Source: Pseudomonas fluorescens
Lineage (GTDB): Bacteria; Pseudomonadota; Gammaproteobacteria; Pseudomonadales; Pseudomonadaceae
Reading direction: 5' to 3'
Assembly: GCF_019212185.1 (NCBI RefSeq)
Contig: NZ_CP078138.1
Location: 3,392,501 to 3,456,500 of the forward strand
DNA length: 64,000 nucleotides
Shown: positions 1 through 64,000 of the stretch, piece by piece
Numbering within the stretch: the stretch's first letter is position 1
How the letters are laid out: every line of letters begins with the position of its first letter
Program-made: the position numbers and the translations under genes
The notes under the pieces: model-generated
What the model saw: the letters and a program-made list of their open reading frames with translations, nothing else
Told to the model about the DNA's origin: nothing
Databases searched by the model: none

Positions 1-3000
1 GTTGCCGTCGGCACCGATGATCAATTGCCCGTAGAGCCCATTGACCAGAGTGCCATTGCTGTTGTCTGTGCCTGAATTTACGCCTGCCAGGCTGCCGCCC
101 GCCGTTTCAGTGCCGAAACGAATGCCGGTGACCAGCAAGCTGTCACCCTGGTCGACATCGGTGTCATTGGGCAAGACATTGCGCGTCGGGTTGACCCCGT
201 TGCCGGAACCGTCATCGGCCACCGCCAGGGCGAGGTCGTTGTTCGCCACCGGGGCATCCCAGGCGCCGTCGATGCGGATGCTCAGCTGCGCGTCGTCGGT
301 GGCGCCGGCGGTGTCACGCATGCGGTAGGTAAAGGTTTCTACCAGGGTGTCGCCGACTTTCAGTGCCTGCACGGCGGCCAGGTTGTTGTTGACGACGTAG
401 CTGTAAGTGCCGTCGGCATTGATTGTCAGGGTGCCGTACAGGCCTGTGAGGCTGTGGCTGATGCCAACCGTGTCGAACGCACCACCGGCAGTTTCCGAAC
501 CGCTACGAATATCAGTCACCTGCTTGCCGTCGCCGGCATCGACGTCGGTGTCGTTGCCCAGTACATTGCCGGAGGGATCGAGCCCCGGTGTGCCATTGAA
601 GGTGCCGCCGGCTTCGACGGCGACGGTGCTGTCGTCGACGGCCACCGGGTTGTCGTTGGCCCCTCGAATGGTGATGGTCAGGGTCGCGGTGCTGGTAGCG
701 CCGGCAAGATCGAGAATGCGGTAGGTGAAGGTTTCCGTCAGGGTATCGGCGTTGGTGCGCAGGGCCTGCACTTGCGGGTTGTTATTGTCGACCACGTAGC
801 TGTAATTGCCGTCGGCCTCCAGGGTCAGGGTACCGAACGCGCCGGCGAAAGCAGTGCCGATCACGCCTACCGACGCGCCCTGGTTGAGCTCGACCACCGT
901 CAGGACTTCGCCGTTGCCGTCGACGTCGCTGTCGTTGGCCAGCACGTTGCCGCCGGGGTTGACGCCGGGGCTGGCGTTGGCCTGACCGCCGGCCTCGATG
1001 GCGGTGGCACTGTCGTTCTGTGCAATCGGCGTGTCATTGCGCCCTTGAATACTGATGTTCAGTGTCGCGACATCGGTGGCGCCACTGGCGTCGATCACCG
1101 TGTAGTTGAAGGCATCGGCCAGGCTGTCGCCGGCGCGCAGTGCCTGGACTTCAGCCATGGCGTTGTCGAGGCGATAGCTGTAGCTGCCGTCAGCATTCAA
1201 GGTCAGCCAGCCATAGGTGCCGCGCAGTTCACTGCCCAGGGTTCCGGTGGTGCCGGCGCTGTTTTCGATGCCGGTGCGCACCGAATCAACGGCGCGGGTT
1301 TCGCCATAGTCGTGAGCGGGCAGGTCGCTCGGCACTTCGCCGCCGTCGACGTCGGTGTCGTTGGTCAGCACATTACCGACCGGGTCGACCCCCGGCTGGT
1401 TGTTGTTCAAACCGCCGGCTTCGATGGCCGTCGCACTGTCGTCGGTGGCGATCGGGTTGTCGTTCTGGCCGCGAATCAGCACGAAGATATTGGCAGTATC
1501 GGTTTCCGGAGTTGGCCCGACTTCATCGCTGATGGTGAAGATAAAACGTTCCAGCAGCAGATCGCCGCCGGTGCGCAAGGCTTCCACATCGGCATTGCTG
1601 TTATCGACTTCGTAGGTGTAGCTGCCGTCGGGGAAGATAGTCAGCCGGCCATACAGACCCGTGACGGTGGTACCGGCCGCGACGACCGCTACAGGCGTCC
1701 CTCCGTCGAACTGGATGAAGGTCACATTCAACGGGTCGCCGTCCGGGTCGATGGAATTGAGCATGGCATCGCCCGAGGGATCGACGCCTGCCGTGCCGTT
1801 GGCCACTCCACCTTTTTCCGTGGCAATCGCCACGACGTTCTGCGCCACCGGCGGGTCGTTGACCCCATGCACGGTGATCACCAACTGCGCAGTGTCAGTC
1901 AGGCCGTTGGTGTCGGTGATCTGGTAGGTAAAGAACTCGGTCAGGGTTTGCCCGGCCGAGAGTGCCTGTACATCGGCATTGGTGCTGTCGACATCGTAGA
2001 GGTATGAGCCATCGGCGCCGAGGGTCAGGGTGCCGTACAAGCCGGTGACCACGGTGCCATTGGCCGAGGTGGTGCCGCTGGCGACGCCATTGAGGGTATC
2101 GGTGAGCGGGTCGTAAGTGGCTTCGCTTTTGTTGATCACGCCGTTGACCAGCAACTGGCTGCTGGGGCGGTCGGCGGCATCAACATCGGTGTCGATGCCA
2201 TTGCCGCCCGTCTGGTCGATGGGGCCTGGCCGACTGGGGAACAGGATGACGTTGCCGGTCGGGTTGACCTCGGCAGTGATGCCATTGGTGGGCTCGGCTT
2301 GCGCCTCGGCCGAGTCGTCACTGGCCACCGGGTTGTCGTTGGCACCCTGGACGACGATCCGCAGTTGCGCGACATCATCCAGGCCACCGGTGTCGGTCAG
2401 CCGATAGCTGAAGAACTCGATCAACTGCTGACCGGGGCTCAGGCGCTGCACGGTGAGGTTGTTGTTGTCGACGATGTAGCTGTAGCTGCCGTCGGGGTTG
2501 ATGGTCAGGCTGCCGTACAGGCCGACCACCGTGGTCGCGCCGGTCACCGGGGTGAAGGTGCCGGTGCCGGCCTCGGCAACCGGGCGCACGGCGGTCACAG
2601 TGCGAGTCTCGCCATTGGCCACGCTGTCGACGTCGGAATCGTTGTCCAGCACGTTGCCTGTGGCGTCGCTGCCCGGCGTGCCGTTGGACACCCCGCCGGC
2701 CTCGATGGCCACCCCTTCGTCGTCGACGCCCTGCGGGGTGTCGTTGGCGCCCTGTAGGGTCACGGTCAAGATGGCGTCGGATGTCGCGCCGGCAGTGTCG
2801 GCCATGCGGTAGGTGAAGGTTTCGCTGAGGGTCTGTCCGGCAGTGCGCAACGCCTGCACGGTGGGGTTGCTGTTGTCGATCAGGTAGTTGTAGCTGCCGT
2901 CGGCATTCAGGGTCAATTGGCCGTAACGGCCATTCAGCACCTGGCCGGCAGCGGCGGTCTGGCCGTTCTCGTTGCTGACCTGCAACACCTGTTTGCTCTC

Positions 3001-6000
3001 GCCATTGGCCACGCTGTCGACATCGCTGTCGTTGCTCAGCACATTGCCGACGCCGTTGCTGCCGGGGGTGCCGTTGGCCAGGCCGCCGGCTTCCACCGCG
3101 ATGGCGCCGTCGTCCACGGCAACCGGGGTGTCGTTGCGACCGTCGATGGTGATCAGCAACTGCGCCTGACTCGTTGCTCCCAGTTCATCGGCCACCGTGT
3201 AGCTGAACAGGTCGCTGAGGGTCTGGCCGCTTTGCCGCAACGCCTGGACCGCCGCCAGGCTGTTATCGACGGTATAGGTGTAGCTGCCGTCGGCATTGAT
3301 CAGCAGGTCGCCGTACAGACCGCGCAATGGCGTGCCCAGGCTGCCGACGGTGCCCGCCTCGGTGAGGCTGCCGGTATGAATGCCGGTCAGGTGCAGGGCG
3401 TCGTTCTCGTTATCGCGGTCGTTGGTCAGGACGTTACCGCTCGGGTCAATTCCTGGCTGGTTGTTATCAAGCCCGCCGGCTTCGACGGCATTGGCGGCGT
3501 CGTCGGCGGGAATCGGCGCAGTGTTGCGGCCTTGGATGAGGATGTTGATTTGCGCCAGATCGTTCTGCCCACCGCGGTCGGTGACCTGGTAGGTGAACTG
3601 CTCATTGAGGAACTGCTGCGGGCCCAACGCCAGTACGGTCGGGTTGAGAGAGTCGAGGTGGTAGGTGTAGTTGCCGTCGGCTCCGATGATCAATTGCCCG
3701 TAGAGGCCGTTGACCAGGGTGCCGTTGCTGTTGTCGGTGCCGGGATTGACTGCGGACAGACTGCCTCCCGCCGCTTCAGTGCCGAAACGGATGCCAGTGA
3801 CCAGCAAGCTGTCGCCCTGATCGACATCGGTGTCATTGGGCAAGACATTGCGCGTCGGATCGATGCCGTTGCCGGAACCGTCATCGGCCACCGCCAGGGC
3901 GAGGTCGTTGTTCGCCACCGGGGCATCCCAGGCGCCGTCGATGCGGATGCTCAGCTGCGCGTCGTCGGTGGCGCCGGCGGTGTCACGCATGCGGTAGGTA
4001 AAGGTTTCTACCAGGGTATCGCCGACTTTCAGCGCCTGCACGGCGTCGAGGTTGTTGTTGACGACATAGCTGTAGGTGCCATTGGCGTTGATCGTCAGGG
4101 TGCCGTACAGGCCTGTGAGGCTGTGGCTGATGCCGACTGTGTCAAACGCACCGCCGGCGGCTTCCGTGCCGGTGCGGATGCCGTTGACCAGCTTGAGGTC
4201 GCCGGCATCGACGTCGGTGTCGTTGCTCAGCACATTGCCGGAAGGATCGAGCCCCGGCGTGCCATTGAAGATGCCGCCGGCCTCAATGGCGACGGTGCTG
4301 TCGTCGACGGCCACCGGGTTGTCGTTGGCCCCACTAATAGTGATGGTCAGGGTCGCGGTGCTGGTAGCGCCGGCGAGGTCGCGGATTCGGTAGGTGAAGG
4401 TTTCCGTCAGGGTCTGGGCGTTGGTGCGCAGGGCCTGCACTTGCGGGTTGGTGTTATCGACCACGTAGCTGTAATTGCCGTCGGCCCCCAGGGTCAGGGT
4501 GCCGAAAGCCCCAGCGAAAGCACTGCCGATCACGCCTACTGACGCGCCCTGGTTGAGCCCGACCACTGTCAGGGCTTCGCCGTTGCCGTCGACGTCGTTG
4601 TCGTTGGCCAACACGTTGCCGCTGGGGTTGACGCCGGGAGTGGCGTTGGCCAGACCACCGGCCTCGATGGCAGTGTTGCTGTCGTTCTGCGCAATCGGCG
4701 TGTCGTTGCTTCCCTGAATGCTGATGTTAAGGGTGGCGACATCGGTGGCGCCGCTGGCGTCGATCACCGTGTAGTTGAAGGCATCGGCCAGGCTGTCGCC
4801 GGCGCGCAGTGCCTGAACTTCAGCCATGGCGTTGTCGAGGCGATAGCTGTAGCTGCCGTCAGCATTCAAGGTCAGCCAGCCATAGGTGCCGCGCAGTTCA
4901 CTGCCCAGGGTGCCGGTGGTGCCGGCGCTGTTTTCGATGCCGGTGCGCACCGAATCAACGGCGCGGGTTTCGCCATAGTCATGGGCGGGCAGGTCGCTCG
5001 GCACTTCGCCGCCGTCGACGTCTCTGTCGTTGGTCAGCACATTGCCGACCGGGTCGACCCCCGGCTGGTTGTTGTTCAAGCCGCCGGCTTCGATGGCCGT
5101 CGCACTGTCGTCGGTGGCGATCGGGTTGTCGTTCTGGCCGCGAATCAGCACGAAGATATTGGCAGAATCGGTTTCCGGGGTTGGCCCGACTTCATCGCTG
5201 ATGGTGAAGATAAAACGTTCCAGCAGCAGATCGCCGCCGGTGCGCAAGGCTTCCACATCGGCATTGCCGTTATCGACTTCGTAGGTGTAGCTGCCGTCGG
5301 GGAAGATGGTCAGTCGGCCATACAGGCCCGTGACGGTGGTACCGCCGGCGAGGACGGCGACGGGTGGCCCGCCGTCAACCTGGATGAACGTCACGGCCAG
5401 CGGGTCGCCGTCCGGGTCGGTGGAGTTCACCGTGGCGTCGCCGGACGGATTGACCCCCGGCGTGCCGTTGGCCACGCCACCTGCTTCGGTAGCAATAGCG
5501 ATCACGTTCTGCGCCACGGGAGGATCGTTGACCCCATGCACGGTGATCACCAGTTGTGCGGTGTCAGTCAGGCCGTTGGTGTCGGTGATCCGGTAGGTAA
5601 AGAACTCGGTCAGGGTTTGCCCGGCCGAGAGTGCCCGGACATCGGCATTGGTGCTGTCGACGTCGTAGATAAATGAGCCATCGGCGCCGAGGGTGAGGGT
5701 GCCGTACAAGCCGCCAACCACCGTGCCATTGGCCGAAGTGGTGCCGGTGGCGACGTCATTGAGGATGTCGGTCAGCGGGTCGTAGCTGGCTTCGCTTTTA
5801 TTGATCACGCCGTTGACCAGCAACTGGCTGCTGGGGCGGTCGGCGGCATCAACATCGGTGTCGATGCCATTGCCGCCCGTTTGGTCGATGGGGCCTGGCC
5901 GACTGGGGAACAGAATCACGTTGCCGGTCGGATTGACCTCGGAATTGATGCTGTTGGTGGGTTCGGCTTGCGCCAGGGACGCGTCGTCGCTGGCCACCGG

Positions 6001-6436
6001 GTTGTCGTTGGCACCCTGGACGACGATCCGTAGTTGCGCGACATCATCCAGGCCGCCGGTGTCGGTCAGCCGATAGCTGAAGAACTCGACCAACTGTTGA
6101 CCGGAACTCAGGCGCTGCACGGTGATGTTGTCGTTGTCGACGACGTAGCTGTAGCTGCCGTCGGGGTTGATGGTCAGGCTGCCGTACAGGCCGACCACCG
6201 TGGTCGCGCCGGTCACCGGGGTGAAGGTGCCGGTGCCAGCCTCGGCAACCGGGCGCACGGCGGTCACGGTACGGGTTTCACCATTGGCCACGCTGTCGAC
6301 GTCGGAATCGTTGTCCAGCACGTTGCCCGTGGCGTCGCTGCCCGGCGTGCCATTGGACACCCCGCCGGCCTCGATGGCTACGCCGTCGTCGTCGACGCCT
6401 TGCGGGGTGTCGTTGGCGCCCTGCAGGGTCACGGTC
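1..6436 (-). repeat. 3669-bp (1223-residue) higher-order repeat within the adhesin
   Basis: The DNA from 3670 to about 6436 recurs from 1 to about 2767 at a constant offset of 3669 bp. Matched landmarks are 407/4076, 1140/4809 and 2498/6167. The first 60 bases of the window differ from 3670-3729 at about five positions. Homology stops sharply near 6436/2767. One unit (6436 to 2768) holds nine VCBS-type repeats that differ from each other, whose order then restarts in the second unit. This is a duplication of a nine-domain block rather than of single domains. The second unit is cut by the window edge, so the copy number is unknown. Confidence 0.9.
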
Positions 6437-9400
6437 AAGATGGCGCCGGACTGCGCATTGGCCAGGTCGGCGACCACGTAGCTGAAACTCTCGACCAGGG
6501 TCTGGCCTGCCAGACGCAGGGCCTGCACTGCTGGATTGTTGTTATCGACCACGTATTCATAGGCGCCGTTGCTGCCGATCAACAAGCGCCCGTATTGCCC
6601 GGTGATGACCACCACGCCCGAGGTTGGCACGGCGGTACCGCCGACCGAGACCAGATGCAGGCGGTCGGCGTTGGTGGCGATGTCGACGTCAATGTCGTTG
6701 CTCAACACGTTGCCACGGGGGTCGATGCCGACCGTGCCGTTGTCAGTGCCGCCGGCCTCAAGGGCTGTCGCAACGTCATTGACCGCAACCGGCGTGTCGT
6801 TGACCGGGGCGAGGATGATCTGCAGGGCGTCGGTGTCGCTTAGCGCATCGCCTGCGCCGCCCGGAATGCCGTCGCCATCGGCGTCGCCAAAGTTGCCTTG
6901 ATCGTTAGTGACCACGGTCAGGGTGTCGGTGCCGTTGAAGTCCTGGTTGCCCAGGTAGCGCAGGCTGGCCAGGGCGAGGTTGAGATTGGCCTGGGTGCCG
7001 CTGAGGGTCAGGATGGCGCTGTTGGCTCCGCTGACGCTGACGCCCGGCACCGTCGCGCCGAGGAACAGCGTGCCGTTGGTCACGCTCAGGGTGACGCTGA
7101 GGTTGCGGTCGTTGATGTTCGGATCACGGTCGGCGTCGATGTCGGCGACGCTGATGCCGGTGATGTCCAGTACCACGTCTTCCTGACCGTTCTGGGTGCC
7201 GGGGAGGGTGTTGACCGGCGCGTCGTTCTGTTCGACATACCCGGCATTGGCCGCCTGGCTGTCGGCATCGCCGAGGGTCAGGGTGACCTGGCCGAGGCTG
7301 CCGGCATCGCTGTCGACCCGCACCCGCAGGTCGCCCAGCGGTTGCGGGTAGTTGATCAGGCCGGCCGGCACGTCGATGCGGAACACCCCCAGGGGCAGCA
7401 CGCCGAAATGGTACTGGCCGTTGGCGTCGGTCAGGGTGCTGAAGGTCAGGTTGTCGCCGGTGGTGTCGAGCAAGCCGTCGGCACCGGCCCAGGTCAGGGT
7501 CACGGTCTGTCCAGCCAAACCGGCGCCATCGGGCGTGGCGCTGGCGGTCGGCGAGGCGGTGTCGTTCCACAGGGTGCCGCTGATGATCCCGAGGCCGGCG
7601 TTGTCGCGCAGGATGTACTGGTTCGGCCCGACGCTGCTGCCGTCACGCTCGCCGTCCACCGTACCGTCGACGCCGACGCTGTTGCCGCCCCAACTGGTGA
7701 AGTCTTCCGGCAGGCTGCTCCAGGTCAGGGTCGCATTGCTGCTGGCGACGATGGCCGAGTTGGGCACCGTCACTTGGTAGCGTACTTGCACCTGGGCGCC
7801 GACATCCAGTTGGTCGAAATTGACACTGATCCCGCCGGTGGTGCTGAACGTCACGCCGGCCGGCAGGTTACCCGGGCCAAAGCTGACGCCGTTGATGCTG
7901 ACACTGAGCAGGGTGTAGTTGCTGCCGCCAGCGAAGCTGTCGACGATCTGCGCATCGAACGCCGCGAGGCCACCGTTCTGGGTGAAGCTCAATTGCACCG
8001 TGGCGTTGCCGGTGGTGCCGGTGGGGTTGGGATCGAAGGCGACGATGCTCTTGTCCAGGCCGCTGAAGCTTGGCTCGACCAGGGTTTCAAACACCGTATC
8101 GCTGTTGGCACGCCCGACGCCGTTGACGAGCTCCCGCGCGGACACACCGAGTTGAGCGCCGCTGACATTGCTCGCGATATTGCTCACGCGCACGTTGAAT
8201 TCGATGGAAATGCCTTCCAGGTCGTCGTCGGCGCCATTGCCGTTGACCACGTTGCCCAGGTCAAAGGTCACGGTCTGGCTGCCATCGGGGTTGGTCACGA
8301 TGTTCAGGCGGCTGGGGTCGAAGATGCCGGTGGGCGCCAGGCCTGAGAGGTCCGGGGTGATCGGCAGCGCTTCCGGGCTGTTCTCGTTGCCGTCGACATC
8401 GAGGATACCGCCGACGATCAGGTTGGCATCGCTGGTCAGCCCGCCGCCGGAAATAAAGGCAATGCGCAAGGCGTTGACCAGCGCATCCGGGGCAATGAAT
8501 TCGAGGCCGTTGGCCAGGGTGATCTGGATCTGGTAGTTGGGGTTGTTGCCCTCGGGCACCAGCACCACCACCCGGTAGCGGATGACTTCGCCGACCGTCA
8601 CCTGCTCGACCAGGCCATTGGTCGGGTTGGTCGCAGCGGTGTCCGGCAGCCCGCCGACCCGCGACACCTCGATTGCCTGGGCCACCGGAATGACCAGGGT
8701 CGAGGCATTGCGGTAATCGTTGAGCGTGCCGTCGTTGATCAAACCATCGACGCCGCTGCGCTCGCCGGCCACCGTGCCATCGAGACTGGTCCATTGCACC
8801 GCCGCGACGTTGGCAAAATTGGACTGTGACGCTGCGCTAGCGTTGACCACGCCGGTGATGCTGAGGACGATGCTGCCGCCCTTGGCGATGTCGATATTGG
8901 CGCCGTTTACTGTGCGCAACTGTCCGCCGACCAGCTCGAAATCGACGCCGCCGTTGTTGGTTGCGCCGTTCTGGTACAGAACCCCGGTCAATGTCAGGCC
9001 GTCGAGCTGGCTGGGCAAGTTGTCGAGGAAACTGATGTCGAAGGCGCTGAAATCGTTGCCGGTGTTGCCATTGCTGATGGTGATGGTGAAGCTGACGGTA
9101 TCGCCCTGGTCATAACCGCCCAGGCCGGCGGTCGAGGTCAGCACCTGAGTCACCTGCAAGGTCGGTTCGCGCACGGTCACCGTCGGCAGCCCTCCGCTCA
9201 GGGCCACGTTGCGATCCACCGGCACAGTGCCGTTGGGCGTGTCGCTGTCAGGGTCGCTGAAGGTCAGCTGCGCATTGTTCTGCAGGGAGACGTTGGCCTG
9301 GTTGGGCAGGACGTTGTCGGCCACCAGTTGCAGGCGAATCACGAAGGTGTTGTTGCCGGTCTGGTTGTCGGCCGCCACGCTGGACACACTGAAGGTCCAG

Positions 9401-12400
9401 CGCGCATCCACGCCATCGCCACCCAGCGCGCCGCCCACACCGGCAAAGCCACTGACTACCACGCTGCCGGCGAAGTCCGCGCCGAGGGCGCCGCTGCCGG
9501 CGCGGGTGGTGATGATCTGGTAACCGAGGCCATTGTTGAACGTGGTGTCCAGGCGCATGCCCGGTGGGATCAGGTCGTCGATGCGCAGGGTCTGGGTGCT
9601 GCCTTCGGGCAGGGTGACGACGATGTCATAGCGCATGCTTTCGCCGATCACCAGGTCACTGCCGCTGGTATGGCTGGCGCTGGAGTCACCGTTGTCGAGG
9701 CTGCCATCGGCAAACACCTTGCTGATGACCGGCGCGGCGATTTGCTGGTTGGCCAGGTCGCTCAAGTCGACCGGGGTAAAGTCGGTGCCACCGTTGACGC
9801 TGGCGTAATTGCTCAGGGTCGCCGTCGATTGCAGGGAGCGACTGGCTTCGATGGTATTGCTGACCAGCACGTCATAACTGATCACCACCAGGTTGGCGCC
9901 GCTGCTGTCGGCGTCAGTGCCGCTGCGCCCGGCGAGCAGAGATGCCTGGCCGCCGGCGTCGAGGAAGGTGATCTGGTTGCCGGTCACGCTGTAATCCGTG
10001 CCGAGCACCAGCACGCTACCGTCGCCCCGGTAGATCTGCAGGTTGGCAGCGGCCAGGCTCCCGCCAACGAAACTCAGGCCGCTGGGCAGGGTAATGCTGG
10101 TGGTGACATCAAAGGCGCCGCCACCGCCGGTGTTTTCGATGGCGGTCACCAGGCGCAGGCTGTCGCCACCGTCGATATTGACGATGTTGCCGTCCACGGC
10201 GGCGAGGTCGGTGATGTTGCCGTTGAACGGCACGCCGCCGCTGCCTGGCGGATTCCAGCTGCCGGTGGTGTTGCTCACCGTGCCGTTGGAGCCGGACACC
10301 ACGCCGTGCTTGATATTCAGCACCGGCTCAGCCACCGAGACAATCGCCACCACGTCCGAGGAAATCAGCGTGCGGTCGGTGAGGGTGGTTTGCTGGCTGG
10401 ATTGCGCCAGGACGTCGAGGGAACGCTGATCGGCGAAGGGCTGGTCACCGACCCTAACGGTAAAGCGAACGACGATGCGACTGCCGGTGGTGTCGGCGGT
10501 GACAAAGCTGCCGAAGTCGAACACCAGCGAGTTACCGACGCCACTGCTGACGCTAAGCACGGCCCCGGCATTGGTATTGCCGGGGCCGATCTGCCATTGC
10601 CCGACATCGCTGCCGGTGGTCCAGGTCACGCCGTTGACATCGAACAACGGCAGCGGCAGATAGGCGGTGAGCTGGAACTGTTCGTAGTCGCCGGTGACCA
10701 GGTCGTAGCTGAGTTCAAAGGTCACTTCATCGCCGGGCCGCAGTTCGCCGTTGCCCGGCGGGGTGGCGTTGTTGACCTCCACCAGGCTGATGTCGACGGT
10801 GCTGGTGGGAATGGTGCTGGTGGTGGCGGAGTCGTCGGTTTCGCTTTCGCCGGTGAGGTTGAACGGGTCGAGCAATAGCGTGCCGTCGACCACCGCGCTG
10901 TTACCCAGGTCATCGCCTTCGTTGATCTCCGAGTGCGGGTCACCCGATGGCGGCTTATAGGTCTGGCCGACAATCGCCGAATAGCTGAGCACCGCCAGCA
11001 CTGCACCTTCCAGGGTGTCGTCGAAGGCCAGGTCACCGTTGAGCCAGCCACGAATATTGAAAAACGCATTGCGCAGCGACTGGCCAATATCGAACGCCAT
11101 GGAGGTACTGCCGTCGGCGTTGATCACGGTGCTGGTGACCAGGGCGATCGACTGCGCCACGCCATTGATGGTCACCGTGAGGGTCGGCGTTCCGGTCAGG
11201 GTCTGGCCGTCACTGAGTTGGTCACGCACGATCAACTGGCCTTCGTTGAAGAAGTCCTTGCCGAAGGCGAAGTAGTCGGAAATCGCCAGGTTCAGGCTGT
11301 ACTGCAGGGTGTCGCCTGGGGTGATACCGGCATGGCCGACATCGACTTGAACGGTGGCGGTCTTGAGCAAGGTGATGGATTTAGCGATGAACTGCACCGG
11401 ATCGCCGCTGCCACTGAAATCGATGGTGGTGTTCGGCGCGGTGACGTCCCGTGGGTCCAGCGGCACCCATTGGCCGGAGGCGGTCGGGGCGGGCAGGGTG
11501 ATGGTCACGGCATCGCCGGACACCGGATTGATGATGGGTTGGCCGTCGGCATCGACTTCCGGCACGTAGAACGCGACAACGGTATCGGTCTGCGCCGCGA
11601 GGTTGTCGTATTGCACGGTGAAGGCATCGATGAACACATCGTTGGCGGCGATCAGCAGGGCGATTTCCGCAGGAGTGCTGACCACGGTGCCGTCGTGCAG
11701 GGTAATCGAGGTCAGGCGCCCGCCGGGGCCCGGGGTGATGGCGGTGACCTGGATGTTGTCCGGCAGCGGTTGCGTGACGATCACATTGGTCAGGGTCTGG
11801 CCCGGCGCGGGGGTGACTGTGACGGTCAAGGTGCGGCCATAGTTGGGGCCGGTGGCGGTTTCACCTTCAGGGGTGTTCAGCGTCTGATCGAAGGTGATCA
11901 CCGTCGGATGGACGACGAAGGCCGCAGTCGCCGCTTCAATCAGACTGGGGTCGTTGAGCGGGTTGTCCAGCGCGTCGTTGCCGAACTCGAAGCCGCCGCT
12001 GGCGCGGAGGGTCAGGTCCGGGCTGCCATCGGAGAAACTGGTGTCGGCCAGATTACTCAAACTGGCGGTGATCTGCACCGGGATCACCGGTTGCAGGTTG
12101 CTGACACTGGCGAACGGCAGTTCGATGACCACCAGGGTGTCGCCGGCGCGCATGCCGTAGGCCGCGGCGTTGATCACGATGAAGTTGCCGCTGGCGTCCT
12201 TGGCCAGGGGGTGGGTGGCGTTGCCGGCGGCATCGAAGGTCATCGAATGGGTGATCAGGTTTTGCCCCAGGTAGCTGGCGGAGATAAAGCTCACGCCATC
12301 ATCGCCATCCCTGCCGGTGGCCGGCAGCGCCAGGTTGATAAAAGGTGCAAAACCGACTTGGGTCGAGGTGTTGCTGAAGTTCACGGTGAAAGTGAAGGTG

Positions 12401-13176
12401 TCGCCGAGCAACACGTCGCTGCCGCTGGTATCCAGGGTTGCACTGGGCGCGGCATCGGCCAGCAGACCGTCGAAGTTGGCCATGGCGAGGCCGCTCAGGG
12501 CGATGCTTTTGTCGATATCGCCGACCCGGGTTTCCAGGGTCCAGTCACCACCTGCGGCGGCGCTGCCGGTGTCATTGCTGGAGGCGGCGACGTCGGCGCC
12601 GGTCCAGCGCGCGAGTTCGGTCACCAGGGTCTTGCCAGCGGCGCCGGCGCCTACGTCACAGCCATAAAGCTGGATGTCGGCACCCTGGTTGAGGTTGTTG
12701 CGCCATTGCTCGAGGGTGTGTCCCAGTTGGCCAATATTGTCCGCAGTGACCGTACGATTGCCCAGGGTGAATTGCCCGGCGGCGCCATGGGACATGACCT
12801 GGATCGAGTCGACCTTGCCCAATTGCGCCAACGCCGCGGAAATCGCCGCCAGGCCATCTTCACCGCTATTCACCACAATGGCGGTGACGTTGCCCGGCAG
12901 TTGCGCCAACAGTTGATCGCGGTTTTCGATGCGGCTGTCGAGCACCAGCAAGCTGCGGGCAGCTGACGGCGCTTGCTCCGTGGCGGCACGACCTTCGGTC
13001 GCCGTGGCTTGGGGAATATGGGCGTCGGTCGGGGCCTGTGCGCTGGGGTCAGTGTGGGTTTGTTCAGTCGCCGCCGAGGCCGCCGCACCGTCGAACAGAA
13101 TTCGCGGTTCCAGGGCCAGTGCCTGGCGCTGTGGACGCAAATGGGCGGCGAAAACTGGACGATCTGATTTTTGCAT
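1..13176 (-). CDS. Giant repetitive surface adhesin, LEPR/DUF4347 N-terminus with VCBS-type repeats (3' end outside window)
   Basis: An uninterrupted minus-strand frame starts at ATG 13176 (GAGGG about 7 nt upstream) and runs off the left edge: 4392 codons. Residues about 20-30 read LEPRILFDGAA, the motif found near the start of many type I-secreted adhesins. DUF4347 follows (about 75-230; SHGAAGQF, LYGCDVGAG). Then come about 1500 residues of DUF11-like modules, an SdrD-B/CNA-B-like module near 7350-7600 (ISGTLWNDT...DANGQYHFGVLPLG), and from about 6.9 kb to the edge 17 VCBS-like repeats of about 130 residues, each with a GxNDxP, an EAGG and a GNVLxNDxDVD motif. The family is exported by type I secretion and acts in adhesion and biofilm. 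The C-terminal secretion signal lies outside the window. I see no LapA-type retention module: DUF4347 begins almost at once. The family assignment is firm; the ligand is unknown. Confidence 0.93.
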   Translation of the reverse strand, partial: MQKSDRPVFAAHLRPQRQALALEPRILFDGAAASAATEQTHTDPSAQAPTDAHIPQATATEGRAATEQAPSAARSLLVLDSRIENRDQLLAQLPGNVTAIVVNSGEDGLAAISAALAQLGKVDSIQVMSHGAAGQFTLGNRTVTADNIGQLGHTLEQWRNNLNQGADIQLYGCDVGAGAAGKTLVTELARWTGADVAASSNDTGSAAAGGDWTLETRVGDIDKSIALSGLAMANFDGLLADAAPSATLDTSGSDVLLGDTFTFTVNFSNTSTQVGFAPFINLALPATGRDGDDGVSFISASYLGQNLITHSMTFDAAGNATHPLAKDASGNFIVINAAAYGMRAGDTLVVIELPFASVSNLQPVIPVQITASLSNLADTSFSDGSPDLTLRASGGFEFGNDALDNPLNDPSLIEAATAAFVVHPTVITFDQTLNTPEGETATGPNYGRTLTVTVTPAPGQTLTNVIVTQPLPDNIQVTAITPGPGGRLTSITLHDGTVVSTPAEIALLIAANDVFIDAFTVQYDNLAAQTDTVVAFYVPEVDADGQPIINPVSGDAVTITLPAPTASGQWVPLDPRDVTAPNTTIDFSGSGDPVQFIAKSITLLKTATVQVDVGHAGITPGDTLQYSLNLAISDYFAFGKDFFNEGQLIVRDQLSDGQTLTGTPTLTVTINGVAQSIALVTSTVINADGSTSMAFDIGQSLRNAFFNIRGWLNGDLAFDDTLEGAVLAVLSYSAIVGQTYKPPSGDPHSEINEGDDLGNSAVVDGTLLLDPFNLTGESETDDSATTSTIPTSTVDISLVEVNNATPPGNGELRPGDEVTFELSYDLVTGDYEQFQLTAYLPLPLFDVNGVTWTTGSDVGQWQIGPGNTNAGAVLSVSSGVGNSLVFDFGSFVTADTTGSRIVVRFTVRVGDQPFADQRSLDVLAQSSQQTTLTDRTLISSDVVAIVSVAEPVLNIKHGVVSGSNGTVSNTTGSWNPPGSGGVPFNGNITDLAAVDGNIVNIDGGDSLRLVTAIENTGGGGAFDVTTSITLPSGLSFVGGSLAAANLQIYRGDGSVLVLGTDYSVTGNQITFLDAGGQASLLAGRSGTDADSSGANLVVISYDVLVSNTIEASRSLQSTATLSNYASVNGGTDFTPVDLSDLANQQIAAPVISKVFADGSLDNGDSSASHTSGSDLVIGESMRYDIVVTLPEGSTQTLRIDDLIPPGMRLDTTFNNGLGYQIITTRAGSGALGADFAGSVVVSGFAGVGGALGGDGVDARWTFSVSSVAADNQTGNNTFVIRLQLVADNVLPNQANVSLQNNAQLTFSDPDSDTPNGTVPVDRNVALSGGLPTVTVREPTLQVTQVLTSTAGLGGYDQGDTVSFTITISNGNTGNDFSAFDISFLDNLPSQLDGLTLTGVLYQNGATNNGGVDFELVGGQLRTVNGANIDIAKGGSIVLSITGVVNASAASQSNFANVAAVQWTSLDGTVAGERSGVDGLINDGTLNDYRNASTLVIPVAQAIEVSRVGGLPDTAATNPTNGLVEQVTVGEVIRYRVVVLVPEGNNPNYQIQITLANGLEFIAPDALVNALRIAFISGGGLTSDANLIVGGILDVDGNENSPEALPITPDLSGLAPTGIFDPSRLNIVTNPDGSQTVTFDLGNVVNGNGADDDLEGISIEFNVRVSNIASNVSGAQLGVSARELVNGVGRANSDTVFETLVEPSFSGLDKSIVAFDPNPTGTTGNATVQLSFTQNGGLAAFDAQIVDSFAGGSNYTLLSVSINGVSFGPGNLPAGVTFSTTGGISVNFDQLDVGAQVQVRYQVTVPNSAIVASSNATLTWSSLPEDFTSWGGNSVGVDGTVDGERDGSSVGPNQYILRDNAGLGIISGTLWNDTASPTASATPDGAGLAGQTVTLTWAGADGLLDTTGDNLTFSTLTDANGQYHFGVLPLGVFRIDVPAGLINYPQPLGDLRVRVDSDAGSLGQVTLTLGDADSQAANAGYVEQNDAPVNTLPGTQNGQEDVVLDITGISVADIDADRDPNINDRNLSVTLSVTNGTLFLGATVPGVSVSGANSAILTLSGTQANLNLALASLRYLGNQDFNGTDTLTVVTNDQGNFGDADGDGIPGGAGDALSDTDALQIILAPVNDTPVAVNDVATALEAGGTDNGTVGIDPRGNVLSNDIDVDIATNADRLHLVSVGGTAVPTSGVVVITGQYGRLLIGSNGAYEYVVDNNNPAVQALRLAGQTLVESFSYVVADLANAQSGAILTVTLQGANDTPQGVDDDGVAIEAGGVSNGTPGSDATGNVLDNDSDVDSVANGETRTVTAVRPVAEAGTGTFTPVTGATTVVGLYGSLTINPDGSYSYVVDNDNITVQRLSSGQQLVEFFSYRLTDTGGLDDVAQLRIVVQGANDNPVASDDASLAQAEPTNSINSEVNPTGNVILFPSRPGPIDQTGGNGIDTDVDAADRPSSQLLVNGVINKSEASYDPLTDILNDVATGTTSANGTVVGGLYGTLTLGADGSFIYDVDSTNADVRALSAGQTLTEFFTYRITDTNGLTDTAQLVITVHGVNDPPVAQNVIAIATEAGGVANGTPGVNPSGDATVNSTDPDGDPLAVTFIQVDGGPPVAVLAGGTTVTGLYGRLTIFPDGSYTYEVDNGNADVEALRTGGDLLLERFIFTISDEVGPTPETDSANIFVLIRGQNDNPIATDDSATAIEAGGLNNNQPGVDPVGNVLTNDRDVDGGEVPSDLPAHDYGETRAVDSVRTGIENSAGTTGTLGSELRGTYGWLTLNADGSYSYRLDNAMAEVQALRAGDSLADAFNYTVIDASGATDVATLNISIQGSNDTPIAQNDSNTAIEAGGLANATPGVNPSGNVLANDNDVDGNGEALTVVGLNQGASVGVIGSAFAGAFGTLTLGADGNYSYVVDNTNPQVQALRTNAQTLTETFTYRIRDLAGATSTATLTITISGANDNPVAVDDSTVAIEAGGIFNGTPGLDPSGNVLSNDTDVDAGDLKLVNGIRTGTEAAGGAFDTVGISHSLTGLYGTLTINANGTYSYVVNNNLDAVQALKVGDTLVETFTYRMRDTAGATDDAQLSIRIDGAWDAPVANNDLALAVADDGSGNGIDPTRNVLPNDTDVDQGDSLLVTGIRFGTEAAGGSLSAVNPGTDNSNGTLVNGLYGQLIIGADGNYTYHLDSLNPTVLALGPQQFLNEQFTYQVTDRGGQNDLAQINILIQGRNTAPIPADDAANAVEAGGLDNNQPGIDPSGNVLTNDRDNENDALHLTGIHTGSLTEAGTVGSLGTPLRGLYGDLLINADGSYTYTVDNSLAAVQALRQSGQTLSDLFSYTVADELGATSQAQLLITIDGRNDTPVAVDDGAIAVEAGGLANGTPGSNGVGNVLSNDSDVDSVANGESKQVLQVSNENGQTAAAGQVLNGRYGQLTLNADGSYNYLIDNSNPTVQALRTAGQTLSETFTYRMADTAGATSDAILTVTLQGANDTPQGVDDEGVAIEAGGVSNGTPGSDATGNVLDNDSDVDSVANGETRTVTAVRPVAEAGTGTFTPVTGATTVVGLYGSLTINPDGSYSYIVDNNNLTVQRLSPGQQLIEFFSYRLTDTGGLDDVAQLRIVVQGANDNPVASDDSAEAQAEPTNGITAEVNPTGNVILFPSRPGPIDQTGGNGIDTDVDAADRPSSQLLVNGVINKSEATYDPLTDTLNGVASGTTSANGTVVTGLYGTLTLGADGSYLYDVDSTNADVQALSAGQTLTEFFTYQITDTNGLTDTAQLVITVHGVNDPPVAQNVVAIATEKGGVANGTAGVDPSGDAMLNSIDPDGDPLNVTFIQFDGGTPVAVVAAGTTVTGLYGRLTIFPDGSYTYEVDNSNADVEALRTGGDLLLERFIFTISDEVGPTPETDTANIFVLIRGQNDNPIATDDSATAIEAGGLNNNQPGVDPVGNVLTNDTDVDGGEVPSDLPAHDYGETRAVDSVRTGIENSAGTTGTLGSELRGTYGWLTLNADGSYSYRLDNAMAEVQALRAGDSLADAFNYTVIDASGATDVATLNISIQGRNDTPIAQNDSATAIEAGGQANASPGVNPGGNVLANDSDVDGNGEVLTVVELNQGASVGVIGTAFAGAFGTLTLEADGNYSYVVDNNNPQVQALRTNADTLTETFTYRILDLAGATSTATLTITIRGANDNPVAVDDSTVAVEAGGTFNGTPGLDPSGNVLGNDTDVDAGDGKQVTDIRSGSETAGGAFDTVGISHSLTGLYGTLTINADGTYSYVVNNNLAAVQALKVGDTLVETFTYRMRDTAGATDDAQLSIRIDGAWDAPVANNDLALAVADDGSGNGVNPTRNVLPNDTDVDQGDSLLVTGIRFGTETAGGSLAGVNSGTDNSNGTLVNGLYGQLIIGADGN

Positions 13177-13343
13177 CGTGTGGCCCTCAAACTGCGCGGT
13201 AAACCATTCCATTGATAGACAAGCCCGCTATCGGATAGATGGAGCGTAGGAGTTTTCCGACGGTTTACAACGTGGCTGCGAACTCATCGCAGTGAGGGTG
13301 AGGACGTCAAATAGTTGGCGGAATGTGCGTCTGAACGCGGTAG

Positions 13344-13374
13344 CGGCGACAAGGTGTTGATTGCCTTGTCGCCG
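13344..13374. terminator. Strong hairpin between oprD-like gene and adhesin
   Basis: CGGCGACAAGG at 13344-13354 pairs perfectly with CCTTGTCGCCG at 13364-13374 around a 9-nt loop. It lies 41 bp past the stop of the OprD-like gene and about 170 bp before the adhesin start, both on the minus strand. There is no U-run on either strand, so it is a terminator or RNA-stability hairpin rather than a textbook intrinsic terminator. The rest of 13177-13414 shows no gene. Confidence 0.5.
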
Positions 13375-13414
13375 GGTCAGGTTCCGCGTGCGCCAGACGC
13401 AGGCAGAACCTGGG

Positions 13415-14692
13415 TCACCAGACTTTAAAGGTGTAGTCGATGTTCACCCGCGTTTCGTTGTCACTCCTGAAGGTTGACGCGGGCCCTTGCTGGTTTCGGT
13501 AGAACGCTTCTCTGAGCCGAAAGCCCAGGCCTTTCGCCGGGCCGGACTGGATCACATAGGCCAGTTCGAGATCTTTCGATGACTCGGTGAGATCATTGCC
13601 GCCCAGCGCGGGCAACTTGATGTTGTCTCCGTGCAGGTAGCGCAGCATGCCCGTCAGGCCGGGAACTCCAACGGCGGCGAAGTCGTAGTCGTACTTGACC
13701 ACCCACGTTCGCTCCTTGGGGTTGACGAAGTCGGCGCTCATGGTGCCGTCGCTCAGCACCACAGGCTCGCCGCCGGCGATGTAGGGAAAAGCGCTGTCGC
13801 CAGACTGCTGCATGTAGCCGAGCCCCAGGCTGTGACCGCTCCAGAGATAGCTGAACATGCCACCGATATTCAGGTTGTCGACCTTGCCTGCCCTGGCCTG
13901 ACCATCGTCTCGACTGTTGAACAGGCGAATATCCGATTTCAACTTGCCCGCTCCCAGTGGCAGTGAATGCAGCACGCCAAAGAAATCCTGGGTATAGATG
14001 TCCCGCAACTGGGCATGGATAAGCCGCAGGGTCAGGTTGTCGGTCCAGCGGTAGTCACCGCCATAGAAGTCGAACCGTTCAGAGCTCGCTCCCGCTCTGA
14101 AACGACCATTGGGCGATGCCAGGGCAATCGGCTGGTAGTCCGTGGAGTCGCGCAGATTGACCCTATCCATGCGCCCGGCATGAACGGTCAGTTTGTCTAC
14201 GTCATCGGAGATCAGGTAGGCCCCACGAAACGATTGCGGCAGGAGCCGGGCGGGGCTGGCGTTGATCACCGGCAAGGCAGGAAACTGGGTGCCGACGGAC
14301 AACCGGGTCCTGGAGATCTTGCTTTTCAGTGCCAGTCCCAGCTCCGAGTATTCGTCCCGTGCCTCGCGGGTAACCGGGTTGTACGCCAGCAATTGGGTAC
14401 CGGTGCGATCAGGCGACGAATCGAGCTTGAACCCGGCCAAGCCCGTGACATCGACACCAAACCCTAGGGTGCCCTCGGTGAAACCGGAATTGGCCTTGAA
14501 GATAAAACCCTGGGCCCATTCACGTGCAGCGGAGTAGGGGCTTTGTCCCTTGTAGTCGCGATCCAGGTAAAAGTTGCGGGTGGTCAGCGTCGCACTGCTG
14601 TCGTTGACGAAATCGGCCAACGCACTTTGCGCCAGCAACGCCGCAAGCAGCCCCAGGCCCGTCGACCTGAAGTTGAAAGAGTTGATGCACAT
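13415..14692 (-). CDS. OprD-family outer-membrane porin
   Basis: 425 residues with a signal peptide (LGLLAALLAQSALA, cleaved about residue 26) followed by the OprD-type mature start (DFVNDSSATLTTRNFYLDRDYKG). The rest alternates as beta strands and ends in VNIDYTFKVW, with a terminal aromatic residue as in outer-membrane barrels. OprD/OpdK porins admit small carboxylates. The gene lies 35 bp after an aromatic-acid permease and downstream of a Rieske oxygenase/reductase pair, so I infer an outer-membrane entry route for the aromatic acid those enzymes use, comparable to the vanillate porin OpdK. The substrate is not proven by sequence. Confidence 0.85.
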   Translation of the reverse strand: MCINSFNFRSTGLGLLAALLAQSALADFVNDSSATLTTRNFYLDRDYKGQSPYSAAREWAQGFIFKANSGFTEGTLGFGVDVTGLAGFKLDSSPDRTGTQLLAYNPVTREARDEYSELGLALKSKISRTRLSVGTQFPALPVINASPARLLPQSFRGAYLISDDVDKLTVHAGRMDRVNLRDSTDYQPIALASPNGRFRAGASSERFDFYGGDYRWTDNLTLRLIHAQLRDIYTQDFFGVLHSLPLGAGKLKSDIRLFNSRDDGQARAGKVDNLNIGGMFSYLWSGHSLGLGYMQQSGDSAFPYIAGGEPVVLSDGTMSADFVNPKERTWVVKYDYDFAAVGVPGLTGMLRYLHGDNIKLPALGGNDLTESSKDLELAYVIQSGPAKGLGFRLREAFYRNQQGPASTFRSDNETRVNIDYTFKVW

Positions 14693-14727
14693 GAAATATC
14701 ACCTTCTTGTTTTTAGGGGTGATCCGC

Positions 14728-16062
14728 TCAGGCGGCAGGCTTGAGTGCAGCCCGTACCGTTAAATGACTGCTCATCAGCCACACTGCGACGGCCGCGACC
14801 ACAAATGCGCAGGCAAACAGCAGGTAGAGATCGGCGGGCCGCCAACTGGCATCGATCAAACGGCCAGCCACCAGCGGCGAGAGGATTGCCCCCATCCGGC
14901 CCATGCCGATGGCCCAGCCCAGCGCCGTGACGCGCTGCTCGGGCCCGTACAGGCTCGGTGTCAGCGCATACAGGCCGGCCACACAGCCATTCACCAGAAT
15001 CCCGATCATCAGCACCAGCGCGAACGCCAGGTTGAGGTTGTCGGTGAAATGCACGAAAAGACCGAGAAACAGGGCGTTCAGGCACAGATAGCTGATCAGC
15101 ACCCTTGGCAACCGATAGCGTGCCGCAAGCAGGCCGATCAGCGATGTGCCGACGATTCCGCCGACATTGAGCAGTACCCCGGCCGTGATGCCCTGCTGAT
15201 TGGAAAGTCCCGCTGAAACCAGCAGCTTGGGGGTCCAGCTCATGACGAAATAGAAGCCGAACATGACCAGGAAGAATCCCGCCCAGACCAGCAGGGTGGA
15301 GCGCAGCAGTTCCCTGGAAAACAGCCCGGCAAAGGTCTCGCGCCAGGAAGCCTGGGTACTTGACTGAAGGGGCGGCATGGCGGTGATTAGCTGAATGCCA
15401 ACTCGGCTCAATAGCCGATTGAGCCGCTGCAGGGCATTGCGAGGCTGACGCGCGATGAGAAAGGCGATGGACTCGGGAAGCAGCCAATACATGACGGGCA
15501 GCACCAACAAGGTGACGATGCCGCCATACAGAAACACCGCGCGCCAGCCCAGGTGCGGAATGATCTGCGCGGCGATGAGGCCGCCGATCGTTGCACCCAG
15601 GGCATAGGCGGTCGATTGCAGGCTGATCGCCAGGCTGCGCCATTTGCGGTTGGCATACTCCCCGGCAATCACGTAGCTGCTCGCCAGCACACCGCCAATG
15701 CCCAGGCCCGTCAGGAAGCGCAATCCGCCAAGCATGCTCACGGACGATGCCTGCGACGACGCCAGCATCCCCAGCCCGGCGATGGAAATGCACAGCAGAA
15801 TCACCGGCCGACGACCGAAGCGGTCAGCCCAGGGCGCGATAAACAGCGACCCCAGCGCCATGCCGATCAGGCCGGCACTCAACAGGTAACCCAACTCAAT
15901 GCCGCCAAGCCCCCACTCGCTGGACACGGAGGCGGCGGTGAACGCCATCACCAGTACATCGAAGCCGTCGAGCATGTTGATCAGGAAACACAGGGCGATC
16001 ACCACCCATTGGAAAGCCTCCATGGGCTTCTCTTCCAGTTGAACATTGATGGACCGACTCAT
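14728..16062 (-). CDS. MFS aromatic-acid:H+ symporter, AAHS family (PcaK/VanK/BenK-like)
   Basis: I chose ATG 16062 (MSRSINVQLEEKPM) because GGAGG sits 7-8 nt upstream; an in-frame extension to 16185 is possible but has no such site. The protein has 444 residues and about 12 membrane segments. The first carries the AAHS hallmark MLDGFDVLVMAF, followed by WADRFGRRPV in loop 2-3. These permeases import benzoate-, vanillate- or protocatechuate-like acids with protons. It sits between the Rieske oxygenase and the OprD-like porin on the same strand, giving a complete uptake route. Which acid it carries cannot be read from sequence. Confidence 0.85.
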   Translation of the reverse strand: MSRSINVQLEEKPMEAFQWVVIALCFLINMLDGFDVLVMAFTAASVSSEWGLGGIELGYLLSAGLIGMALGSLFIAPWADRFGRRPVILLCISIAGLGMLASSQASSVSMLGGLRFLTGLGIGGVLASSYVIAGEYANRKWRSLAISLQSTAYALGATIGGLIAAQIIPHLGWRAVFLYGGIVTLLVLPVMYWLLPESIAFLIARQPRNALQRLNRLLSRVGIQLITAMPPLQSSTQASWRETFAGLFSRELLRSTLLVWAGFFLVMFGFYFVMSWTPKLLVSAGLSNQQGITAGVLLNVGGIVGTSLIGLLAARYRLPRVLISYLCLNALFLGLFVHFTDNLNLAFALVLMIGILVNGCVAGLYALTPSLYGPEQRVTALGWAIGMGRMGAILSPLVAGRLIDASWRPADLYLLFACAFVVAAVAVWLMSSHLTVRAALKPAA

Positions 16063-16219
16063 GGGGTGGTCCTCCGGCTCTGCCTGGCCTGGGGTTTTGT
16101 GCAGGCGAACGGGTTCGTCCTGCTGATGAGGAGATTCGAAAGATTCATTGAGCACCTTTTTGTTTTTGTCGGGCGTGCAACGCAAGGCTCGGCAAGAATC
16201 ACCGAGCGAAAACTGCAGA

Positions 16220-16241
16220 CCGATCCCTCTACGTGGATCGG
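16220..16241. terminator. Hairpin between Rieske oxygenase and permease genes
   Basis: CCGATCC (16220-16226) and GGATCGG (16235-16241) form a 7-bp stem with an 8-nt loop, about 45 bp past the oxygenase stop on the minus strand. A short T-rich stretch follows on that strand. It may end or attenuate transcription before the permease. Otherwise the 223-bp gap 16063-16285 holds nothing recognisable. Confidence 0.4.
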
Positions 16242-16285
16242 CGGCAGTGGGTCAGATCAGGCGGCAGCCAGTGATCGGTGGTCCA

Positions 16286-17353
16286 TCAGGACTGTTGGCG
16301 AAGCTGTTCAATAATTCTCCGGGCTCGATTGGCGCCGACATCGACATGGATGTCGACCATGGGCCGGTCAGCGAACTCGAGCATGTTCTGGTACTGGGCT
16401 TCGATCACCCCTTTGTCTTCGTCGAAGGTCAGGACCGTCTGCTCGACCACTTTCGCGGCGATGGCTTCGCGGTTGTCCTTGGGGTTGGTGGCCATGGTCC
16501 AGAAGTAGTGGCTGGTGGTTTCGGTTTCCGGTGTCACACCGTGGAAACCGCGCATATGGAAGCCGCCTCGTTGCGGGTCATCCAGTGATTCGGTGCCGGC
16601 ATCGGCGGCACCGGTCCAGATGCGCAGGTGGCTGACGTGGAACTCGATTTCCTGCCAGCGATCGACCTTGCCCTGGAACGGATAGGCCGCGGTGTAGGTG
16701 GGTGGCGGCTGCGAGCCGGGCATATGCCGGGTCACCTTGACGTGGGTGTCGTCGCTGTCGACACGCATCTGCGCATTCATGTGGATGCTGGCGTTGCCAC
16801 CGATGGTGCGCAGGTGCACGTAGCCCAGGTGGCTGAGATCCAGCAGGTTGTCGTGGATCAACTGATAGGGCGCATCGTAGTGATAGGCGCCGCCTTCGAA
16901 GAGGTAGTCGTCGTTGCTGTGGAACTCGTAGGCCGGCGGCTCGCAGTTCGGCTGCGGCTGATCGGCGTTACCGAACCAGACCCAGATCAGTTGATCGCGC
17001 TCGCGCACCGGGTACGCCGGCACCTTGGCTTTCGACGGGATCTTCGCCTGGCCGGGCACTTCCAGGCATTGGCCGTCACCATTGAACAGCAGGCCGTGAT
17101 AACCGCAACGCACGCCGCGTTCTTCCAGGGTGCCATGGGACAGCGGCAGGGCTCGATGGCAGCAGCGATCTTCCAGGGCTGCCGGCCGGCCATCGGCGGT
17201 GCGGAACAGCACCAGCGGCTTGCCCAGCAGGGTCCGGCCCAGCGGCTGGTCCTTGAGTTCCCAGGCGAATCCGGCGACGTACCATTGATTCAACGGAAAT
17301 TTCGGCAAAGCGGCAGGTGCTGCAATTTCATGGGCGAGTGTCGATGTACTCAT
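16286..17353 (-). CDS. Rieske non-heme iron oxygenase, VanA/TsaM-type demethylase or monooxygenase subunit
   Basis: 355 residues. The Rieske cluster ligands are C64-x-H66 and C83-x2-H86 (DRCCHRALPLSHG and RCGYHG). The mononuclear iron motif is D172-x2-H175-x4-H180 (LDLSHLGYVH). Size and layout fit single-component alpha oxygenases that O-demethylate or hydroxylate aromatic acids using electrons from a VanB-type reductase, which is the next gene upstream (37 bp apart). It looks only distantly similar to canonical Pseudomonas VanA: an N-terminal extension of about 18 residues precedes the usual FPxNxWYVA start, and the first cluster motif is CCHR instead of CPHR. Vanillate is possible, but another methoxy- or sulfo-aromatic acid is equally plausible. 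Confidence 0.85.
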   Translation of the reverse strand: MSTSTLAHEIAAPAALPKFPLNQWYVAGFAWELKDQPLGRTLLGKPLVLFRTADGRPAALEDRCCHRALPLSHGTLEERGVRCGYHGLLFNGDGQCLEVPGQAKIPSKAKVPAYPVRERDQLIWVWFGNADQPQPNCEPPAYEFHSNDDYLFEGGAYHYDAPYQLIHDNLLDLSHLGYVHLRTIGGNASIHMNAQMRVDSDDTHVKVTRHMPGSQPPPTYTAAYPFQGKVDRWQEIEFHVSHLRIWTGAADAGTESLDDPQRGGFHMRGFHGVTPETETTSHYFWTMATNPKDNREAIAAKVVEQTVLTFDEDKGVIEAQYQNMLEFADRPMVDIHVDVGANRARRIIEQLRQQS

Positions 17354-17390
17354 GACGATCTCCAGTGATCAGGCTTGTTGTTATCGGTAG

Positions 17391-18344
17391 TCATAGGTCC
17401 AGCACCAGGCGTGGACTGCGCGAGCGCGAACAGCAGGGGGTGAAACTGTCGTTACGGGCGTGCTGCGCGGCACTCATCCACTGATCGCGGTGCTCGGGCT
17501 CGCCGGCCAGGACCTGGGTGATGCACGAGCCGCAGATGCCTTGTTCGCAGGAGCTTTCAATCTCCACGTCGTGCTCCAGCAGCACTTCAAGGGCGGTCTG
17601 GTGCGCGGGAACCTGCAGGACTTGGCCCGAGCGTGAGAGCTCGATCTCGAAGGGCTGATCACCTTCCAGCACCTGCGGCGGCGCGGCAAAGTCCTCGCGG
17701 TGGATCTGCTCATCGCTCCAGCCACAGGCCTTGGCCGTGCTCTGAATGTGCGCCATGAATCCTGAAGGCCCGCAGACGTAGAGCTGGTCGCCCGGGTTTG
17801 CCATCGCGAGGATCCGTGCAGCATCCAGGCGCTGTTGCGCCGGACCATCGTCGACATGCACCTGGACGTGCCTGGCGAACGGCGCTTCGCCCAGCATCGC
17901 GGTGAACGCCAGGCGTTCGAAGGAGCGGCCGCAGTAGTGCAGTTCGAAGCGCTTGCCTGCAGCGATCAGGGCATGGGCCATCGCCAGGATCGGGGTGATG
18001 CCGATGCCGCCGGCGAACAACAGGTAACGCTCGCCGCTGAGGTCCAGGTCGAACAGGTTGCGCGGGGCGCTGATGGCGAGTGTCGACCCCTGTGCAATGT
18101 CAGCGTGCATGCCCCGGGATCCGCCCCGGGAGGCCGGCTCGTTGAGCACTGCAATCAGGTAACGGCCGCGCTCATGGGGCGCGTTGCACAGCGAATACTG
18201 ACGGGTTAGGCCTGGCGCCACCTGCACATCGACGTGCGAGCCGGCGCTGAAGGCCGGCAGTTCTGCGCCATGGGCAGCGATCAGTTCAAAGCTACAGACG
18301 CCGTCAGCTTCAGGGGTTTTACGAGAGACATAAACTTCAAGCAT
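17391..18344 (-). CDS. VanB-like oxygenase reductase (FMN/NAD domain plus plant-type 2Fe-2S ferredoxin)
   Basis: Start chosen at ATG 18344 (MLEVYVSRKTPEADG), giving 317 residues as usual for VanB. Flavin-binding RQYSL is near residues 48-52, the NAD-domain GGIGITP near 113-119, and a C-terminal ferredoxin carries CEQGICGSC plus a last cysteine in FTPCCS. This is the IA-type reductase that takes electrons from NADH through FMN and the 2Fe-2S centre to a Rieske oxygenase, here the adjacent downstream gene. The pair forms a two-component oxygenase. It is transcribed away from a MarR gene across a 242-bp intergenic region that carries a near-perfect palindrome. Confidence 0.88.
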   Translation of the reverse strand: MLEVYVSRKTPEADGVCSFELIAAHGAELPAFSAGSHVDVQVAPGLTRQYSLCNAPHERGRYLIAVLNEPASRGGSRGMHADIAQGSTLAISAPRNLFDLDLSGERYLLFAGGIGITPILAMAHALIAAGKRFELHYCGRSFERLAFTAMLGEAPFARHVQVHVDDGPAQQRLDAARILAMANPGDQLYVCGPSGFMAHIQSTAKACGWSDEQIHREDFAAPPQVLEGDQPFEIELSRSGQVLQVPAHQTALEVLLEHDVEIESSCEQGICGSCITQVLAGEPEHRDQWMSAAQHARNDSFTPCCSRSRSPRLVLDL

Positions 18345-18538
18345 GAGTGTGACCCCACCGCAGTTGTGCAGTGTTTCAAAGGCTATGGAGGGTGTGCCGG
18401 GATTAGCGGGGCAGGGCAATCAGGACGGCGGAGGAGGGAGCAGGCAAGTCATGGCAGGGAACCTCGCAGTTCTTATTGTTGTACGGCGCGCTTATGATGC
18501 AGGCGCGCAATCGTGGTGTGATTGTCATCCTATGCCTT

Positions 18539-18558
18539 TTAGTTGCGGTGTCAACTAA
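18539..18558. promoter_or_regulatory. 20-bp palindrome, candidate MarR operator
   Basis: TTAGTTG (18539-18545) and CAACTAA (18552-18558) are perfect inverted arms around 6 nt, 28 bp before the MarR start and between the divergent MarR and VanB-like genes. MarR proteins typically bind palindromes of this size in such divergent promoters. The binding protein is inferred. Confidence 0.5.
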
Positions 18559-18586
18559 TTCAATCGAAGTCCAGGAACCGTTTGTC

Positions 18587-19060
18587 ATGACCCCAGCCTC
18601 GCCCCTCAATCTGGATCGCTACGTTCCCGCGCTCCTGACCTTCCTCACCAACAAGATGTCGAGTGGCGCATCGGCCTGCTATCGCAAGCATTTCGGCATC
18701 GGCATCGTTGAATGGCGGGTGTTGTCGATGCTCGCGGTCGAAGACCGGATCAGCGCCAACCGGGTGGTGCAGGTGGTGGGCCTGGACAAGAGTGCGGTCA
18801 GCCGTTCGTTGCAGACGCTGGAGCGTGACGGCTATGTCTCGACTGTGGTCGATGCCAAGGATGCGCGGCGCTACACGGTGTCGCTGACGGATTCCGGGCG
18901 TGAGTTGCATGACCGGGTGCTGGTCGTTGCCCTTAAGCGTGAAGAGTTGCTGCTGTCGGCCCTGAAGGAGGAGGAGGTCGACCTGCTGATTGGCTTCCTG
19001 CACCGGATGAGCGGGCAGTTGGATGCGGTGAATGCGATAGAGCCGGATGTTCAGGCGTAG
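18587..19060 (+). CDS. MarR-family transcriptional regulator
   Basis: Start taken at ATG 18587 (MTPASPLNLDRY); the in-frame extension back to 18476 crosses the promoter region and reads as non-coding. 157 residues with a winged helix-turn-helix: WRVLSMLAVEDRISANRVVQVVGLDKSAVSRSLQTLERDGYVSTVVDAKDARRY matches the recognition helix and the wing (D-x-R-D-A-R-R type). MarR proteins usually repress and are released by a phenolic ligand. Divergent orientation toward the Rieske/VanB-like pair suggests it controls that operon, in contrast to the GntR-type VanR of classical vanAB loci. Confidence 0.85.
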   Translation: MTPASPLNLDRYVPALLTFLTNKMSSGASACYRKHFGIGIVEWRVLSMLAVEDRISANRVVQVVGLDKSAVSRSLQTLERDGYVSTVVDAKDARRYTVSLTDSGRELHDRVLVVALKREELLLSALKEEEVDLLIGFLHRMSGQLDAVNAIEPDVQA

Positions 19061-19092
19061 GCAGTACAACAATGGAAAAGGGAGAACACGGA

Positions 19093-19392
19093 ATGGACAT
19101 TGAATGCACATCGATCGAGGACGTACGTCGGCACATCGATCAAATTGATCGTGAGGTGGTAGCGCTACTGGGCAGACGGGGCAAGTTCGTCACCCAGGCG
19201 GCAGCTTTCAAGAAAACCACCGAGGACGTGCGCGCACCGGCCCGGGTAGAACAAGTGATTCACAAGGTTCGCGGGCTGGCCGACGAAACCGGCGCCTCGC
19301 CTGCGGTGGTGGAGAAGGTCTACCGGGCGATGATCGCGGCCTTTATCGAGGAAGAGCTGCAGACCCATGCGCACTTGCACGCTGGGCGCTGA
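19093..19392 (+). CDS. AroQ-class chorismate mutase-like small protein (PchB-like)
   Basis: Start at ATG 19093 because GGGAG lies about 8 nt upstream; ATG 19072 is in frame but less well placed. 99 residues, all-helical, with the chorismate mutase pattern: IEDVRRHIDQIDREVVALLGRRGKFVTQAAAFKK, then a basic APARVEQVI and a C-terminal helix with E in FIEEEL. Length and layout are those of AroQ/PchB enzymes (chorismate mutase or isochorismate pyruvate lyase). It follows the MarR gene by 32 bp and may share its transcript. Its role here is unclear, since no salicylate or siderophore genes are in view. Confidence 0.75.
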   Translation: MDIECTSIEDVRRHIDQIDREVVALLGRRGKFVTQAAAFKKTTEDVRAPARVEQVIHKVRGLADETGASPAVVEKVYRAMIAAFIEEELQTHAHLHAGR

Positions 19393-19404
19393 GAGCGCGG
19401 GTGA

Positions 19405-19866
19405 TTAGCCCGGTCCGTCACGCAGGACCAGCACCGTCACTTCATACAGCAGCACGGTTTTGCCCTCGGCGGTGGCGACCTCGACCTTGAAGGTCACCCA
19501 ACCACGTCCGGGGTCGCGGGTGTGTGGCTCGGAGCGAACGACGTGGGTGGTAAGCTCGAGCCGGTCGCCCGCCACTACCGGGGCGACCATCCGCACACCA
19601 TCGATCTTGCCCCCCGCCACCACATGGGTTTGCAGCAGCAAGGCGTCGCACATCAAGCGCTGCGAGATCGCAAAGGTCTGAATGCCGCTGGCGCAATGCA
19701 CGCCCAGCGGACTGGCGCGGGCGAGGTCAGGGTCCATATGCATATCGAGGGGATCGTACTCGGCGGCGAAAGCGATGATCTGTTGGGTGGTGATGGGCGC
19801 CGATTGCCTGGCTGTCCAGGTTCTACCCAGCGTCAGGTCTTCCCAATACAGCGTTTTTTCTGCCAC
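19405..19866 (-). CDS. MaoC-like hot-dog dehydratase
   Basis: I prefer GTG 19866 (VAEKTLYWEDL) because AGGAG lies 5 nt upstream; ATG 19884 or 19890 are alternatives. 153 residues. The N-terminal half carries ITTQQIIAFAAEYDPLDMHMDPDLARASPLG, the hydratase-2 motif (Asp...His region), then FGG/HCASGIQTFAI and a VVAGDRLEL strand. MaoC hydratases act on enoyl-CoA or related thioesters. It is convergent with the chorismate mutase-like gene (12-bp gap). The substrate is unknown. Confidence 0.75.
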   Translation of the reverse strand: MAEKTLYWEDLTLGRTWTARQSAPITTQQIIAFAAEYDPLDMHMDPDLARASPLGVHCASGIQTFAISQRLMCDALLLQTHVVAGGKIDGVRMVAPVVAGDRLELTTHVVRSEPHTRDPGRGWVTFKVEVATAEGKTVLLYEVTVLVLRDGPG

Positions 19867-20014
19867 GTTGACTCCTGGGTGCATGTCCATTTTGGCGGGG
19901 CATGATAGCGGGGCATCGCCCGGTAGGGGGAATCGATAGTCTCGCAGCCCAGTGCCCCCGACAATGTCCGAAGGCTTCAGCCTGGCTGGATGATTTGGGC
20001 AGTCCGCCGTTCTC

Positions 20015-20038
20015 TGTAGGAGCGCGCCTGCTCGCGAA
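20015..20038 (+). repeat. REP element (single)
   Basis: TGTAGGAGCGCGCCTGCTCGCGAA-type sequence, the Pseudomonas REP consensus (GTAGGAGC, then G/C-rich inverted core). It lies in the gap between the divergent MaoC-like and DJ-1/PfpI-like genes. Confidence 0.6.
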
Positions 20039-20130
20039 AAAAATCGTGAGCGTTCAGCCACGGTGACTGTCTACCGGTTCGAGTGTCTCGACACCACCGT
20101 CGAGCAATAGCCAACCAAGAGGAACACCCC

Positions 20131-20808
20131 ATGAAAGTGCTGATGGTTCTCACCTCCCACGACCAACTGGGTGACACCGGATTGAAAACCGGATTCTGGC
20201 TTGAAGAGTTCGCCGCGCCTTACTACGTGTTCAAGGATGCCGGTGCCGAAGTGGTGCTGGCGTCGCCGGCTGGCGGCCAGCCGCCCCTGGATCCGAAGAG
20301 TGAGTTACCTGATTTCCAAACCGAAATGACCCGTCGCTTCAACGCTGATGCTGCCGCCCAGCAGGCGTTGGCCACGACCGTCAAGCTCGATACGGTCAAT
20401 GCGATGGACTTCGACACGGTGTTTTACCCAGGTGGCCATGGTCCTCTATGGGATTTGGCCGAGTCGCAGACCTCCATCGACCTGATCGAGTCCTTCGAGC
20501 GCGCGGGCAAGCCCATCGGTTTCGTCTGCCACGCGCCGGGGGCGCTGCGCCACGTACGGGCGGCGGATGGCGAGCCGCTGATCAAGGGGCGCCGGGTCAC
20601 CGGTTTCACCAATGGCGAGGAGGCCGCAGTGCAGTTGACCGATGTGGTGCCGTTTTTGATCGAAGACGAGTTCCAGCGACTGGGAGGGGTTTACGAGAAG
20701 GGCGCCGATTGGGCACCCTTCGTGGTTGAAGACGACAAACTGATCACCGGCCAGAATCCCGCCAGCTCCGAAGCGGTGGCCAAGGCATTGCTTGCCCAGT
20801 TGAAGTGA
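20131..20808 (+). CDS. DJ-1/PfpI-family protein, class I glutamine amidotransferase fold (Hsp31/YraA-like)
   Basis: 225 residues from ATG 20131 (AGAGGAA upstream). E25 (FWLEE), the nucleophile-elbow C133-H134 (GFVCHAPGAL) and a C-terminal TGQNPASS match the Hsp31-like branch of the DJ-1 superfamily, whose members act as glyoxalase III, deglycase or chaperone. The starting motif TGLKTGFWLEEFAAPYYVF is typical of the type 1 glutamine amidotransferase-like proteins annotated in Pseudomonas. It is a single gene flanked by REP elements, with a likely cytosolic carbonyl-stress role. Confidence 0.88.
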   Translation: MKVLMVLTSHDQLGDTGLKTGFWLEEFAAPYYVFKDAGAEVVLASPAGGQPPLDPKSELPDFQTEMTRRFNADAAAQQALATTVKLDTVNAMDFDTVFYPGGHGPLWDLAESQTSIDLIESFERAGKPIGFVCHAPGALRHVRAADGEPLIKGRRVTGFTNGEEAAVQLTDVVPFLIEDEFQRLGGVYEKGADWAPFVVEDDKLITGQNPASSEAVAKALLAQLK

Positions 20809-20829
20809 TTTTTTTGGGAGGCCAAAAAT

Positions 20830-20935
20830 CTGTGGGAGCGGGCTTGTCGGGTCGCCGCATCGCAGCGATAGGGCCGGCACATTCAACCTCCTTGCCGGCT
20901 GAGACAGCGCATTCGCCAGCAAGCTGGCTCCTACA
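20830..20935. repeat. REPIN: two inverted REP elements
   Basis: A forward REP (CTGTGGGAGCGGGCTTG, 20830-20846) and an inverted one (CGCCAGCAAGCTGGCTCCTACA, 20914-20935, given here in two overlapping pieces: CGCCAGCAAGC and GCTGGCTCCTACA) flank about 67 bp. This is the usual REP doublet of fluorescent pseudomonads, placed between convergent gene ends, where it can form a large hairpin in RNA. Confidence 0.7.
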
Positions 20936-20941
20936 GGGGGC

Positions 20942-22216
20942 TTACAGCGCCGCTTTCACCTGCAGTCCAAACACCAGTGCATTATCGATGTCCTGCCCGG
21001 AAAACGCCCCCGGCTCGATGATGTACTGCAGGTTCGGGCGAAGGGTCAGCCAGGAGGTAGCCTGGTAGCCATAGCCCAGTTCGATCAGTTGTTCGGCGCT
21101 GTCCAGGTCGGGGAACGCCGTGCCGTTAGCCAGCGCGGTGTCTTGCTGGACATCGCGGCTGCGTGGATTGGGCACGGCGCGGCCATAGCCCAAAGCGAGG
21201 GTATCCCGGGGGCGGCTGGCGAATGGTTGGTACAGCACCAGGCCGGTGCCGTACCACTTGCTGAACGGCGAGGCCGCCTCGCTGGCTGCCGAGTACTGAC
21301 CGAAAGCATGCAGGCTGCGGCCGCTGGATGCTGGCGAGCGCCACAGGGCTTGATCCACCAGCAGGTAATGGCCGCCACGGCCAGAGACCTCGCCATCACT
21401 GCCGATGCGTTTGGCCTCTGAGCTGTCGTAGTAGTAGCCGACTTTGTATTCGCCGGGCAATTCGCCGGTGCGCTTGTACACCAGTTCGATGGGGACCACG
21501 GTACCGGTGGTGTGCTTGGGCCCCAGGTGCCAGGCGCGGCTGGAGTTGCCGTTGCTTTCGGGGTCGACATTGAAGGCTGCGACACGCAACTGCCAGGCAG
21601 GCGACAGGTCGTATTTGACCCGCACGCCCAGGTGGGCATTGGGGTAGTTGGTCCAGCCGCTGCCACCGGACATGTTCAGCGGATGCCCGCAGAAACCGGC
21701 GTTCATGAAGTTGCAGAGGATGCCGCTGTCGAGGCCGCCGAGGTCGTTACCCATCGCCATGTAACCCAGTTTCACGTTAAGCGCCGGGGTCAACAGATTG
21801 CGTTCATAACTGAGTTCGGTCAGGCGAGTGTAGAGGCCACCGTAGTTCTCCTGGATCGGCAAGCGGTTGCCCACCAGGTCCTCGGAAGCGCTTTGGCCGC
21901 GGCGGTCGTTGAGGGTCAACTGGACCTTGCCGGCGTTGTCCAGGCCATACAGTTTGTCCAGGTCGAACCTGGCGCCGAGCTTGATGTTCTGTGAATAGCG
22001 CGCCGAACGGTGCAGGCCGCCATCGGCGTTATAGGCGGTTTCGCCGCTGTAGTCGCCAGTCAATGTGAGGCCATCTTCCTCCATCTGGTGGCGCAGGCCG
22101 CCCCAGTCACCGCTCAGGGTGCTGCGTGAATCGTTGCCGGCAAAAGCGGGCAGGGCGGTGGTGCAGGTCAGGCCAATCAGCAGGCCTGTAGTCGAAAAGC
22201 GAACAGCGAAAAACAT
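20942..22216 (-). CDS. oprB: OprB-family carbohydrate-selective porin
   Basis: Start at ATG 22216 (MFFAVRFSTTGLLIGLTCTTALPAFA, a clear signal peptide; GGAAGA upstream); the frame extends further back but without a signal-like N-terminus. 424 residues. SGDWGGLRHQMEEDGLTL is the standard OprB mature start, and the rest is an outer-membrane barrel ending in LQVKAAL. OprB admits glucose and other sugars to the periplasm. It sits 108 bp downstream of gcd on the same strand, so sugar entry and periplasmic oxidation are co-encoded. Confidence 0.88.
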   Translation of the reverse strand: MFFAVRFSTTGLLIGLTCTTALPAFAGNDSRSTLSGDWGGLRHQMEEDGLTLTGDYSGETAYNADGGLHRSARYSQNIKLGARFDLDKLYGLDNAGKVQLTLNDRRGQSASEDLVGNRLPIQENYGGLYTRLTELSYERNLLTPALNVKLGYMAMGNDLGGLDSGILCNFMNAGFCGHPLNMSGGSGWTNYPNAHLGVRVKYDLSPAWQLRVAAFNVDPESNGNSSRAWHLGPKHTTGTVVPIELVYKRTGELPGEYKVGYYYDSSEAKRIGSDGEVSGRGGHYLLVDQALWRSPASSGRSLHAFGQYSAASEAASPFSKWYGTGLVLYQPFASRPRDTLALGYGRAVPNPRSRDVQQDTALANGTAFPDLDSAEQLIELGYGYQATSWLTLRPNLQYIIEPGAFSGQDIDNALVFGLQVKAAL

Positions 22217-22324
22217 GAAAATCTTCCAGATCCAATCTTCAGCGATAGCGCAACGCAACGCGGCACCCGCAGGTGCCGCGCAGATTGCACAGAGGATGCC
22301 CGCCAGCCAGGCGGGCACAGCGGC

Positions 22325-24730
22325 TTACGGCAGGGCGTAAGCCATCACATAGTCACCGCGATCGGTCGACTGACGTGCGCCACCGGCGGTGATCACCACG
22401 TACTGCTTGCCGGTCTTCGGCGAGACGTAGGTCATCGGGCCGCCCTGGCTGCCCACCGGCAGGCGGGCTTTCCACACTTCTTCGCCATTGCCGCTATTAA
22501 AGGCACGCAGGTAGAAGTCCTGGGTCCCGGCGATGAAGATCAGGCCACCCTGGGTCGACAGGGTGCCGCCGAGGGTCGGCAGGCCAACCTTGATTGGCAG
22601 GTGCATGCGGATGCCCAGGGGACCGGTGTCTTCAACGGTGCCCACCGGCACTTGCCAGGCGACCTTTTGAGTCTTCATGTCGATCGCGGTCAGGGTGCCG
22701 AACGGCGGTGCCTGGCAAGGAATGCCGGCCACCGAAAGGAAGCGGTTTTTGTTCACCGCATACGGCGTGCCCTTGAGCGGCACCGCGCCCATCCCGGTAT
22801 TCAACGCTTCGCCACCGCCAGCCGCCTGGCCTTTGTTCTGCGACGGGATCATCTGGATCCACAGGCCCAGGCGCATGTCGTTGACGAAGATGAAGCCGTG
22901 CACCGGGTCGGTGGAGATGCTGCCCCAGTTCATCCCGCCCAGGGAACCCGGGAAACTCAGGGATTTATCGGTGCCCGGCGCAGTGTACAGGCCGTCGTAG
23001 CGCATGCCCTTGAAGTCGATGCGGCACAGCAGTTGGTCATACGGGGTCGCGCCCCACATGTCCGATTCGCTCAGGTGCTGGGCGCCGATCTGCGGCATAC
23101 CCACCGATTTTGGCTGGGTCGGCGAGTAGGGCTCGTTGGGGATGTTGGCGGCCTTGACCGGTACTTCCTTGACCTCGGTCAGCGGCTTGCCGGTGGCGCG
23201 GTCGAGCACGTAGATCTGCCCGGCCTTGGTGCCGATGACCAACGCCGGCACGGTTTTGCCGTCCTTGGTGAAGTCGATCAGGCTCGGCTGCATCGGCAGG
23301 TCGAAGTCCCAGAGATCGTTGTGCACGGTCTGGTACACCCAGCGTTCTTCACCGCTGCTGGCATCCAGCGCGAGGATCGAGGCGCCGTAGGTGTGATCGA
23401 GCTTGCTGCGTTCCACACCGTAGATGTCGGTGGACGAGCTGCCCATCGGCAGGAACACGGTATTGGTCGCCGGGTCATAGGACATCGGCGCCCAGCTGTT
23501 CGGGGTGCTGCGTACATAGGTGCTGCCTTCGGCCGGTGCATTGCGATCCTGGGGGTTGCCCGGATCGAACGCCCAACGCTGGGCGCCGGTGATCACGTCG
23601 AAACCACGGATCACGCCGCCAGGCATGTCGGCCTGCACGTTGTCGGCGACACGACCGCCGACCACTACCGTGGTACCGGCCATCAGCGGCGCGGAAGACA
23701 ACTGGTAGTAGCTGTCCGGCACATCACCCAGACCGGCCTTGAGATCGACCTGGCCGTTGTTGCCGAAACCCCGGCAGAACTCGCCGGTGTCGGCATCGAC
23801 CGCGATCAGTCGGGCGTCGATGGTGTTGGTCAGCAAGCGTCGCTGGCAGTTGGCGGCCGCCGCCGGTTGAGGCTCGATGATGGTCGAGTTGCTCGGCTGG
23901 ACAATCGGCTGGGTGGCATCGAAGTAAGCCATGCCACGGCAGCGCTGCCAGACTTTCGACTGGGCGTTGATCGAGTTTTTCCAGAGCTCTTTGCCGGTGT
24001 CGGCATCGAGGGCGATGAGGTTGTTGTGCGGGGTGCAGATGAACACCTTGTTGCCGATCTGCAGCGGGGTGAGCTGGTCTTCGGCACCGTTGCCATCGCT
24101 CTCGGCGACGTCACCGGTGTGGTAGGTCCAGGCTACTTGCAACTTGTCGACATTGCCGCGATTGATCTGGTCCAGCGCGGCGAAACGGCTACCGCCTTCG
24201 GTATTGCCGTAATGCGCCCAGTCCTTCTGCGCCTTGGCCGGCTCGACAGGCGTCAGGCCCGGGCCGGTGCCGGTGGCAGCCACAGTGGGATGGGCGACGA
24301 ACATATTGCCCGCAGCCACCGCCAGGCCTATCGCCAATACGGCTGCAACGGCGTAGGCACCGCGACCACCCACCTCACCGTTGGCGCGCTTGAGCAGGGG
24401 ATAGACCAGGGTCACCGCCAGGCCCACCGCGCCGAACATGAACAGGCGTGAGAACAGCGGCCAGAACACCAGTCCGGCATCGCTCACCGCCCAGATCGCC
24501 GTGCCCAGCAGGAACGCGGCGAACAACCAGGCGCCGGCAGGCTTGCTGCGGGCGATCAGCAGGCCGGACACGGCCATCACCAGACCACCCACCAGGAAGT
24601 ACCAGGACCCGCCCAGGCTGACCAGCTTCACTCCGCCCGCCGCCAGTGCCAGGCCGAGCAGGGCAATGATCACCCCCAGCCCGATCACGATGAATTTCGC
24701 TACGCCCGAGAGGCGTTGATTGTGCTTCAC
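22325..24730 (-). CDS. gcd: Membrane-bound PQQ-dependent glucose dehydrogenase
   Basis: 801 residues. About five membrane helices occupy residues 1-140 (FIVIGLGVIIALLGLALAAGG to VAAVLAIGLAVAAGNMF), followed by an eight-bladed PQQ propeller in the periplasm (DWAHYGNTEGGSRFAALDQI, GKELWKN, SSGEERWVYQTVHNDLWDFDLPMQP, GGPMTYVSPKTGKQYVVITAGG). Length and topology match Pseudomonas Gcd, which oxidises glucose to gluconolactone and passes electrons to ubiquinone. The neighbouring OprB porin supports glucose over quinate/shikimate, the other substrates of this family. An 18-bp palindrome lies 36 bp upstream. Confidence 0.92.
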   Translation of the reverse strand: MKHNQRLSGVAKFIVIGLGVIIALLGLALAAGGVKLVSLGGSWYFLVGGLVMAVSGLLIARSKPAGAWLFAAFLLGTAIWAVSDAGLVFWPLFSRLFMFGAVGLAVTLVYPLLKRANGEVGGRGAYAVAAVLAIGLAVAAGNMFVAHPTVAATGTGPGLTPVEPAKAQKDWAHYGNTEGGSRFAALDQINRGNVDKLQVAWTYHTGDVAESDGNGAEDQLTPLQIGNKVFICTPHNNLIALDADTGKELWKNSINAQSKVWQRCRGMAYFDATQPIVQPSNSTIIEPQPAAAANCQRRLLTNTIDARLIAVDADTGEFCRGFGNNGQVDLKAGLGDVPDSYYQLSSAPLMAGTTVVVGGRVADNVQADMPGGVIRGFDVITGAQRWAFDPGNPQDRNAPAEGSTYVRSTPNSWAPMSYDPATNTVFLPMGSSSTDIYGVERSKLDHTYGASILALDASSGEERWVYQTVHNDLWDFDLPMQPSLIDFTKDGKTVPALVIGTKAGQIYVLDRATGKPLTEVKEVPVKAANIPNEPYSPTQPKSVGMPQIGAQHLSESDMWGATPYDQLLCRIDFKGMRYDGLYTAPGTDKSLSFPGSLGGMNWGSISTDPVHGFIFVNDMRLGLWIQMIPSQNKGQAAGGGEALNTGMGAVPLKGTPYAVNKNRFLSVAGIPCQAPPFGTLTAIDMKTQKVAWQVPVGTVEDTGPLGIRMHLPIKVGLPTLGGTLSTQGGLIFIAGTQDFYLRAFNSGNGEEVWKARLPVGSQGGPMTYVSPKTGKQYVVITAGGARQSTDRGDYVMAYALP

Positions 24731-24765
24731 GTTGAATGTCCCGTTGAAATGAGGCGGTAAGTATA

Positions 24766-24783
24766 TAGATAGGTAACTATCTA
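24766..24783. promoter_or_regulatory. 18-bp palindrome upstream of gcd, candidate operator
   Basis: TAGATAG (24766-24772) and CTATCTA (24777-24783) are perfect inverted arms around GTAA, 36 bp before the gcd start in an unusually AT-rich stretch. The symmetry and spacing suit a dimeric TetR- or GntR-type repressor. No such regulator is encoded next to it. Confidence 0.5.
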
Positions 24784-25026
24784 GTTAAACCACAAATTCA
24801 CGGTCGAGGGTCGTTCGCAGGTTGTGGTCGCGCCTGATCGAAGAATCTGCCGTACCTCTTATCAATAGCGTTGAACTCTGCTTTTGTCGCATCCGTCCCT
24901 ATGTTCAGCAGCAATCGAAAGTCACTCCGGCCTAGGTGGGGGCTTGTATTCAGGGCGGCAGAGATTCAGATTACGCGTCCGGATTCAGTGACAGACTTCC
25001 AGGGAAGAACCATTTTGATTGCAACC

Positions 25027-25608
25027 ATGAAGCACCAAGCCGTCATTGCGCTGATCTGCGCCGCCTTTTCAGCGGGCCTCGCAGCGACCCCTTCAGCCGC
25101 CACACCAGCAATGCCCCAAGGCCGTACCGTCAAAGAAATGATGCCATCCGAGCCATTTCCCTCGACCTATCCCGGATTTGAAAACCAGAAGAGCCAGTTC
25201 CCGGCACAACTTGAAGGCAGTGGCGAGTTTGTGGTCACTCGAGTAGCGAGTGTTTGCGCGGAGCCAACCAACCCCATCAACTTCGCGATGGAGGCCGAGC
25301 ATTTCATCCGCATGGGCAACCAGACGGTGGCCGCCGAACTGGAGAAGCGCAACATCGACTGGGAAATGTGCGAAGCCTCGGTAGTCGGGCAAAAGCTCAA
25401 GGTGGTTCGGCTGCAACTATTGGCAATGGGCTGTGGCTTTCCTTTTGTCGGCGAGCAGAAAATTCCCTACGACCAGATCAGTAAACACGCCTGTTTTTAT
25501 GTCCCGGTGGTGGAGTTCAACGGCAAGGAACAGGCAGTGGCGAGTGATGCGTTGGACGGTTTCGAGGCGTTTGCGGTGGAGCGGTTGAAGGTTTATTTCA
25601 ACCAATAA
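25027..25608 (+). CDS. Secreted hypothetical protein
   Basis: I do not recognise the family. Start set at ATG 25027 (MKHQAVIALICAAFSAGLAATPSAA), which gives a clean signal peptide; the frame is open back to 24871. 193 residues. After the signal comes a proline-rich linker, then a compact domain with cysteines in VASVCAEP, WEMCEASV, AMGCGFPF and HACFYVP, which could form two disulfides in the periplasm. It is followed 36 bp later by the convergent HIU hydrolase-like gene. No function is proposed. Confidence 0.6.
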   Translation: MKHQAVIALICAAFSAGLAATPSAATPAMPQGRTVKEMMPSEPFPSTYPGFENQKSQFPAQLEGSGEFVVTRVASVCAEPTNPINFAMEAEHFIRMGNQTVAAELEKRNIDWEMCEASVVGQKLKVVRLQLLAMGCGFPFVGEQKIPYDQISKHACFYVPVVEFNGKEQAVASDALDGFEAFAVERLKVYFNQ

Positions 25609-25644
25609 GTTTTTTGCACACAAGAATGGATGCCTCCTTAACCC

Positions 25645-26055
25645 TCAATTCCCTCGGTAGGTAGAAAAGCCATAAGGGCTGAGCAGCAACGGGATGTGGT
25701 AGTGCGGGACGGTGCCGTCCACCTCGAATATGACCGGTACTTCAGGAAAGAAACTGGACGTATTGTGCGCCTTAAACCATTCCCCGGTTTTGAAGGTGAC
25801 ACGGTAGGTGCCTTTCTCCAGATCCCGACCTTCCGGATAGAGTCCGGTGACGCGACCTTGCTCGTTGGTGGCCGCGCTGTTGAGCATGTCCCAGTTTTTC
25901 CCCTCCTGTTTTTCCAGGGTGACATTGACCCCTGGGGAGGGCAGGCCATCCTGCAAGTTGAGGACGTGCACACTCAACGGATTGGCTGCCGCCAGGGCAA
26001 GGGATGAAATGGCACTCAATACGGCGCCAGCGAACAAGCTTTTCAATACAGTCAT
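25645..26055 (-). CDS. Periplasmic 5-hydroxyisourate hydrolase / transthyretin-like protein
   Basis: Start at ATG 26055 (AAGGAT upstream) gives 136 residues with a signal peptide (MTVLKSLFAGAVLSAISSLALAAA). The mature domain is transthyretin-like: LSVHVLNLQDGLPSPGVNVTLEK at the N-terminus with the catalytic His, and PHYHIPLLLSPYGFSTYRGN at the end. HIU hydrolases convert 5-hydroxyisourate to OHCU in urate breakdown. The family's C-terminal YRGS tetrapeptide is YRGN here, so the final catalytic-site Ser is replaced. It is 10 bp downstream of an HbpS-like gene and no other urate gene is near, so activity is uncertain. Confidence 0.8.
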   Translation of the reverse strand: MTVLKSLFAGAVLSAISSLALAAANPLSVHVLNLQDGLPSPGVNVTLEKQEGKNWDMLNSAATNEQGRVTGLYPEGRDLEKGTYRVTFKTGEWFKAHNTSSFFPEVPVIFEVDGTVPHYHIPLLLSPYGFSTYRGN

Positions 26056-26065
26056 GGAGATATCC

Positions 26066-26569
26066 TTAGTGCTTGAGGGAAGGTAAGACGTTGTTGATGG
26101 CAGCCACTGCACAGCCTTCGTCGTTTGCCGCGCCGCCGGCACCGGCCACTCCGATGGCGCCGATGACTTGCCCCTCGAACGTCAAAGGCATTCCGCCACC
26201 CAGGAGTAACAACTCATCAAGGGTGTTGAGGTTTTCCGCATCCGGATTGGCGCGAGCACGTTCTGCCAATAACCGCGTGGAGGTTTTGGTTGACAGGGCG
26301 GTATAGGCTTTGCGTTGCGCCGCCAGGGTGTTATGCGGGCCGACATCGTCATCCCGTTGCACGGCAACCAGATTGCCGCCGCGGTCAACCACGGCGGCAA
26401 CGGCTGTGCGGCCATCGGCGTGGCAGGCGGTGAGCGCGGCAGTCAACAAGTCGTTGGCCAGCGCCAGTGACACGTCCTTGCGCTGGGCAATTTGATCCGG
26501 GGCTGCAGCGGCGAATCCGGAGGTCATTGCCAGCGTGATCAGCCATGAAGTCGGTAGGCGGGTACCCAT
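26066..26569 (-). CDS. Secreted GlcG/HbpS-family heme-binding-like protein
   Basis: Start at ATG 26569 (AAGGAAAAA upstream), 167 residues with a signal peptide (LITLAMTSGFAAAA). The mature part is a GlcG/HbpS (DUF336) domain: AVAAVVDRGGNLVAVQRDDD, a central helix with NPDAENLNTL, GGGMPLTFEGQVIGAIGVAGA and DEGCAVAAI. HbpS binds heme and iron and modulates a sensor kinase in Streptomyces. Here the gene forms a short operon with a transthyretin-like gene and is divergent from a CopRS-type two-component system, which makes a sensory link plausible but unproven. Confidence 0.8.
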   Translation of the reverse strand: MGTRLPTSWLITLAMTSGFAAAAPDQIAQRKDVSLALANDLLTAALTACHADGRTAVAAVVDRGGNLVAVQRDDDVGPHNTLAAQRKAYTALSTKTSTRLLAERARANPDAENLNTLDELLLLGGGMPLTFEGQVIGAIGVAGAGGAANDEGCAVAAINNVLPSLKH

Positions 26570-26582
26570 GTTTTTTCCTTGT

Positions 26583-26606
26583 CGTAGGAGCCGGCTTGCC
26601 GGCGAA
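26583..26606 (+). repeat. REP element (single)
   Basis: CGTAGGAGCCGGCTTGCCGG followed by CGAA is a standard Pseudomonas REP. It sits just upstream of the HbpS-like gene start, within the 200-bp divergent promoter region. Confidence 0.65.
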
Positions 26607-26690
26607 GGCGATTTGCCTGACACACCACGACCCAGGTTTGGTCGGTCGGCGTCATTGCCCGGCATCATGCCCAGCCCACCCCGTCAGGAT

Positions 26691-26708
26691 GATTACCCCT
26701 TGATTACC
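26691..26708 (+). promoter_or_regulatory. Tandem GATTACC repeats 11 bp apart, candidate OmpR-type response-regulator site
   Basis: GATTACC occurs at 26691-26697 and 26702-26708, exactly one helical turn (11 bp) apart, the spacing used by OmpR/PhoB-family dimers. An ATTAC/GTAAT inverted pair overlaps the second copy (26703-26718). The site is 62 bp before the response regulator gene and between it and the divergent periplasmic pair, so autoregulation or divergent control is likely. Confidence 0.5.
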
Positions 26709-26769
26709 AACATGTAATGAAAGAAATCAGCGAACCGGGCTAGCCTATGCGCCAGTCCTGGAGGAAAAA

Positions 26770-27441
26770 ATGCGCATCCTGGTGGTTGAAGATGAAACGA
26801 AAATGGCTGATTACCTGCGAAAAGCCCTGACTGAGTCGGGCTATTCGGTAGAGATCGCCCTCGACGGGCTGGATGGCCAACATCTGGTGCAGGAGAGTGA
26901 ATTCGATCTGATCATTCTGGATGTCATGTTGCCGGGACTGGACGGTTGGCAATTACTGCAAGTCATCCGGCGCAAGTGGCAGACCCCGGTGCTGTTTCTG
27001 ACCGCACGGGATTCGGTTGATGACCGGGTCAAAGGGCTGGAGTTGGGGGCGGATGATTATCTGGTGAAACCCTTTTCCTATGCCGAACTGCTGGCCCGCG
27101 TACGCACTTTGTTGCGCCGTGGTCCGCCACGTGAGGTTGAGCATTTTTTGGTTGCCGATCTGAGCCTGAATCTGTTGCAACGCAAGGTCACCCGTAATGG
27201 TGAACGCTTGATCCTGACCAACAAGGAGTTTGCCCTGCTGCATCTGTTGGTCAGTCGTGAAGGGGAGGTGCTGTCGCGCTCGTTGATTGCCTCGCAGATC
27301 TGGAACATGAACTTTGACAGTGATACCAACGTGGTTGATGTCGCCATTCGCCGTCTGCGGGCCAAGGTTGACGATCCTTACCCGCTCAAGTTGATCCATA
27401 CGGTGCGTGGTATCGGTTACCTGCTTGAGGTGCAATCCTGA
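26770..27441 (+). CDS. OmpR-family response regulator, CopR/CusR type (heavy-metal class)
   Basis: 223 residues, GGAGG 6-7 nt upstream of ATG 26770. The receiver domain has E7-D8, phospho-acceptor D51 ([14 protein letters not shown]), the T/K pair in FLTARDS and [16 protein letters not shown]-terminal winged helix contains [28 protein letters not shown] and [20 protein letters not shown]. The sequence is typical of copper/silver/zinc regulators. It overlaps the sensor kinase and probably drives it and the divergent periplasmic pair. The metal or signal cannot be told from sequence. Confidence 0.92.
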
Positions 27442-28808
27442 AACTCTATCCCCATGCCCTGAGCCTGCGCCTGGCGGTGATGTTCGCGCTGGTCAGTGTG
27501 CTGCTGCTGGGCTCTATCGGCTTTTATCTTTATCAGTCGTTAGAGCGAGAAATTGCCTGGCGCGACGATCAGGCCTTGTTGGGTCGCCTGGAGCGCGTGC
27601 AAGCCTTGATCAACGACAGCGCAAGCATTGAGCAACTGCGCAATCGGCCAAAACTTTACGAAAACATGCTGGGCAACAGTGACAATCTACTGTGGGTTGT
27701 TGATAAAAGCGGTCAGGTGCTGATCGAAATCAACCCTGTAGACATGTCCTTGCCCAAGTTGCCTGCGACTGCCCAGGCTCGTCTGGGGGACGGTAACTCG
27801 TCGATTTCAGTACGACTCGCGTGGAAGGATCTCAACCAGGAGGGTCGTGGCTTGACCCTGATTGCTGGAAAGTTGTTGAGCGAGCGCGAACAGATGCTGG
27901 CGGCTTACCGACTCAAACTCTGGTTCGCCATGTCGGTCGGCGCACTGTTGGCGTTTGTACTCGGCGGCTGGGTCAGTCGGCGTGGCTTACGGCCTGTGCG
28001 GGTGCTGGCCAAGCACGCGGCTGCAATTGATGTTCAACATTTGCATCTACGGCTTAATGAATTCAATCAATTGAGTGAGCTGCAAGCCCTCAGCAATGCG
28101 CTAAACCAAATGCTCGCGCGTCTTGAAGATGGGTTCGCCCAGCTGTCCCGCTTTTCCGAAGACCTCGCCCACGAAATGCGCACGCCACTCAGCAATCTGA
28201 TGGGGCATACCCAGCAAACCCTGAGGTACAGCCGCTCGATTGAGGACTACCAGAACCTGCTGGTTTCCAATCAGGAAGAATACGAGCGACTGGCGCGAAT
28301 GATCGACAGTATGTTGTTTCTCGCCCGAACCGAGCATTCAAACGCCTCCTTGAATCGCCAGGTCATCGACCTCCATGACCTGGTTGAGCAACTCTGTGAG
28401 TACTTCGAAGGCGTTGCGCAAGAGCGCGATGTAACGCTGATCAATCAGGCCCAGGGCGAATTGCAGGCTGATCCAGTCTTAATCCGTCGAGCCTTGGCTA
28501 ACCTGCTGTCCAATGCGCTGCGTTATGGGGCACCCGCTGCGCAAGTGATCATTAGCACTATGGCAAGCGAAGAGGGCATCGCAGTCTCTGTTCACAACCA
28601 GGGCGAGCCCATTGCCGCGGAACACCTTCCGCGACTGTTTGAGCGTTTCTATCGATGCGACCCGTCACGCAATCAGCCAGACGACTCCGGAGGCCTGGGA
28701 TTGGCAATTGTTCGCTCAATCATGCAATTGCATGACGGGCAAGTCACCGTCGATAGCCGTCAATCAGGCACCTGTTTCAGCCTCGTGTTTCCGATTCGAA
28801 GCGCTTGA
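27438..28808 (+). CDS. Heavy-metal-type sensor histidine kinase (CopS/CusS-like), probable CTG start
   Basis: The N-terminus of this family (K-x-P-x-S-L-R-L-A-x-x-F-A-L-V) is found in frame from codon 27438: [19 protein letters not shown]. That codon is CTG, overlaps the regulator stop as CTGA, and has GAGG 7 nt upstream. GTG 27477 would cut most of the first cytoplasmic segment. From CTG the protein has 456 residues: a membrane helix about 12-32, a periplasmic loop, a second helix ([20 protein letters not shown]), HAMP, H-box H245 ([12 protein letters not shown]), N-box ([10 protein letters not shown]) and G-box ([11 protein letters not shown]). It phosphorylates the upstream regulator. Its 3' end overlaps tspO by 45 bp. 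Confidence 0.88.
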
Positions 28809-29246
28809 GTGGTGCTTGCGCAGAATTGAAAAATTCAAGGCGCAGGCCACGCACAGCCAGGCCAGGTACGGAAACAGGATCAAACCCGTGATCAGATCCA
28901 GCCGCACGGCCATCACCACCATTGCCGCGACCACCAGCCAGAGCACGACAAGGATCACCATGCTGGCGAAAATGTGGTGCGCGCCAAAGAACACCGGCGT
29001 CCAGAGCGTATTAAGCGCAATCTGCGCCGCCCACAAAGCCAATACCACTTGGCTCCCCGGCATCAAACTCAGCCGGTACCCAGCCCAGGCGAGTAACAGG
29101 TAAATGACCGACCAGGCCAGCGGAAACGCCCAGCCGGGAGGGGTGAAGCCGGGTTTGGCAAGGGATTCGTACCACTCTCCTGGTTTGAAAAAGAAACCTG
29201 TGCTGGCCGCGGCACCGCAGGCCAGGAGGAAAATAAAAAAAGTCAT
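28764..29246 (-). CDS. tspO: TspO/MBR family membrane protein
   Basis: 160 residues with five membrane helices, matching TspO. Family features are PGEWYESLAKPGFTPPGWAFPLAWSVIYLLLAWAGYRL after helix 1, the WAAQIALNTLWTPVFFG segment and the PYLAWLCVACALNFSIL helix (aromatic-rich, AxxLN). Bacterial TspO binds porphyrins and affects tetrapyrrole and stress responses. It is convergent with the sensor kinase gene and overlaps its last 45 bp. TspO and the HbpS-like protein in one locus hint at heme or porphyrin stress. Confidence 0.88.
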   Translation of the reverse strand: MTFFIFLLACGAAASTGFFFKPGEWYESLAKPGFTPPGWAFPLAWSVIYLLLAWAGYRLSLMPGSQVVLALWAAQIALNTLWTPVFFGAHHIFASMVILVVLWLVVAAMVVMAVRLDLITGLILFPYLAWLCVACALNFSILRKHHSSASNRKHEAETGA

Positions 29247-29336
29247 GACCGTTCCTTAGTGGGGAGCTGTTGTAGTGAGTTGCGGCGCAATGCTTGCCCG
29301 CTCATAGAGAGGACTCCTCCTGCGGTTAGAAGTTTG

Positions 29337-29364
29337 CTCAGAGCAATGACTTTAGTTCTCTGAG
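29337..29364. other. Small hairpin upstream of the kinase-like gene
   Basis: CTCAGAG (29337-29343) pairs with CTCTGAG (29358-29364) across 14 nt, in the 172-bp gap between tspO and the dTMP kinase-like gene. It could be an operator or leader hairpin. Nothing else is evident in this gap. Confidence 0.3.
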
Positions 29365-29418
29365 AGGCAGATGCTTCGATCAGGTAGAGTGCTGATCCAT
29401 TTAATCGTTGTGTGACAC

Positions 29419-30027
29419 ATGAAACGTCCGCTGTTCATTTCTCTGGATGGCCCCAAGGGTGCCGGCAAAACCACGTTGTTGGAGGCCGTGACCCAAGTAC
29501 TGCGGGCCGACAACAAACAAGTCATCCGCCTGTGCGAGAAAAAAAGTGATCCCTTGCGGGGTGAAACCATGGCCCTCGTTAACCAACTGGTGCGAAATCC
29601 CAGCCGGACTCTGGAACGGGAGGTCTGTGAACGTTTTGCCGACAGCCGTGCCTGGATCTCCCAACACGTGCTGCCAAAACAGCCGCTCGGCAGCATCATC
29701 CTGATCGATCGCTGGTACCCATCGGAGGCCGCGTTCCGCCGGCTGATCCCATTCGCCGAGATTCTGCAACTGAACCTCGAACGCAACGTGCGGGTGCCAG
29801 ATCTGCATGTGGGGGTGGTCGCTGATCCTGAACTTTCGTGGGCGAGGGCAGCGGCGCGTCGGCGTGGGTTGGGCAGTACGGTAATTCATACGCTGGAGGA
29901 GCATGTCGCCTGTACCCGGGCGTTTGAGCGGGCGGTTGCGGATAATGGGTGGGTGTTGTGTCGGAATGAAGGTTCTATTGAAGAAGCTACGTTGCGGGTG
30001 GTTGCGCAGATTTATGGGGTGCTTTGA
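29419..30027 (+). CDS. dTMP kinase-like P-loop nucleotide kinase
   Basis: 202 residues. P-loop at 10-18 (DGPKGAGKTT), the substrate-side DRW motif (LIDRWYPSEAAF, where thymidylate kinases have DRY/H) and an arginine-rich lid (WARAAARRRGLGS). The fold and motif order are those of thymidylate kinase, but it is divergent and stands alone near the terminus, so it is probably not the housekeeping tmk. The substrate could be dTMP or another nucleotide or deoxynucleoside. Confidence 0.7.
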   Translation: MKRPLFISLDGPKGAGKTTLLEAVTQVLRADNKQVIRLCEKKSDPLRGETMALVNQLVRNPSRTLEREVCERFADSRAWISQHVLPKQPLGSIILIDRWYPSEAAFRRLIPFAEILQLNLERNVRVPDLHVGVVADPELSWARAAARRRGLGSTVIHTLEEHVACTRAFERAVADNGWVLCRNEGSIEEATLRVVAQIYGVL

Positions 30028-30239
30028 GGTGGTTTACAGATACGCTTTTTCAACGCGCCCGGATGATTCTGTTTCAGCGGCGAACGCCCTTGACCCACTC
30101 CACTGGGGCGAGGGCGTGATGGAGGATTAACCTGCAGACCTCATAAGACACTACTCGTGTCTGCGGCTCCTATTTTCAGTTGTGGCACTTTGCTCGGATC
30201 AGTCTAGGGTTATCCAATATCAACCAGGGAGAGGAAGCT

Positions 30240-31442
30240 ATGAGGCTGAAATATCAGATGCTGACTACTGCTACTAAGGGCAGTTTCTTAGCCATTTCGC
30301 TTCTACTCGCAGGTTGTTTCACTGGGAGTATGCACGCTCCAGCCCCTGTTCCGGCTCCAGACCAGCAGATTGAGACGGACATCAAGCTGATTACTGCCCC
30401 TAAGCAGCCTCTAGAGGACGGTATTGCCAAATCGCCGACAAGTTCTTACGAGAACGTCATTATTCGAACGTTCTACGCAACTAATCGAAATGCGACCGGC
30501 TCCCTACAAGCTTATGATGCATACGGTCGCGAAGAGGGCCCTCTGAGTTATGGCGTAGCGGACGTCAGTATCCCGCGTGATCATCGTCTGGGTAGGATGG
30601 AGGCACCGTTCCTAGGTCTGAAGGCGCTAGAGAGTCCAAGAAACGATCTTATGCTTCTGGGTATCCAGGCCGTGACAAGGGATCAACTCCTCGCTGCTAT
30701 ACACGAGAAAATCAGAGAGAGTAAAGGGAAGAGTGCGCTTGTTTTCATACACGGTTACACCGCGTCCTTTGAAGATGCTGCAAGACGTACTGCTCAAATG
30801 AGTTATGACTTGGGTTTCGACGGGGCTCCAATTTTCTACAGCTGGCCCTCACAAGAGGCGATGCCAGCGTATAGAGACGACGAAAAAATAATTGCGCGGG
30901 CGACCCCAAAGATCAAAAAATTTCTAAGCGACGTTTTCCAAGAAACAGATGCACAGAACATCTATCTGGTGGCTCATAGCATGGGAAATCGGGGGATGGC
31001 TGTAGCTATCTCTGAATTGCTAAATGAAAAGCCAGCCATGCGGCTTCGATTGAAGCAGCTCATTTTGACCGCACCAGATATCGGTGTGGATGAGTTCAAG
31101 GGTATAAGTAAGGCGCTGGTCAATGCCGGCGCACCGGTCACTTTGTATGCATCATCCAAAGACAAGGCTCTATTAGCGTCTAAAGTAGTCAACACAATGC
31201 AGAGAATCGGCGATACCAACCGGGTAGTAACGGTCGTCAAAGGGATCGAAACGATTGATGCTAGCGACGTAAGTACCGACTTTTTGGGCCATTCTTATTT
31301 TGCGGAAAATGGCTCTGTCGTCTCAGATATGTTTTACCTATTCAGAACTGATTTGCGACCTGAACATCGTTTCAATATGAAGACAATCAGTAGCGCTGAA
31401 GGCGATTACTGGAAATTCAAGCCTGGTGTTTGCGAACCATAG
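30240..31442 (+). CDS. Lipoprotein with DUF900 alpha/beta-hydrolase domain
   Basis: Start at ATG 30240 (GGGAGAGGAAG upstream). 400 residues with a lipobox (ISLLLAGC, Cys about residue 30) and a proline-rich linker. A DUF900 hydrolase follows: NVIIRTFYATNRN, LVFIHGYTASFEDAARRTAQM, nucleophile elbow VAHSMGNRGM (Ser in GxSxG-like AHSMG), acidic loop APDIGVDEF, and GHSYF with the catalytic His. DUF900 proteins are esterase-like with unknown substrates. Base composition is clearly more AT-rich than neighbouring catabolic genes, and codon choice (aat, tta, aga) differs, which suggests acquisition by transfer at the terminus. Confidence 0.82.
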   Translation: MRLKYQMLTTATKGSFLAISLLLAGCFTGSMHAPAPVPAPDQQIETDIKLITAPKQPLEDGIAKSPTSSYENVIIRTFYATNRNATGSLQAYDAYGREEGPLSYGVADVSIPRDHRLGRMEAPFLGLKALESPRNDLMLLGIQAVTRDQLLAAIHEKIRESKGKSALVFIHGYTASFEDAARRTAQMSYDLGFDGAPIFYSWPSQEAMPAYRDDEKIIARATPKIKKFLSDVFQETDAQNIYLVAHSMGNRGMAVAISELLNEKPAMRLRLKQLILTAPDIGVDEFKGISKALVNAGAPVTLYASSKDKALLASKVVNTMQRIGDTNRVVTVVKGIETIDASDVSTDFLGHSYFAENGSVVSDMFYLFRTDLRPEHRFNMKTISSAEGDYWKFKPGVCEP

Positions 31443-31470
31443 AAGCTAGGGAGGAGCCCGTCTTTCCACA

Positions 31471-31761
31471 ATGCTGGCCATTTATTGCTATCTGTTACGG
31501 ACTCTATCTAACATCGCTACCTTGGCGCATGGCGTTGAGCTGTTTGAATCGCGAAGAACGGATAACCTGCAAACCATCTGTGTCGGTCATATGCTGAGCG
31601 CAGTCTTTGAACAGTGGCATTTGGAACAAACGCCGGAGAACCGAGCGAAAATTCTAGATAAGCTCAAGCTCGCTTGCGCGAGAGAATTCGCAGGTGGCGA
31701 ACCATTGTTCAAAACATTGAACAATGCGGATGGGATTCGTGAAATTCGCTTTGACGCATAA
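31471..31761 (+). CDS. Small hypothetical protein, orphan
   Basis: 96 residues (MLAIYCYLLRTLSNIATLAHG...), 28 bp after the DUF900 lipoprotein gene and equally AT-rich. I do not recognise the family. It looks soluble and helical with no signal peptide. A GGGAGGAG box lies 14-20 nt before ATG 31471, longer than usual, so the start is uncertain. It probably travels with the lipoprotein gene. A chance frame cannot be excluded. Confidence 0.45.
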   Translation: MLAIYCYLLRTLSNIATLAHGVELFESRRTDNLQTICVGHMLSAVFEQWHLEQTPENRAKILDKLKLACAREFAGGEPLFKTLNNADGIREIRFDA

Positions 31762-32133
31762 AAAAGCGGAGAGATGAGGGCTACAAACAAGAGATTGCAG
31801 TGGCGAAGGAATTATACAAGCAGTTCGGCTGATGGATGGCTGACCCCCTAGGCTTGTTTTCTCCAGTCGGCATTTCATCGTGCTAGTGTGCCGGTCATCG
31901 CGAGATTTGTTGTTTTTTAGAGCTTGCAAGCTAATGATTTTTCGTGGCTGAGTCGCGTGACGACATTCGTAGGTAAGTGGAAACAGACAACAGCTCATGA
32001 ACATTTCTAACATGGCATCGTATTTAACATAATATACATTATGCGAAGTGACGTGTGTTCTTGTCAGGACCAGTCCAGGCCAGATTTCAAGCTGCAGCAA
32101 CGCAATCTCACCTCGATTTCCCTCGCCCCAAAT
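31762..32133. other. Gene-free AT-rich terminus gap containing dif
   Basis: No convincing coding frame lies here. The stretch is AT-rich and contains the dif-like site at 32022-32049. A minus-strand frame across 31654-32100 has unlikely composition (many Cys, His, Ser) and no ribosome-binding site, so I do not call it a gene. Confidence 0.6.
32022..32049 (-). other. dif: dif: XerC/XerD chromosome-dimer resolution site
   Basis: On the plus strand the site reads XerD arm ATTTAACATAA (32022-32032), centre TATACA (32033-32038) and XerC arm TTATGCGAAGT (32039-32049). Reversed, the XerD arm and centre match E. coli dif exactly. The XerC arm keeps the core CGCATAA and varies only at its outer end, as Pseudomonas dif sites do. 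FtsK-orienting octamers support it: GGGNAGGG occurs on the plus strand left of the site (9607, 10084, 11491, 18409, 22148, 25934) and on the minus strand right of it (34489, 35336, 43450, 43793, 52470). Both sets therefore point at this position. Confidence 0.93.
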
Positions 32134-32917
32134 CTAAAACAGCTCATCCAGCTTTTCGAAGAACTCTCGGTGCAATGGTTCGTCACGTTCCCCTAAACCC
32201 TCAAGGAAAATCTCTGCGACGTTTTCTGAAATGTCTTCGCGCAGATTGCGATGGATAAATGCGATGTCCAGCCAGCGGTCAGCGACGCCGCCGCGGCCCA
32301 AGTCGATGAAATGCAGTTGGTCCTGGGTATCGACGAAGACATTGGCGTCGCACAGATCGCCGTGGCTGAACACCGATTGCTCCTTTGGGATTGTGGCGTG
32401 TAGATGGGCCAGGAGTTGTTCGGGTGTATCCAGGTTCGGCCATTGGTTGAGGTCGTGTTCTTTGGCGTGCAGGTTATGTGCAAGCAGGTATTCGAGTTCT
32501 GTCAGGCGTACGGTAGCGCTGCTGTCGAATGAGCAATCAGCGATGGACACCGCTTGCAGTTGCCGCAGTGCTCCGTGAAGCAACTCCAGGGCCACGGATG
32601 GATTGTGCAGACGATTTTGGATGGGCTCACCGGGTACGCAGCGTGAGATCATGAATTCGCCCTGGTCATTGTCGGTAACGACAACAACTTTCCGGGACGC
32701 TCAACCGGCCATCCAGCCATTGCAGGACGCGGGCTTCACGCAGGACGCTGTAAGTCGTGGGCACGAAGGTTACAGCGCTGGTTTTGAGAAAGAAGCGTTC
32801 ACTGCCACGTTCGAAGCTGAAAACACTCGCAGGCGATTCTCCTATTTCGTCGGCTATTAGTGCGCAATCGCCAATGAAACGTGCAATTTCCATGGGTAAT
32901 TTGCTTGATCTCTGCAT
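32134..32917 (-). pseudogene. Aminoglycoside 3'-phosphotransferase-like gene, frameshifted
   Basis: Two frames join into one APH-type kinase of about 261 codons, close to full length for APH(3'). The N-terminal frame (32917 to about 32690) holds FERGSERFFLKTSA and VLREARVLQWLDGRLSVPE. The C-terminal frame holds VVVVTDNDQGEFMISR, catalytic HGDLCDANVFVD and FIDLGRGGVADRWLDIAF. Deleting one base in the TTT/AAA run at 32689-32691 would read continuously through VPEVVVV. The gene is therefore inactivated by a one-base insertion, or the base is a sequencing error. If intact it would phosphorylate a small hydroxylated substrate, not necessarily an antibiotic. Confidence 0.8.
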
Positions 32918-32960
32918 GAGTGTTGGGTCCGTACCCTGCTCTCCATTAAGCTGATTTAGT

Positions 32961-32996
32961 TATAACTCAACTAAAGAGACATTTAGTTGAGTTATA
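32961..32996. repeat. 36-bp AT-rich perfect palindrome (15-bp arms, 6-nt centre)
   Basis: TATAACTCAACTAAA (32961-32975) and TTTAGTTGAGTTATA (32982-32996) are perfect inverted arms around GAGACA. It lies between the LuxR gene stop (33009) and the broken phosphotransferase start. It may be a promoter/operator for the latter or a terminator for luxR. Arms around a 6-nt centre also recall a tyrosine-recombinase crossover site, and dif is 0.9 kb away. Confidence 0.75.
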
Positions 32997-33008
32997 TATA
33001 ACGCCCCC

Positions 33009-33818
33009 TCAAGCCCACTCTGCCCTCGTCGCTAACCCAAACAACTCCCGCAGCCCTCCAATCCCCAACTTGCGATACAAACGCTTGATATAGGTGCTCG
33101 CACTCATCGGCTTCACGCCCAACTGTTCTGCAATGTCTTCCACCTCAAGCCCGCACATGATCAGCCGCAGCAGTTCCTGTTCGCGGTAGGTCAGTTCCAC
33201 GTGCTGTTGTCGGATCACCCTTTCCGTCAGCAACAATGGCAGTTCATTGGCTTGCAGATAAGCGTGGTAATGCAGGCGCACGGCCTGGATCAGCAAGGGA
33301 GCGATGGTTTCCAGGTAGTGCATCTCCCCTGCTGAAAAATGCCCGTGCTCGCGACCACGGTAGAAATTCACCGAGAGCCAGCGGTTGCTTTCGCAGTGAG
33401 TCAGCAAGGCGACTCGCTCGGAAATCTGCGGTTGCTCATAGCAGATGCGCCGGTATTCGCCGTGGCTGATGTCGTCGATGGCCTGGCGCTGGACGATGAT
33501 GTGGGTACCCGGCGTGCCCTGGCTCATGGCTTGCTGATTGCCATCCTGGGCGTAGAAACGTTGGGCGTATTTGTTGGAGATGTCCGGCAGCGAGACCTCT
33601 CGTGCGCGGTCGGCGAACGAGAACACCTGTGGGTTGCGGCGATGGGGATAGGCAAAGATGGTGCATTGGGCCAGCGGAACGCCTGGCCCAATGACTTGCA
33701 GCAGATCTGCCGCCAGGTACTTGCTGCGGTTCAGGCCGATCCGTGCCAGCAGATTGGCCGCGTGCCCCATGTTCAGGCTGTGATCACTGCTGCTGGAGCG
33801 TAATGGCCAATACTGCAT
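33009..33818 (-). CDS. LuxR-family regulator (aromatic hydroxylase operon)
   Basis: 269 residues. The C-terminal LuxR helix-turn-helix is clear at about 205-265: LTYREQELLRLIMCGLEVEDIAEQLGVKPMSASTYIKRLYRKLGIGGLRELFGL. The N-terminal 190 residues form an uncharacterised sensor-like domain, without the receiver aspartate of NarL-type proteins and without an obvious autoinducer pocket. It is the last gene of a minus-strand set (FAD monooxygenase, DUF2783-like, MFS), 51 bp after the MFS gene, so it probably controls that set in response to its substrate. Confidence 0.85.
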   Translation of the reverse strand: MQYWPLRSSSSDHSLNMGHAANLLARIGLNRSKYLAADLLQVIGPGVPLAQCTIFAYPHRRNPQVFSFADRAREVSLPDISNKYAQRFYAQDGNQQAMSQGTPGTHIIVQRQAIDDISHGEYRRICYEQPQISERVALLTHCESNRWLSVNFYRGREHGHFSAGEMHYLETIAPLLIQAVRLHYHAYLQANELPLLLTERVIRQQHVELTYREQELLRLIMCGLEVEDIAEQLGVKPMSASTYIKRLYRKLGIGGLRELFGLATRAEWA

Positions 33819-33869
33819 GACGATTTACCTGAGAGTCTTGAGCGCTCGAAGGCGCGACTTTACCACCCT

Positions 33870-35219
33870 TCAGCGCGTCGCCGGCAGACCGACTCGTCCG
33901 CCGATCGGCAGGCGTAGCGCCAACAAGGCACCGAGGATCATCAGGATCGCCGCATAGGCGAAGCCGGAGCCGAAGCCCTGGGTCAGGTCTTTCAGCCAGC
34001 CGATCACCAACGGGTTGACCGCTGAACCTATGTTGCCGATGGCGTTGATCACCGCGATGCCGACGGCGCGAGCCTGGAAGCTCAGGCTTTGGTCAGGGGT
34101 GGTCCAGAAAATCGACATGGCCGTGTAGGAACCGCTCGCCGCCATGCACACGCCCAGCAGTTGCAACGGTGGATAGGCGGACAACGCGGTGAGTATCCAC
34201 CCCGCCGCTGCCAGCAACATCGGCAGCACCAGGTGCCAGCGGCGTTCGCGGGTGCGATCCGAATGCAGGCCCCAGACCACCATCAGAACAATGGTGCAGA
34301 CCTGCGGAATGGCGGCCAGCAAGCCGATTACGCCGTTACTGCTGGCGCTGTTGAAGCTTTTCACGATCAATGGCGTCCAGACCGCGATCATCGCCAGGGT
34401 GTTGACCAGGCAAAAGTACACCACGCAGAACAGCAGGATCTGTGGCGACAACAGCTCGCTCCAGATGCTGCGCGGGCGCCCTCCGCTGCCCTGCCCCGCA
34501 TCACTGCGCTCCGCAGCCAGCGCCTGTGCCAGCACTTGCTGTTCTTCCCGGTCCAGCCACTTGGCCTGTTGCGGACGGTCATCGAGGTAGTAGAACACCA
34601 CGAAACCCATCAGCACCGAGGGCAAGCCTTCCAACACGAACAGCCACTGCCAGCCTTTCAAGCCCCATATTCCGTCCATACCCAGGATCAAACCCGACAG
34701 CACCGAGCTGAATCCGGCAGTGAATGGCATGGCGATCATGAACAGCGCGTTGGCCCGGGCGCGGTAGGCCGCCGGAAACCAGAAGGTCATGTACAGCAGC
34801 ACGCCGGGCAGGAACCCGGCCTCGGTGATGCCGACCAGGGTGCGTAATAAATAGAGGGAGGTGGCGTCGGTGGCCAGCGAGGTGCACGTAGACGCCAGGC
34901 CCCAAGCGATCATCAGGCTGCCGATCCAGCGTCGCGCACCGATCCGGGCCAGCGCCATGTTGCTGGGAATGCCGCAGCAGATATAGGCGATATAGAAGCA
35001 GGTCGAGGCCAGGCCAAACTGAGTGCCGCTCAGCCCGAGGTCACCCATCATGGTCAGGCCGGCGAAGCCGATGTTGATGCGATCGAGGAACGACAGCACG
35101 AAGCAGACGAACAGAAAAGCCAGCAAACGCCGGGAGACTTTTTTGCACACCTGTTGGCAGCGATCGTGGGCGCCGGCCGCGGCCGAGACAACCGCAGAGG
35201 CAATATGACGGTGAGTCAT
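33870..35219 (-). CDS. MFS transporter, anion:cation symporter (ACS) family
   Basis: 449 residues, AGGAAG upstream of ATG 35219, 12 predicted membrane segments. ACS features are FLDRINIGFAGLTMMGDLGLSGTQFGLASTCFYIAYICCGIPSNMALARIGARRWIG in helices 1-3 and GITEAGFLPGVLLYMTFWFP in helix 5. ACS permeases carry organic anions such as phthalate, 4-hydroxyphenylacetate or sugar acids with H+. Its position after an aromatic-ring monooxygenase suggests import of that enzyme's substrate. Confidence 0.87.
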   Translation of the reverse strand: MTHRHIASAVVSAAAGAHDRCQQVCKKVSRRLLAFLFVCFVLSFLDRINIGFAGLTMMGDLGLSGTQFGLASTCFYIAYICCGIPSNMALARIGARRWIGSLMIAWGLASTCTSLATDATSLYLLRTLVGITEAGFLPGVLLYMTFWFPAAYRARANALFMIAMPFTAGFSSVLSGLILGMDGIWGLKGWQWLFVLEGLPSVLMGFVVFYYLDDRPQQAKWLDREEQQVLAQALAAERSDAGQGSGGRPRSIWSELLSPQILLFCVVYFCLVNTLAMIAVWTPLIVKSFNSASSNGVIGLLAAIPQVCTIVLMVVWGLHSDRTRERRWHLVLPMLLAAAGWILTALSAYPPLQLLGVCMAASGSYTAMSIFWTTPDQSLSFQARAVGIAVINAIGNIGSAVNPLVIGWLKDLTQGFGSGFAYAAILMILGALLALRLPIGGRVGLPATR

Positions 35220-35253
35220 CGAGGTACTTCCTGATTGTTGTTATAGGAAGGCG

Positions 35254-35279
35254 CGCCGGCCTATGGACACGGGCCGGCG
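35254..35279. terminator. GC-rich hairpin between DUF2783-like and MFS genes
   Basis: CGCCGGCC (35254-35261) pairs with GGCCGGCG (35272-35279) over a 10-nt loop. With no U-run it may reduce read-through or protect the upstream message rather than end transcription. Confidence 0.4.
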
Positions 35280-35294
35280 GCGATGGAACGAAGG

Positions 35295-35483
35295 TCAGAG
35301 GTCGAGCGCGGCCTGGCGCGTCAGTTCGAGGAATGCCCTGCCCTCGCCTATTTTCCGGGCGCTGAGCAGCGCCAGCTTGACCAGGAACAGCTGACGCTGA
35401 TCCTCGGCGATTTGATCGAGGGTTTCGGCAAGGTGGTCGTAGATCTGCTCGACGTCGGTGATGCTCAATTGCGGCTTGTTCAT
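35295..35483 (-). CDS. Small DUF2783-like protein, companion of FAD monooxygenase
   Basis: 62 residues from ATG 35483 (MNKPQLSITDVEQIYDHLAE), with GAGG 8 nt upstream; ATG 35501 overlapping the monooxygenase stop is the alternative. The pattern of an acidic helix, QRQLFLVKLALLSARKIGE and FLELTRQAALDL is like DUF2783 proteins, which accompany MhpA-type flavin hydroxylases. It immediately follows such a hydroxylase here. The function of the family is unknown; a helper or subunit role is inferred from this pairing. Confidence 0.65.
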   Translation of the reverse strand: MNKPQLSITDVEQIYDHLAETLDQIAEDQRQLFLVKLALLSARKIGEGRAFLELTRQAALDL

Positions 35484-35493
35484 TTTATTGTCC

Positions 35494-37194
35494 TCACTCA
35501 TGACCCAAGGCCAGGTCGACCGCTCGGCGCAAGGCGTCGTCGTCGAGTTGCTGCCAGCGTGCACAGACATGCTGATCGGGACGCGCCAGATAGGCACTGC
35601 CCGCTCGCGCGGCGTATTTTTCGCTGAAGTGGCCGTTGTGGTCTTCGATCACTGCGTCTGCGCCAACGACTGTGGACTGCCCGGCGCTGGCCACGGCCAC
35701 GACCTGCAATGGCACACCGCGCTCGCGCAGGGCTTTTACCTGTTGCTGGACCTCCTCCGGCAACTGCGCCGCCTCAGTGAAATAAAGCAGGCAGAACGCG
35801 GCGCCCAGCCGATCGAAAAGAAACCCCTCGTCGGCCAGCTTGATATTGAGCAAGGGCGCACCCTGATGCGGACCACCGCCGAAGCGCTGATTGTCGTCGT
35901 CCCTGCAGTTGAGGACCGAATCCACATAGTCATGGGGCCGCGATGTGCGCCAGTGATAGAGCGGGCGAACGAATTCCTGGGTCAGCGAAAGCGACAGCAC
36001 GGCGTCGCGCAGCAATCGATAGCCTGCAGTCGGCGGCGTCATGAAACGGGTGCTCTTGCCCGCTTCGGCGATAATTTCCCGTGCAGCCCCTACCCGCTCC
36101 TCGCTGTAGGACGTCAGCAGGCCCGGGCCGGCAAGGCCCTTGATCGACAGCGCGAGTTTCCAGCCCAGGTCGTGGCAGTCCTGGAAGCCGGTGTTGGCCC
36201 CGCGCACGCCGAAGATCGGCAACAGATGGGCGGCGTCGCCGGTGAAGATTACGCGGTTGTGGATGTAGTCCGGCAGGGTCAATGCGCGGGCCGAATACAC
36301 CGAGCACCAGTCCATTTCCCACTGCGGATTTTCCACTCCGACGATCTTCAGTTGGGCGTTGATGCGCTCGCGCAGGGATTCGGGCGCGAGGGCCTGCTCA
36401 GGCGTTTCATCACGGGGCAGTTGATAGTCGATGCGCCAGATGTTGCCCGGCTCGCGGTGCATCAGCACGGTGTTGCCGGGATTCCAGTGCGGATCGAAAT
36501 AGGCCAGGCGTTCGGTCGGCAGGTCCAGTTCGATCTTGATGTCGGCGATGACAAATCGCCCTTCATAGGAAGCGCCTTCCAATTGGAGGCCCATCAGGCT
36601 GCGAATGGCCGAGCGCGCGCCGTCGGCGGCGACCACCCAGTTGGCTTGCAATTGATAGGCGCCCGCCGGGGTGTCGATATCCAGTGTCGCGTAGTCAGTC
36701 GCCTGTCTCAGGCCTTCGACCTTGTTGCCCCAGCGCAATTGCACCAGCGGATTGGCGTCGCAGGCGTCGACCAGGAATTGTTCCAGGCAAGGCTGCTGCA
36801 GGTTGGTCATCGGCGGGAAGCGATCGTCCGGATCATGGGGCGCGTCCATGCGGAACACCCGCTGGTTGCGATAGAACGAGTTGCCCGAGCGCCAGCCCAG
36901 GCCTGCTTCGGTGACCCGCTCGGAGACCCCAACCTGCTGGAGGATTTCCAGCGAACGACGGGTGAAGACGATGGCGCGACTGCCTTCGCTGACCTGGCGT
37001 TCCGACTCCAGCACGATCGAGGGGATGCCATGGCGCGCCAGGTCCAGTGCGGTGGTCAGGCCGATTGGCCCGGCGCCGACAATCACCACCGGGTGGCGCT
37101 GGACGGGCTCGACGCCGACGCTGGCGGTATGGGCAGGGAACACCTGGTAATCGAAATAAATAGAGCGACGAGGCTCGGCGAGGGGTGTGTGCAT
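35494..37194 (-). CDS. FAD-dependent aromatic monooxygenase, MhpA/PHBH-like
   Basis: 566 residues. The dinucleotide fold VIVGAGPIGLTTALDLARHGIPSIVLE lies near residues 37-63, the DG motif in WVVAADGARSAIRSLMG, and the FAD-binding GD motif in VIFTGDAAHLLPIFGVRGANTGFQDCHDLGWKLAL. A C-terminal thioredoxin-like domain (GRGG-like LGAAFCLLYF...VGADAVIEDHNGHFSEKYAARAGSAYLARPDQHVCARW) is as in MhpA-like hydroxylases. The enzyme would hydroxylate a phenolic ring with NAD(P)H and O2. It heads an operon with a DUF2783-like protein, an ACS transporter and LuxR. No ring-cleavage dioxygenase is present, so the pathway continues elsewhere. Confidence 0.87.
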   Translation of the reverse strand: MHTPLAEPRRSIYFDYQVFPAHTASVGVEPVQRHPVVIVGAGPIGLTTALDLARHGIPSIVLESERQVSEGSRAIVFTRRSLEILQQVGVSERVTEAGLGWRSGNSFYRNQRVFRMDAPHDPDDRFPPMTNLQQPCLEQFLVDACDANPLVQLRWGNKVEGLRQATDYATLDIDTPAGAYQLQANWVVAADGARSAIRSLMGLQLEGASYEGRFVIADIKIELDLPTERLAYFDPHWNPGNTVLMHREPGNIWRIDYQLPRDETPEQALAPESLRERINAQLKIVGVENPQWEMDWCSVYSARALTLPDYIHNRVIFTGDAAHLLPIFGVRGANTGFQDCHDLGWKLALSIKGLAGPGLLTSYSEERVGAAREIIAEAGKSTRFMTPPTAGYRLLRDAVLSLSLTQEFVRPLYHWRTSRPHDYVDSVLNCRDDDNQRFGGGPHQGAPLLNIKLADEGFLFDRLGAAFCLLYFTEAAQLPEEVQQQVKALRERGVPLQVVAVASAGQSTVVGADAVIEDHNGHFSEKYAARAGSAYLARPDQHVCARWQQLDDDALRRAVDLALGHE

Positions 37195-37279
37195 CGCGAT
37201 GCATCTCCGGTTTTTATGGTTATGGGCGTGAGCCGGTGCGCAAGTGGAGATGACTTTAAGCGCAGCGCGCTAATGCGGA

Positions 37280-37337
37280 TGTCCCCTTGAGGGGACAACT
37301 TGCAGGAACAGCCATGCCCTGAGGGCTCAGGGTATGG
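37280..37337. terminator. Two tandem hairpins after the small periplasmic gene
   Basis: TGTCCCC/GGGGACA (37280-37286 with 37291-37297) and a 12-bp stem CCATGCCCTGAG/CTCAGGGTATGG (37312-37323 with 37326-37337, one G-T wobble). They lie between the minus-strand small periplasmic gene and the monooxygenase start. They are probably a terminator for the former, although U-runs are absent. Confidence 0.5.
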
Positions 37338-37352
37338 GTGGGATGATGTGGA

Positions 37353-37631
37353 CTAGGGGTTCGGCTCTTTCGACATGTTGTCGACGCGCATGATCGCCTG
37401 GGTGGCCAGGGTAATGCATTTCCTGTCGTCGTTCGCTGCGTTGGCGGCCACAGCGTCGGCCTGCATCTGCCGCACTTGGGTGGCGTTGTTTTCCGAGGTG
37501 GCAGGCAAGGTGGTGACCTTGTCCCGGAGTTCTTGCAGCTTCAGCGTGCACAGGTCGTGGTCGGAGGCGAAGACGGGAGATGCCAGGGTGGTGATGGCGA
37601 TGAGCATGCCGGTCAGGACGGTACGGTTCAT
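37353..37631 (-). CDS. Small periplasmic hypothetical protein
   Basis: 92 residues with a signal peptide (MNRTVLTGMLIAITTLASPVFA). The mature 70 residues are helical, with two cysteines (HDLCTLKLQ and DRKCITLATQAIMRVDN) that could pair. GGAGACCCCC precedes the ATG. I do not recognise the family, though short helical periplasmic proteins of this look are common in Pseudomonas. A perfect 12-bp palindrome sits 25 bp upstream. Confidence 0.65.
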   Translation of the reverse strand: MNRTVLTGMLIAITTLASPVFASDHDLCTLKLQELRDKVTTLPATSENNATQVRQMQADAVAANAANDDRKCITLATQAIMRVDNMSKEPNP

Positions 37632-38094
37632 GGGGGTCTCCTTGCGGTTTGATCAGGTGTGCACACCGATGTTGTGAACAACGCACTCCCCTTGTGGGTT
37701 GAACACATTTGTTCTGTATTTGAGCGCCACCCGTCTGTGCGAGTTCAACCCCCTGCCTCCTCATACCGCACGTTATCCCGCGCTGCCCCCTGCCTTTCCG
37801 GCCCTCAGTACAGCCACAAAGCACCGTTTTCGTCATTAACATGCGATAACGCTCAATTATTCATTGTTATCAAGCAATCAAATCAGCACGAAAAACAAAC
37901 ATAAATTAGTACGTAATTACATGGTACATACCGTACGATGTCAGGTGTAATCAAAACGACTCAGCCAGCGCCAAAAAACGCTCAAAACCAGGTGCAAATT
38001 CTTGTTTTCCAAGGTTTTTTGCTGTTTTCAACAATTTGCGCTCTACTTTCACACTGCAAACCACCCCCTTACGCCCCTTCGGAGTACGCCCCCG
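37632..38094. promoter_or_regulatory. 463-bp AT-rich promoter region with several inverted repeats
   Basis: No gene is seen. It holds GGTGTGCACACC (37656-37667, perfect palindrome), GATAAC/GTTATC (37845-37850 and 37866-37871, 15 nt apart), and a GTACG...CGTAC pair around a run rich in GTAC near 37911-37938. The right part is markedly AT-rich and precedes the recombinase gene. These may be operators or part of an attachment site. Confidence 0.4.
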
Positions 38095-39093
38095 TTGAAC
38101 AAGGTTGACCGCTATCTCAAGGCCGGTACCCGGGAGAACACCCGGCGCAGTTACCGTGCGGCGGTGGAGCATTTCGAGGTGACCTGGGGCGGTTTTCTGC
38201 CGGCCACGGGCGACAGCATCCTGCGATATCTGGCCGAATACGCCGATCAGCACACCGTCAGCACCTTGAAGCAGCGGCTGGCGGCGCTGGCGCAATGGCA
38301 CATCACCCAGGGTTTTCCAGACCCGACCAAGACCCCCAGCGTGCGACAGATGATCAAGGGCATTCGCACCCTGCACCCAGCCCAGGAAAAACAGGCACCG
38401 CCGCTGCTTCTGCAGCATCTGGAACAGGCGGTCAATTGGCTGGAGAACGACGCGCAGCAGGCCGCGGCGCGCCATGACCATGGCACGGTGATGCGCAATC
38501 GCCGGGATATCGCTCTGGTGCTGATCGGTTTTTGGCGTGGTTTTCGCGGGGATGAGCTGTCACGCCTGCAGGTTGAACATATCCAGGTAGAGCCCGGCGC
38601 CGGGATCACCTTCTACCTGCCCCACAGCAAGGGCGACCGCCAGCACCTGGGCACCACCTTTCGCACCCCGGCGCTGAAGAAATTGTGCCCGGTCCAGGCC
38701 TATTCCAACTGGATCGGCGCAGCGGGGATTGCCTATGGCCCGCTGTTTCGCAAACTCGACCGCTGGGGCAACCTGGCCGAGGACGGACTCAACAGCAACA
38801 GCCTGATCCCGGTGCTGCGTCGAGTGTTCCAACGCGCCGGCGTGTCAGCGCAGCTGTACACCAGCCACTCCCTGCGTCGTGGGTTTGCGACCTGGGCGGC
38901 GGCCAATGGCTGGGACATCAAGGCGATCATGAGTTACGTCGGCTGGAAGGATGTGAAGTCGGCGCTGCGCTACGTCGATGCCTCGTCATCCTTTGGCGAC
39001 CTGGCCGCCTCTGCGCAGGCCATCGAGGTTTTCAGCGAGGTGTCGAAGAACGACGAAATCAACCGGCTGGAACGGCGCTCCGCCAAGCAATAA
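38095..39093 (+). CDS. Orphan tyrosine recombinase / site-specific integrase
   Basis: The start is probably TTG 38095 (LNKVDRYLKAGTRENTRRSYRAAVEHF), with GGAG about 10 nt upstream; an ATG at 38002 gives an implausible Phe/Cys-rich leader. 332 residues. A SAM-like core-binding domain covers about 5-95. Catalytic residues are Arg in WRGFRGDELSRL, Lys in LPHSKGDR, H-x-x-R in SHSLRRGFATW, Trp in VGWKDVKSALRY and the final Tyr (RYVDAS). All five look present, so it should be active. It carries no phage or transposon partners, and its 3' end overlaps the opposing lysR gene by 124 bp. Confidence 0.85.
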   Translation: MNKVDRYLKAGTRENTRRSYRAAVEHFEVTWGGFLPATGDSILRYLAEYADQHTVSTLKQRLAALAQWHITQGFPDPTKTPSVRQMIKGIRTLHPAQEKQAPPLLLQHLEQAVNWLENDAQQAAARHDHGTVMRNRRDIALVLIGFWRGFRGDELSRLQVEHIQVEPGAGITFYLPHSKGDRQHLGTTFRTPALKKLCPVQAYSNWIGAAGIAYGPLFRKLDRWGNLAEDGLNSNSLIPVLRRVFQRAGVSAQLYTSHSLRRGFATWAAANGWDIKAIMSYVGWKDVKSALRYVDASSSFGDLAASAQAIEVFSEVSKNDEINRLERRSAKQ

Positions 39094-39891
39094 AGATAGG
39101 TCTCGGTGTACAGCGGATCGCCTTCGAGGCGGAGGGTGCGCAGCCGTGGATCGGCGATGAACTCCGCCTCGGACACCGCCCCCATGCCCAGGCCACGGAC
39201 CACCGCCTCACGCAGCGCTTCACGACTGCCAATCTCCATGGCGATCCGTGGCACCACCCCCGCCGCTGCCAGCGCGTCATCCAGCACCGCCCGGGTAGTG
39301 GAGCCCGGCTCGCGCTGCAACAGCGCCTGACCTTCCAGTTCATCGAGGCGAATCGTCCCGCGTCCGGCCAGCGGATGCTTGTAGTGCACAAATAGAATGA
39401 TCGCGTGCCGCGCATAGCGCATAGCGCACCGCATACAGCCCCGGATCCTCATGCAGCCCGGCAAGCACCGCAATGTCGGTGCTGTAGCGCTCGAGATCGG
39501 CCAGCACCTGGGCCGAGTTGCCGACCCGGATCGACACATCGATGCGCGGATGGCGCTGCAGGTAATGGTCGACCATTTCAATCACATGGAAAGGCCCCAC
39601 CGCACCGACCTTGAGCTGGCCACTGTCGAGCTGACCAGAGTCGCGCAACAAGGTGTGCGCGTCCATGTCCAGAGCGGCCATGGCCTGGGCGATCGGCAGC
39701 AATTGCCGGCCAACATCGGACAACTCAATCCGCCGCCCACGACGATGAAACAGTTCCAGGTGGTACTGGCGCTCCATGCTCTGTACCTGGGTGGTCAGGG
39801 TCGGCTGGCTGAGGCCGAGCGAGCGAGCCCCGGCGCTGAAGCTGCCGTGGCGGGCGACGGCGAGAAAGGCACGCATTTTCGCGCTGGACAT
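38970..39891 (-). pseudogene. LysR-family regulator of the phosphonate island, split by a 7-bp tandem duplication
   Basis: The start at 39891 reads MSSAKMRAFLAVARHGSFSAGARSLGLSQPTLTTQVQ, a LysR helix-turn-helix, and continues to GLYAVRYAL. The frame then breaks and resumes one register over with RYARHAIILFVHYKHPLAGRG, REPGSTTRAVLDDAL and GMGAVSEAEFIADPRLR. At the break GCGCATA is duplicated in tandem (39410-39416, 39417-39423); removing one copy restores a normal protein of about 305 residues. The gene is divergent from phnD and so probably regulated phosphonate uptake. Its tail overlaps the recombinase gene. It is inactive as written, but the tandem repeat could revert by slippage. Confidence 0.88.
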
Positions 39892-39946
39892 CCATAGATT
39901 CCTTCAATAGTTGGCTAGCGGAACCCATATTGAATTGATCGTATGA

Positions 39947-39960
39947 CTGTCATGTGACAT
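39947..39960. promoter_or_regulatory. Palindrome with a Pho-box-like half site upstream of phnD
   Basis: TGTCATGTGACA (39948-39959) is a near-continuous palindrome, and CTGTCAT at 39947-39953 equals one half of a PhoB box. No good second half is found 11 bp away on either side. It lies 41 bp before phnD in the 109-bp lysR/phnD divergent region, so it could serve LysR, PhoB or both. Confidence 0.35.
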
Positions 39961-40000
39961 TTCTAACCTCAGGCAACTCCACACAACAGCCTGGATTGCC

Positions 40001-40870
40001 ATGAACCCTTTGCGCTCGTTTCTGCGTGTTGCCAGCTTCGCCCTGCTCTCCCTCACTGCCGTTGGCCCGGTCATGGCCAAGGATGCGCTGCGGATCGGCC
40101 TGATCCCGTCCGAAGACTCCCAAGCGATGATCGAGTCCAGCAAGCAGGTGCTCGACACCCTGCAAAGCCAGCTGGGCATGCCGGTCGAGCCCTTCGTCGC
40201 CACTGACTACAACGGCATCATCGAAGCCCTGCGTGCCGGCAAGCTCGATGTCGCCTATCTCGGTCCGTTCTCCTATGTGCTGGCGACCTCGGTGGCGGAT
40301 GTCGAAGCCTTCGCGGTGGCGGTCACCCGCAAGACCGGGCAAAGCGCCTACAAGAGCGTGATCCTGACCCGCAAGGACAGCGGCATCCATGACCTGGCCG
40401 GCCTCAAGGACCATACCTTCGCCTTTGTCGATCCGAGCTCGGCATCTGGCCATCTGTTCCCCAAGGCCGGGCTGGAGCAAGCCGGCTTCGATCCGGGCAA
40501 GCTGTTCTCGCGGGTGATTTTCTCCGGTTCCCATGACGCCAGTATCCTCGCCGTGGAGAACCGCAAGGTCGACGCCGCTGCCGTGGCCGACCGGATTTTT
40601 GCCAGTGCAGTGAACAAGGGCCTGGTCAAGCAGGACGACTTCGAGCTGGTCTGGAGCTCAAAGCCGATTCCCGAGTCGCCGATGGTCTGGCGCAAGGCGC
40701 TGGATCCAGCGCTGAAGCAAAAAGTCGCCACGGCGCTGGCTTCGGTCAAGGGGCTGCCGTGGGGCGATCAAGGTGTACTGGACGGCTTTCAGCCCACCAG
40801 CGACTCAGCTTATGACGTAGTGCGGGACACCGCCAAGGTGCTCAACCTCGACTTGCGGAGCATGAAATGA
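40001..40870 (+). CDS. phnD: Phosphonate ABC transporter substrate-binding protein
   Basis: 289 residues with a signal peptide (FALLSLTAVGPVMA, cleavage about 26). The mature domain is PhnD-like: LRIGLIPSEDSQAMIESSKQVLDTLQSQLGMPVEPFVATDYNGIIEALRAGKLDVAYLGPFSYVLA and FAFVDPSSASGHLFPKAGLEQAGFDP, the YxGP and SxSG segments that line the phosphonate pocket. It captures phosphonates in the periplasm for the PhnCE importer. It is the first gene of the operon; its stop overlaps phnC as ATGA. Confidence 0.93.
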   Translation: MNPLRSFLRVASFALLSLTAVGPVMAKDALRIGLIPSEDSQAMIESSKQVLDTLQSQLGMPVEPFVATDYNGIIEALRAGKLDVAYLGPFSYVLATSVADVEAFAVAVTRKTGQSAYKSVILTRKDSGIHDLAGLKDHTFAFVDPSSASGHLFPKAGLEQAGFDPGKLFSRVIFSGSHDASILAVENRKVDAAAVADRIFASAVNKGLVKQDDFELVWSSKPIPESPMVWRKALDPALKQKVATALASVKGLPWGDQGVLDGFQPTSDSAYDVVRDTAKVLNLDLRSMK

Positions 40871-41664
40871 TCCGGGTCCGCCAATTGACCAAGCACTACG
40901 GCGCCAACCCGGTGTTGCGCGGGATTGACCTGGACGTCGAGCCGGGTGAATTCGTGGTGGTCCTGGGGCAATCCGGGGCCGGCAAGTCGACGCTGCTGCG
41001 TTGCATGAATCGCCTGGTCCGGGCCGATTCCGGAACGCTCCAGGTCGCCGGCATCGATGCCTTGGCCGCTCGTGATCCGCGCGAACTGCGGCGCCAGGTG
41101 GCGATGATTTTCCAGCATCACAACGTGGTGCCGCGCCTGAGTGTGCTGAAGAACGTGCTGACCGGGCGCCTCGGTGCCGTGTCCACCCTGAGTTCGATTC
41201 TGCAGTTGTTCCGCCACGACGACATGGTTCTGGCGATGCAGTGCCTGGAACGGGTCGAGCTGGCACACAAAGCCGGCGAGCGCACCGACGCGCTGTCCGG
41301 CGGCCAGATGCAGCGCGTGGGCATTGCCCGGGCATTGGCGCAACAGCCTCAGGTGATCCTTGCCGACGAACCGGTGGCCAGCCTCGACCCGAAGACCTCG
41401 CGCCTGGTGTTGCAGTACTTGCGTGACGCCAGCCGCGACCTGGGGATCACCGTGCTGTGCAACCTGCATCAGGTGGATTACGCCCGCGAATTTGCCGATC
41501 GGATTATCGGCCTGGCCCACGGCAGGCTGGTGTTCGACGGCACGCCCACGAGCCTGAGTGATGCCGACTTGCAGCGCATCTATCCGGGTCAGGAAGCCGA
41601 CCCTACGACCGCGCCTCGATCGGTTGTCCTGCCAATCCACCGTTGCGCTGAATCGAGAGGCTGA
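40867..41664 (+). CDS. phnC: Phosphonate ABC transporter ATPase
   Basis: 265 residues, starting in ATGA overlap with phnD. Walker A GQSGAGKST is near 34-42, the Q-loop in MIFQHHNVVPRLSVLKNVLTGRLG (a PhnC-specific stretch), signature LSGGQMQRVGIARAL, Walker B VILADEPVASLDP and the H-loop Leu-His-Gln-Val (NLHQVDYAREFADRI). It powers PhnD/PhnE phosphonate import from the cytosolic side. Confidence 0.94.
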   Translation: MIRVRQLTKHYGANPVLRGIDLDVEPGEFVVVLGQSGAGKSTLLRCMNRLVRADSGTLQVAGIDALAARDPRELRRQVAMIFQHHNVVPRLSVLKNVLTGRLGAVSTLSSILQLFRHDDMVLAMQCLERVELAHKAGERTDALSGGQMQRVGIARALAQQPQVILADEPVASLDPKTSRLVLQYLRDASRDLGITVLCNLHQVDYAREFADRIIGLAHGRLVFDGTPTSLSDADLQRIYPGQEADPTTAPRSVVLPIHRCAESRG

Positions 41665-41666
41665 AC

Positions 41667-42485
41667 ATGCAACCACGTACTTATCACTGGGCTGTGACGC
41701 TGCCGAGCAGCACGGGTGGCTGGCTGTCGACCGCAGCGCTGGTACTCGCGGCAGTTCTGACCCTGCACTGGAGCGCCGAGGGCGCGCAGCTCAGCGTCGC
41801 AGAACTGGCCGCCGGACTGCCGCAGATCGGCGATTTCCTGTCGCGTACCATGCCGCCGGACCTGAGCATTCTGCCCAGACTGCTAGGCCCGGCCATCGAA
41901 ACCCTGCAGATCGCCATCTGGGGCACCTTGCTCGGCGTATTGTTGGCGATTCCCCTGGCGTTTCTCGCGGCGCGCAACCTGAGCCGCAATCGCTGGCTGT
42001 TCCACGCCACCCGGCAAGTGCTGAACGTCACCCGCAGCATCAACGAATTGATCCTCGCCCTGGTGTTCGTGTCCGCCGTCGGCCTCGGCCCCTTCCCCGG
42101 TGTCCTCGCCCTGGCGCTGCACGGCCTGGGCATGCTCGGCAAGTTCTTCGCCGAGAGCATCGAGGAAATCGACCAAGGCCCGGTGCAAGCGCTGCAAGCG
42201 ACTGGCGCGCGACCGCTGCAAGTGATCGTATTTGCCGTGTTGCCACAAGTCATCACTGCGTGGATCGCGGTGATCCTCTACCGCTTCGAGGTCAACCTGC
42301 GCTCGGCCACCGTGCTCGGCATGGTCGGCGCCGGCGGCCTGGGCTTCGAGCTGGTGAGCAGTCTTAAGCTGTTCAAATACCAGGAAACCGCGACCTGCAT
42401 AATCGTTATCACCTGCATGGTGATCCTCGCCGACGCCCTGTCCAGCCGCCTACGCAACGCCATCCAGCGCCCCACGGCGCACTGA
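41667..42485 (+). CDS. phnE: Phosphonate ABC transporter permease
   Basis: 272 residues, 2-3 bp after phnC. About six membrane helices, with the PhnE-type segment LPRLLGPAIETLQIAIWGTLLGVLLAIPLAFLAARNLS and the EAA-like loop ESIEEIDQGPVQALQATGARPLQVI that contacts the ATPase. RSATVLGMVGAGGLGFELV is near the end. It is the membrane channel of the importer. A long hairpin follows the gene. Confidence 0.93.
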   Translation: MQPRTYHWAVTLPSSTGGWLSTAALVLAAVLTLHWSAEGAQLSVAELAAGLPQIGDFLSRTMPPDLSILPRLLGPAIETLQIAIWGTLLGVLLAIPLAFLAARNLSRNRWLFHATRQVLNVTRSINELILALVFVSAVGLGPFPGVLALALHGLGMLGKFFAESIEEIDQGPVQALQATGARPLQVIVFAVLPQVITAWIAVILYRFEVNLRSATVLGMVGAGGLGFELVSSLKLFKYQETATCIIVITCMVILADALSSRLRNAIQRPTAH

Positions 42486-42540
42486 CTCCCTCGCTGTTAT
42501 CGGCCTGACCGATGCAACCCTGCGATCTAACGATTTGAGC

Positions 42541-42582
42541 TGTTGTCGGACGGCCCCGAGTATGGGGCCACTTCCGACAACA
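42541..42582. terminator. Long intercistronic hairpin between phnE and the dehydrogenase
   Basis: TGTTGTCGGA (42541-42550) pairs with TCCGACAACA (42573-42582), and inside it GGCCCC (42552-42557) pairs with GGGGCC (42564-42569): 16 bp with a small internal loop. It lies 18 bp before the dehydrogenase ATG, so it could terminate part of the transcripts, stabilise the importer message or mask the next ribosome-binding site (AAGGA). Confidence 0.65.
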
Positions 42583-42599
42583 ACAAAAAGGAACTCCCT

Positions 42600-43691
42600 A
42601 TGCCTGCCCGTTTTCATAACCCGGTCGACACTCGCTTCGGCTGGGGCGGCCTCGAGGCGCTGAGCACCATCACTGAAGGCCAGGACGTCGCCCTGGTGAT
42701 CTTCCCCGAAGCCCGCGCCCTCGGTCTGGTGGAGCGCATCCGCGAACTGCTGGGCGAGCGCCTAGTGTACGTCATTGAAGACGTCCAGCCGAATCCGGAC
42801 GTCGCCCATCTGCGCGATACCTATGAGCGTTTCTGGCAACACGCCGGGCACTGCCAGACCGTGCTCGCAGTGGGCGGTGGCAGCGCCATCGATACCGCCA
42901 AGGCGTTGATCGTCGGCACCGAGTCCGGGCGTTTCGACGAGTTGCTCGGCCTGCTGGCCAGCGGTAAGCCGTTTGTACCGGCACGCTGCAAGGCGCTGAT
43001 TGCCGCACCCACCACCGCCGGCACCGGTAGCGAAGTCACGCCCTGGGCGACCATCTGGGACACCGCCGCGCAGAAGAAGTACTCGCTGCACCTGGAGTGC
43101 ACCTGGCCAAAGGTGGCAATCATCGACCCGCAACTGATGCTGACGGTGCCGGCCGGGGTCACGGTATCTACTGGCCTGGACGCCCTGTCCCATGCCCTGG
43201 AGTCGATCTGGAACGTCAACGCCAACCCGATTTCCGACACTTTTGCGTTGTCGGCTATCACTGACATTCTCGAATGCCTGCCGTTGCTGCTGCGCGACCT
43301 GTCCAGCCAGGCGTTGCGCACCCGCATGGCGTTGGCCGCACTCAAGGCTGGCATGGCGTTCTCCAATACCAAGACCGCGCTGGCCCACTCGATTTCCTAT
43401 GAGATGACCCTGCGCCACGGCCTGCCCCACGGCATTGCCTGTTCCTTCACCCTGCCCCTGGTGCTCGGCCTTGCCTGGGGCCATGACCAGGAACGCGACC
43501 AGACCCTGCAACGGTTGTTTGGCAACGATCTGGACAAAGCCCAGGGACAGTTGCGCGACTTCCTCCACAGCCTGGGGGTGAAGACCGAGTTCGCCGACTA
43601 CGGCGTCGCCGCCAAGGATGCCGAAGCGATCATCCAGTACGCCTTGCAGGGCGCTCGCGGCAAGAACTTCATCGGTGCCCGCGCGGCCTAG
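42600..43691 (+). CDS. Iron-dependent alcohol dehydrogenase, phosphonoacetaldehyde reductase-like
   Basis: Start at ATG 42600 (AAGGAACTCCCT upstream), 363 residues. Group III dehydrogenase features are the NAD-binding GGGSAIDTAK at 92-101 and metal ligands D194, H198, H263 and H277 (GLDALSHALE, AHSISYEMTLRHGLPHG). The N-terminus FHNPVDTRFGWGGL resembles phosphonoacetaldehyde reductases of phosphonate pathways. In those pathways it interconverts phosphonoacetaldehyde and 2-hydroxyethylphosphonate. Sitting between the PhnCDE importer and PhnX, and with no PhnW, it probably works in the oxidising direction to feed PhnX. The enzyme class is sure; substrate and direction are inferred from context. 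Confidence 0.8.
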   Translation: MPARFHNPVDTRFGWGGLEALSTITEGQDVALVIFPEARALGLVERIRELLGERLVYVIEDVQPNPDVAHLRDTYERFWQHAGHCQTVLAVGGGSAIDTAKALIVGTESGRFDELLGLLASGKPFVPARCKALIAAPTTAGTGSEVTPWATIWDTAAQKKYSLHLECTWPKVAIIDPQLMLTVPAGVTVSTGLDALSHALESIWNVNANPISDTFALSAITDILECLPLLLRDLSSQALRTRMALAALKAGMAFSNTKTALAHSISYEMTLRHGLPHGIACSFTLPLVLGLAWGHDQERDQTLQRLFGNDLDKAQGQLRDFLHSLGVKTEFADYGVAAKDAEAIIQYALQGARGKNFIGARAA

Positions 43692-43729
43692 CCGCGTCAG
43701 CCTTTCCTGCCGCACCTGAAAAGAGTGCA

Positions 43730-43752
43730 CCCCTGGACCGCGGTCCGTGGGG
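43730..43752. terminator. Second intercistronic hairpin of the phosphonate operon
   Basis: GGACC/GGTCC (43735-43739 with 43742-43746) stacks on CCCC/GGGG (43730-43733 with 43749-43752), 25 bp before the MFS start. Like the hairpin after phnE, it separates one functional block from the next. No U-run follows. Confidence 0.45.
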
Positions 43753-43776
43753 CGAACAATAATAAGGAAAAAAATC

Positions 43777-45072
43777 ATGAACCGTGCCCAGACCCTGCCC
43801 GCTCTCGCCGTCCACAGCGCCTCGTTTCGTGTCGCCCAATGGCGCATGCTGCTTGCCGCGATGTTCTGCTACCTGTTTTTCTACACCGGTCGGCAAACCT
43901 TCGGTTTCGCCATCCCGGGGATTCAAGCCGAGTTCGGCCTGAGCAAGGAAACCCTCGGCTGGGCCTCGGCGGCGATGCTCTGGGCCTATGCGATTGGCCA
44001 GGCCATCAACGGCAACCTCGCCGACAAATACGGTGGCCGGCGCATCATGACCCTCGGCGCGGTGCTGTCCTGCTCGGCCAACTGGGTCACCAGCTTTGCC
44101 AGCGGTTTTGCCAGCCTGATTCTGCCGTGGGGCATCAATGGCTATTTCCAGGCCCTGGGTTGGGCGCCGGGCAGCCGGCTGATCTCCAACTGGTGGAGCG
44201 CCGGCGAACGCGGCAAGGTCTATGGTTTCTATGTATTCGCCGCCGGCTGTGCGTCGATCCTGTCCTACGTGACCTCGATCGTGGTGCTTGAAGTGCTGCA
44301 CCTGGAATGGCGCTGGATCTTTCGCCTGCCAGTGCTGCTGATGCTCGCCGGCGGCATCATCTTCTATCTGGTGGCCCGCGAACGCCCGCAGGACCTCGGC
44401 TTCGAGCCGCTGGCCGACACCGGCGTGGCGAACGCCGACGACAAGCAGCACGAGGTGGCGCAAGGCGAAGTGGAAACCTCGGCGCAACGCTACAAGGCGG
44501 TGCTGAAAAACTTCCGGTTGATCATCGCTGCGGTGTCGCTGGGCTTTCAGAACGCCGCACGCTACGGCTTGATCGTCTGGGTGCCAGTGCACTTCCTCGG
44601 CGCCGACTGGAAAAGCGGCGACAGCCTGGTCGATCCGAAGTGGATCACCGTGGCTTTGCCGGTGGGCATGGCCATCGGCGCCCTGAGCAACGGCTGGGTC
44701 TCGGACAAACTGTTCGGCTCCAAACGCTACCTGGCGATCATGCTGTACATGTTCCTCGGTGCCGCCACCAGCCTGTGGATGTGGGCCTTGCCGGCCCATA
44801 GCATGATTGGTCTGATTGCGCTGTTCCTCTGCGGCTTCTTCGTCTATGGCCCGGCCTCGAGCTTCTGGGCACTGTGCCCGGACCTGGTCGGTGCCAAGCG
44901 CGCGGGCACCGCCACCGGGGTGATGAATTTCTCCTCCTATCTGTTCGCTGGCCTGGCGGAACCGCTGATCGGCAGTATGCTCGACAGTACCGGCAACACC
45001 TCGCTGATCTTCGTCGTGGTGACCACCGCCTGCCTGTGCAGCGCAACGGTCGCGCTGTTCATTCGCCGTTAA
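43777..45072 (+). CDS. MFS transporter, organophosphate:Pi antiporter (OPA) family
   Basis: Start at ATG 43777 (AAGGAAAAA upstream), 431 residues, 12 membrane segments. OPA-type features are FCYLFFYTGRQTFGFAIPGIQAEFGLSKETLGWASAAMLWAYAIGQAINGNLADKYGGRR and GYFQALGWAPGSRLISNWWSAGERGKVYG, as in GlpT/UhpC-like carriers. OPA carriers exchange phosphate esters for Pi. Its place between dehydrogenase, LysR and PhnX suggests a second, phosphonate-specific uptake route or export of released phosphate. Confidence 0.85.
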   Translation: MNRAQTLPALAVHSASFRVAQWRMLLAAMFCYLFFYTGRQTFGFAIPGIQAEFGLSKETLGWASAAMLWAYAIGQAINGNLADKYGGRRIMTLGAVLSCSANWVTSFASGFASLILPWGINGYFQALGWAPGSRLISNWWSAGERGKVYGFYVFAAGCASILSYVTSIVVLEVLHLEWRWIFRLPVLLMLAGGIIFYLVARERPQDLGFEPLADTGVANADDKQHEVAQGEVETSAQRYKAVLKNFRLIIAAVSLGFQNAARYGLIVWVPVHFLGADWKSGDSLVDPKWITVALPVGMAIGALSNGWVSDKLFGSKRYLAIMLYMFLGAATSLWMWALPAHSMIGLIALFLCGFFVYGPASSFWALCPDLVGAKRAGTATGVMNFSSYLFAGLAEPLIGSMLDSTGNTSLIFVVVTTACLCSATVALFIRR

Positions 45073-45086
45073 ACACAGGACCGCCC

Positions 45087-45959
45087 ATGTACCAGTACCA
45101 CAAGTGGCTACGTTCCTTTCATGCCGTGGCCAAGACCGGCAGCTTCACCCTGGCCGCCGATTACCTGTGCGTCGGCCAGCCGACGGTGAGCGAGCAGGTC
45201 AACGCCCTGGAGAAGAAGTTTTCCGTGGAGCTGTTCCACCGCCGAGGACGCTTTATCGAGATGAGCGCCGCCGGTCACCTGCTCTATGGCATCACCCAGG
45301 GCCTGTTCGGCCAGGAAGACGAAGCGGTGCAACTGCTACACAGTTTCAAACAGCGCAAGACCGGTATGCTGCGCCTCGGTGCGGTGTCGCCGCCGATTGC
45401 GATGAACCTGACCTATGAACTGATGCAGCAGCACCCGGATATCGAACTGGAAACCTCGTTCAGCCCGGAGAAAGAGACCCTCGACCGTCTGTTCAACTTC
45501 GATATCGACGTGGCAATTCTCGCCTTGTCGGAATTCGACAAGCGCTTCGACACCCGCCTGTACCGGCGCTACCCGATCATCGCCGTGGTCCGCGATGACC
45601 ATCCCTGGGCTCATCAGCCGCAGGTGCGGGTCGAGGAGATCAGCGAGCAACGCTGGGTCATGCGGGAGAAAAGCTCGCGGACCCGGCAACTGGTCGAGGA
45701 AAGCTGCAAACGCCTGAACGTCGATCTGCACTGCGTGATGCAGTTGAACAGCCGCGAGGCGATTGTGCATGCCATCGCCAAGGGCATCGGCATCGGTTTT
45801 GTCTCGGCCGTGGAATACGCCGAAACCCCGGGTACCCGGCCGATCACTTTTGTCGATCATCCGTTTGCCATCGAGTACCACCTGTGTTGCCTGGGCATCC
45901 GCCGACACCGGCCGATGATCGCCGATCTGTTCGACGCCAGCCCGCCACAGAATCTCTGA
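45087..45959 (+). CDS. LysR-family regulator of phosphonate degradation
   Basis: 290 residues from ATG 45087, 14 bp after the MFS stop. N-terminal helix-turn-helix [45 protein letters not shown], then the periplasmic-binding-protein-like effector domain ([39 protein letters not shown]). It resembles the broken LysR beside phnD in layout and LFHRRGR wording, so the island had two related regulators, of which only this one reads intact. It is co-transcribed with the transporter and upstream of phnX. Confidence 0.88.
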
Positions 45960-46041
45960 CTGCAAGCGCTTTACCCCTCAACCGGCTTGCCCTGCCTTGA
46001 TCAGGGACGGCCCACTCACACCCGAAAAACGGAGATTTACC

Positions 46042-46869
46042 ATGCACTATCAACACCCAACGCAGCTGCAAGCCGTGGTCCTCGACTGGGCCGGCACCGT
46101 GGTCGACTTCGGCTCATTCGCGCCGACGCAGATTTTTGTCGAGGCCTTTGCCGAGTTCGGCGTCGCCGTGTCCCTGGAAGAAGCCCGCGGCCCGATGGGC
46201 ATGGGCAAATGGGATCACATCCGCACCCTATGCAATCAGCCGCAGATTGCCGAACGCTACCGTGCGGCCTTCGACCGCTTGCCCACTGATGACGACGTCA
46301 CCGCCCTCTACGAGCGTTTCATGCCGCTGCAGATCGAAAAAATCGCCCTGCACTCGGCGCTGATTCCCGGCGCCCTGGAAGCCATCTCGGCGCTGCGCGA
46401 GCAAGGGCTGAAGATCGGCTCGTGCTCCGGTTACCCGGCAGTGGTCATGGCCAAGGTGGTGGAGTTGGCTCGCGAGAATGGCTACGTCGCTGATCACGTG
46501 GTGGCCACCGATGAAGTACCGAACGGCCGTCCGTACCCGGCCCAGGCCCTGGCCAACGTGATTGCTCTGGGGGTCAGCGATGTGGCGGCCTGCGTCAAGG
46601 TCGACGACACCTGGCCGGGAATCCTCGAAGGCCGTGCCGCCGGTATGTGGACCGTGGCCCTGACCTGCTCGGGCAACGCTCTGGGCCTGACCTATGAGCA
46701 GTTCCAGGCGCTGCCAGCCGAACGCCTGGCCGAAGAACGGGCGCGCATCAGCCGGATCTTCGAAGGTTCGCGCCCGCACTACCTTATCGACACCATTGCC
46801 GAATTGCCGGCCGTGATCGAGCAGATCAACGCCCGCCTGGCCCGTGGCGAAACCCCGCAAGGCGTCTGA
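46042..46869 (+). CDS. phnX: Phosphonoacetaldehyde hydrolase
   Basis: 275 residues from ATG 46042 (CGGAGA upstream). HAD-family enzyme with nucleophile D15 ([14 protein letters not shown], where most HAD have DGT) and the Schiff-base lysine K56 ([11 protein letters not shown]) unique to PhnX, plus [11 protein letters not shown] and [14 protein letters not shown]. It splits phosphonoacetaldehyde into acetaldehyde and phosphate. It is the last gene of the island, ended by a good hairpin. The usual partner PhnW (2-aminoethylphosphonate transaminase) is not encoded in the window. Confidence 0.95.
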
Positions 46870-46878
46870 GGCCAACCG

Positions 46879-46902
46879 CGCCCCTCAAACCCTTGAGGGG
46901 CG
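46879..46902. terminator. Bidirectional terminator between phnX and luxR
   Basis: CGCCCCTCAA (46879-46888) and TTGAGGGGCG (46893-46902) form a perfect 10-bp stem with a 4-nt loop, located between the convergent stops of phnX (46869) and luxR (46908). Confidence 0.75.
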
Positions 46903-46907
46903 TCAGC

Positions 46908-47753
46908 TCAATCCTGACGCAGCCACTCGATAAACAGCGCAAACAGCTCCGACTGCGAGCTGATCGCCAGCTTCAGGTAGAGGTTCTTGCGGTGCATGCG
47001 CACGGTTTCTATGGCAATGCTCATCTGCTGCGCAGTGGACTTCACCGAGTGACCGCGCAGGATCATATGCGCCACTTCCCGTTCCCGTTCGGTCAGTACA
47101 TCACAACCAAAATGCTCGAAGGCCTGCTGGATGCTGCGCTTGATATCGGTCTGCGCACGAGCGGCTGAGGCGCCCTGCTCGACAATCGCCGGATTGCGCC
47201 GGGCGAACTCGCGAATGAACTCGGCGACCATCGGTTCCACCGCCCGCAGCACATCCAATTGGCTGTGACTCAGGGTCTCGCCGCCAAAGCCCTGGAACAG
47301 GCTCAGCGAGACTTTGCTCTGGTTGCCGACGTCGACGATGAAATAACTGTCTTCCGAGCAGCCGGCCTTGAGGTAGTAGGTCTTGTAGTAGTCGCTGTCG
47401 AAGAAGTGGTCCGGGGCGATTTCCTCCAGGTGATAAAACCCTTCGGCCAGCCCTTGTTCCACCGCCAGGCAAAACGGATCGAGCAAGTAGCCCACGGAAA
47501 AATAGCGGCCAATCACCGAGTCGCGGTATTGCTCGGGGATCCCTTGCAGGTACAGCGACAGCGGCGGTTGGTCCTTGCGTTCGAGGCTGATCATCACCGA
47601 TTCGATCGACACCAGATGCCCGATGGCCTGCGCCAGATAGCGCAGGGCATCGTCCTGTTCGATGTGGGCGAAGGCTTGCTGGAGCCCGGCGTGCCATTGA
47701 TGCAGGGCACGCCAGGGCAAGGCGATCAGGGTCTGGTCTTGGGCTTTGCTCAT
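46908..47753 (-). CDS. LuxR-family regulator of the amine module
   Basis: Start at ATG 47753 (MSKAQDQTLIALPWRALHQW), 281 residues. The C-terminal helix-turn-helix LTEREREVAHMILRGHSVKSTAQQMSIAIETVRMHRKNLYLKLAISSQSELFALFI is typical of LuxR. The 200-residue N-terminal domain is the uncharacterised type also seen in the LuxR protein at 33009-33818, with matching phrases around a YYLKAG...YFIVDVG segment. It follows the class III aminotransferase by 53 bp on the same strand and probably regulates that operon. Confidence 0.85.
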   Translation of the reverse strand: MSKAQDQTLIALPWRALHQWHAGLQQAFAHIEQDDALRYLAQAIGHLVSIESVMISLERKDQPPLSLYLQGIPEQYRDSVIGRYFSVGYLLDPFCLAVEQGLAEGFYHLEEIAPDHFFDSDYYKTYYLKAGCSEDSYFIVDVGNQSKVSLSLFQGFGGETLSHSQLDVLRAVEPMVAEFIREFARRNPAIVEQGASAARAQTDIKRSIQQAFEHFGCDVLTEREREVAHMILRGHSVKSTAQQMSIAIETVRMHRKNLYLKLAISSQSELFALFIEWLRQD

Positions 47754-47806
47754 GCCCCGCAGTCTAGCGGGAGAGCCCCTGCCGGGCAAAGCCCCGGGAC
47801 GCTGGC

Positions 47807-49225
47807 TCATGCGCCGTCGTACAAACCGTTCGCCGTCAGTTCCTCGGCCGCTTCGAGGATGCACTCGCGCAGGGTTTCGACGATTTCATCGACCTGGGCG
47901 TGGGTGATGATCAGCGGCGGCGACATCACGTTGAGGTGCATGATCGGTCGCACCAACAAGCCCTTGGCCTGAGCCCGCACATGGATTCGCTCGCCAATAT
48001 TCACCTCATCCGGGAACAGCGCCTTGCTCTGCTTGTTGGCGACGAACTCGACGCAGGCCATCAGCTTGACGCAGCGCACATCGCCCACCAGCGGCAAGTC
48101 ACGCAGGGTGGCCAGGCGTTGCTCCAGGTAGCTGCCAACGTCGCCAACATGGGCCAGCAACTGCTCGCGCTCGATGATCTCGATGTTCTTCAACGCTGCA
48201 GTGCAGCACACCGGATGGCCGCTGTAGGTGAAGCCATGGGTGAAGCAACGACCCTTGCCCGGCTCGGCGATGACCTTCCAGATTCGCGAGGAGAAGATGC
48301 ACGCGCCCAGCGGCAGGTAGGCCGAGGTCAGGCCCTTGGCGGTAGTGATGATGTCGGGCTGTACGCCGAACACGGCATCCGAGGCGAACCAGGTGCCGAG
48401 GCGGCCGAACGAGGTCACCACTTCGTCGGCGACGAACAGAATGTCGTGGGCCTGGCACACCTCCCACATGCGCCGCAGGTAGCCCTCGGGCGGAATGATC
48501 ACCCCGCCAGAGCCCATGATCGGTTCGGCGAAGAACGCCGCGACCTTGTCGGCGCCAATACTGTGGATCTTGTCTTCGAACTCCTGCACCAGGAATTCAA
48601 GGAACTGCGCTGCATTCATGCCTTCGGGGGCGCGATACGGATTGGGGTTGGAGATGTGGTGAATCCGCTCGTGGGCGTAATCGAACTCCGGCACCCGGTC
48701 GGCGGCCTTGTTGCCGATCGACATGGTCAGGCAGGTCGAGCCGTGATAGGCGTTGTAGCGGGCGATGATGTGTTTCTTCTCTGGCTTGCCCCGGCAGTTC
48801 TGGTAGTACTGGATCAGCCGATAAGCGGTGTCGACGGCGGTCGAGCCACCGGTGGTGAGGAACACGTGATCCAGATCGCCGGGGGCCAGGCTGGCGAGCT
48901 TTTCGCAGAGTTCGATGGCCACCGCGTTGGACATGTCGGAGAACGGATTGGAATACGCCAGTTGCCGCACCTGGTCGGCAATCGCCAGGGCCATTTCCTC
49001 ACGGCCCAGGCCAATGTTGGTGCACCACATGCCGCCGACGGCATCGAGGAAGCGGTTGCCCTCGGTGTCGTAGATGTAGGCGCCGTCGCCAGCGACGATG
49101 TTCAGCGCGCCCTGCTCGGCATGTTCATCGAACACGTGGTAGCCGTGCATGTGGTGGGCCTTGTCGGCCTTGACCAGTTTGGCCTGATCGAAGTGGGCAA
49201 AAAAATTGTCGGTTGGAATCGCCAT
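47807..49225 (-). CDS. Class III PLP-dependent aminotransferase (amine or omega-amino acid)
   Basis: 472 residues. PLP features are [33 protein letters not shown], the DEV motif in [17 protein letters not shown] and the Schiff-base lysine in [15 protein letters not shown], followed by [12 protein letters not shown]. This is the family of putrescine- and omega-amino acid:pyruvate transaminases. It is 50 bp after a PotF-like binding protein gene, which favours a polyamine or related amine. The phosphonate lyase PbfA also belongs to class III, so a link to the convergent phosphonate operon cannot be excluded, but gene order argues against it. Confidence 0.83.
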
Positions 49226-49275
49226 AAAAAAGTACTCGCAAAAAGAAAAGTCGGCGGGTCAGCAGGCAGTCGCCC

Positions 49276-50379
49276 TTACTTCCCGGTTTTTACCGTGCTC
49301 CAGACCCGGGTGATCGCGCGCATGTCCTTGGCGTCCTGGGTCTTCTGGGCAAACAGCCGGGCGCGGGTGGCGTCGTCGGGGTAGATCGCCTGGTTGTCCC
49401 GCACATCGGCATTCACCAGGGCGGTCGCCGCGCTGTTGCTGTTGGCGTAGTGGATGTAGTTGGTGACGTCGGCCATGACCTGCGGTTGCAGCAGGTACTC
49501 GAGGAATTTGTGGGCGTTGGCCACGTGCGGCGCGTCGCCGGGGATGTACAGGTTGTCGAACCAGATCAGCGAGCCTTCCTTGGGAATGAAGTACGCCAGG
49601 TTGATCTTCAGCTTGGCTTCTTCGGCCCGTGCCTGGGCGGTGGCGTAGTCGCCGGACCAGGTCATGGCCATGCACACGTCGCCGTTGGGCAGGCTGGTCA
49701 GGTAGTTCACTGAGTCGAATTTCTTGATGTACGGCCGCACCGCCATCAATACGTCCTGGGCGGCCTTGAGATCGGCCGGCGCGGCGCTGCGTGGGTCGCG
49801 TCCGAGGTAGGTCAGGGCCAGCGGGATGACTTCCGTGGGCGCGTCGATCAGGGTCACGCCGCAGTCGGCGAAGCGCGAGACGACCTTGGGATCGAAAATC
49901 ATCGCCAGCGAGCCGATCGGCGCATCGGGCATGCGCGCCTTGATCATGTCGACGTTGTAGGTGATGCCATTGCTGCCCCAGGTGTAGGGCGCCGAATAGG
50001 CGACGCCGGCGTCGTAGCCCTGCAGATCCTGCAGCACTTTCGGGTCGAGGTTACTCCAGCCCGGCAGTTGCTGTTTGTCCAGCGGCTGGAACACCTTGGC
50101 CTTGATCAGCGGCGGCACCAGGGAGGCGTTGAGCACCACCAGGTCGTAGCCGGAGTGACCGGTGAGCAACTTGGCTTGCACCGTCTCGTAGGCATCGAAG
50201 GTGTCGTAGATGACCTTGATGCCGCTGGCTTTTTCAAAATTCGCCAGGGTCTGTTCGCCGATGTAATCCGCCCAGTTGTACAACCGCAGGGTTTTCGCAT
50301 CGTTGACATCGGCGGCATTCACCGCCAGGGACAAGGGAGCAAGCAACAGACTGGACCACACTCGAAGTGCCTTGCGCAT
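49276..50379 (-). CDS. PotF/SpuD-like periplasmic polyamine-binding protein
   Basis: Start at ATG 50379, 367 residues with a signal peptide (VWSSLLLAPLSLAVNA). The mature protein follows the PotF pattern: LRLYNWADYIGEQTLANFEKASGIKVIYDTFDAYETVQAKLLTGHSGYDLVV, YTWGSNGITYN and FIPKEGSLIWFDNLYIPGDAPH, where the Trp/Asp residues bind amines. No permease or ATPase gene adjoins it, so it must use transporter subunits encoded elsewhere or act as a sensor-side binding protein. It leads an operon with the aminotransferase and LuxR. Confidence 0.88.
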   Translation of the reverse strand: MRKALRVWSSLLLAPLSLAVNAADVNDAKTLRLYNWADYIGEQTLANFEKASGIKVIYDTFDAYETVQAKLLTGHSGYDLVVLNASLVPPLIKAKVFQPLDKQQLPGWSNLDPKVLQDLQGYDAGVAYSAPYTWGSNGITYNVDMIKARMPDAPIGSLAMIFDPKVVSRFADCGVTLIDAPTEVIPLALTYLGRDPRSAAPADLKAAQDVLMAVRPYIKKFDSVNYLTSLPNGDVCMAMTWSGDYATAQARAEEAKLKINLAYFIPKEGSLIWFDNLYIPGDAPHVANAHKFLEYLLQPQVMADVTNYIHYANSNSAATALVNADVRDNQAIYPDDATRARLFAQKTQDAKDMRAITRVWSTVKTGK

Positions 50380-50480
50380 TGCACATTCCACCTTATAAGC
50401 AGGCTCTGCTCTGGATGAGCGGACGTCCCTACTATTGGCGCAATGGGCGCGTGGCACCATACCCCGAATGGGGGTAAGCC

Positions 50481-51371
50481 TCAGACCGCGAGGATGCTGC
50501 AGGAAGCCTGGTACAACAGGTGCTCGGTGGTGCTGCCGATCAGTTTCTCCAAGCCGCGGGACTGGTTGCGGCCCATTACCAGCACGTCGATGTCATGCTG
50601 GTGAGCGAATTCGGCGAGTACCTGCACCGGGTCGCCGGAGATGAAGTGACGACGCTCGGCGGGCACGCCAAAGTGTTCGGCGGCGCGAACAAAGGCATTT
50701 TCCAGGTCCTGGCGCAGCGACAGGGTCAACTCGCCCAGGGTCAAACCGGCGGCGCTGACCCCGGCGAGGAAATCGACGGCAATGTCGCAGGCGCTGACCA
50801 GATGCAGCTCGGCGTCGCACTGCAGCGCCAGGCGTTCGGCCTGCTTGACGATGCGCTCGTTGAGTTGCTGGTTCTGCGCCGACTCATTGGCGCTGTCGAT
50901 GGCCACCACTATCTTGCGCGGCAAGGTGCAGGCGCGGTCGCCCACCAGATAGGTCGGCACCGGGCAATAGCGCAACAGGTGCCAATCCATCGGGGTGAAG
51001 AAGGTGCGCTTGAGCAACGGCTCCTGCTGCACTTCCTTGATCAGCAAATCCGGCTGGCATTCACTGACATAGTCGAGGATGTCCTGCTTGAGATCATCGG
51101 ACCAACTCGCCTGGTGCGTCACCTCGACACCCTCGCCCCGCAGCTGCTGCACCTGCTCCTCGAGCCAGTCACGCTGCTCCTGCAGGTACTCGTCCCGCGC
51201 CGTGGCCCAGTTGTCGTCCTCCAGCAGGCTCAGAATCCCCGGCGACTTGACCAGCGCAACAATGTGCAAACTCGCCCCACTGGCCCGCGCCAGCGCCCCG
51301 GCGTGCTGAATGCTTGGCGACAGGCGCAGGGCCGGGTTGATGATCAGCAACAGGCGTTGGTATTGGCTCAT
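50481..51371 (-). CDS. Tandem-domain universal stress protein
   Basis: 296 residues made of two UspA domains (about 1-145 and 150-296). The second ends with the ATP-binding pattern G-x2-x-x-G-x9-G-S/T: MGRNQSRGLEKLIGSTTEHLLYQASCSILAV. The first lacks a clear copy. The protein resembles UspE-type tandem proteins expressed under energy or oxygen stress. It stands alone on the minus strand, 101 bp upstream of the PotF-like start, with a REPIN behind it. Confidence 0.88.
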   Translation of the reverse strand: MSQYQRLLLIINPALRLSPSIQHAGALARASGASLHIVALVKSPGILSLLEDDNWATARDEYLQEQRDWLEEQVQQLRGEGVEVTHQASWSDDLKQDILDYVSECQPDLLIKEVQQEPLLKRTFFTPMDWHLLRYCPVPTYLVGDRACTLPRKIVVAIDSANESAQNQQLNERIVKQAERLALQCDAELHLVSACDIAVDFLAGVSAAGLTLGELTLSLRQDLENAFVRAAEHFGVPAERRHFISGDPVQVLAEFAHQHDIDVLVMGRNQSRGLEKLIGSTTEHLLYQASCSILAV

Positions 51372-51481
51372 GGTCAGACTCCTGGGTCGTGTACCTCAAG
51401 TATTGACCAAAGGGTGCGCCTTTGGGGGAAGTCGGTGTTGATCGGGGTCAAGTGGATGACTGCTCAAACAACCCCATCCCC

Positions 51482-51580
51482 CTGTAGGAGCGGTCTGCCG
51501 CTTACGGCTGCTCGCGATTGCCCGAAGAACGCCGCGTTCCGTCGGGATATCCGCGTCATCGTTGGCGATCCGCTCCCACA
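51482..51580. repeat. REPIN: two inverted REP elements
   Basis: CTGTAGGAGCGGTCTGCCGC (from 51482) and an inverted GCGATCCGCTCCCACA (ending 51580) enclose about 60 bp. This is a REP doublet between the quinone reductase-like gene and the Usp gene. Confidence 0.65.
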
Positions 51581-51588
51581 ATGATCAG

Positions 51589-52299
51589 TCACGCCTTCGT
51601 GGTCAGCGGATAAAGCTGTTCATCGAACTGCGCCAGGCGCGGAAACACCATCGCCCGATCATCACTCAACTGCTGCAACCGCTGCCCGTAATCAACCAAA
51701 AACTCCTGACGCGCCTCATCACTGATATACGGCACATGCCAGGCCACAAACGGCTCCAGCACATCGAACCCGACATAGGCCAACGTCCCACGCAGGAGCG
51801 GGCGCAGCATATCCTCCAGCGGCCCATGTATCGCGCCTTCGCCAAACATGTGCTCGCGACCGCCCAGGGTGACAGTCACCAATGCTTTCTTGCCCGCCAG
51901 CCCGCCCTGGTCGTAGAAGCGTTTACCGCCGTAGCAGACGCCCGACACCAGCACCCGGTCGATCCAGCCTTTGAGGATGGCCGGGGTGGAGAACCAGAAG
52001 ATCGGGAAGTTGAGGATCAGCAGGTCGGCCCACAGCAGCTTGTCCAGTTCGGCCTGGATGTCTGGCGCGATTGACTGACTCTTCACCCCCAGCCGTTGTT
52101 CGAGGGCGTAGACCAGGTACTCCGGGTTTTCCCGTGAGGTGAAGTCGGCGGCGCTGGCCACCGGGTTCCAGTTCATTGCGTACAGGTCGCTGACCTGCAC
52201 TTCGTGGCCCTGGGCTTCAAGGGTGGTCACAGCCTGGTCGCGCAAGGCGGCGGTGAAGGACTGGGCTTCCGGGTGGGCGTGAACGATCAGTACTTTCAT
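51589..52299 (-). CDS. Flavodoxin-fold NAD(P)H:quinone oxidoreductase (MdaB/NQO-like)
   Basis: 236 residues. MKVLIVHAHPEAQSFTAALRDQAVTTLEAQGHEV is the FMN/FAD-binding start of the NQO1/KefF family. LLILNFPIFWFSTPAILKGWIDRVLVSGVCYG and KKALVTVTLGGREHMFGEG follow. Such enzymes reduce quinones by two electrons. It is 9 bp after the ABC ATPase gene and is the last gene of the big minus-strand cluster, a placement often seen for this family beside peptide-type ABC genes. Confidence 0.85.
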   Translation of the reverse strand: MKVLIVHAHPEAQSFTAALRDQAVTTLEAQGHEVQVSDLYAMNWNPVASAADFTSRENPEYLVYALEQRLGVKSQSIAPDIQAELDKLLWADLLILNFPIFWFSTPAILKGWIDRVLVSGVCYGGKRFYDQGGLAGKKALVTVTLGGREHMFGEGAIHGPLEDMLRPLLRGTLAYVGFDVLEPFVAWHVPYISDEARQEFLVDYGQRLQQLSDDRAMVFPRLAQFDEQLYPLTTKA

Positions 52300-52308
52300 G
52301 GTGATTCC

Positions 52309-53955
52309 TTAGACTTTTTCCAGCGAAGGGTTGGAAGGTTGAGGGGTGCGACTGGCCAGTAAGCGGTCGAGCCAGTCCGGGTCCATTTGTGGCTCGGAGG
52401 AGAACAGCAAGCCGGTGTAATCCTGATGGGGCGGGGTGAAGATCTGCTGGCGTGAGCCGTGGTCGACCACCCTGCCCCGTTGCATCACCAGCACTTCATC
52501 GGCAATCGCCCGCACGGTGGCGACGTCATGGGTGATAAACAGATAGGCCACACCCAACTGCTGCTGGATGCGGTTGAGCAACTTCAGCACGCCCTCGGCC
52601 ACCAGTTGATCGAGGGCCGAGGTCACTTCATCGCAGATGATCAACTGCGGATCGGCGGCCAGGGCCCGGGCGATGCAGATCCGCTGCTTCTGCCCGCCCG
52701 ACAGTTCCCGGGGCTGGCGCTCCATGTAGATTGCCGGGTCGAGCTCGATCATTTCCAGCAGCTCGGCAACCCGCGCGCGCATGGCCTTGCCCTTGAGCCC
52801 CAGGTAGAAGGTCAAGGGCCGGCCGATGATGTCGACGATGCGCTGGCGCGGATTCAGGGCGGTGTCGGGGATCTGGTAGATCATCTGGATCCGCCGCAAC
52901 TGCTCTTTGCTGCGCTGACGAAAATCCGCCGGCAGTGGCTGACCGTCATACAGCACCTCGCCGTAGGTCGGTGGCAGCAGCCCGGTGATCAGCCGCGCCG
53001 TGGAGCTTTTGCCGCTGCCGGATTCGCCGATCACCGCCAGAGTCTGGCCGCGGTACAGGCTCAGCGAAACATCGTGCAGCACCGGGTGCTGTCCATAGCT
53101 GGCGCAGCTGTTGCGCAGTTCCAGCAAGGGCTTTTCCTGTTGCGGCAGTGCCTTGGGTTCGGTGCGAAAACTGCGCACCGCCCACAGCGACTTGGTGTAG
53201 TCCTCCCGGGGATTGCCGAGCATGCTGCGGGTTTCGGCTTCTTCCACCAGCTTGCCGTGGCGCAGCACCATGATCCGGTCGGCCATCTGCGCGACCACCG
53301 CCAGGTCGTGGCTGATGTAAATGGCGGCGATGCCGTACGTAGCGACAGCTTGGCGAATCGCCGCCAGCACTTCGATCTGGGTGGTGACATCGAGCGCGGT
53401 GGTCGGCTCGTCGAAGATGATCAGGTCCGGGTGGCAGGCCATGGCCATGGCGGTCATTACCCGTTGCAACTGACCGCCAGAGACCTGGTGCGGATAACGC
53501 TGGCCGATCTGCTCGGGATTGGGCAGTTGCAGCACCCGGTACAGTTCCACCGCTTCGGCCTCGGCCTGGGCGCGGCTGATGGCGCCGTTGCACACCGCCG
53601 TCTCGACATGTTGATCGATCAGCCGATGGGCCGGGTTGAACGACGCGGCGGCGCTTTGCGCGACATAGGCAATCCGCAGCCCACGCAATGTGCGCAGGGC
53701 CTCCGGTTTGGCCTTGAGCAGATCGATGCCATCAAACTGCACCGAGCCACCGGTGATTCGGCAGCCGTCGCGGGTGAACCCCATGGCGGCCAGGCCGAGG
53801 GTCGACTTGCCGGCCCCCGACTCGCCGATCAGCCCCAGCACTTCACCGCGTTGCAGGGTCAGGTCGATGCCCTTGATCAGCGGGTGCCAGGCGTCGTCGT
53901 GGTGACCTTCGATGTGCAGGTCGCGGATTTCCAGCAAAGGTTTGGCAGTAGTCAT
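52309..53955 (-). CDS. Fused double ABC ATPase of a peptide/nickel (Dpp/Opp)-type importer
   Basis: Start at ATG 53955 ([22 protein letters not shown] about 10 nt upstream), 548 residues. Two complete ATPase modules are fused. The first has [24 protein letters not shown] and [12 protein letters not shown]; the second [41 protein letters not shown]. Each ends with Dpp-type tail sequence. This is the DppD-DppF pair in one polypeptide. It begins 3 nt before the permease stop is cleared, in a tightly coupled operon with DppB/DppC-like permeases and a binding protein. Confidence 0.92.
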
Positions 53956-53957
53956 GC

Positions 53958-54785
53958 TCAGCATTCCTTGAGACCGCTGGACTTGTGCAGCATCCAGTCG
54001 ACGACGAAATTGACACTGACGGTGATCAGGGCCACGGCCAGGGCGGGCAGCAACGGACTGATGTCGCCGAAGGTGATCAGCACCGCGTTGTCCCGCACCA
54101 TGCTGCCCCAGTCGGCGGTGGGCGGTTGAATGCCCAGGCCGAGGAACGACAGCGCGCTGATGAACAGAAACACGAAGCAGAAGCGCAGGCCGAACTCGGC
54201 AATCAGGGGCGCCGCGGCATTCGGCAGCACTTCGCGAGTCACCAGCCACCACAGGCCTTCCCCGCGCAGGCGCGCCGCCTCGACGAAGTCCTGCACCACC
54301 ACGTTCATCGCCACCGCCCGCGACAGGCGAAACACCCGGGTCGCGTCCAGCAGCGCGATCACCAGCACCAGCGACGTCGCGGTGGTGCCCACCACACTGA
54401 GAATCAGCAAGGCGAAGATCAACTGCGGGATCGCCATCAGGATGTCCACCACCCGCGACAGGCCCTGGTCGACCCAGCCCCCCTTGATCGCCGCCACCAG
54501 GCCACCAAGGCCTCCGAGCAGGAACGCCAGCACCGTAGTCAGGAACGCGATGCCCAGGGTATTGCGCGCGCCATACACCAGGCGGCTGAACATGTCGCGT
54601 CCAAGGTTATCGGTGCCCAACAGGAACTCCCCGCCCCAGGGTGCGAAGCCCTCACCCACCACCTGGGTTTCGCCAAAGGGCGCCAACAGCGGCGCAAACA
54701 GCGCCACCAGAATGTAGGTGAGGATCACCAGCAGGCCGAACTGGGCGCTCAGCGGCGCCCGCAGCAGTTGTTTGAACAGGCTCAT
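53958..54785 (-). CDS. ABC permease, DppC-like
   Basis: 275 residues, about six membrane helices. FLLGTDNLGRDMFSRLVYGARNTLGIAFLTTVLA is the DppC/OppC start, and the EAA loop is DFVEAARLRGEGLWWLVTREVLPNAAAPLIAE. It pairs with the DppB-like permease, whose stop is 4 nt upstream. It is a partner of the fused ATPase. Confidence 0.92.
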   Translation of the reverse strand: MSLFKQLLRAPLSAQFGLLVILTYILVALFAPLLAPFGETQVVGEGFAPWGGEFLLGTDNLGRDMFSRLVYGARNTLGIAFLTTVLAFLLGGLGGLVAAIKGGWVDQGLSRVVDILMAIPQLIFALLILSVVGTTATSLVLVIALLDATRVFRLSRAVAMNVVVQDFVEAARLRGEGLWWLVTREVLPNAAAPLIAEFGLRFCFVFLFISALSFLGLGIQPPTADWGSMVRDNAVLITFGDISPLLPALAVALITVSVNFVVDWMLHKSSGLKEC

Positions 54786-54788
54786 GGG

Positions 54789-55748
54789 CTACCCCTTCGG
54801 ATGCATCAGGCGTGGGTTACTGGCGATGGACAGCACATCAGCCGTGGTATTGAGCAGGATGTAAGTGGCGGCGAAGATCAGGCTGCAGGCCTGGACCACC
54901 GGGATGTCGCGCTTGGCCACCGAGTCCACCAGCAACTGGCCGAGCCCCGGATAGACGAACACCACCTCGACCACCACCACACCCACCACCAGGTACGCCA
55001 GGTTCAGCGCGACCACGTTGACGATCGGCGCCAGCGCATTGGGCAAGGCGTGGCGAAAGATGATCCGCGACTGGCTGATGCCCTTGAGCCGGGCCATTTC
55101 GATGTAGGGGCTGGCCAGCAGGTTGATCAGCGAGGCGCGGGTCATACGCATCATCTGCGCGATGACCACCAGGCTCAGGGTTGCCACCGGCAGTATCGAG
55201 CGCTCCAGCACCGTGGCGAACGAGGCGTCCGGCGCCAGGTTGGAGATACTCGGAAACCAGTTGAGTTTCACCGCGAACACCAGGATCAGGATGTAGGCTA
55301 CGAAGAACTCAGGGAACGACACGGCGCTCAGGGCCGAGGTGTTGAGCAGGCGGTCGAACCAGCTGTTGCGGTACAACGCCGCGAGCATCCCCAGCAACAA
55401 CGCCAGCGGCACCGAGACGGCGGCCGCCAGCAAAGCCAGGCTGAAGGTGTTGCCCAGGCGTGCACCGACCAGCTCGGCGATCGGCCGCTGGTTGGCCAGC
55501 GACACCCCGAGATCGCCTTGCAGCAGGTGCCAGATCCAGTGGCCGAAGCGGGTCAGTGGCGGCATGTCCAGGCCCAGTTGGGCACGAAACGCGGCCACGG
55601 TTTCCGGGGTCGCCGATTGGCCGAGCATGGCCTGGGCGATGTCCCCCGGCAGCATGCCGACCGCGAGGAAGATAATCACCGAGACCGCAAACAGCGACAA
55701 CAACCCCAATGCCAGCCGCTGCGCCAGCAGTTTGTAAATACTGTTCAT
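54789..55748 (-). CDS. ABC permease, DppB-like
   Basis: Start at ATG 55748 (MNSIYKLLAQRLALGLLSLFAVSVIIFL), 319 residues. Typical DppB features are LPGDIAQAMLGQSATPETVAAFRAQLGLDMP in the first periplasmic loop, LQGDLGVSLANQRPIAELV, and the EAA loop YIEMARLKGISQSRIIFRHALPNALAPI. It forms the membrane channel with the DppC-like protein. Confidence 0.92.
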   Translation of the reverse strand: MNSIYKLLAQRLALGLLSLFAVSVIIFLAVGMLPGDIAQAMLGQSATPETVAAFRAQLGLDMPPLTRFGHWIWHLLQGDLGVSLANQRPIAELVGARLGNTFSLALLAAAVSVPLALLLGMLAALYRNSWFDRLLNTSALSAVSFPEFFVAYILILVFAVKLNWFPSISNLAPDASFATVLERSILPVATLSLVVIAQMMRMTRASLINLLASPYIEMARLKGISQSRIIFRHALPNALAPIVNVVALNLAYLVVGVVVVEVVFVYPGLGQLLVDSVAKRDIPVVQACSLIFAATYILLNTTADVLSIASNPRLMHPKG

Positions 55749-55827
55749 CGTGCAGTTCCTTGAAATGGGTACGCGGGTGCAGATTGCATATACCCACTGT
55801 GGGATTTCCAATGTTTGGGTGGTGTGC

Positions 55828-57420
55828 TTACGCCTGCCACCACCGCTCGATCACCCGCAGCCCATCCAACTCGCCATAGGGCGCTGTCTGGCCGCCATGG
55901 GCGACGCGGCTGGAACGGGCCGCCACCGAGCTGGCGAACAGCGGCACGATCGCCCCGCCGTCGTCCCTGCACAGCGCCTGCATTTCGTTGTACATCTCGC
56001 GACGCAACGGATCGTTCATCTCGCCACGGGCGGCGTTGAGCAGCTTGTTAAACCTAGGGTTGTCCCAGTGGGTCTCGTTCCACGCCGCACCCTTGGCATA
56101 ACCAATGCTGAACATGCGGTCGGCGGTCAGGCTGCTGTACCAGAACGAAGTGGTGAACGGCTGCTTCATCCACACGTTGGAGAAGAACCCGTCGGCCGGC
56201 TCGCGCACCACGTCGATCTCGATTCCCGCCGCACGCGCCTGTTCCTTGAACAGCACCGAGGCATCCACCGCGCCGGTGTACGCCGCATCCGAGGCTTGCA
56301 GGCGGACCTTAAGCGAATCCAGCCCGGCCTGTTTCAAGTGGAAGCGCGCCTTGTCCGGGTCATAGCTGCGTTGCTCCAGCGCGGTGTTGATGAAACGGCT
56401 ACCGGGCTGGATCGGGTGATCGTTGCCCACCAGGCCGTAGCCATACAACACCGAGGCCAGCAGGGTTTCGCGGTTGATCGCGTGTTTCATCGCCAGGCGC
56501 ACGTCGTTGTTCTGGAACACCGGGCTGTCGGTGAGCATCGGGAAGGTATAGTGCTGGGCGCCCTTGGTTTCCTCGATCACCAGGTTCGGGTTGCGCTTGA
56601 GCAGGGCCACGGTTTTCAGGTCGACTTTGTTGATCACATCCACCTGACCGGTCACCAGCGCATTGACCCGCGCGGCGCCATCGGCAATGGCGATCAGCTC
56701 GGCGCTGGCGAAATGCGCGCGACCGGGTTTCCAGTAATCCGGGCTGCGCTCCAGGGTCATGCGCACGCCCGGCTCGAAATCCTTGAGCCGATAGCCACCG
56801 GTGCCGACGCCCGCCTGCCAGTCCGGCAAGCCGTCCTTGCTCGGCATGATCACCAGGTGGTAATCGGCGACCACGTAGGCGAAATCGGCATTGCCCGACT
56901 TCAGCTCGAACACGACGCTGTCGCTGCCGTTGGCACTGACCGTGGACACATCGCCCAGCACGGTCTTGGCCGCCGAGGTGGACTTCTCCCCCAGGTGATG
57001 CTGGATCGAAGCCACCACGTCATTGGCGTCGAGGCTCTTGCCATTGTGGAATGTGACGCCCGGACGCAGCTTGAAGGTCCAGACCCGCGCATCCGGAGTC
57101 GAGGTCCAGCTTTGCGCCAGTTCGGGAATCGCCGTGCCGTCGACGCCAATTTCACTCAGGGTGTTATAAACCGCCGAGAAGCCGACAAAGGTGAAGGTAT
57201 CGGCCCAGGAGCCGGGGTCTCTTGAATCGGTAGTGCTGCCACCGGCCAGGCCCAGGCGCAGCACGCCGCCCGGTTTCGGCGTGGCCTCTGCAGCGAATGC
57301 GCCGAATGGCAGGCCCATGGAAAACGCCCCGGCCACTGCGGCCGCTGCAGCGCTGTATTTGAGGAAGTCGCGACGCGGGAAAGCGGATTGCTGAGTAATT
57401 TTGTTGTTGTTATCGCTCAT
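55828..57420 (-). CDS. ABC peptide-type substrate-binding protein with Tat signal
   Basis: Start at ATG 57420 (MSDNNNKITQQSAFPRRDFLKYSAAAA), 530 residues. The twin-arginine motif RRDFLKY and the following alanine-rich helix ending GAFA-AEA mark Tat export, less common than Sec for this family. The mature part is SBP_bac_5 (family 5): GGVLRLGLAGG, IPELAQSWTSTPDARVWTFKLRPGVTFHNGKSLDANDVVAS, MLTDSPVFQNNDVRLAMKHAINRETLL. It binds the ligand for the adjacent importer. Peptides, opines and guanidino compounds are all bound by this family. The aru genes upstream favour an arginine-related ligand. Confidence 0.9.
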   Translation of the reverse strand: MSDNNNKITQQSAFPRRDFLKYSAAAAAVAGAFSMGLPFGAFAAEATPKPGGVLRLGLAGGSTTDSRDPGSWADTFTFVGFSAVYNTLSEIGVDGTAIPELAQSWTSTPDARVWTFKLRPGVTFHNGKSLDANDVVASIQHHLGEKSTSAAKTVLGDVSTVSANGSDSVVFELKSGNADFAYVVADYHLVIMPSKDGLPDWQAGVGTGGYRLKDFEPGVRMTLERSPDYWKPGRAHFASAELIAIADGAARVNALVTGQVDVINKVDLKTVALLKRNPNLVIEETKGAQHYTFPMLTDSPVFQNNDVRLAMKHAINRETLLASVLYGYGLVGNDHPIQPGSRFINTALEQRSYDPDKARFHLKQAGLDSLKVRLQASDAAYTGAVDASVLFKEQARAAGIEIDVVREPADGFFSNVWMKQPFTTSFWYSSLTADRMFSIGYAKGAAWNETHWDNPRFNKLLNAARGEMNDPLRREMYNEMQALCRDDGGAIVPLFASSVAARSSRVAHGGQTAPYGELDGLRVIERWWQA

Positions 57421-57467
57421 TGGATTGCCCCTGATCACACGCTAAATGAAATTGGCACCACGCAAGA

Positions 57468-57487
57468 CACCGGGCCTGGGCCCGGTG
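57468..57487. terminator. Hairpin between the aru block and the ABC block
   Basis: CACCGGGCC (57468-57476) and GGCCCGGTG (57479-57487) form a near-perfect palindrome 25 bp past the aldehyde dehydrogenase stop and 48 bp before the binding protein start, both minus strand. It probably divides the cluster into two expression units. Confidence 0.5.
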
Positions 57488-57512
57488 CACATACATTTCG
57501 ATGGGTAAACCG

Positions 57513-58928
57513 TCACACCTGGATCGCCTTCACTTCGACGAATTCGTTAAGTCCCTCCTCCCCCCATTCCCGGCCATTGCCGGACTGTTTGTAGCCGCCG
57601 AACGGCGCCTGATAATTGAATGCCGCGCCGTTGAGGAAGCACTGCCCGGCGCGCAGTTGCCGGCCCAATTGCAGGGCGCGCTCGGCACTGCCGGCCCAGA
57701 CCGCGCTGGAGAGGCCGAACGGCGAGTCATTGGCCAACTGGATCGCTTGCGCCTCATCGGCATAGGGAATCAGGCACAGCACCGGGCCGAAGATTTCTTC
57801 CTGGGCGATGCGCATGCGGTTGTCGACGTCGGCGAACAGCGTCGGGCTGACGTAATAACCGCGTTCGAACGCCGCCGGGGTGTCGCCACCACAGAGCAGG
57901 CGCGCACCTTCCTCCTGACCCATACGGATGTAGTCGAGCACGCTGCGCCGCTGTGCAGCGGAACACATCGGCCCGAGGAAACTCTGCGGGTCCAGTGGGT
58001 CGCCCATGACCAGGCTGCGGGTTTCGGCCAACGCAATGTCCACGGCCTCGGCATAGCGGCTGGCCGGCAGCAGCATGCGGGTCAAGGCGGTGCAGGTTTG
58101 TCCGGAATTGATCATCACGTCCTGCACGCCATAACGCACGGCGGCAGCGAGGTCAGCGTCCTCGGCGATCAGCAGCGGCGACTTGCCGCCCAGCTCCAGA
58201 CAGACCCGCTTGACCGAGGGCGCAGCGGCCTGGGCCACTCGCACCCCGGCGCCGGTGGAGCCGGTGAACGACAGCATGTCGACGTCCGGGTGCCGGGCCA
58301 GGGCTTCGCCGACCTTGGAGCCCGGTCCGCTGACCAGGTTGAACACCCCGGCCGGCAAGCCGACGTCGGCAATCATCTGTGCCAGCAGAAACGCATGCAG
58401 CGGGGTTTCCTGGCTTGGCTTGAGCACCACGGTGCAGCCCGCAGCCAATGCCGGCGCCAACTTGCCGATTAACTGGTGCAGCGGGTAATTCCACGGGTTG
58501 ATAAAAGCGCAGACGCCCACCGCTTCACGGATTACCAGCGAGTTGCCGACTTCCCGCACTTCGTCCATCAGCCCAGCCAATTCGACGTACTGCTCAAGCC
58601 CGGCAATCGGTCCGTCGACCTGCACTGCGCGGCACCACTGCACCGGCATGCCCAGTTCAGCGGTGATCACCGCCGCCATCTCATCGGCACGGCTGCGCAA
58701 CTGCTCGGCCAACGCCCGAATGTAGCTGGCGCGAACGCTGGACGGGGTACGCGACCAGCTGGCGAACGCCTTGCGTGCAGCCGCTACGGCGGCATCGACA
58801 TCGCGCTCATCGCCCAGCGGTACGCTGCCGGCAATCTCTTCGGTGGCCGGGTTGATCACCTCGGCGATGCCCTGTCCCGACGGGGTTTGCCAGCGGCCAT
58901 CGATAAACAGTGTCTTGTGATTAAGCAT
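57513..58928 (-). CDS. NAD(P)-dependent aldehyde dehydrogenase, likely 4-guanidinobutyraldehyde
   Basis: 471 residues. ALDH superfamily motifs are NPWNYPLHQLIGKLAPALAAGCTVVLKPSQETP, FTGSTGAG, the general base in LELGGKSPLLI, the catalytic Cys in MINSGQTCTALTRML and EEIFGPVLCLIPY. Its ATG overlaps the aruH stop by 8 bp (ATGCTTAA), so the two are translated together. In the arginine transaminase route AruI yields 4-guanidinobutyraldehyde; an ALDH is the next step, so I assign that substrate by context. Family members are promiscuous. Confidence 0.88.
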   Translation of the reverse strand: MLNHKTLFIDGRWQTPSGQGIAEVINPATEEIAGSVPLGDERDVDAAVAAARKAFASWSRTPSSVRASYIRALAEQLRSRADEMAAVITAELGMPVQWCRAVQVDGPIAGLEQYVELAGLMDEVREVGNSLVIREAVGVCAFINPWNYPLHQLIGKLAPALAAGCTVVLKPSQETPLHAFLLAQMIADVGLPAGVFNLVSGPGSKVGEALARHPDVDMLSFTGSTGAGVRVAQAAAPSVKRVCLELGGKSPLLIAEDADLAAAVRYGVQDVMINSGQTCTALTRMLLPASRYAEAVDIALAETRSLVMGDPLDPQSFLGPMCSAAQRRSVLDYIRMGQEEGARLLCGGDTPAAFERGYYVSPTLFADVDNRMRIAQEEIFGPVLCLIPYADEAQAIQLANDSPFGLSSAVWAGSAERALQLGRQLRAGQCFLNGAAFNYQAPFGGYKQSGNGREWGEEGLNEFVEVKAIQV

Positions 58929-60111
58929 CCAGCTTTGCCTCCATCAGTTCCTGGGCACAACGGGCAATGCGCTGACAGGCATCGCGCAACGGCGCTTCTG
59001 CCACCACCAGCCCCAGGCGGATATGCCCGGCGGCACTCGGCCCAAAGGCCTCACCGGCGAGCACCGAGACGCCGTGGCGATCCAGCAGGCGATCGGCGAA
59101 CGCCTGGGCGCTGAGGCCGGTGGCGCGGATATCGAGCATCACGAACATCCCGCCGTCGGGCTTCAAGGCGCGCACCCCGGGGCAGTCGGCGAGGCTGGCG
59201 CAGACCAGGTCGCGGCGCTGGCGATAGGCGTCACGCATCGCCGTCAGTTCTGGCAGATCACTCTCCAGGGCGATCACCGCCGCGTCCTGAACGAAATCCG
59301 GCGAGCCGTAGAGCATGCACAGCGCCAGATTTTCCAGGTGCGTGGCCAGTGCCGGCGGCGCGACCACCCAGCCCACACGCCAGCCGGTCATGGCGTGGGA
59401 TTTCGACAGGCTGTTGAGGGTCGCGGTGCGCTCGGCCATACCCGGCAGGCTCGCCGGGCTGACGTGCTCGCCGTCGAACAACAGTTCGCTGTAGACCTCG
59501 TCGCTGATCAGCCACAGGTCGTGGCCGATGCACAATTCGGCCAGCGCTTGCCAGGTAGCGCGCGGCAGGCTCGCCCCCGACGGGTTATGCGGGCTGTTCA
59601 AGGCCAGGGCGCGGGTCCGCGGGGTGATGCGCGCGGCAACGTCTTCGGGCAACACCCGAAAGCCGTTTTCCGAGCGTACCGGCACCGGCACCACCACCGC
59701 GCCACAGGCGCCGAACACCGCTTCATAGGTCACGTACATCGGCTCGGCGACAATCACTTCATCGCCTGGATTGAGCACGCATTGGGCGACGCTGAACAGC
59801 GCACACTGGGCGCCGGCCAGTACCGTCACCTGATCCGCCGAGACCACCTGGCCACTGCGCTGCTGATGCCTGCGGGCGATGGCTGCACGCAAGGCGGGCT
59901 TGCCGCGCACATCGGCGTAATGGGTGTTGCCGGCCAGAAGGCTGTCGATGGCGCCCTGGACGATGGGCTGTGGGGTATCGAAGTCAGGGTCACCCACCGA
60001 CAGCAGCAAAATGTCCTGGCCCTGTCTGCGCAAGGCCAGGGCGCGGTAGTGAATATCCCAGGCGGCAGCGCCGTCGCCGGCGATGCGTTGGGTCAGATCG
60101 GAAAAACGCAT
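58921..60111 (-). CDS. aruH: Arginine:pyruvate transaminase
   Basis: 396 residues, closely resembling P. aeruginosa AruH as I recall it: MRFSDLTQRIAGDGAAAWDIHYRAL, LLLSVGDPDFDTPQPIVQGAIDSLLAGNTHYADVRGKPALR, ALNSPHNPSGASLPRATW, WLISDEVYSELLFDGEHVSP, and the PLP lysine in TLNSLSKSHAMTGWRVGW. It moves the amino group of arginine to pyruvate, giving 2-ketoarginine (5-guanidino-2-oxopentanoate) and alanine. It lies 18 bp after aruI and overlaps the dehydrogenase. The regulators AruRS are not in view. Confidence 0.92.
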   Translation of the reverse strand: MRFSDLTQRIAGDGAAAWDIHYRALALRRQGQDILLLSVGDPDFDTPQPIVQGAIDSLLAGNTHYADVRGKPALRAAIARRHQQRSGQVVSADQVTVLAGAQCALFSVAQCVLNPGDEVIVAEPMYVTYEAVFGACGAVVVPVPVRSENGFRVLPEDVAARITPRTRALALNSPHNPSGASLPRATWQALAELCIGHDLWLISDEVYSELLFDGEHVSPASLPGMAERTATLNSLSKSHAMTGWRVGWVVAPPALATHLENLALCMLYGSPDFVQDAAVIALESDLPELTAMRDAYRQRRDLVCASLADCPGVRALKPDGGMFVMLDIRATGLSAQAFADRLLDRHGVSVLAGEAFGPSAAGHIRLGLVVAEAPLRDACQRIARCAQELMEAKLDA

Positions 60112-60129
60112 GCGGGTGTCCTCCTCGGA

Positions 60130-61737
60130 TCAATGGGCACAAGCGTGCTTGAGTTCGATCAGCGTCACGCCGTTGCGCTTGAAGCCGTGGCGCAGATCGG
60201 TCTGCAGTTCGGCCAGGCTTTGTGGCTGGCTCACGGTGCAACCGAAGGCACGGGCCAGCGCGGCGAAATCCGGGTTGCGTGGCAGTACGCCTATTGGCTC
60301 GATATCCAGGCCGAGCATGTCGTCGCGGATCTGTCCCAGGGCGTCGTTGTTCCACAGCAGCACCACCAGCGGGCTGTCCAGTTCTTCGACGGCCGTGGCC
60401 AGTTCCTGTGCGGTGTAGAGGAAGCCGCCGTCTCCCACCAGCACCAGGCCGGGACGCTGGGGCGCGCCGAACTTGGCGCCGATCCCGGCCGGCAGGCCGT
60501 AGCCCAAGGTGCCGTAGCCGGTCGGGTGCAACCAACTGCGCGGCGCCAGCGAATCAAAGGCGTAGTTACCGGTGTAGGCCAGTTGGGTCATGTCGGTGCT
60601 GATAAAGGCGTTGTCCGGCAGCTCGGCGGCGATGCGTTGCAAGATCGCCTGATGGATCGACTGCAACGGACCGTGGCCGCTTTTTACCGCTTCACGCAAT
60701 GCCGCCACAGAGGCAATCGCCGCACTGGCGTCACGCACCTGCGCGGGCAGGCGCTCAAGCAACGCAGACAGGGTTTGCTCGGCGTCACCGTGCAAGGCCA
60801 CGGCACAGGGGTAGAAATCGTTGAACTTGCGCGGGTCGATATCCACCCGCAGCACGTCGCCATTGACTGGCAGGCGCTCGCGCCAGAAATCGGTGTCGGC
60901 CATCTCGGTGCCGACCGCCAGCACCACATCGGCTTCGGCGATCAGCTTCCAGCCCGGCTCCACGCACAGCGACGAACCGGCATTCAGTGGCGCATCGGGT
61001 GGCAGCAGGCCTTTGCCAGCGACGCTGGTGAACAGTGGCGCGGCCAATCGAGTGCTGAGTTCTTGCAGTTGCGATGCGGCATTCAAGGCACCGCCACCGG
61101 CGATGATCATCGGCCGTTTGGCGCTTTGCAGTTTGGCGACGGCCTGTTCGAGCACAGCGACGGCTGGCGTGCCGCGACCGGGACGACGCACCACCTCGTT
61201 GCTCCAGTCGCGGGCGATCGGTGCTGCCAACACGTCCAGCGGTACGGAGATGTGCACCGGGCGCGGACGCTCGCTGTCGAACACCGCATAAGCGCGGGCG
61301 ATCAATTCGGGCAGGTCTTCGGCGGTCAGGGCCACCGCCGAAAACGCAGTGATAGGCGCGGTCATGGCGCGCTGATCCTGGCACTCGTGGAGGATGCCCC
61401 AGCCCTTGCCGAGGCTGGCGGTGTGGTTGACGCTGGAAATCACCAGCATCGGGATCGAGTCGGCATAGGCTTGGCCGATCCCAGTGGCGGCGTTGGTGAC
61501 GCCGGGACCGGTGATGACGAAACACACGCCCGGCTTGCCGCTGACCCGCGCATAGCCGTCAGCCATGAAACTGGCGCCCTGCTCGTGGCGGGTCAGGACG
61601 TGGCGAATGCCGCTGCCGGGCAACCCGCGATACAGCTCCAGGGTGTGCACCCCGGGAATACCGAAGACGGTGTCGACCCCATAATTAGCCAGCAGGCGCA
61701 CCAGGGCCTGGCCGCCGGTCAAGGATGTCTGTTGCAT
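60130..61737 (-). CDS. aruI: 2-Ketoarginine (5-guanidino-2-oxopentanoate) decarboxylase, TPP-dependent
   Basis: Start at ATG 61737 (MQQTSLTGGQALVRLLANYGVDTVFGIPG), 535 residues. ThDP-enzyme features are the catalytic Glu in RHEQGASFMADGYAR, GPGVTNAATGIGQAYADSIPMLVIS, and the TPP/Mg motif GDGGFLYTAQELATAVEELDSPLVVLLWNN. It resembles acetolactate synthase but pairs with AruH, so the decarboxylation of 2-ketoarginine to 4-guanidinobutyraldehyde is the best assignment. Confidence 0.9.
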   Translation of the reverse strand: MQQTSLTGGQALVRLLANYGVDTVFGIPGVHTLELYRGLPGSGIRHVLTRHEQGASFMADGYARVSGKPGVCFVITGPGVTNAATGIGQAYADSIPMLVISSVNHTASLGKGWGILHECQDQRAMTAPITAFSAVALTAEDLPELIARAYAVFDSERPRPVHISVPLDVLAAPIARDWSNEVVRRPGRGTPAVAVLEQAVAKLQSAKRPMIIAGGGALNAASQLQELSTRLAAPLFTSVAGKGLLPPDAPLNAGSSLCVEPGWKLIAEADVVLAVGTEMADTDFWRERLPVNGDVLRVDIDPRKFNDFYPCAVALHGDAEQTLSALLERLPAQVRDASAAIASVAALREAVKSGHGPLQSIHQAILQRIAAELPDNAFISTDMTQLAYTGNYAFDSLAPRSWLHPTGYGTLGYGLPAGIGAKFGAPQRPGLVLVGDGGFLYTAQELATAVEELDSPLVVLLWNNDALGQIRDDMLGLDIEPIGVLPRNPDFAALARAFGCTVSQPQSLAELQTDLRHGFKRNGVTLIELKHACAH

Positions 61738-61747
61738 GTTCTGTTCC

Positions 61748-63847
61748 TCACGCATGGCCGAGGCGAATCAACGCGTCGACCGCAGTCGTGCCAGCGGCGC
61801 CGACCAACAATGGGTTCACATCGAGTTCCAGCAGTTGCCCGGCGTTTTCGCAGGCGTAGTCGGCGACCGCGCGAATTGCCGCGACCAGACTGTCGAGGTC
61901 CGCCGCTTCACGGCCGCGAAAGCCTTGCAGCAAGGCGGCGCTGCGCAGACTCAGCAGCGCGTTGCGGATCGCACCGTCGGTGGTTGGCAGCAACAGGCAG
62001 CGGCTGTCCTTGAGCAACTCGACCAGCACGCCGCCGGCGCCGATCACCAGGGCCAGGGCGAAATCGCTCTCGCGCTTGATCCCGACAATCAGCTCGGCCA
62101 GCGGTGGCTGGGCCATCGGTTCCAGCAGCAGATGCTCGACCGCCACGTCAGGCGCGTAGGCTTTGATACTGGCGGTCATCTTTGTCAGAGCGGCGTCAAG
62201 AGCGGCTTCGTCCTTTAGATTGAGCGCCACGGCACCGGCCTCGGTCTTGTGCGGCAGTTGCGCACTGACGGCCTTGAGTACCAGCGGATAACCGAGCTTT
62301 TGCGCATCCTTAAGTGCATTGGCCGGCGTGCTCAGCACGCCGTTCGGCGTCGGCAGGCCAAAGGCGCGCAACGCTTGCTTCGAATCCCATTCGTTGAGCA
62401 ACCGGCCTTCGCCGGTGAGGGCTTGCGGGCACAGCGGCACCCGCGCCGATTCGCCCAGCGCCAACAAGGCTTGGCGATTTTGCTGATAACCGGCAATCCG
62501 CCCCCAGGCAGCCAGGCCATCCTCCACCCCTTGCAGGGCCGCTACGCCTTGGGCGTGCAGACGTTCACGGGCGTGAGGCGGCAGCAGTTCGGGGAAGGCC
62601 GAGGTGACGAAACCGGTCTTGCCATGGCGTAGCAGCGCCTTGCAATACAGGTCCAGCAGCAGGTCACATTCCTTTCGCTCGCCGGTGAATTCGGCCGGGT
62701 AATCGAGTACCAGCATTGCCGCATCGGCTTCGGTGCGCAGGGCACTGTCGAGCATGCGGTTCAGGGCTTCGCCGTCACCCCAGATCGCCGTGGTGAAGTC
62801 CAACGGGTTAACCAGGTTGGCGTAGCTCGGCAGCACCTGCGCCAGTTCGCCGACTTGTCCGTTGTCGAGCTTGGGCAGCGTCAATTCATTGCGTTCAGCG
62901 TAATCGGCGATCAGTCCCGCATCGCCGCCAGAACAGGCCAGCGCGATCAGGCTGTTGCCCGCCGGCAGGTTGCCGCAGGCCGCCGCTTTCAGGGTTTCGA
63001 CAAAGCTCACCGGACCGCTGACGCGGATCACCCCGAGGCGCTCGAACAGCGCGTCATACAAGGTATCGGAGCCAGACAACGAGCTGGTGTGACTTAGGGC
63101 CAGCTCGGCACCGATCTGCGACACCCCGGTTTTCAGGGCAATGATCGGGATGCCTTTCTCCAGTGCCTTGTGCGCGGCGCGGGCAAATCCCGGGACATTT
63201 TTCAGACCTTCCAGGTGCAAGCCGATGGCGGTGACGCGCGGCTCGTCGAGCAGCACGTCCATCAATTCGGCGACGCCCAGTTGCGCCTGGTTGCCCACCG
63301 AAGCCATGTAGGCCACCGGCAGCGAGCGATCGCTCATCGACAGGTTGTAGGCGAAGTTGCCGCTCTGGGTCAGCACCGCCACCCCCTTCTCCACCGCCTT
63401 GCCGCCATGGGCCACCGGCCACAACGCCGAGCTGTGCAAGTAATCCAGCAGGCCGTAGCAGTTGGGGCCGAGCAAGGCCATCTCGCCAGCGGCCTGCAGC
63501 AATTGTTGCTGCAAGGCCTGGCCTTCGGCTCCGGATTCGGCAAAGCCGGAGGCATAGCAGATCGCTCCGCCGGCACCGATGGCCGCCAGTTCGGCGACGC
63601 AGGTCAGGGTCAGCTCGCGGTTGGTGGCGATGAACACCGCGTCCGGGCCACAGGGCAGCTCGGCGATGCTGCGCACGCACGGCACGCCTTCGAGGCTGTC
63701 GTGCTGCGGGTTGACCAGCCACATTTGTCCAGCGTAGCCGCCTTCGGCACAGCGTTTGAGGGCACGGGCCATGCTGCGGCCGCCGACAAACGCCACGTGC
63801 TGTGGTGCGAGCAGGCGTTTGAGGTTGTCACGAATCATCTGGGACAT
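61748..63847 (-). CDS. ADP-forming acyl-CoA synthetase (acetate-CoA ligase family), single-chain
   Basis: 699 residues. An N-terminal CoA-binding Rossmann domain (LLAPQHVAFVGGRSMARALKRC, ALLGPNCYGLLDY) is followed by two ligase-CoA domains (LTQSGNFAYNLSM, LALSHTSSLSGSD) and a C-terminal ATP-grasp domain from about 480 (ALRAFGLPTPNGVLSTPANALKDAQKLGYPLVLKAVS, PHKTEAGAVALNL). The enzyme makes an acyl-CoA from an acid, ATP and CoA, giving ADP. It lies 10 bp before aruI and follows an acyl-CoA dehydrogenase. Together they suggest that the acid product of this pathway, or a related acid, is activated and desaturated. Confidence 0.88.
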   Translation of the reverse strand: MSQMIRDNLKRLLAPQHVAFVGGRSMARALKRCAEGGYAGQMWLVNPQHDSLEGVPCVRSIAELPCGPDAVFIATNRELTLTCVAELAAIGAGGAICYASGFAESGAEGQALQQQLLQAAGEMALLGPNCYGLLDYLHSSALWPVAHGGKAVEKGVAVLTQSGNFAYNLSMSDRSLPVAYMASVGNQAQLGVAELMDVLLDEPRVTAIGLHLEGLKNVPGFARAAHKALEKGIPIIALKTGVSQIGAELALSHTSSLSGSDTLYDALFERLGVIRVSGPVSFVETLKAAACGNLPAGNSLIALACSGGDAGLIADYAERNELTLPKLDNGQVGELAQVLPSYANLVNPLDFTTAIWGDGEALNRMLDSALRTEADAAMLVLDYPAEFTGERKECDLLLDLYCKALLRHGKTGFVTSAFPELLPPHARERLHAQGVAALQGVEDGLAAWGRIAGYQQNRQALLALGESARVPLCPQALTGEGRLLNEWDSKQALRAFGLPTPNGVLSTPANALKDAQKLGYPLVLKAVSAQLPHKTEAGAVALNLKDEAALDAALTKMTASIKAYAPDVAVEHLLLEPMAQPPLAELIVGIKRESDFALALVIGAGGVLVELLKDSRCLLLPTTDGAIRNALLSLRSAALLQGFRGREAADLDSLVAAIRAVADYACENAGQLLELDVNPLLVGAAGTTAVDALIRLGHA

Positions 63848-63866
63848 GGCAGTTCTCCGGAACCGA

Positions 63867-64000
63867 TCAACGCAGCAGTGGGCGCAGCAGCTCTCGGGAA
63901 ATGATGTGGCGCTGGATTTCCGACGTGCCTTCCCAGATCCGCTCGATCCGCGCGTTACGCCAAATGCGTTCCACCGGTCCCTCGTCCATCAAGCCCATGC
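63867..64000 (-). CDS. Acyl-CoA dehydrogenase, C-terminal end (5' part outside window)
   Basis: 44 in-frame codons ending at TGA 63867-63869. The text GPVERIWRNARIERIWEGTSEIQRHIISRELLRPLLR is the hallmark C-terminus of acyl-CoA dehydrogenases, where EGTSEIQR contacts FAD near the active site. It is 19 bp upstream of the acyl-CoA synthetase on the same strand, so it is the preceding gene of the operon. Confidence 0.9.
   Translation of the reverse strand, partial: MGLMDEGPVERIWRNARIERIWEGTSEIQRHIISRELLRPLLR

Follow-up and report, generated by a model that had tools for sequence, protein, structure and literature searches.

In E. coli, FtsK, positioned at the septum, loads onto GGGNAGGG octamers and is driven along both chromosome arms toward dif, where it meets a tetramer of XerC and XerD synapsed on two copies of the site. 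There, FtsK triggers recombination by XerD and then by XerC, and the chromosome dimer is converted to monomers. Octamers and GC skew both switch at the dif of P. aeruginosa PAO1, as described in the available part of that report (PMC6199493). For the plasmid sites cer and psi, the excerpts at hand describe accessory DNA of about 180-200 bp, bound by PepA together with ArgR or ArcA (PMC5357621, PMC11724359), and one of these sources, a 2025 study, regards dif-type sites in its accessible sections as 28-bp elements lacking accessory sequences (PMC11724359). In a study of dif prediction, the passages retrieved with flank-related words hold nothing on the flanks (PMC3025954). A cleavage hot spot for topoisomerase IV (Topo IV) adjoins E. 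coli dif (PMC10117906, PMC4865107), at a position that, from the available parts of these papers, is taken here as the outer XerC side of the site. The same portions state that this cleavage does not fall at the consensus Topo IV sequence (PMC10117906) and that, according to the authors of E. coli gel shifts, binding of Topo IV at dif is not sequence-dependent (PMC4865107).

The dif site and its place in the chromosome

Positions 32022..32049 of the window (the whole stretch of 64,000 nucleotides analysed here) are the chromosomal dif site of the XerCD-FtsK system. Read on the minus strand from XerC to XerD, the 28-mer is ACTTCGCATAATGTATATTATGTTAAAT, with the XerC arm at 32039-32049, the centre TGTATA at 32033-32038 and the XerD arm at 32022-32032; the full XerD arm, the centre and the inner XerC arm are all present. 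We make this identification because the match is unique, nearly antipodal to dnaA, situated at the octamer switch and within 6 kb of the turn in GC skew, in a genome where XerD, an XerC-like protein and the gamma domain of FtsK are present. The predicted function of the 28-mer is to be recombined by XerCD upon activation by FtsK.

A preliminary description of this DNA had named the same 28 bp as dif and suggested a search for a second such site, and it holds on both counts. A 25-base dif core has a single match in the window and no match in 100 shuffles, and a 24-base core matched once at <=3 mismatches in the whole genome, a single contig of 6,342,245 bp. Nor was any other 28-mer within nine mismatches of dif found in the 2.0 Mb sampled, where a stretch border cuts the dif site itself. 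Across the genus, exactly one dif at <=3 mismatches is present in 145 of the 149 genomes searched. Among the four without a match, the site was recovered by a looser pattern in one (G146), and no dif-like site was found even with that pattern in the other three (G069, G072 and G075), two of which are at least 99% complete. Applied to 28 genus genomes, the looser pattern gave extra Xer-type sites in three (G014, G115 and G126). On a 19.9-kb stretch (L494), one of these genomes, G014, carries three inverted partial dif sites whose near flanks are identical. They are spaced by 3.9 and 7.0 kb and lie 7-18 kb from the true dif, an arrangement that looks like a tandem array of a Xer-integrated element. 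Some genomes with a normal dif have, on a different contig, a second Xer-type site whose centre differs (L493, L483 and L478-L482); these are probably plasmid or element Xer sites.

The site lies between neighbouring genes. The adjoining minus-strand gene (32134-32652) matches the phosphotransferase (APH) family, and its start appears to be missing, since the match covers profile positions 77-238 of 239; on the other side, an open frame at 31450-31761 ends 260 bp from dif. A phage-integrase-family protein (PF00589) is encoded at 38002-39093, 6 kb from dif, and is not among the genome's 11 matches to the XerD model. Between 24000 and 34000, G+C decreases in the direction of dif, from about 0.61 to 0.52, and no known RNA was found in the window by Rfam at gathering scores. 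Elsewhere in the genome, the XerD model has a match over its cut-off at 1,308,093 (388.8 bits) and a second one, below the cut-off, at 6,331,126 (282.2 bits); the latter is taken as XerC, a name given here to the runner-up of the XerD model. The FtsK gamma domain is found at 4,352,119 (94.7 bits).

With dnaA (177 kb) taken as the mark of oriC, dif misses the antipode of this gene by about 76 kb, and its orientation is opposite to that of the gene. Among 20 genus genomes in which the first 4 kb were inspected (L622-L641), dif and dnaA have the same orientation in 8 and opposite orientations in 6, with no dnaA in that interval in the remaining 6. Because this relative orientation is not fixed, the asymmetric flanks described below are not tied to one replichore, and the mixture itself means that inversions spanning the terminus seem to be common in the genus.

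Octamer polarity and GC skew

The number of GGGNAGGG octamers in the window is ordinary (15 copies, 12.0 expected). Seven lie to the left of dif on the plus strand, at 7201, 9607, 10084, 11491, 18409, 22148 and 25934 (span 7201..25941), and seven to the right on the minus strand, at 34489, 35336, 36088, 42090, 43450, 43793 and 52470 (span 34489..52477), leaving a single copy of the wrong polarity at 37131..37138 on the plus strand, 5.1 kb to the right of dif and pointing away from it. Polarity is therefore concordant for 14 of the 15 (7/7 on the left, 7/8 on the right; one-sided binomial p = 4.9e-4). The eleven octamers of the preliminary description are all present on the strands it gave, but four escaped it (7201(+), 36088(-), 37131(+) and 42090(-)); its statement that those on the left are all plus stands, and its statement that those on the right are all minus is wrong by one, 37131.

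Beyond the window, octamers and GC skew were sampled in 100 stretches amounting to 2.0 of the 6.34 Mb, and both flip at dif, as had been predicted. Within 400 kb on either side, the octamer counts are 55 plus and 4 minus to the left, and 2 plus and 50 minus to the right (Fisher p = 3e-24). Sixty further 20-kb samples, taken in contig order, give 78 plus and 19 minus before dif and 3 plus and 52 minus after it; three samples below dnaA, with 0 plus and 4 minus, are assigned to the other arm. When the arms are split at dnaA, the totals become 133 plus and 19 minus against 5 plus and 106 minus (Fisher p = 2e-46). The cumulative GC skew within 400 kb on either side reaches its maximum 5.6 kb from dif. 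Of the octamers with 25 or more occurrences in that same 800 kb, GGGCAGGG ranks second by strand switching (62 to 5). A dif site at an octamer and skew switch is an already known arrangement.

Conserved blocks beside dif in the genus

Comparison of loci within the genus shows, at the level of sequence conservation, that conservation extends beyond dif, over a stretch from about -43 to +56 relative to the dif start, of which dif forms the core. The preliminary description had taken the 28-mer for the whole element, which was right as regards dif itself, but the flanks are conserved too, a property invisible from one sequence. The genus set comprised 146 loci (our own and 145 others, with five further genus loci, L264-L268, left out), from which 85 non-redundant loci were drawn without a tree, defined as sharing fewer than eight 12-mers in their outer flanks, a limit lowered to six for the viral set described below. 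Across 100 far positions (-110 to -61 and +88 to +137), the background information averages 0.041 bits, with a maximum of 0.175. On the XerC side of the 146 loci, information rises to 0.90 bits at -43 to -35, to 0.63 at -22 to -18 and to 1.15 at -8 to -4; on the XerD side, it rises to 0.95 bits at +29 to +38 and is 0.18-0.29 at +46 to +50. Between these blocks it returns nearly to zero, for example to 0.02 bits at -13 and +28.

Two of the blocks directly abut dif, and we refer to them as wings. The XerC-side wing (-8 to -1; 32050..32057, minus strand) reads CACACGTC here and AATAYRWN as a genus consensus, and is defined by column conservation (A in 85% of the 146 loci at -7, T in 71% at -6 and A in 66% at -5) and by a mirror test, in which the inner blocks proved symmetric about the dif centre with a score of 1.318 in register, the next best of 41 registers scoring 0.681. 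Column conservation likewise defines the XerD-side wing (+28 to +38; 32011..32021, minus strand), which is ACGATGCCATG here with the genus consensus NAYRTRTT (A in 71% at +29, T in 78% at +32 and T in 70% at +34). Two boxes lie further out. The XerC-side box, GCTTGAAATCTG (-43 to -32; 32081..32092, minus strand), has the genus motif CTTSAAATCTG near -42 and emerges from conserved columns, from a word scan and from a held-out ranking. The XerD-side box, ATGTTAGAAATGTTCATGAGC (+36 to +56; 31993..32013, minus strand), was found by the word scan and has the genus motif GTTCAT at +47, some 20 bp outside the XerD arm, with its TTCAT core at 31997-32001 in the window.

The word scan was unbiased and corrected for all words and positions, and its p-values ignore ancestry beyond the redundancy filter. 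In the 85 non-redundant loci, it returned AATCTG at -37 in 18 (p = 4e-38) and TATA at -8 in 14 (p = 3e-21) on the XerC side, and GTTCAT at +47 in 14 (p = 3e-29) and GTAT at +31 in 21 (p = 1e-30) on the XerD side. A model trained on the other 84 loci ranked our XerC-side box first among 3,997,000 sampled positions (13.67, the next being 11.84), and with the corresponding XerD-side model 19 of 3,994,400 positions, our site included, score as high. Our own wings fit the consensus weakly, at p = 0.018 per position on the XerC side and p = 0.058 on the XerD side. When each of the 85 loci was left out in turn, the 99th percentile was exceeded by the XerC-side box in 44, by the XerD side in 65, and by the wings in 61 and 63. 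The XerC-side box is not universal in the genus, with AAATCTG at -38 in 29 of the 146 loci and AAAT in 25 of the 85. We also considered this box as a sigma-70 promoter and rejected the idea, as the spacing to -10-like hexamers in or beside dif, read from the sequence, is unfit.

The best surviving alternative is that the site is an ordinary 28-bp dif and nothing else, with the flank blocks reflecting either shared ancestry near an anchor or pieces of neighbouring promoters and terminators. Each block is indeed present in only part of the loci, some XerD-side stretches resemble modules common to related genomes, and the literature leans the same way: a survey of 161 proteobacterial dif sites calls the flanks highly variable in its accessible text (PMC2731167), and dif of Enterobacteriaceae is treated as 28 bp without accessory sequences in the sections available of the 2025 study (PMC11724359). 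Conservation, however, does not fall off steadily with distance: it is high at -37 and -7 and close to zero at -13 and +28. The blocks are also kept in the 85 loci with unrelated outer flanks, the wings mirror one another about the dif centre, and an identical TTCAT occurs at +48 in three sets of loci. We consider a bare dif unlikely.

Flanks outside the genus and at other Xer sites

Three sets of loci were compared beyond the genus. The Enterobacterales-rich set holds 78 of the 80 loci listed (from 118 stretches found), 58 of them non-redundant, and includes a few non-enterobacterial rows (e.g., L339, L341, L375 and L382). The two loci excluded from it are Pseudomonas records, one of them P. 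violetae, that carry the flank boxes themselves (the XerC-side box in L332, both boxes in L333), so that the genus examined here is itself very probably Pseudomonas. Other genera of the family contributed 66 loci, 48 non-redundant, among which L273 and the chosen L454 site are possibly mobile copies, and the class sample consists of 30 loci drawn unevenly from 180 genomes with a match, 28 non-redundant.

The Enterobacterales-rich set shares with the genus the wing position and TTCAT at +48 (10/58, p = 3e-12), a word also found at this distance in the other genera (5/48, p = 1e-4), but not the XerC-side box. Its wing positions are strongly biased: 81% of loci have A at -5, 96% have C or T at -4 and 91% have T at +32. 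In place of the genus box, it has an XerC-side block of its own at about -31 to -16 (CAGATT at -23, CAAAAC at -31), where the word scan returned GATTCT at -21 in 17 of 58 (p = 1e-39) and CAAAAC at -31 in 7 (p = 2e-9). The other genera have GTATT at +31 in 10 of 48 (p = 7e-16), and in the class-wide scan of 28 loci only AATA at +28 passes, in 5 (p = 0.02). Scored by the genus models, with the 95th percentile of shifted controls as threshold, the XerC-side box passes in 0/58 of the Enterobacterales-rich loci, 9/48 of the other genera and 2/28 of the class. In the same order of sets, the counts are 11/58, 22/48 and 8/28 for the XerC-side wing, 15/58, 34/48 and 8/28 for the XerD-side wing, and 17/58, 13/48 and 2/28 for the TTCAT box. 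A single box common to the genus and the Enterobacterales-rich set was rejected on the 0/58, though AAATCTG and CAGATTT are reverse complements.

As a control, at least 120 loci from viral contigs, each carrying a full-arm Xer site, were collected, 66 of them non-redundant (L544 was excluded, its site lying at its end). T at +32 occurs in 67/85 genus loci and 53/58 Enterobacterales-rich loci against 9/32 viral sites with non-dif centres, the background being 22-26%, and it is present in 18/22 viral-contig sites with a dif centre, of which some are probably host dif beside a prophage. By these counts, the XerD-side wing is associated more with chromosomal dif than with Xer sites in general, as judged against an imperfect control: 6/32 (19%) of the control sites have the A(-5)/T(+32) pair, against a background of 5-7.5%. 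In the other genera, the XerC-side wing is no different from the controls (A at -5 in 18/48 vs 9/32, p = 0.47; A at -7, p = 0.17).

This control also bears on a second alternative, in which the conserved flanks, and above all the XerD-side modules, are relics of mobile elements that hijack XerCD and inserted at dif. Several XerD-side modules recur with differing XerC-side flanks (by eye, among the loci listed). One of them, module A, is present in 31 of the 146 genus loci when up to 8 of its 25 positions may differ; among 49 loci from other genera or families, 7 carry it with 9 mismatches allowed and 5 with 8. The three inverted partial sites near dif in G014 point in the same direction. Yet the similarity of type-A loci decays gradually with no single border, from 0.97 at 20 bp to 0.55 at 80 bp and 0.13 at 1 kb, and the viral-contig Xer sites with other centres have TTCAT in 0/32 and T at +32 near background, so that an origin in such relics seems improbable to us. 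That the site is instead the attachment site of an integrated element or a decoy, with the true dif elsewhere, would suit the AT-richer stretch at 28-34 kb and the nearby integrase-family gene, but is hardly credible given that no second site exists in the genome at <=3 mismatches of 24, that no 28-mer comes within nine mismatches in the 2.0 Mb sampled (own dif cut by a stretch border), and that octamers and skew both switch here.

Proposed roles of the flanks

We hold with high confidence that the best overall explanation is a chromosomal dif whose flanks belong to a longer conserved stretch and may be occupied by partners. At the wings, the Xer subunits, or a partner acting at chromosomal dif, would make their outer contacts with DNA. 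The XerC-side box may be the seat of a partner recruited by XerC, most likely Topo IV, which from this position would remove the last links between sister chromosomes; this reading of the box is tentative, and we think it has appreciably more chance of failing than of holding. For the XerD-side box, docking of FtsK is one possibility. Taken together, dif of the Pseudomonas type and enterobacterial dif could be composites of about 100 bp, in which wings are read by Xer in the FtsK-activated mode, a lineage-specific XerC-side box positions Topo IV brought in by XerC and the TTCAT box on the XerD side positions another terminus factor, a scheme that we regard as somewhat doubtful. If true, the last decatenation and dimer resolution would be wired together in the DNA.

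The flanks matter in that a recent study, in its accessible sections, treats dif as 28 bp without accessory DNA (PMC11724359). Boxes at fixed distances supply concrete bases to alter when asking how Topo IV, and perhaps FtsK, is brought to the terminus, and they might serve as sequence marks that set chromosomal dif apart from plasmid-borne or mobile Xer sites.

Comparison with known systems

While the dif site itself is textbook, the conservation of its flanks at fixed distances appears to be new; no description of such blocks was found in the open-licence papers searched, which is not proof of absence. The site agrees with dif of E. coli and P. aeruginosa in the XerD arm, in the centre and in the inner XerC arm, and is likewise a single copy. 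It differs in the first three bases of the XerC arm, which are ACT here, GAT in PAO1 and GGT in E. coli, a variation that also occurs within the genus. The switch in octamers and GC skew is like that at PAO1 dif, as far as the available part of that report describes it (PMC6199493). The conserved flank blocks fall outside the 28-bp definition published for E. coli and P. aeruginosa dif, as given in the excerpts at hand. Compared with the E. coli Topo IV hot spot, the XerC-side box of the genus lies on the XerC side, 32-43 bp out, an agreement in distance only, and the block of the Enterobacterales-rich set differs from it in sequence and is nearer to dif. Because the genus model fails in that set, the link between this box and the place of Topo IV in E. 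coli is one of distance. There is also a parallel with cer and psi as portrayed in the available portions of those studies: there the DNA beside the XerC arm matters, as it may here, but the accessory DNA of the plasmid sites extends over about 180-200 bp, whereas the blocks at dif are short and two-sided.
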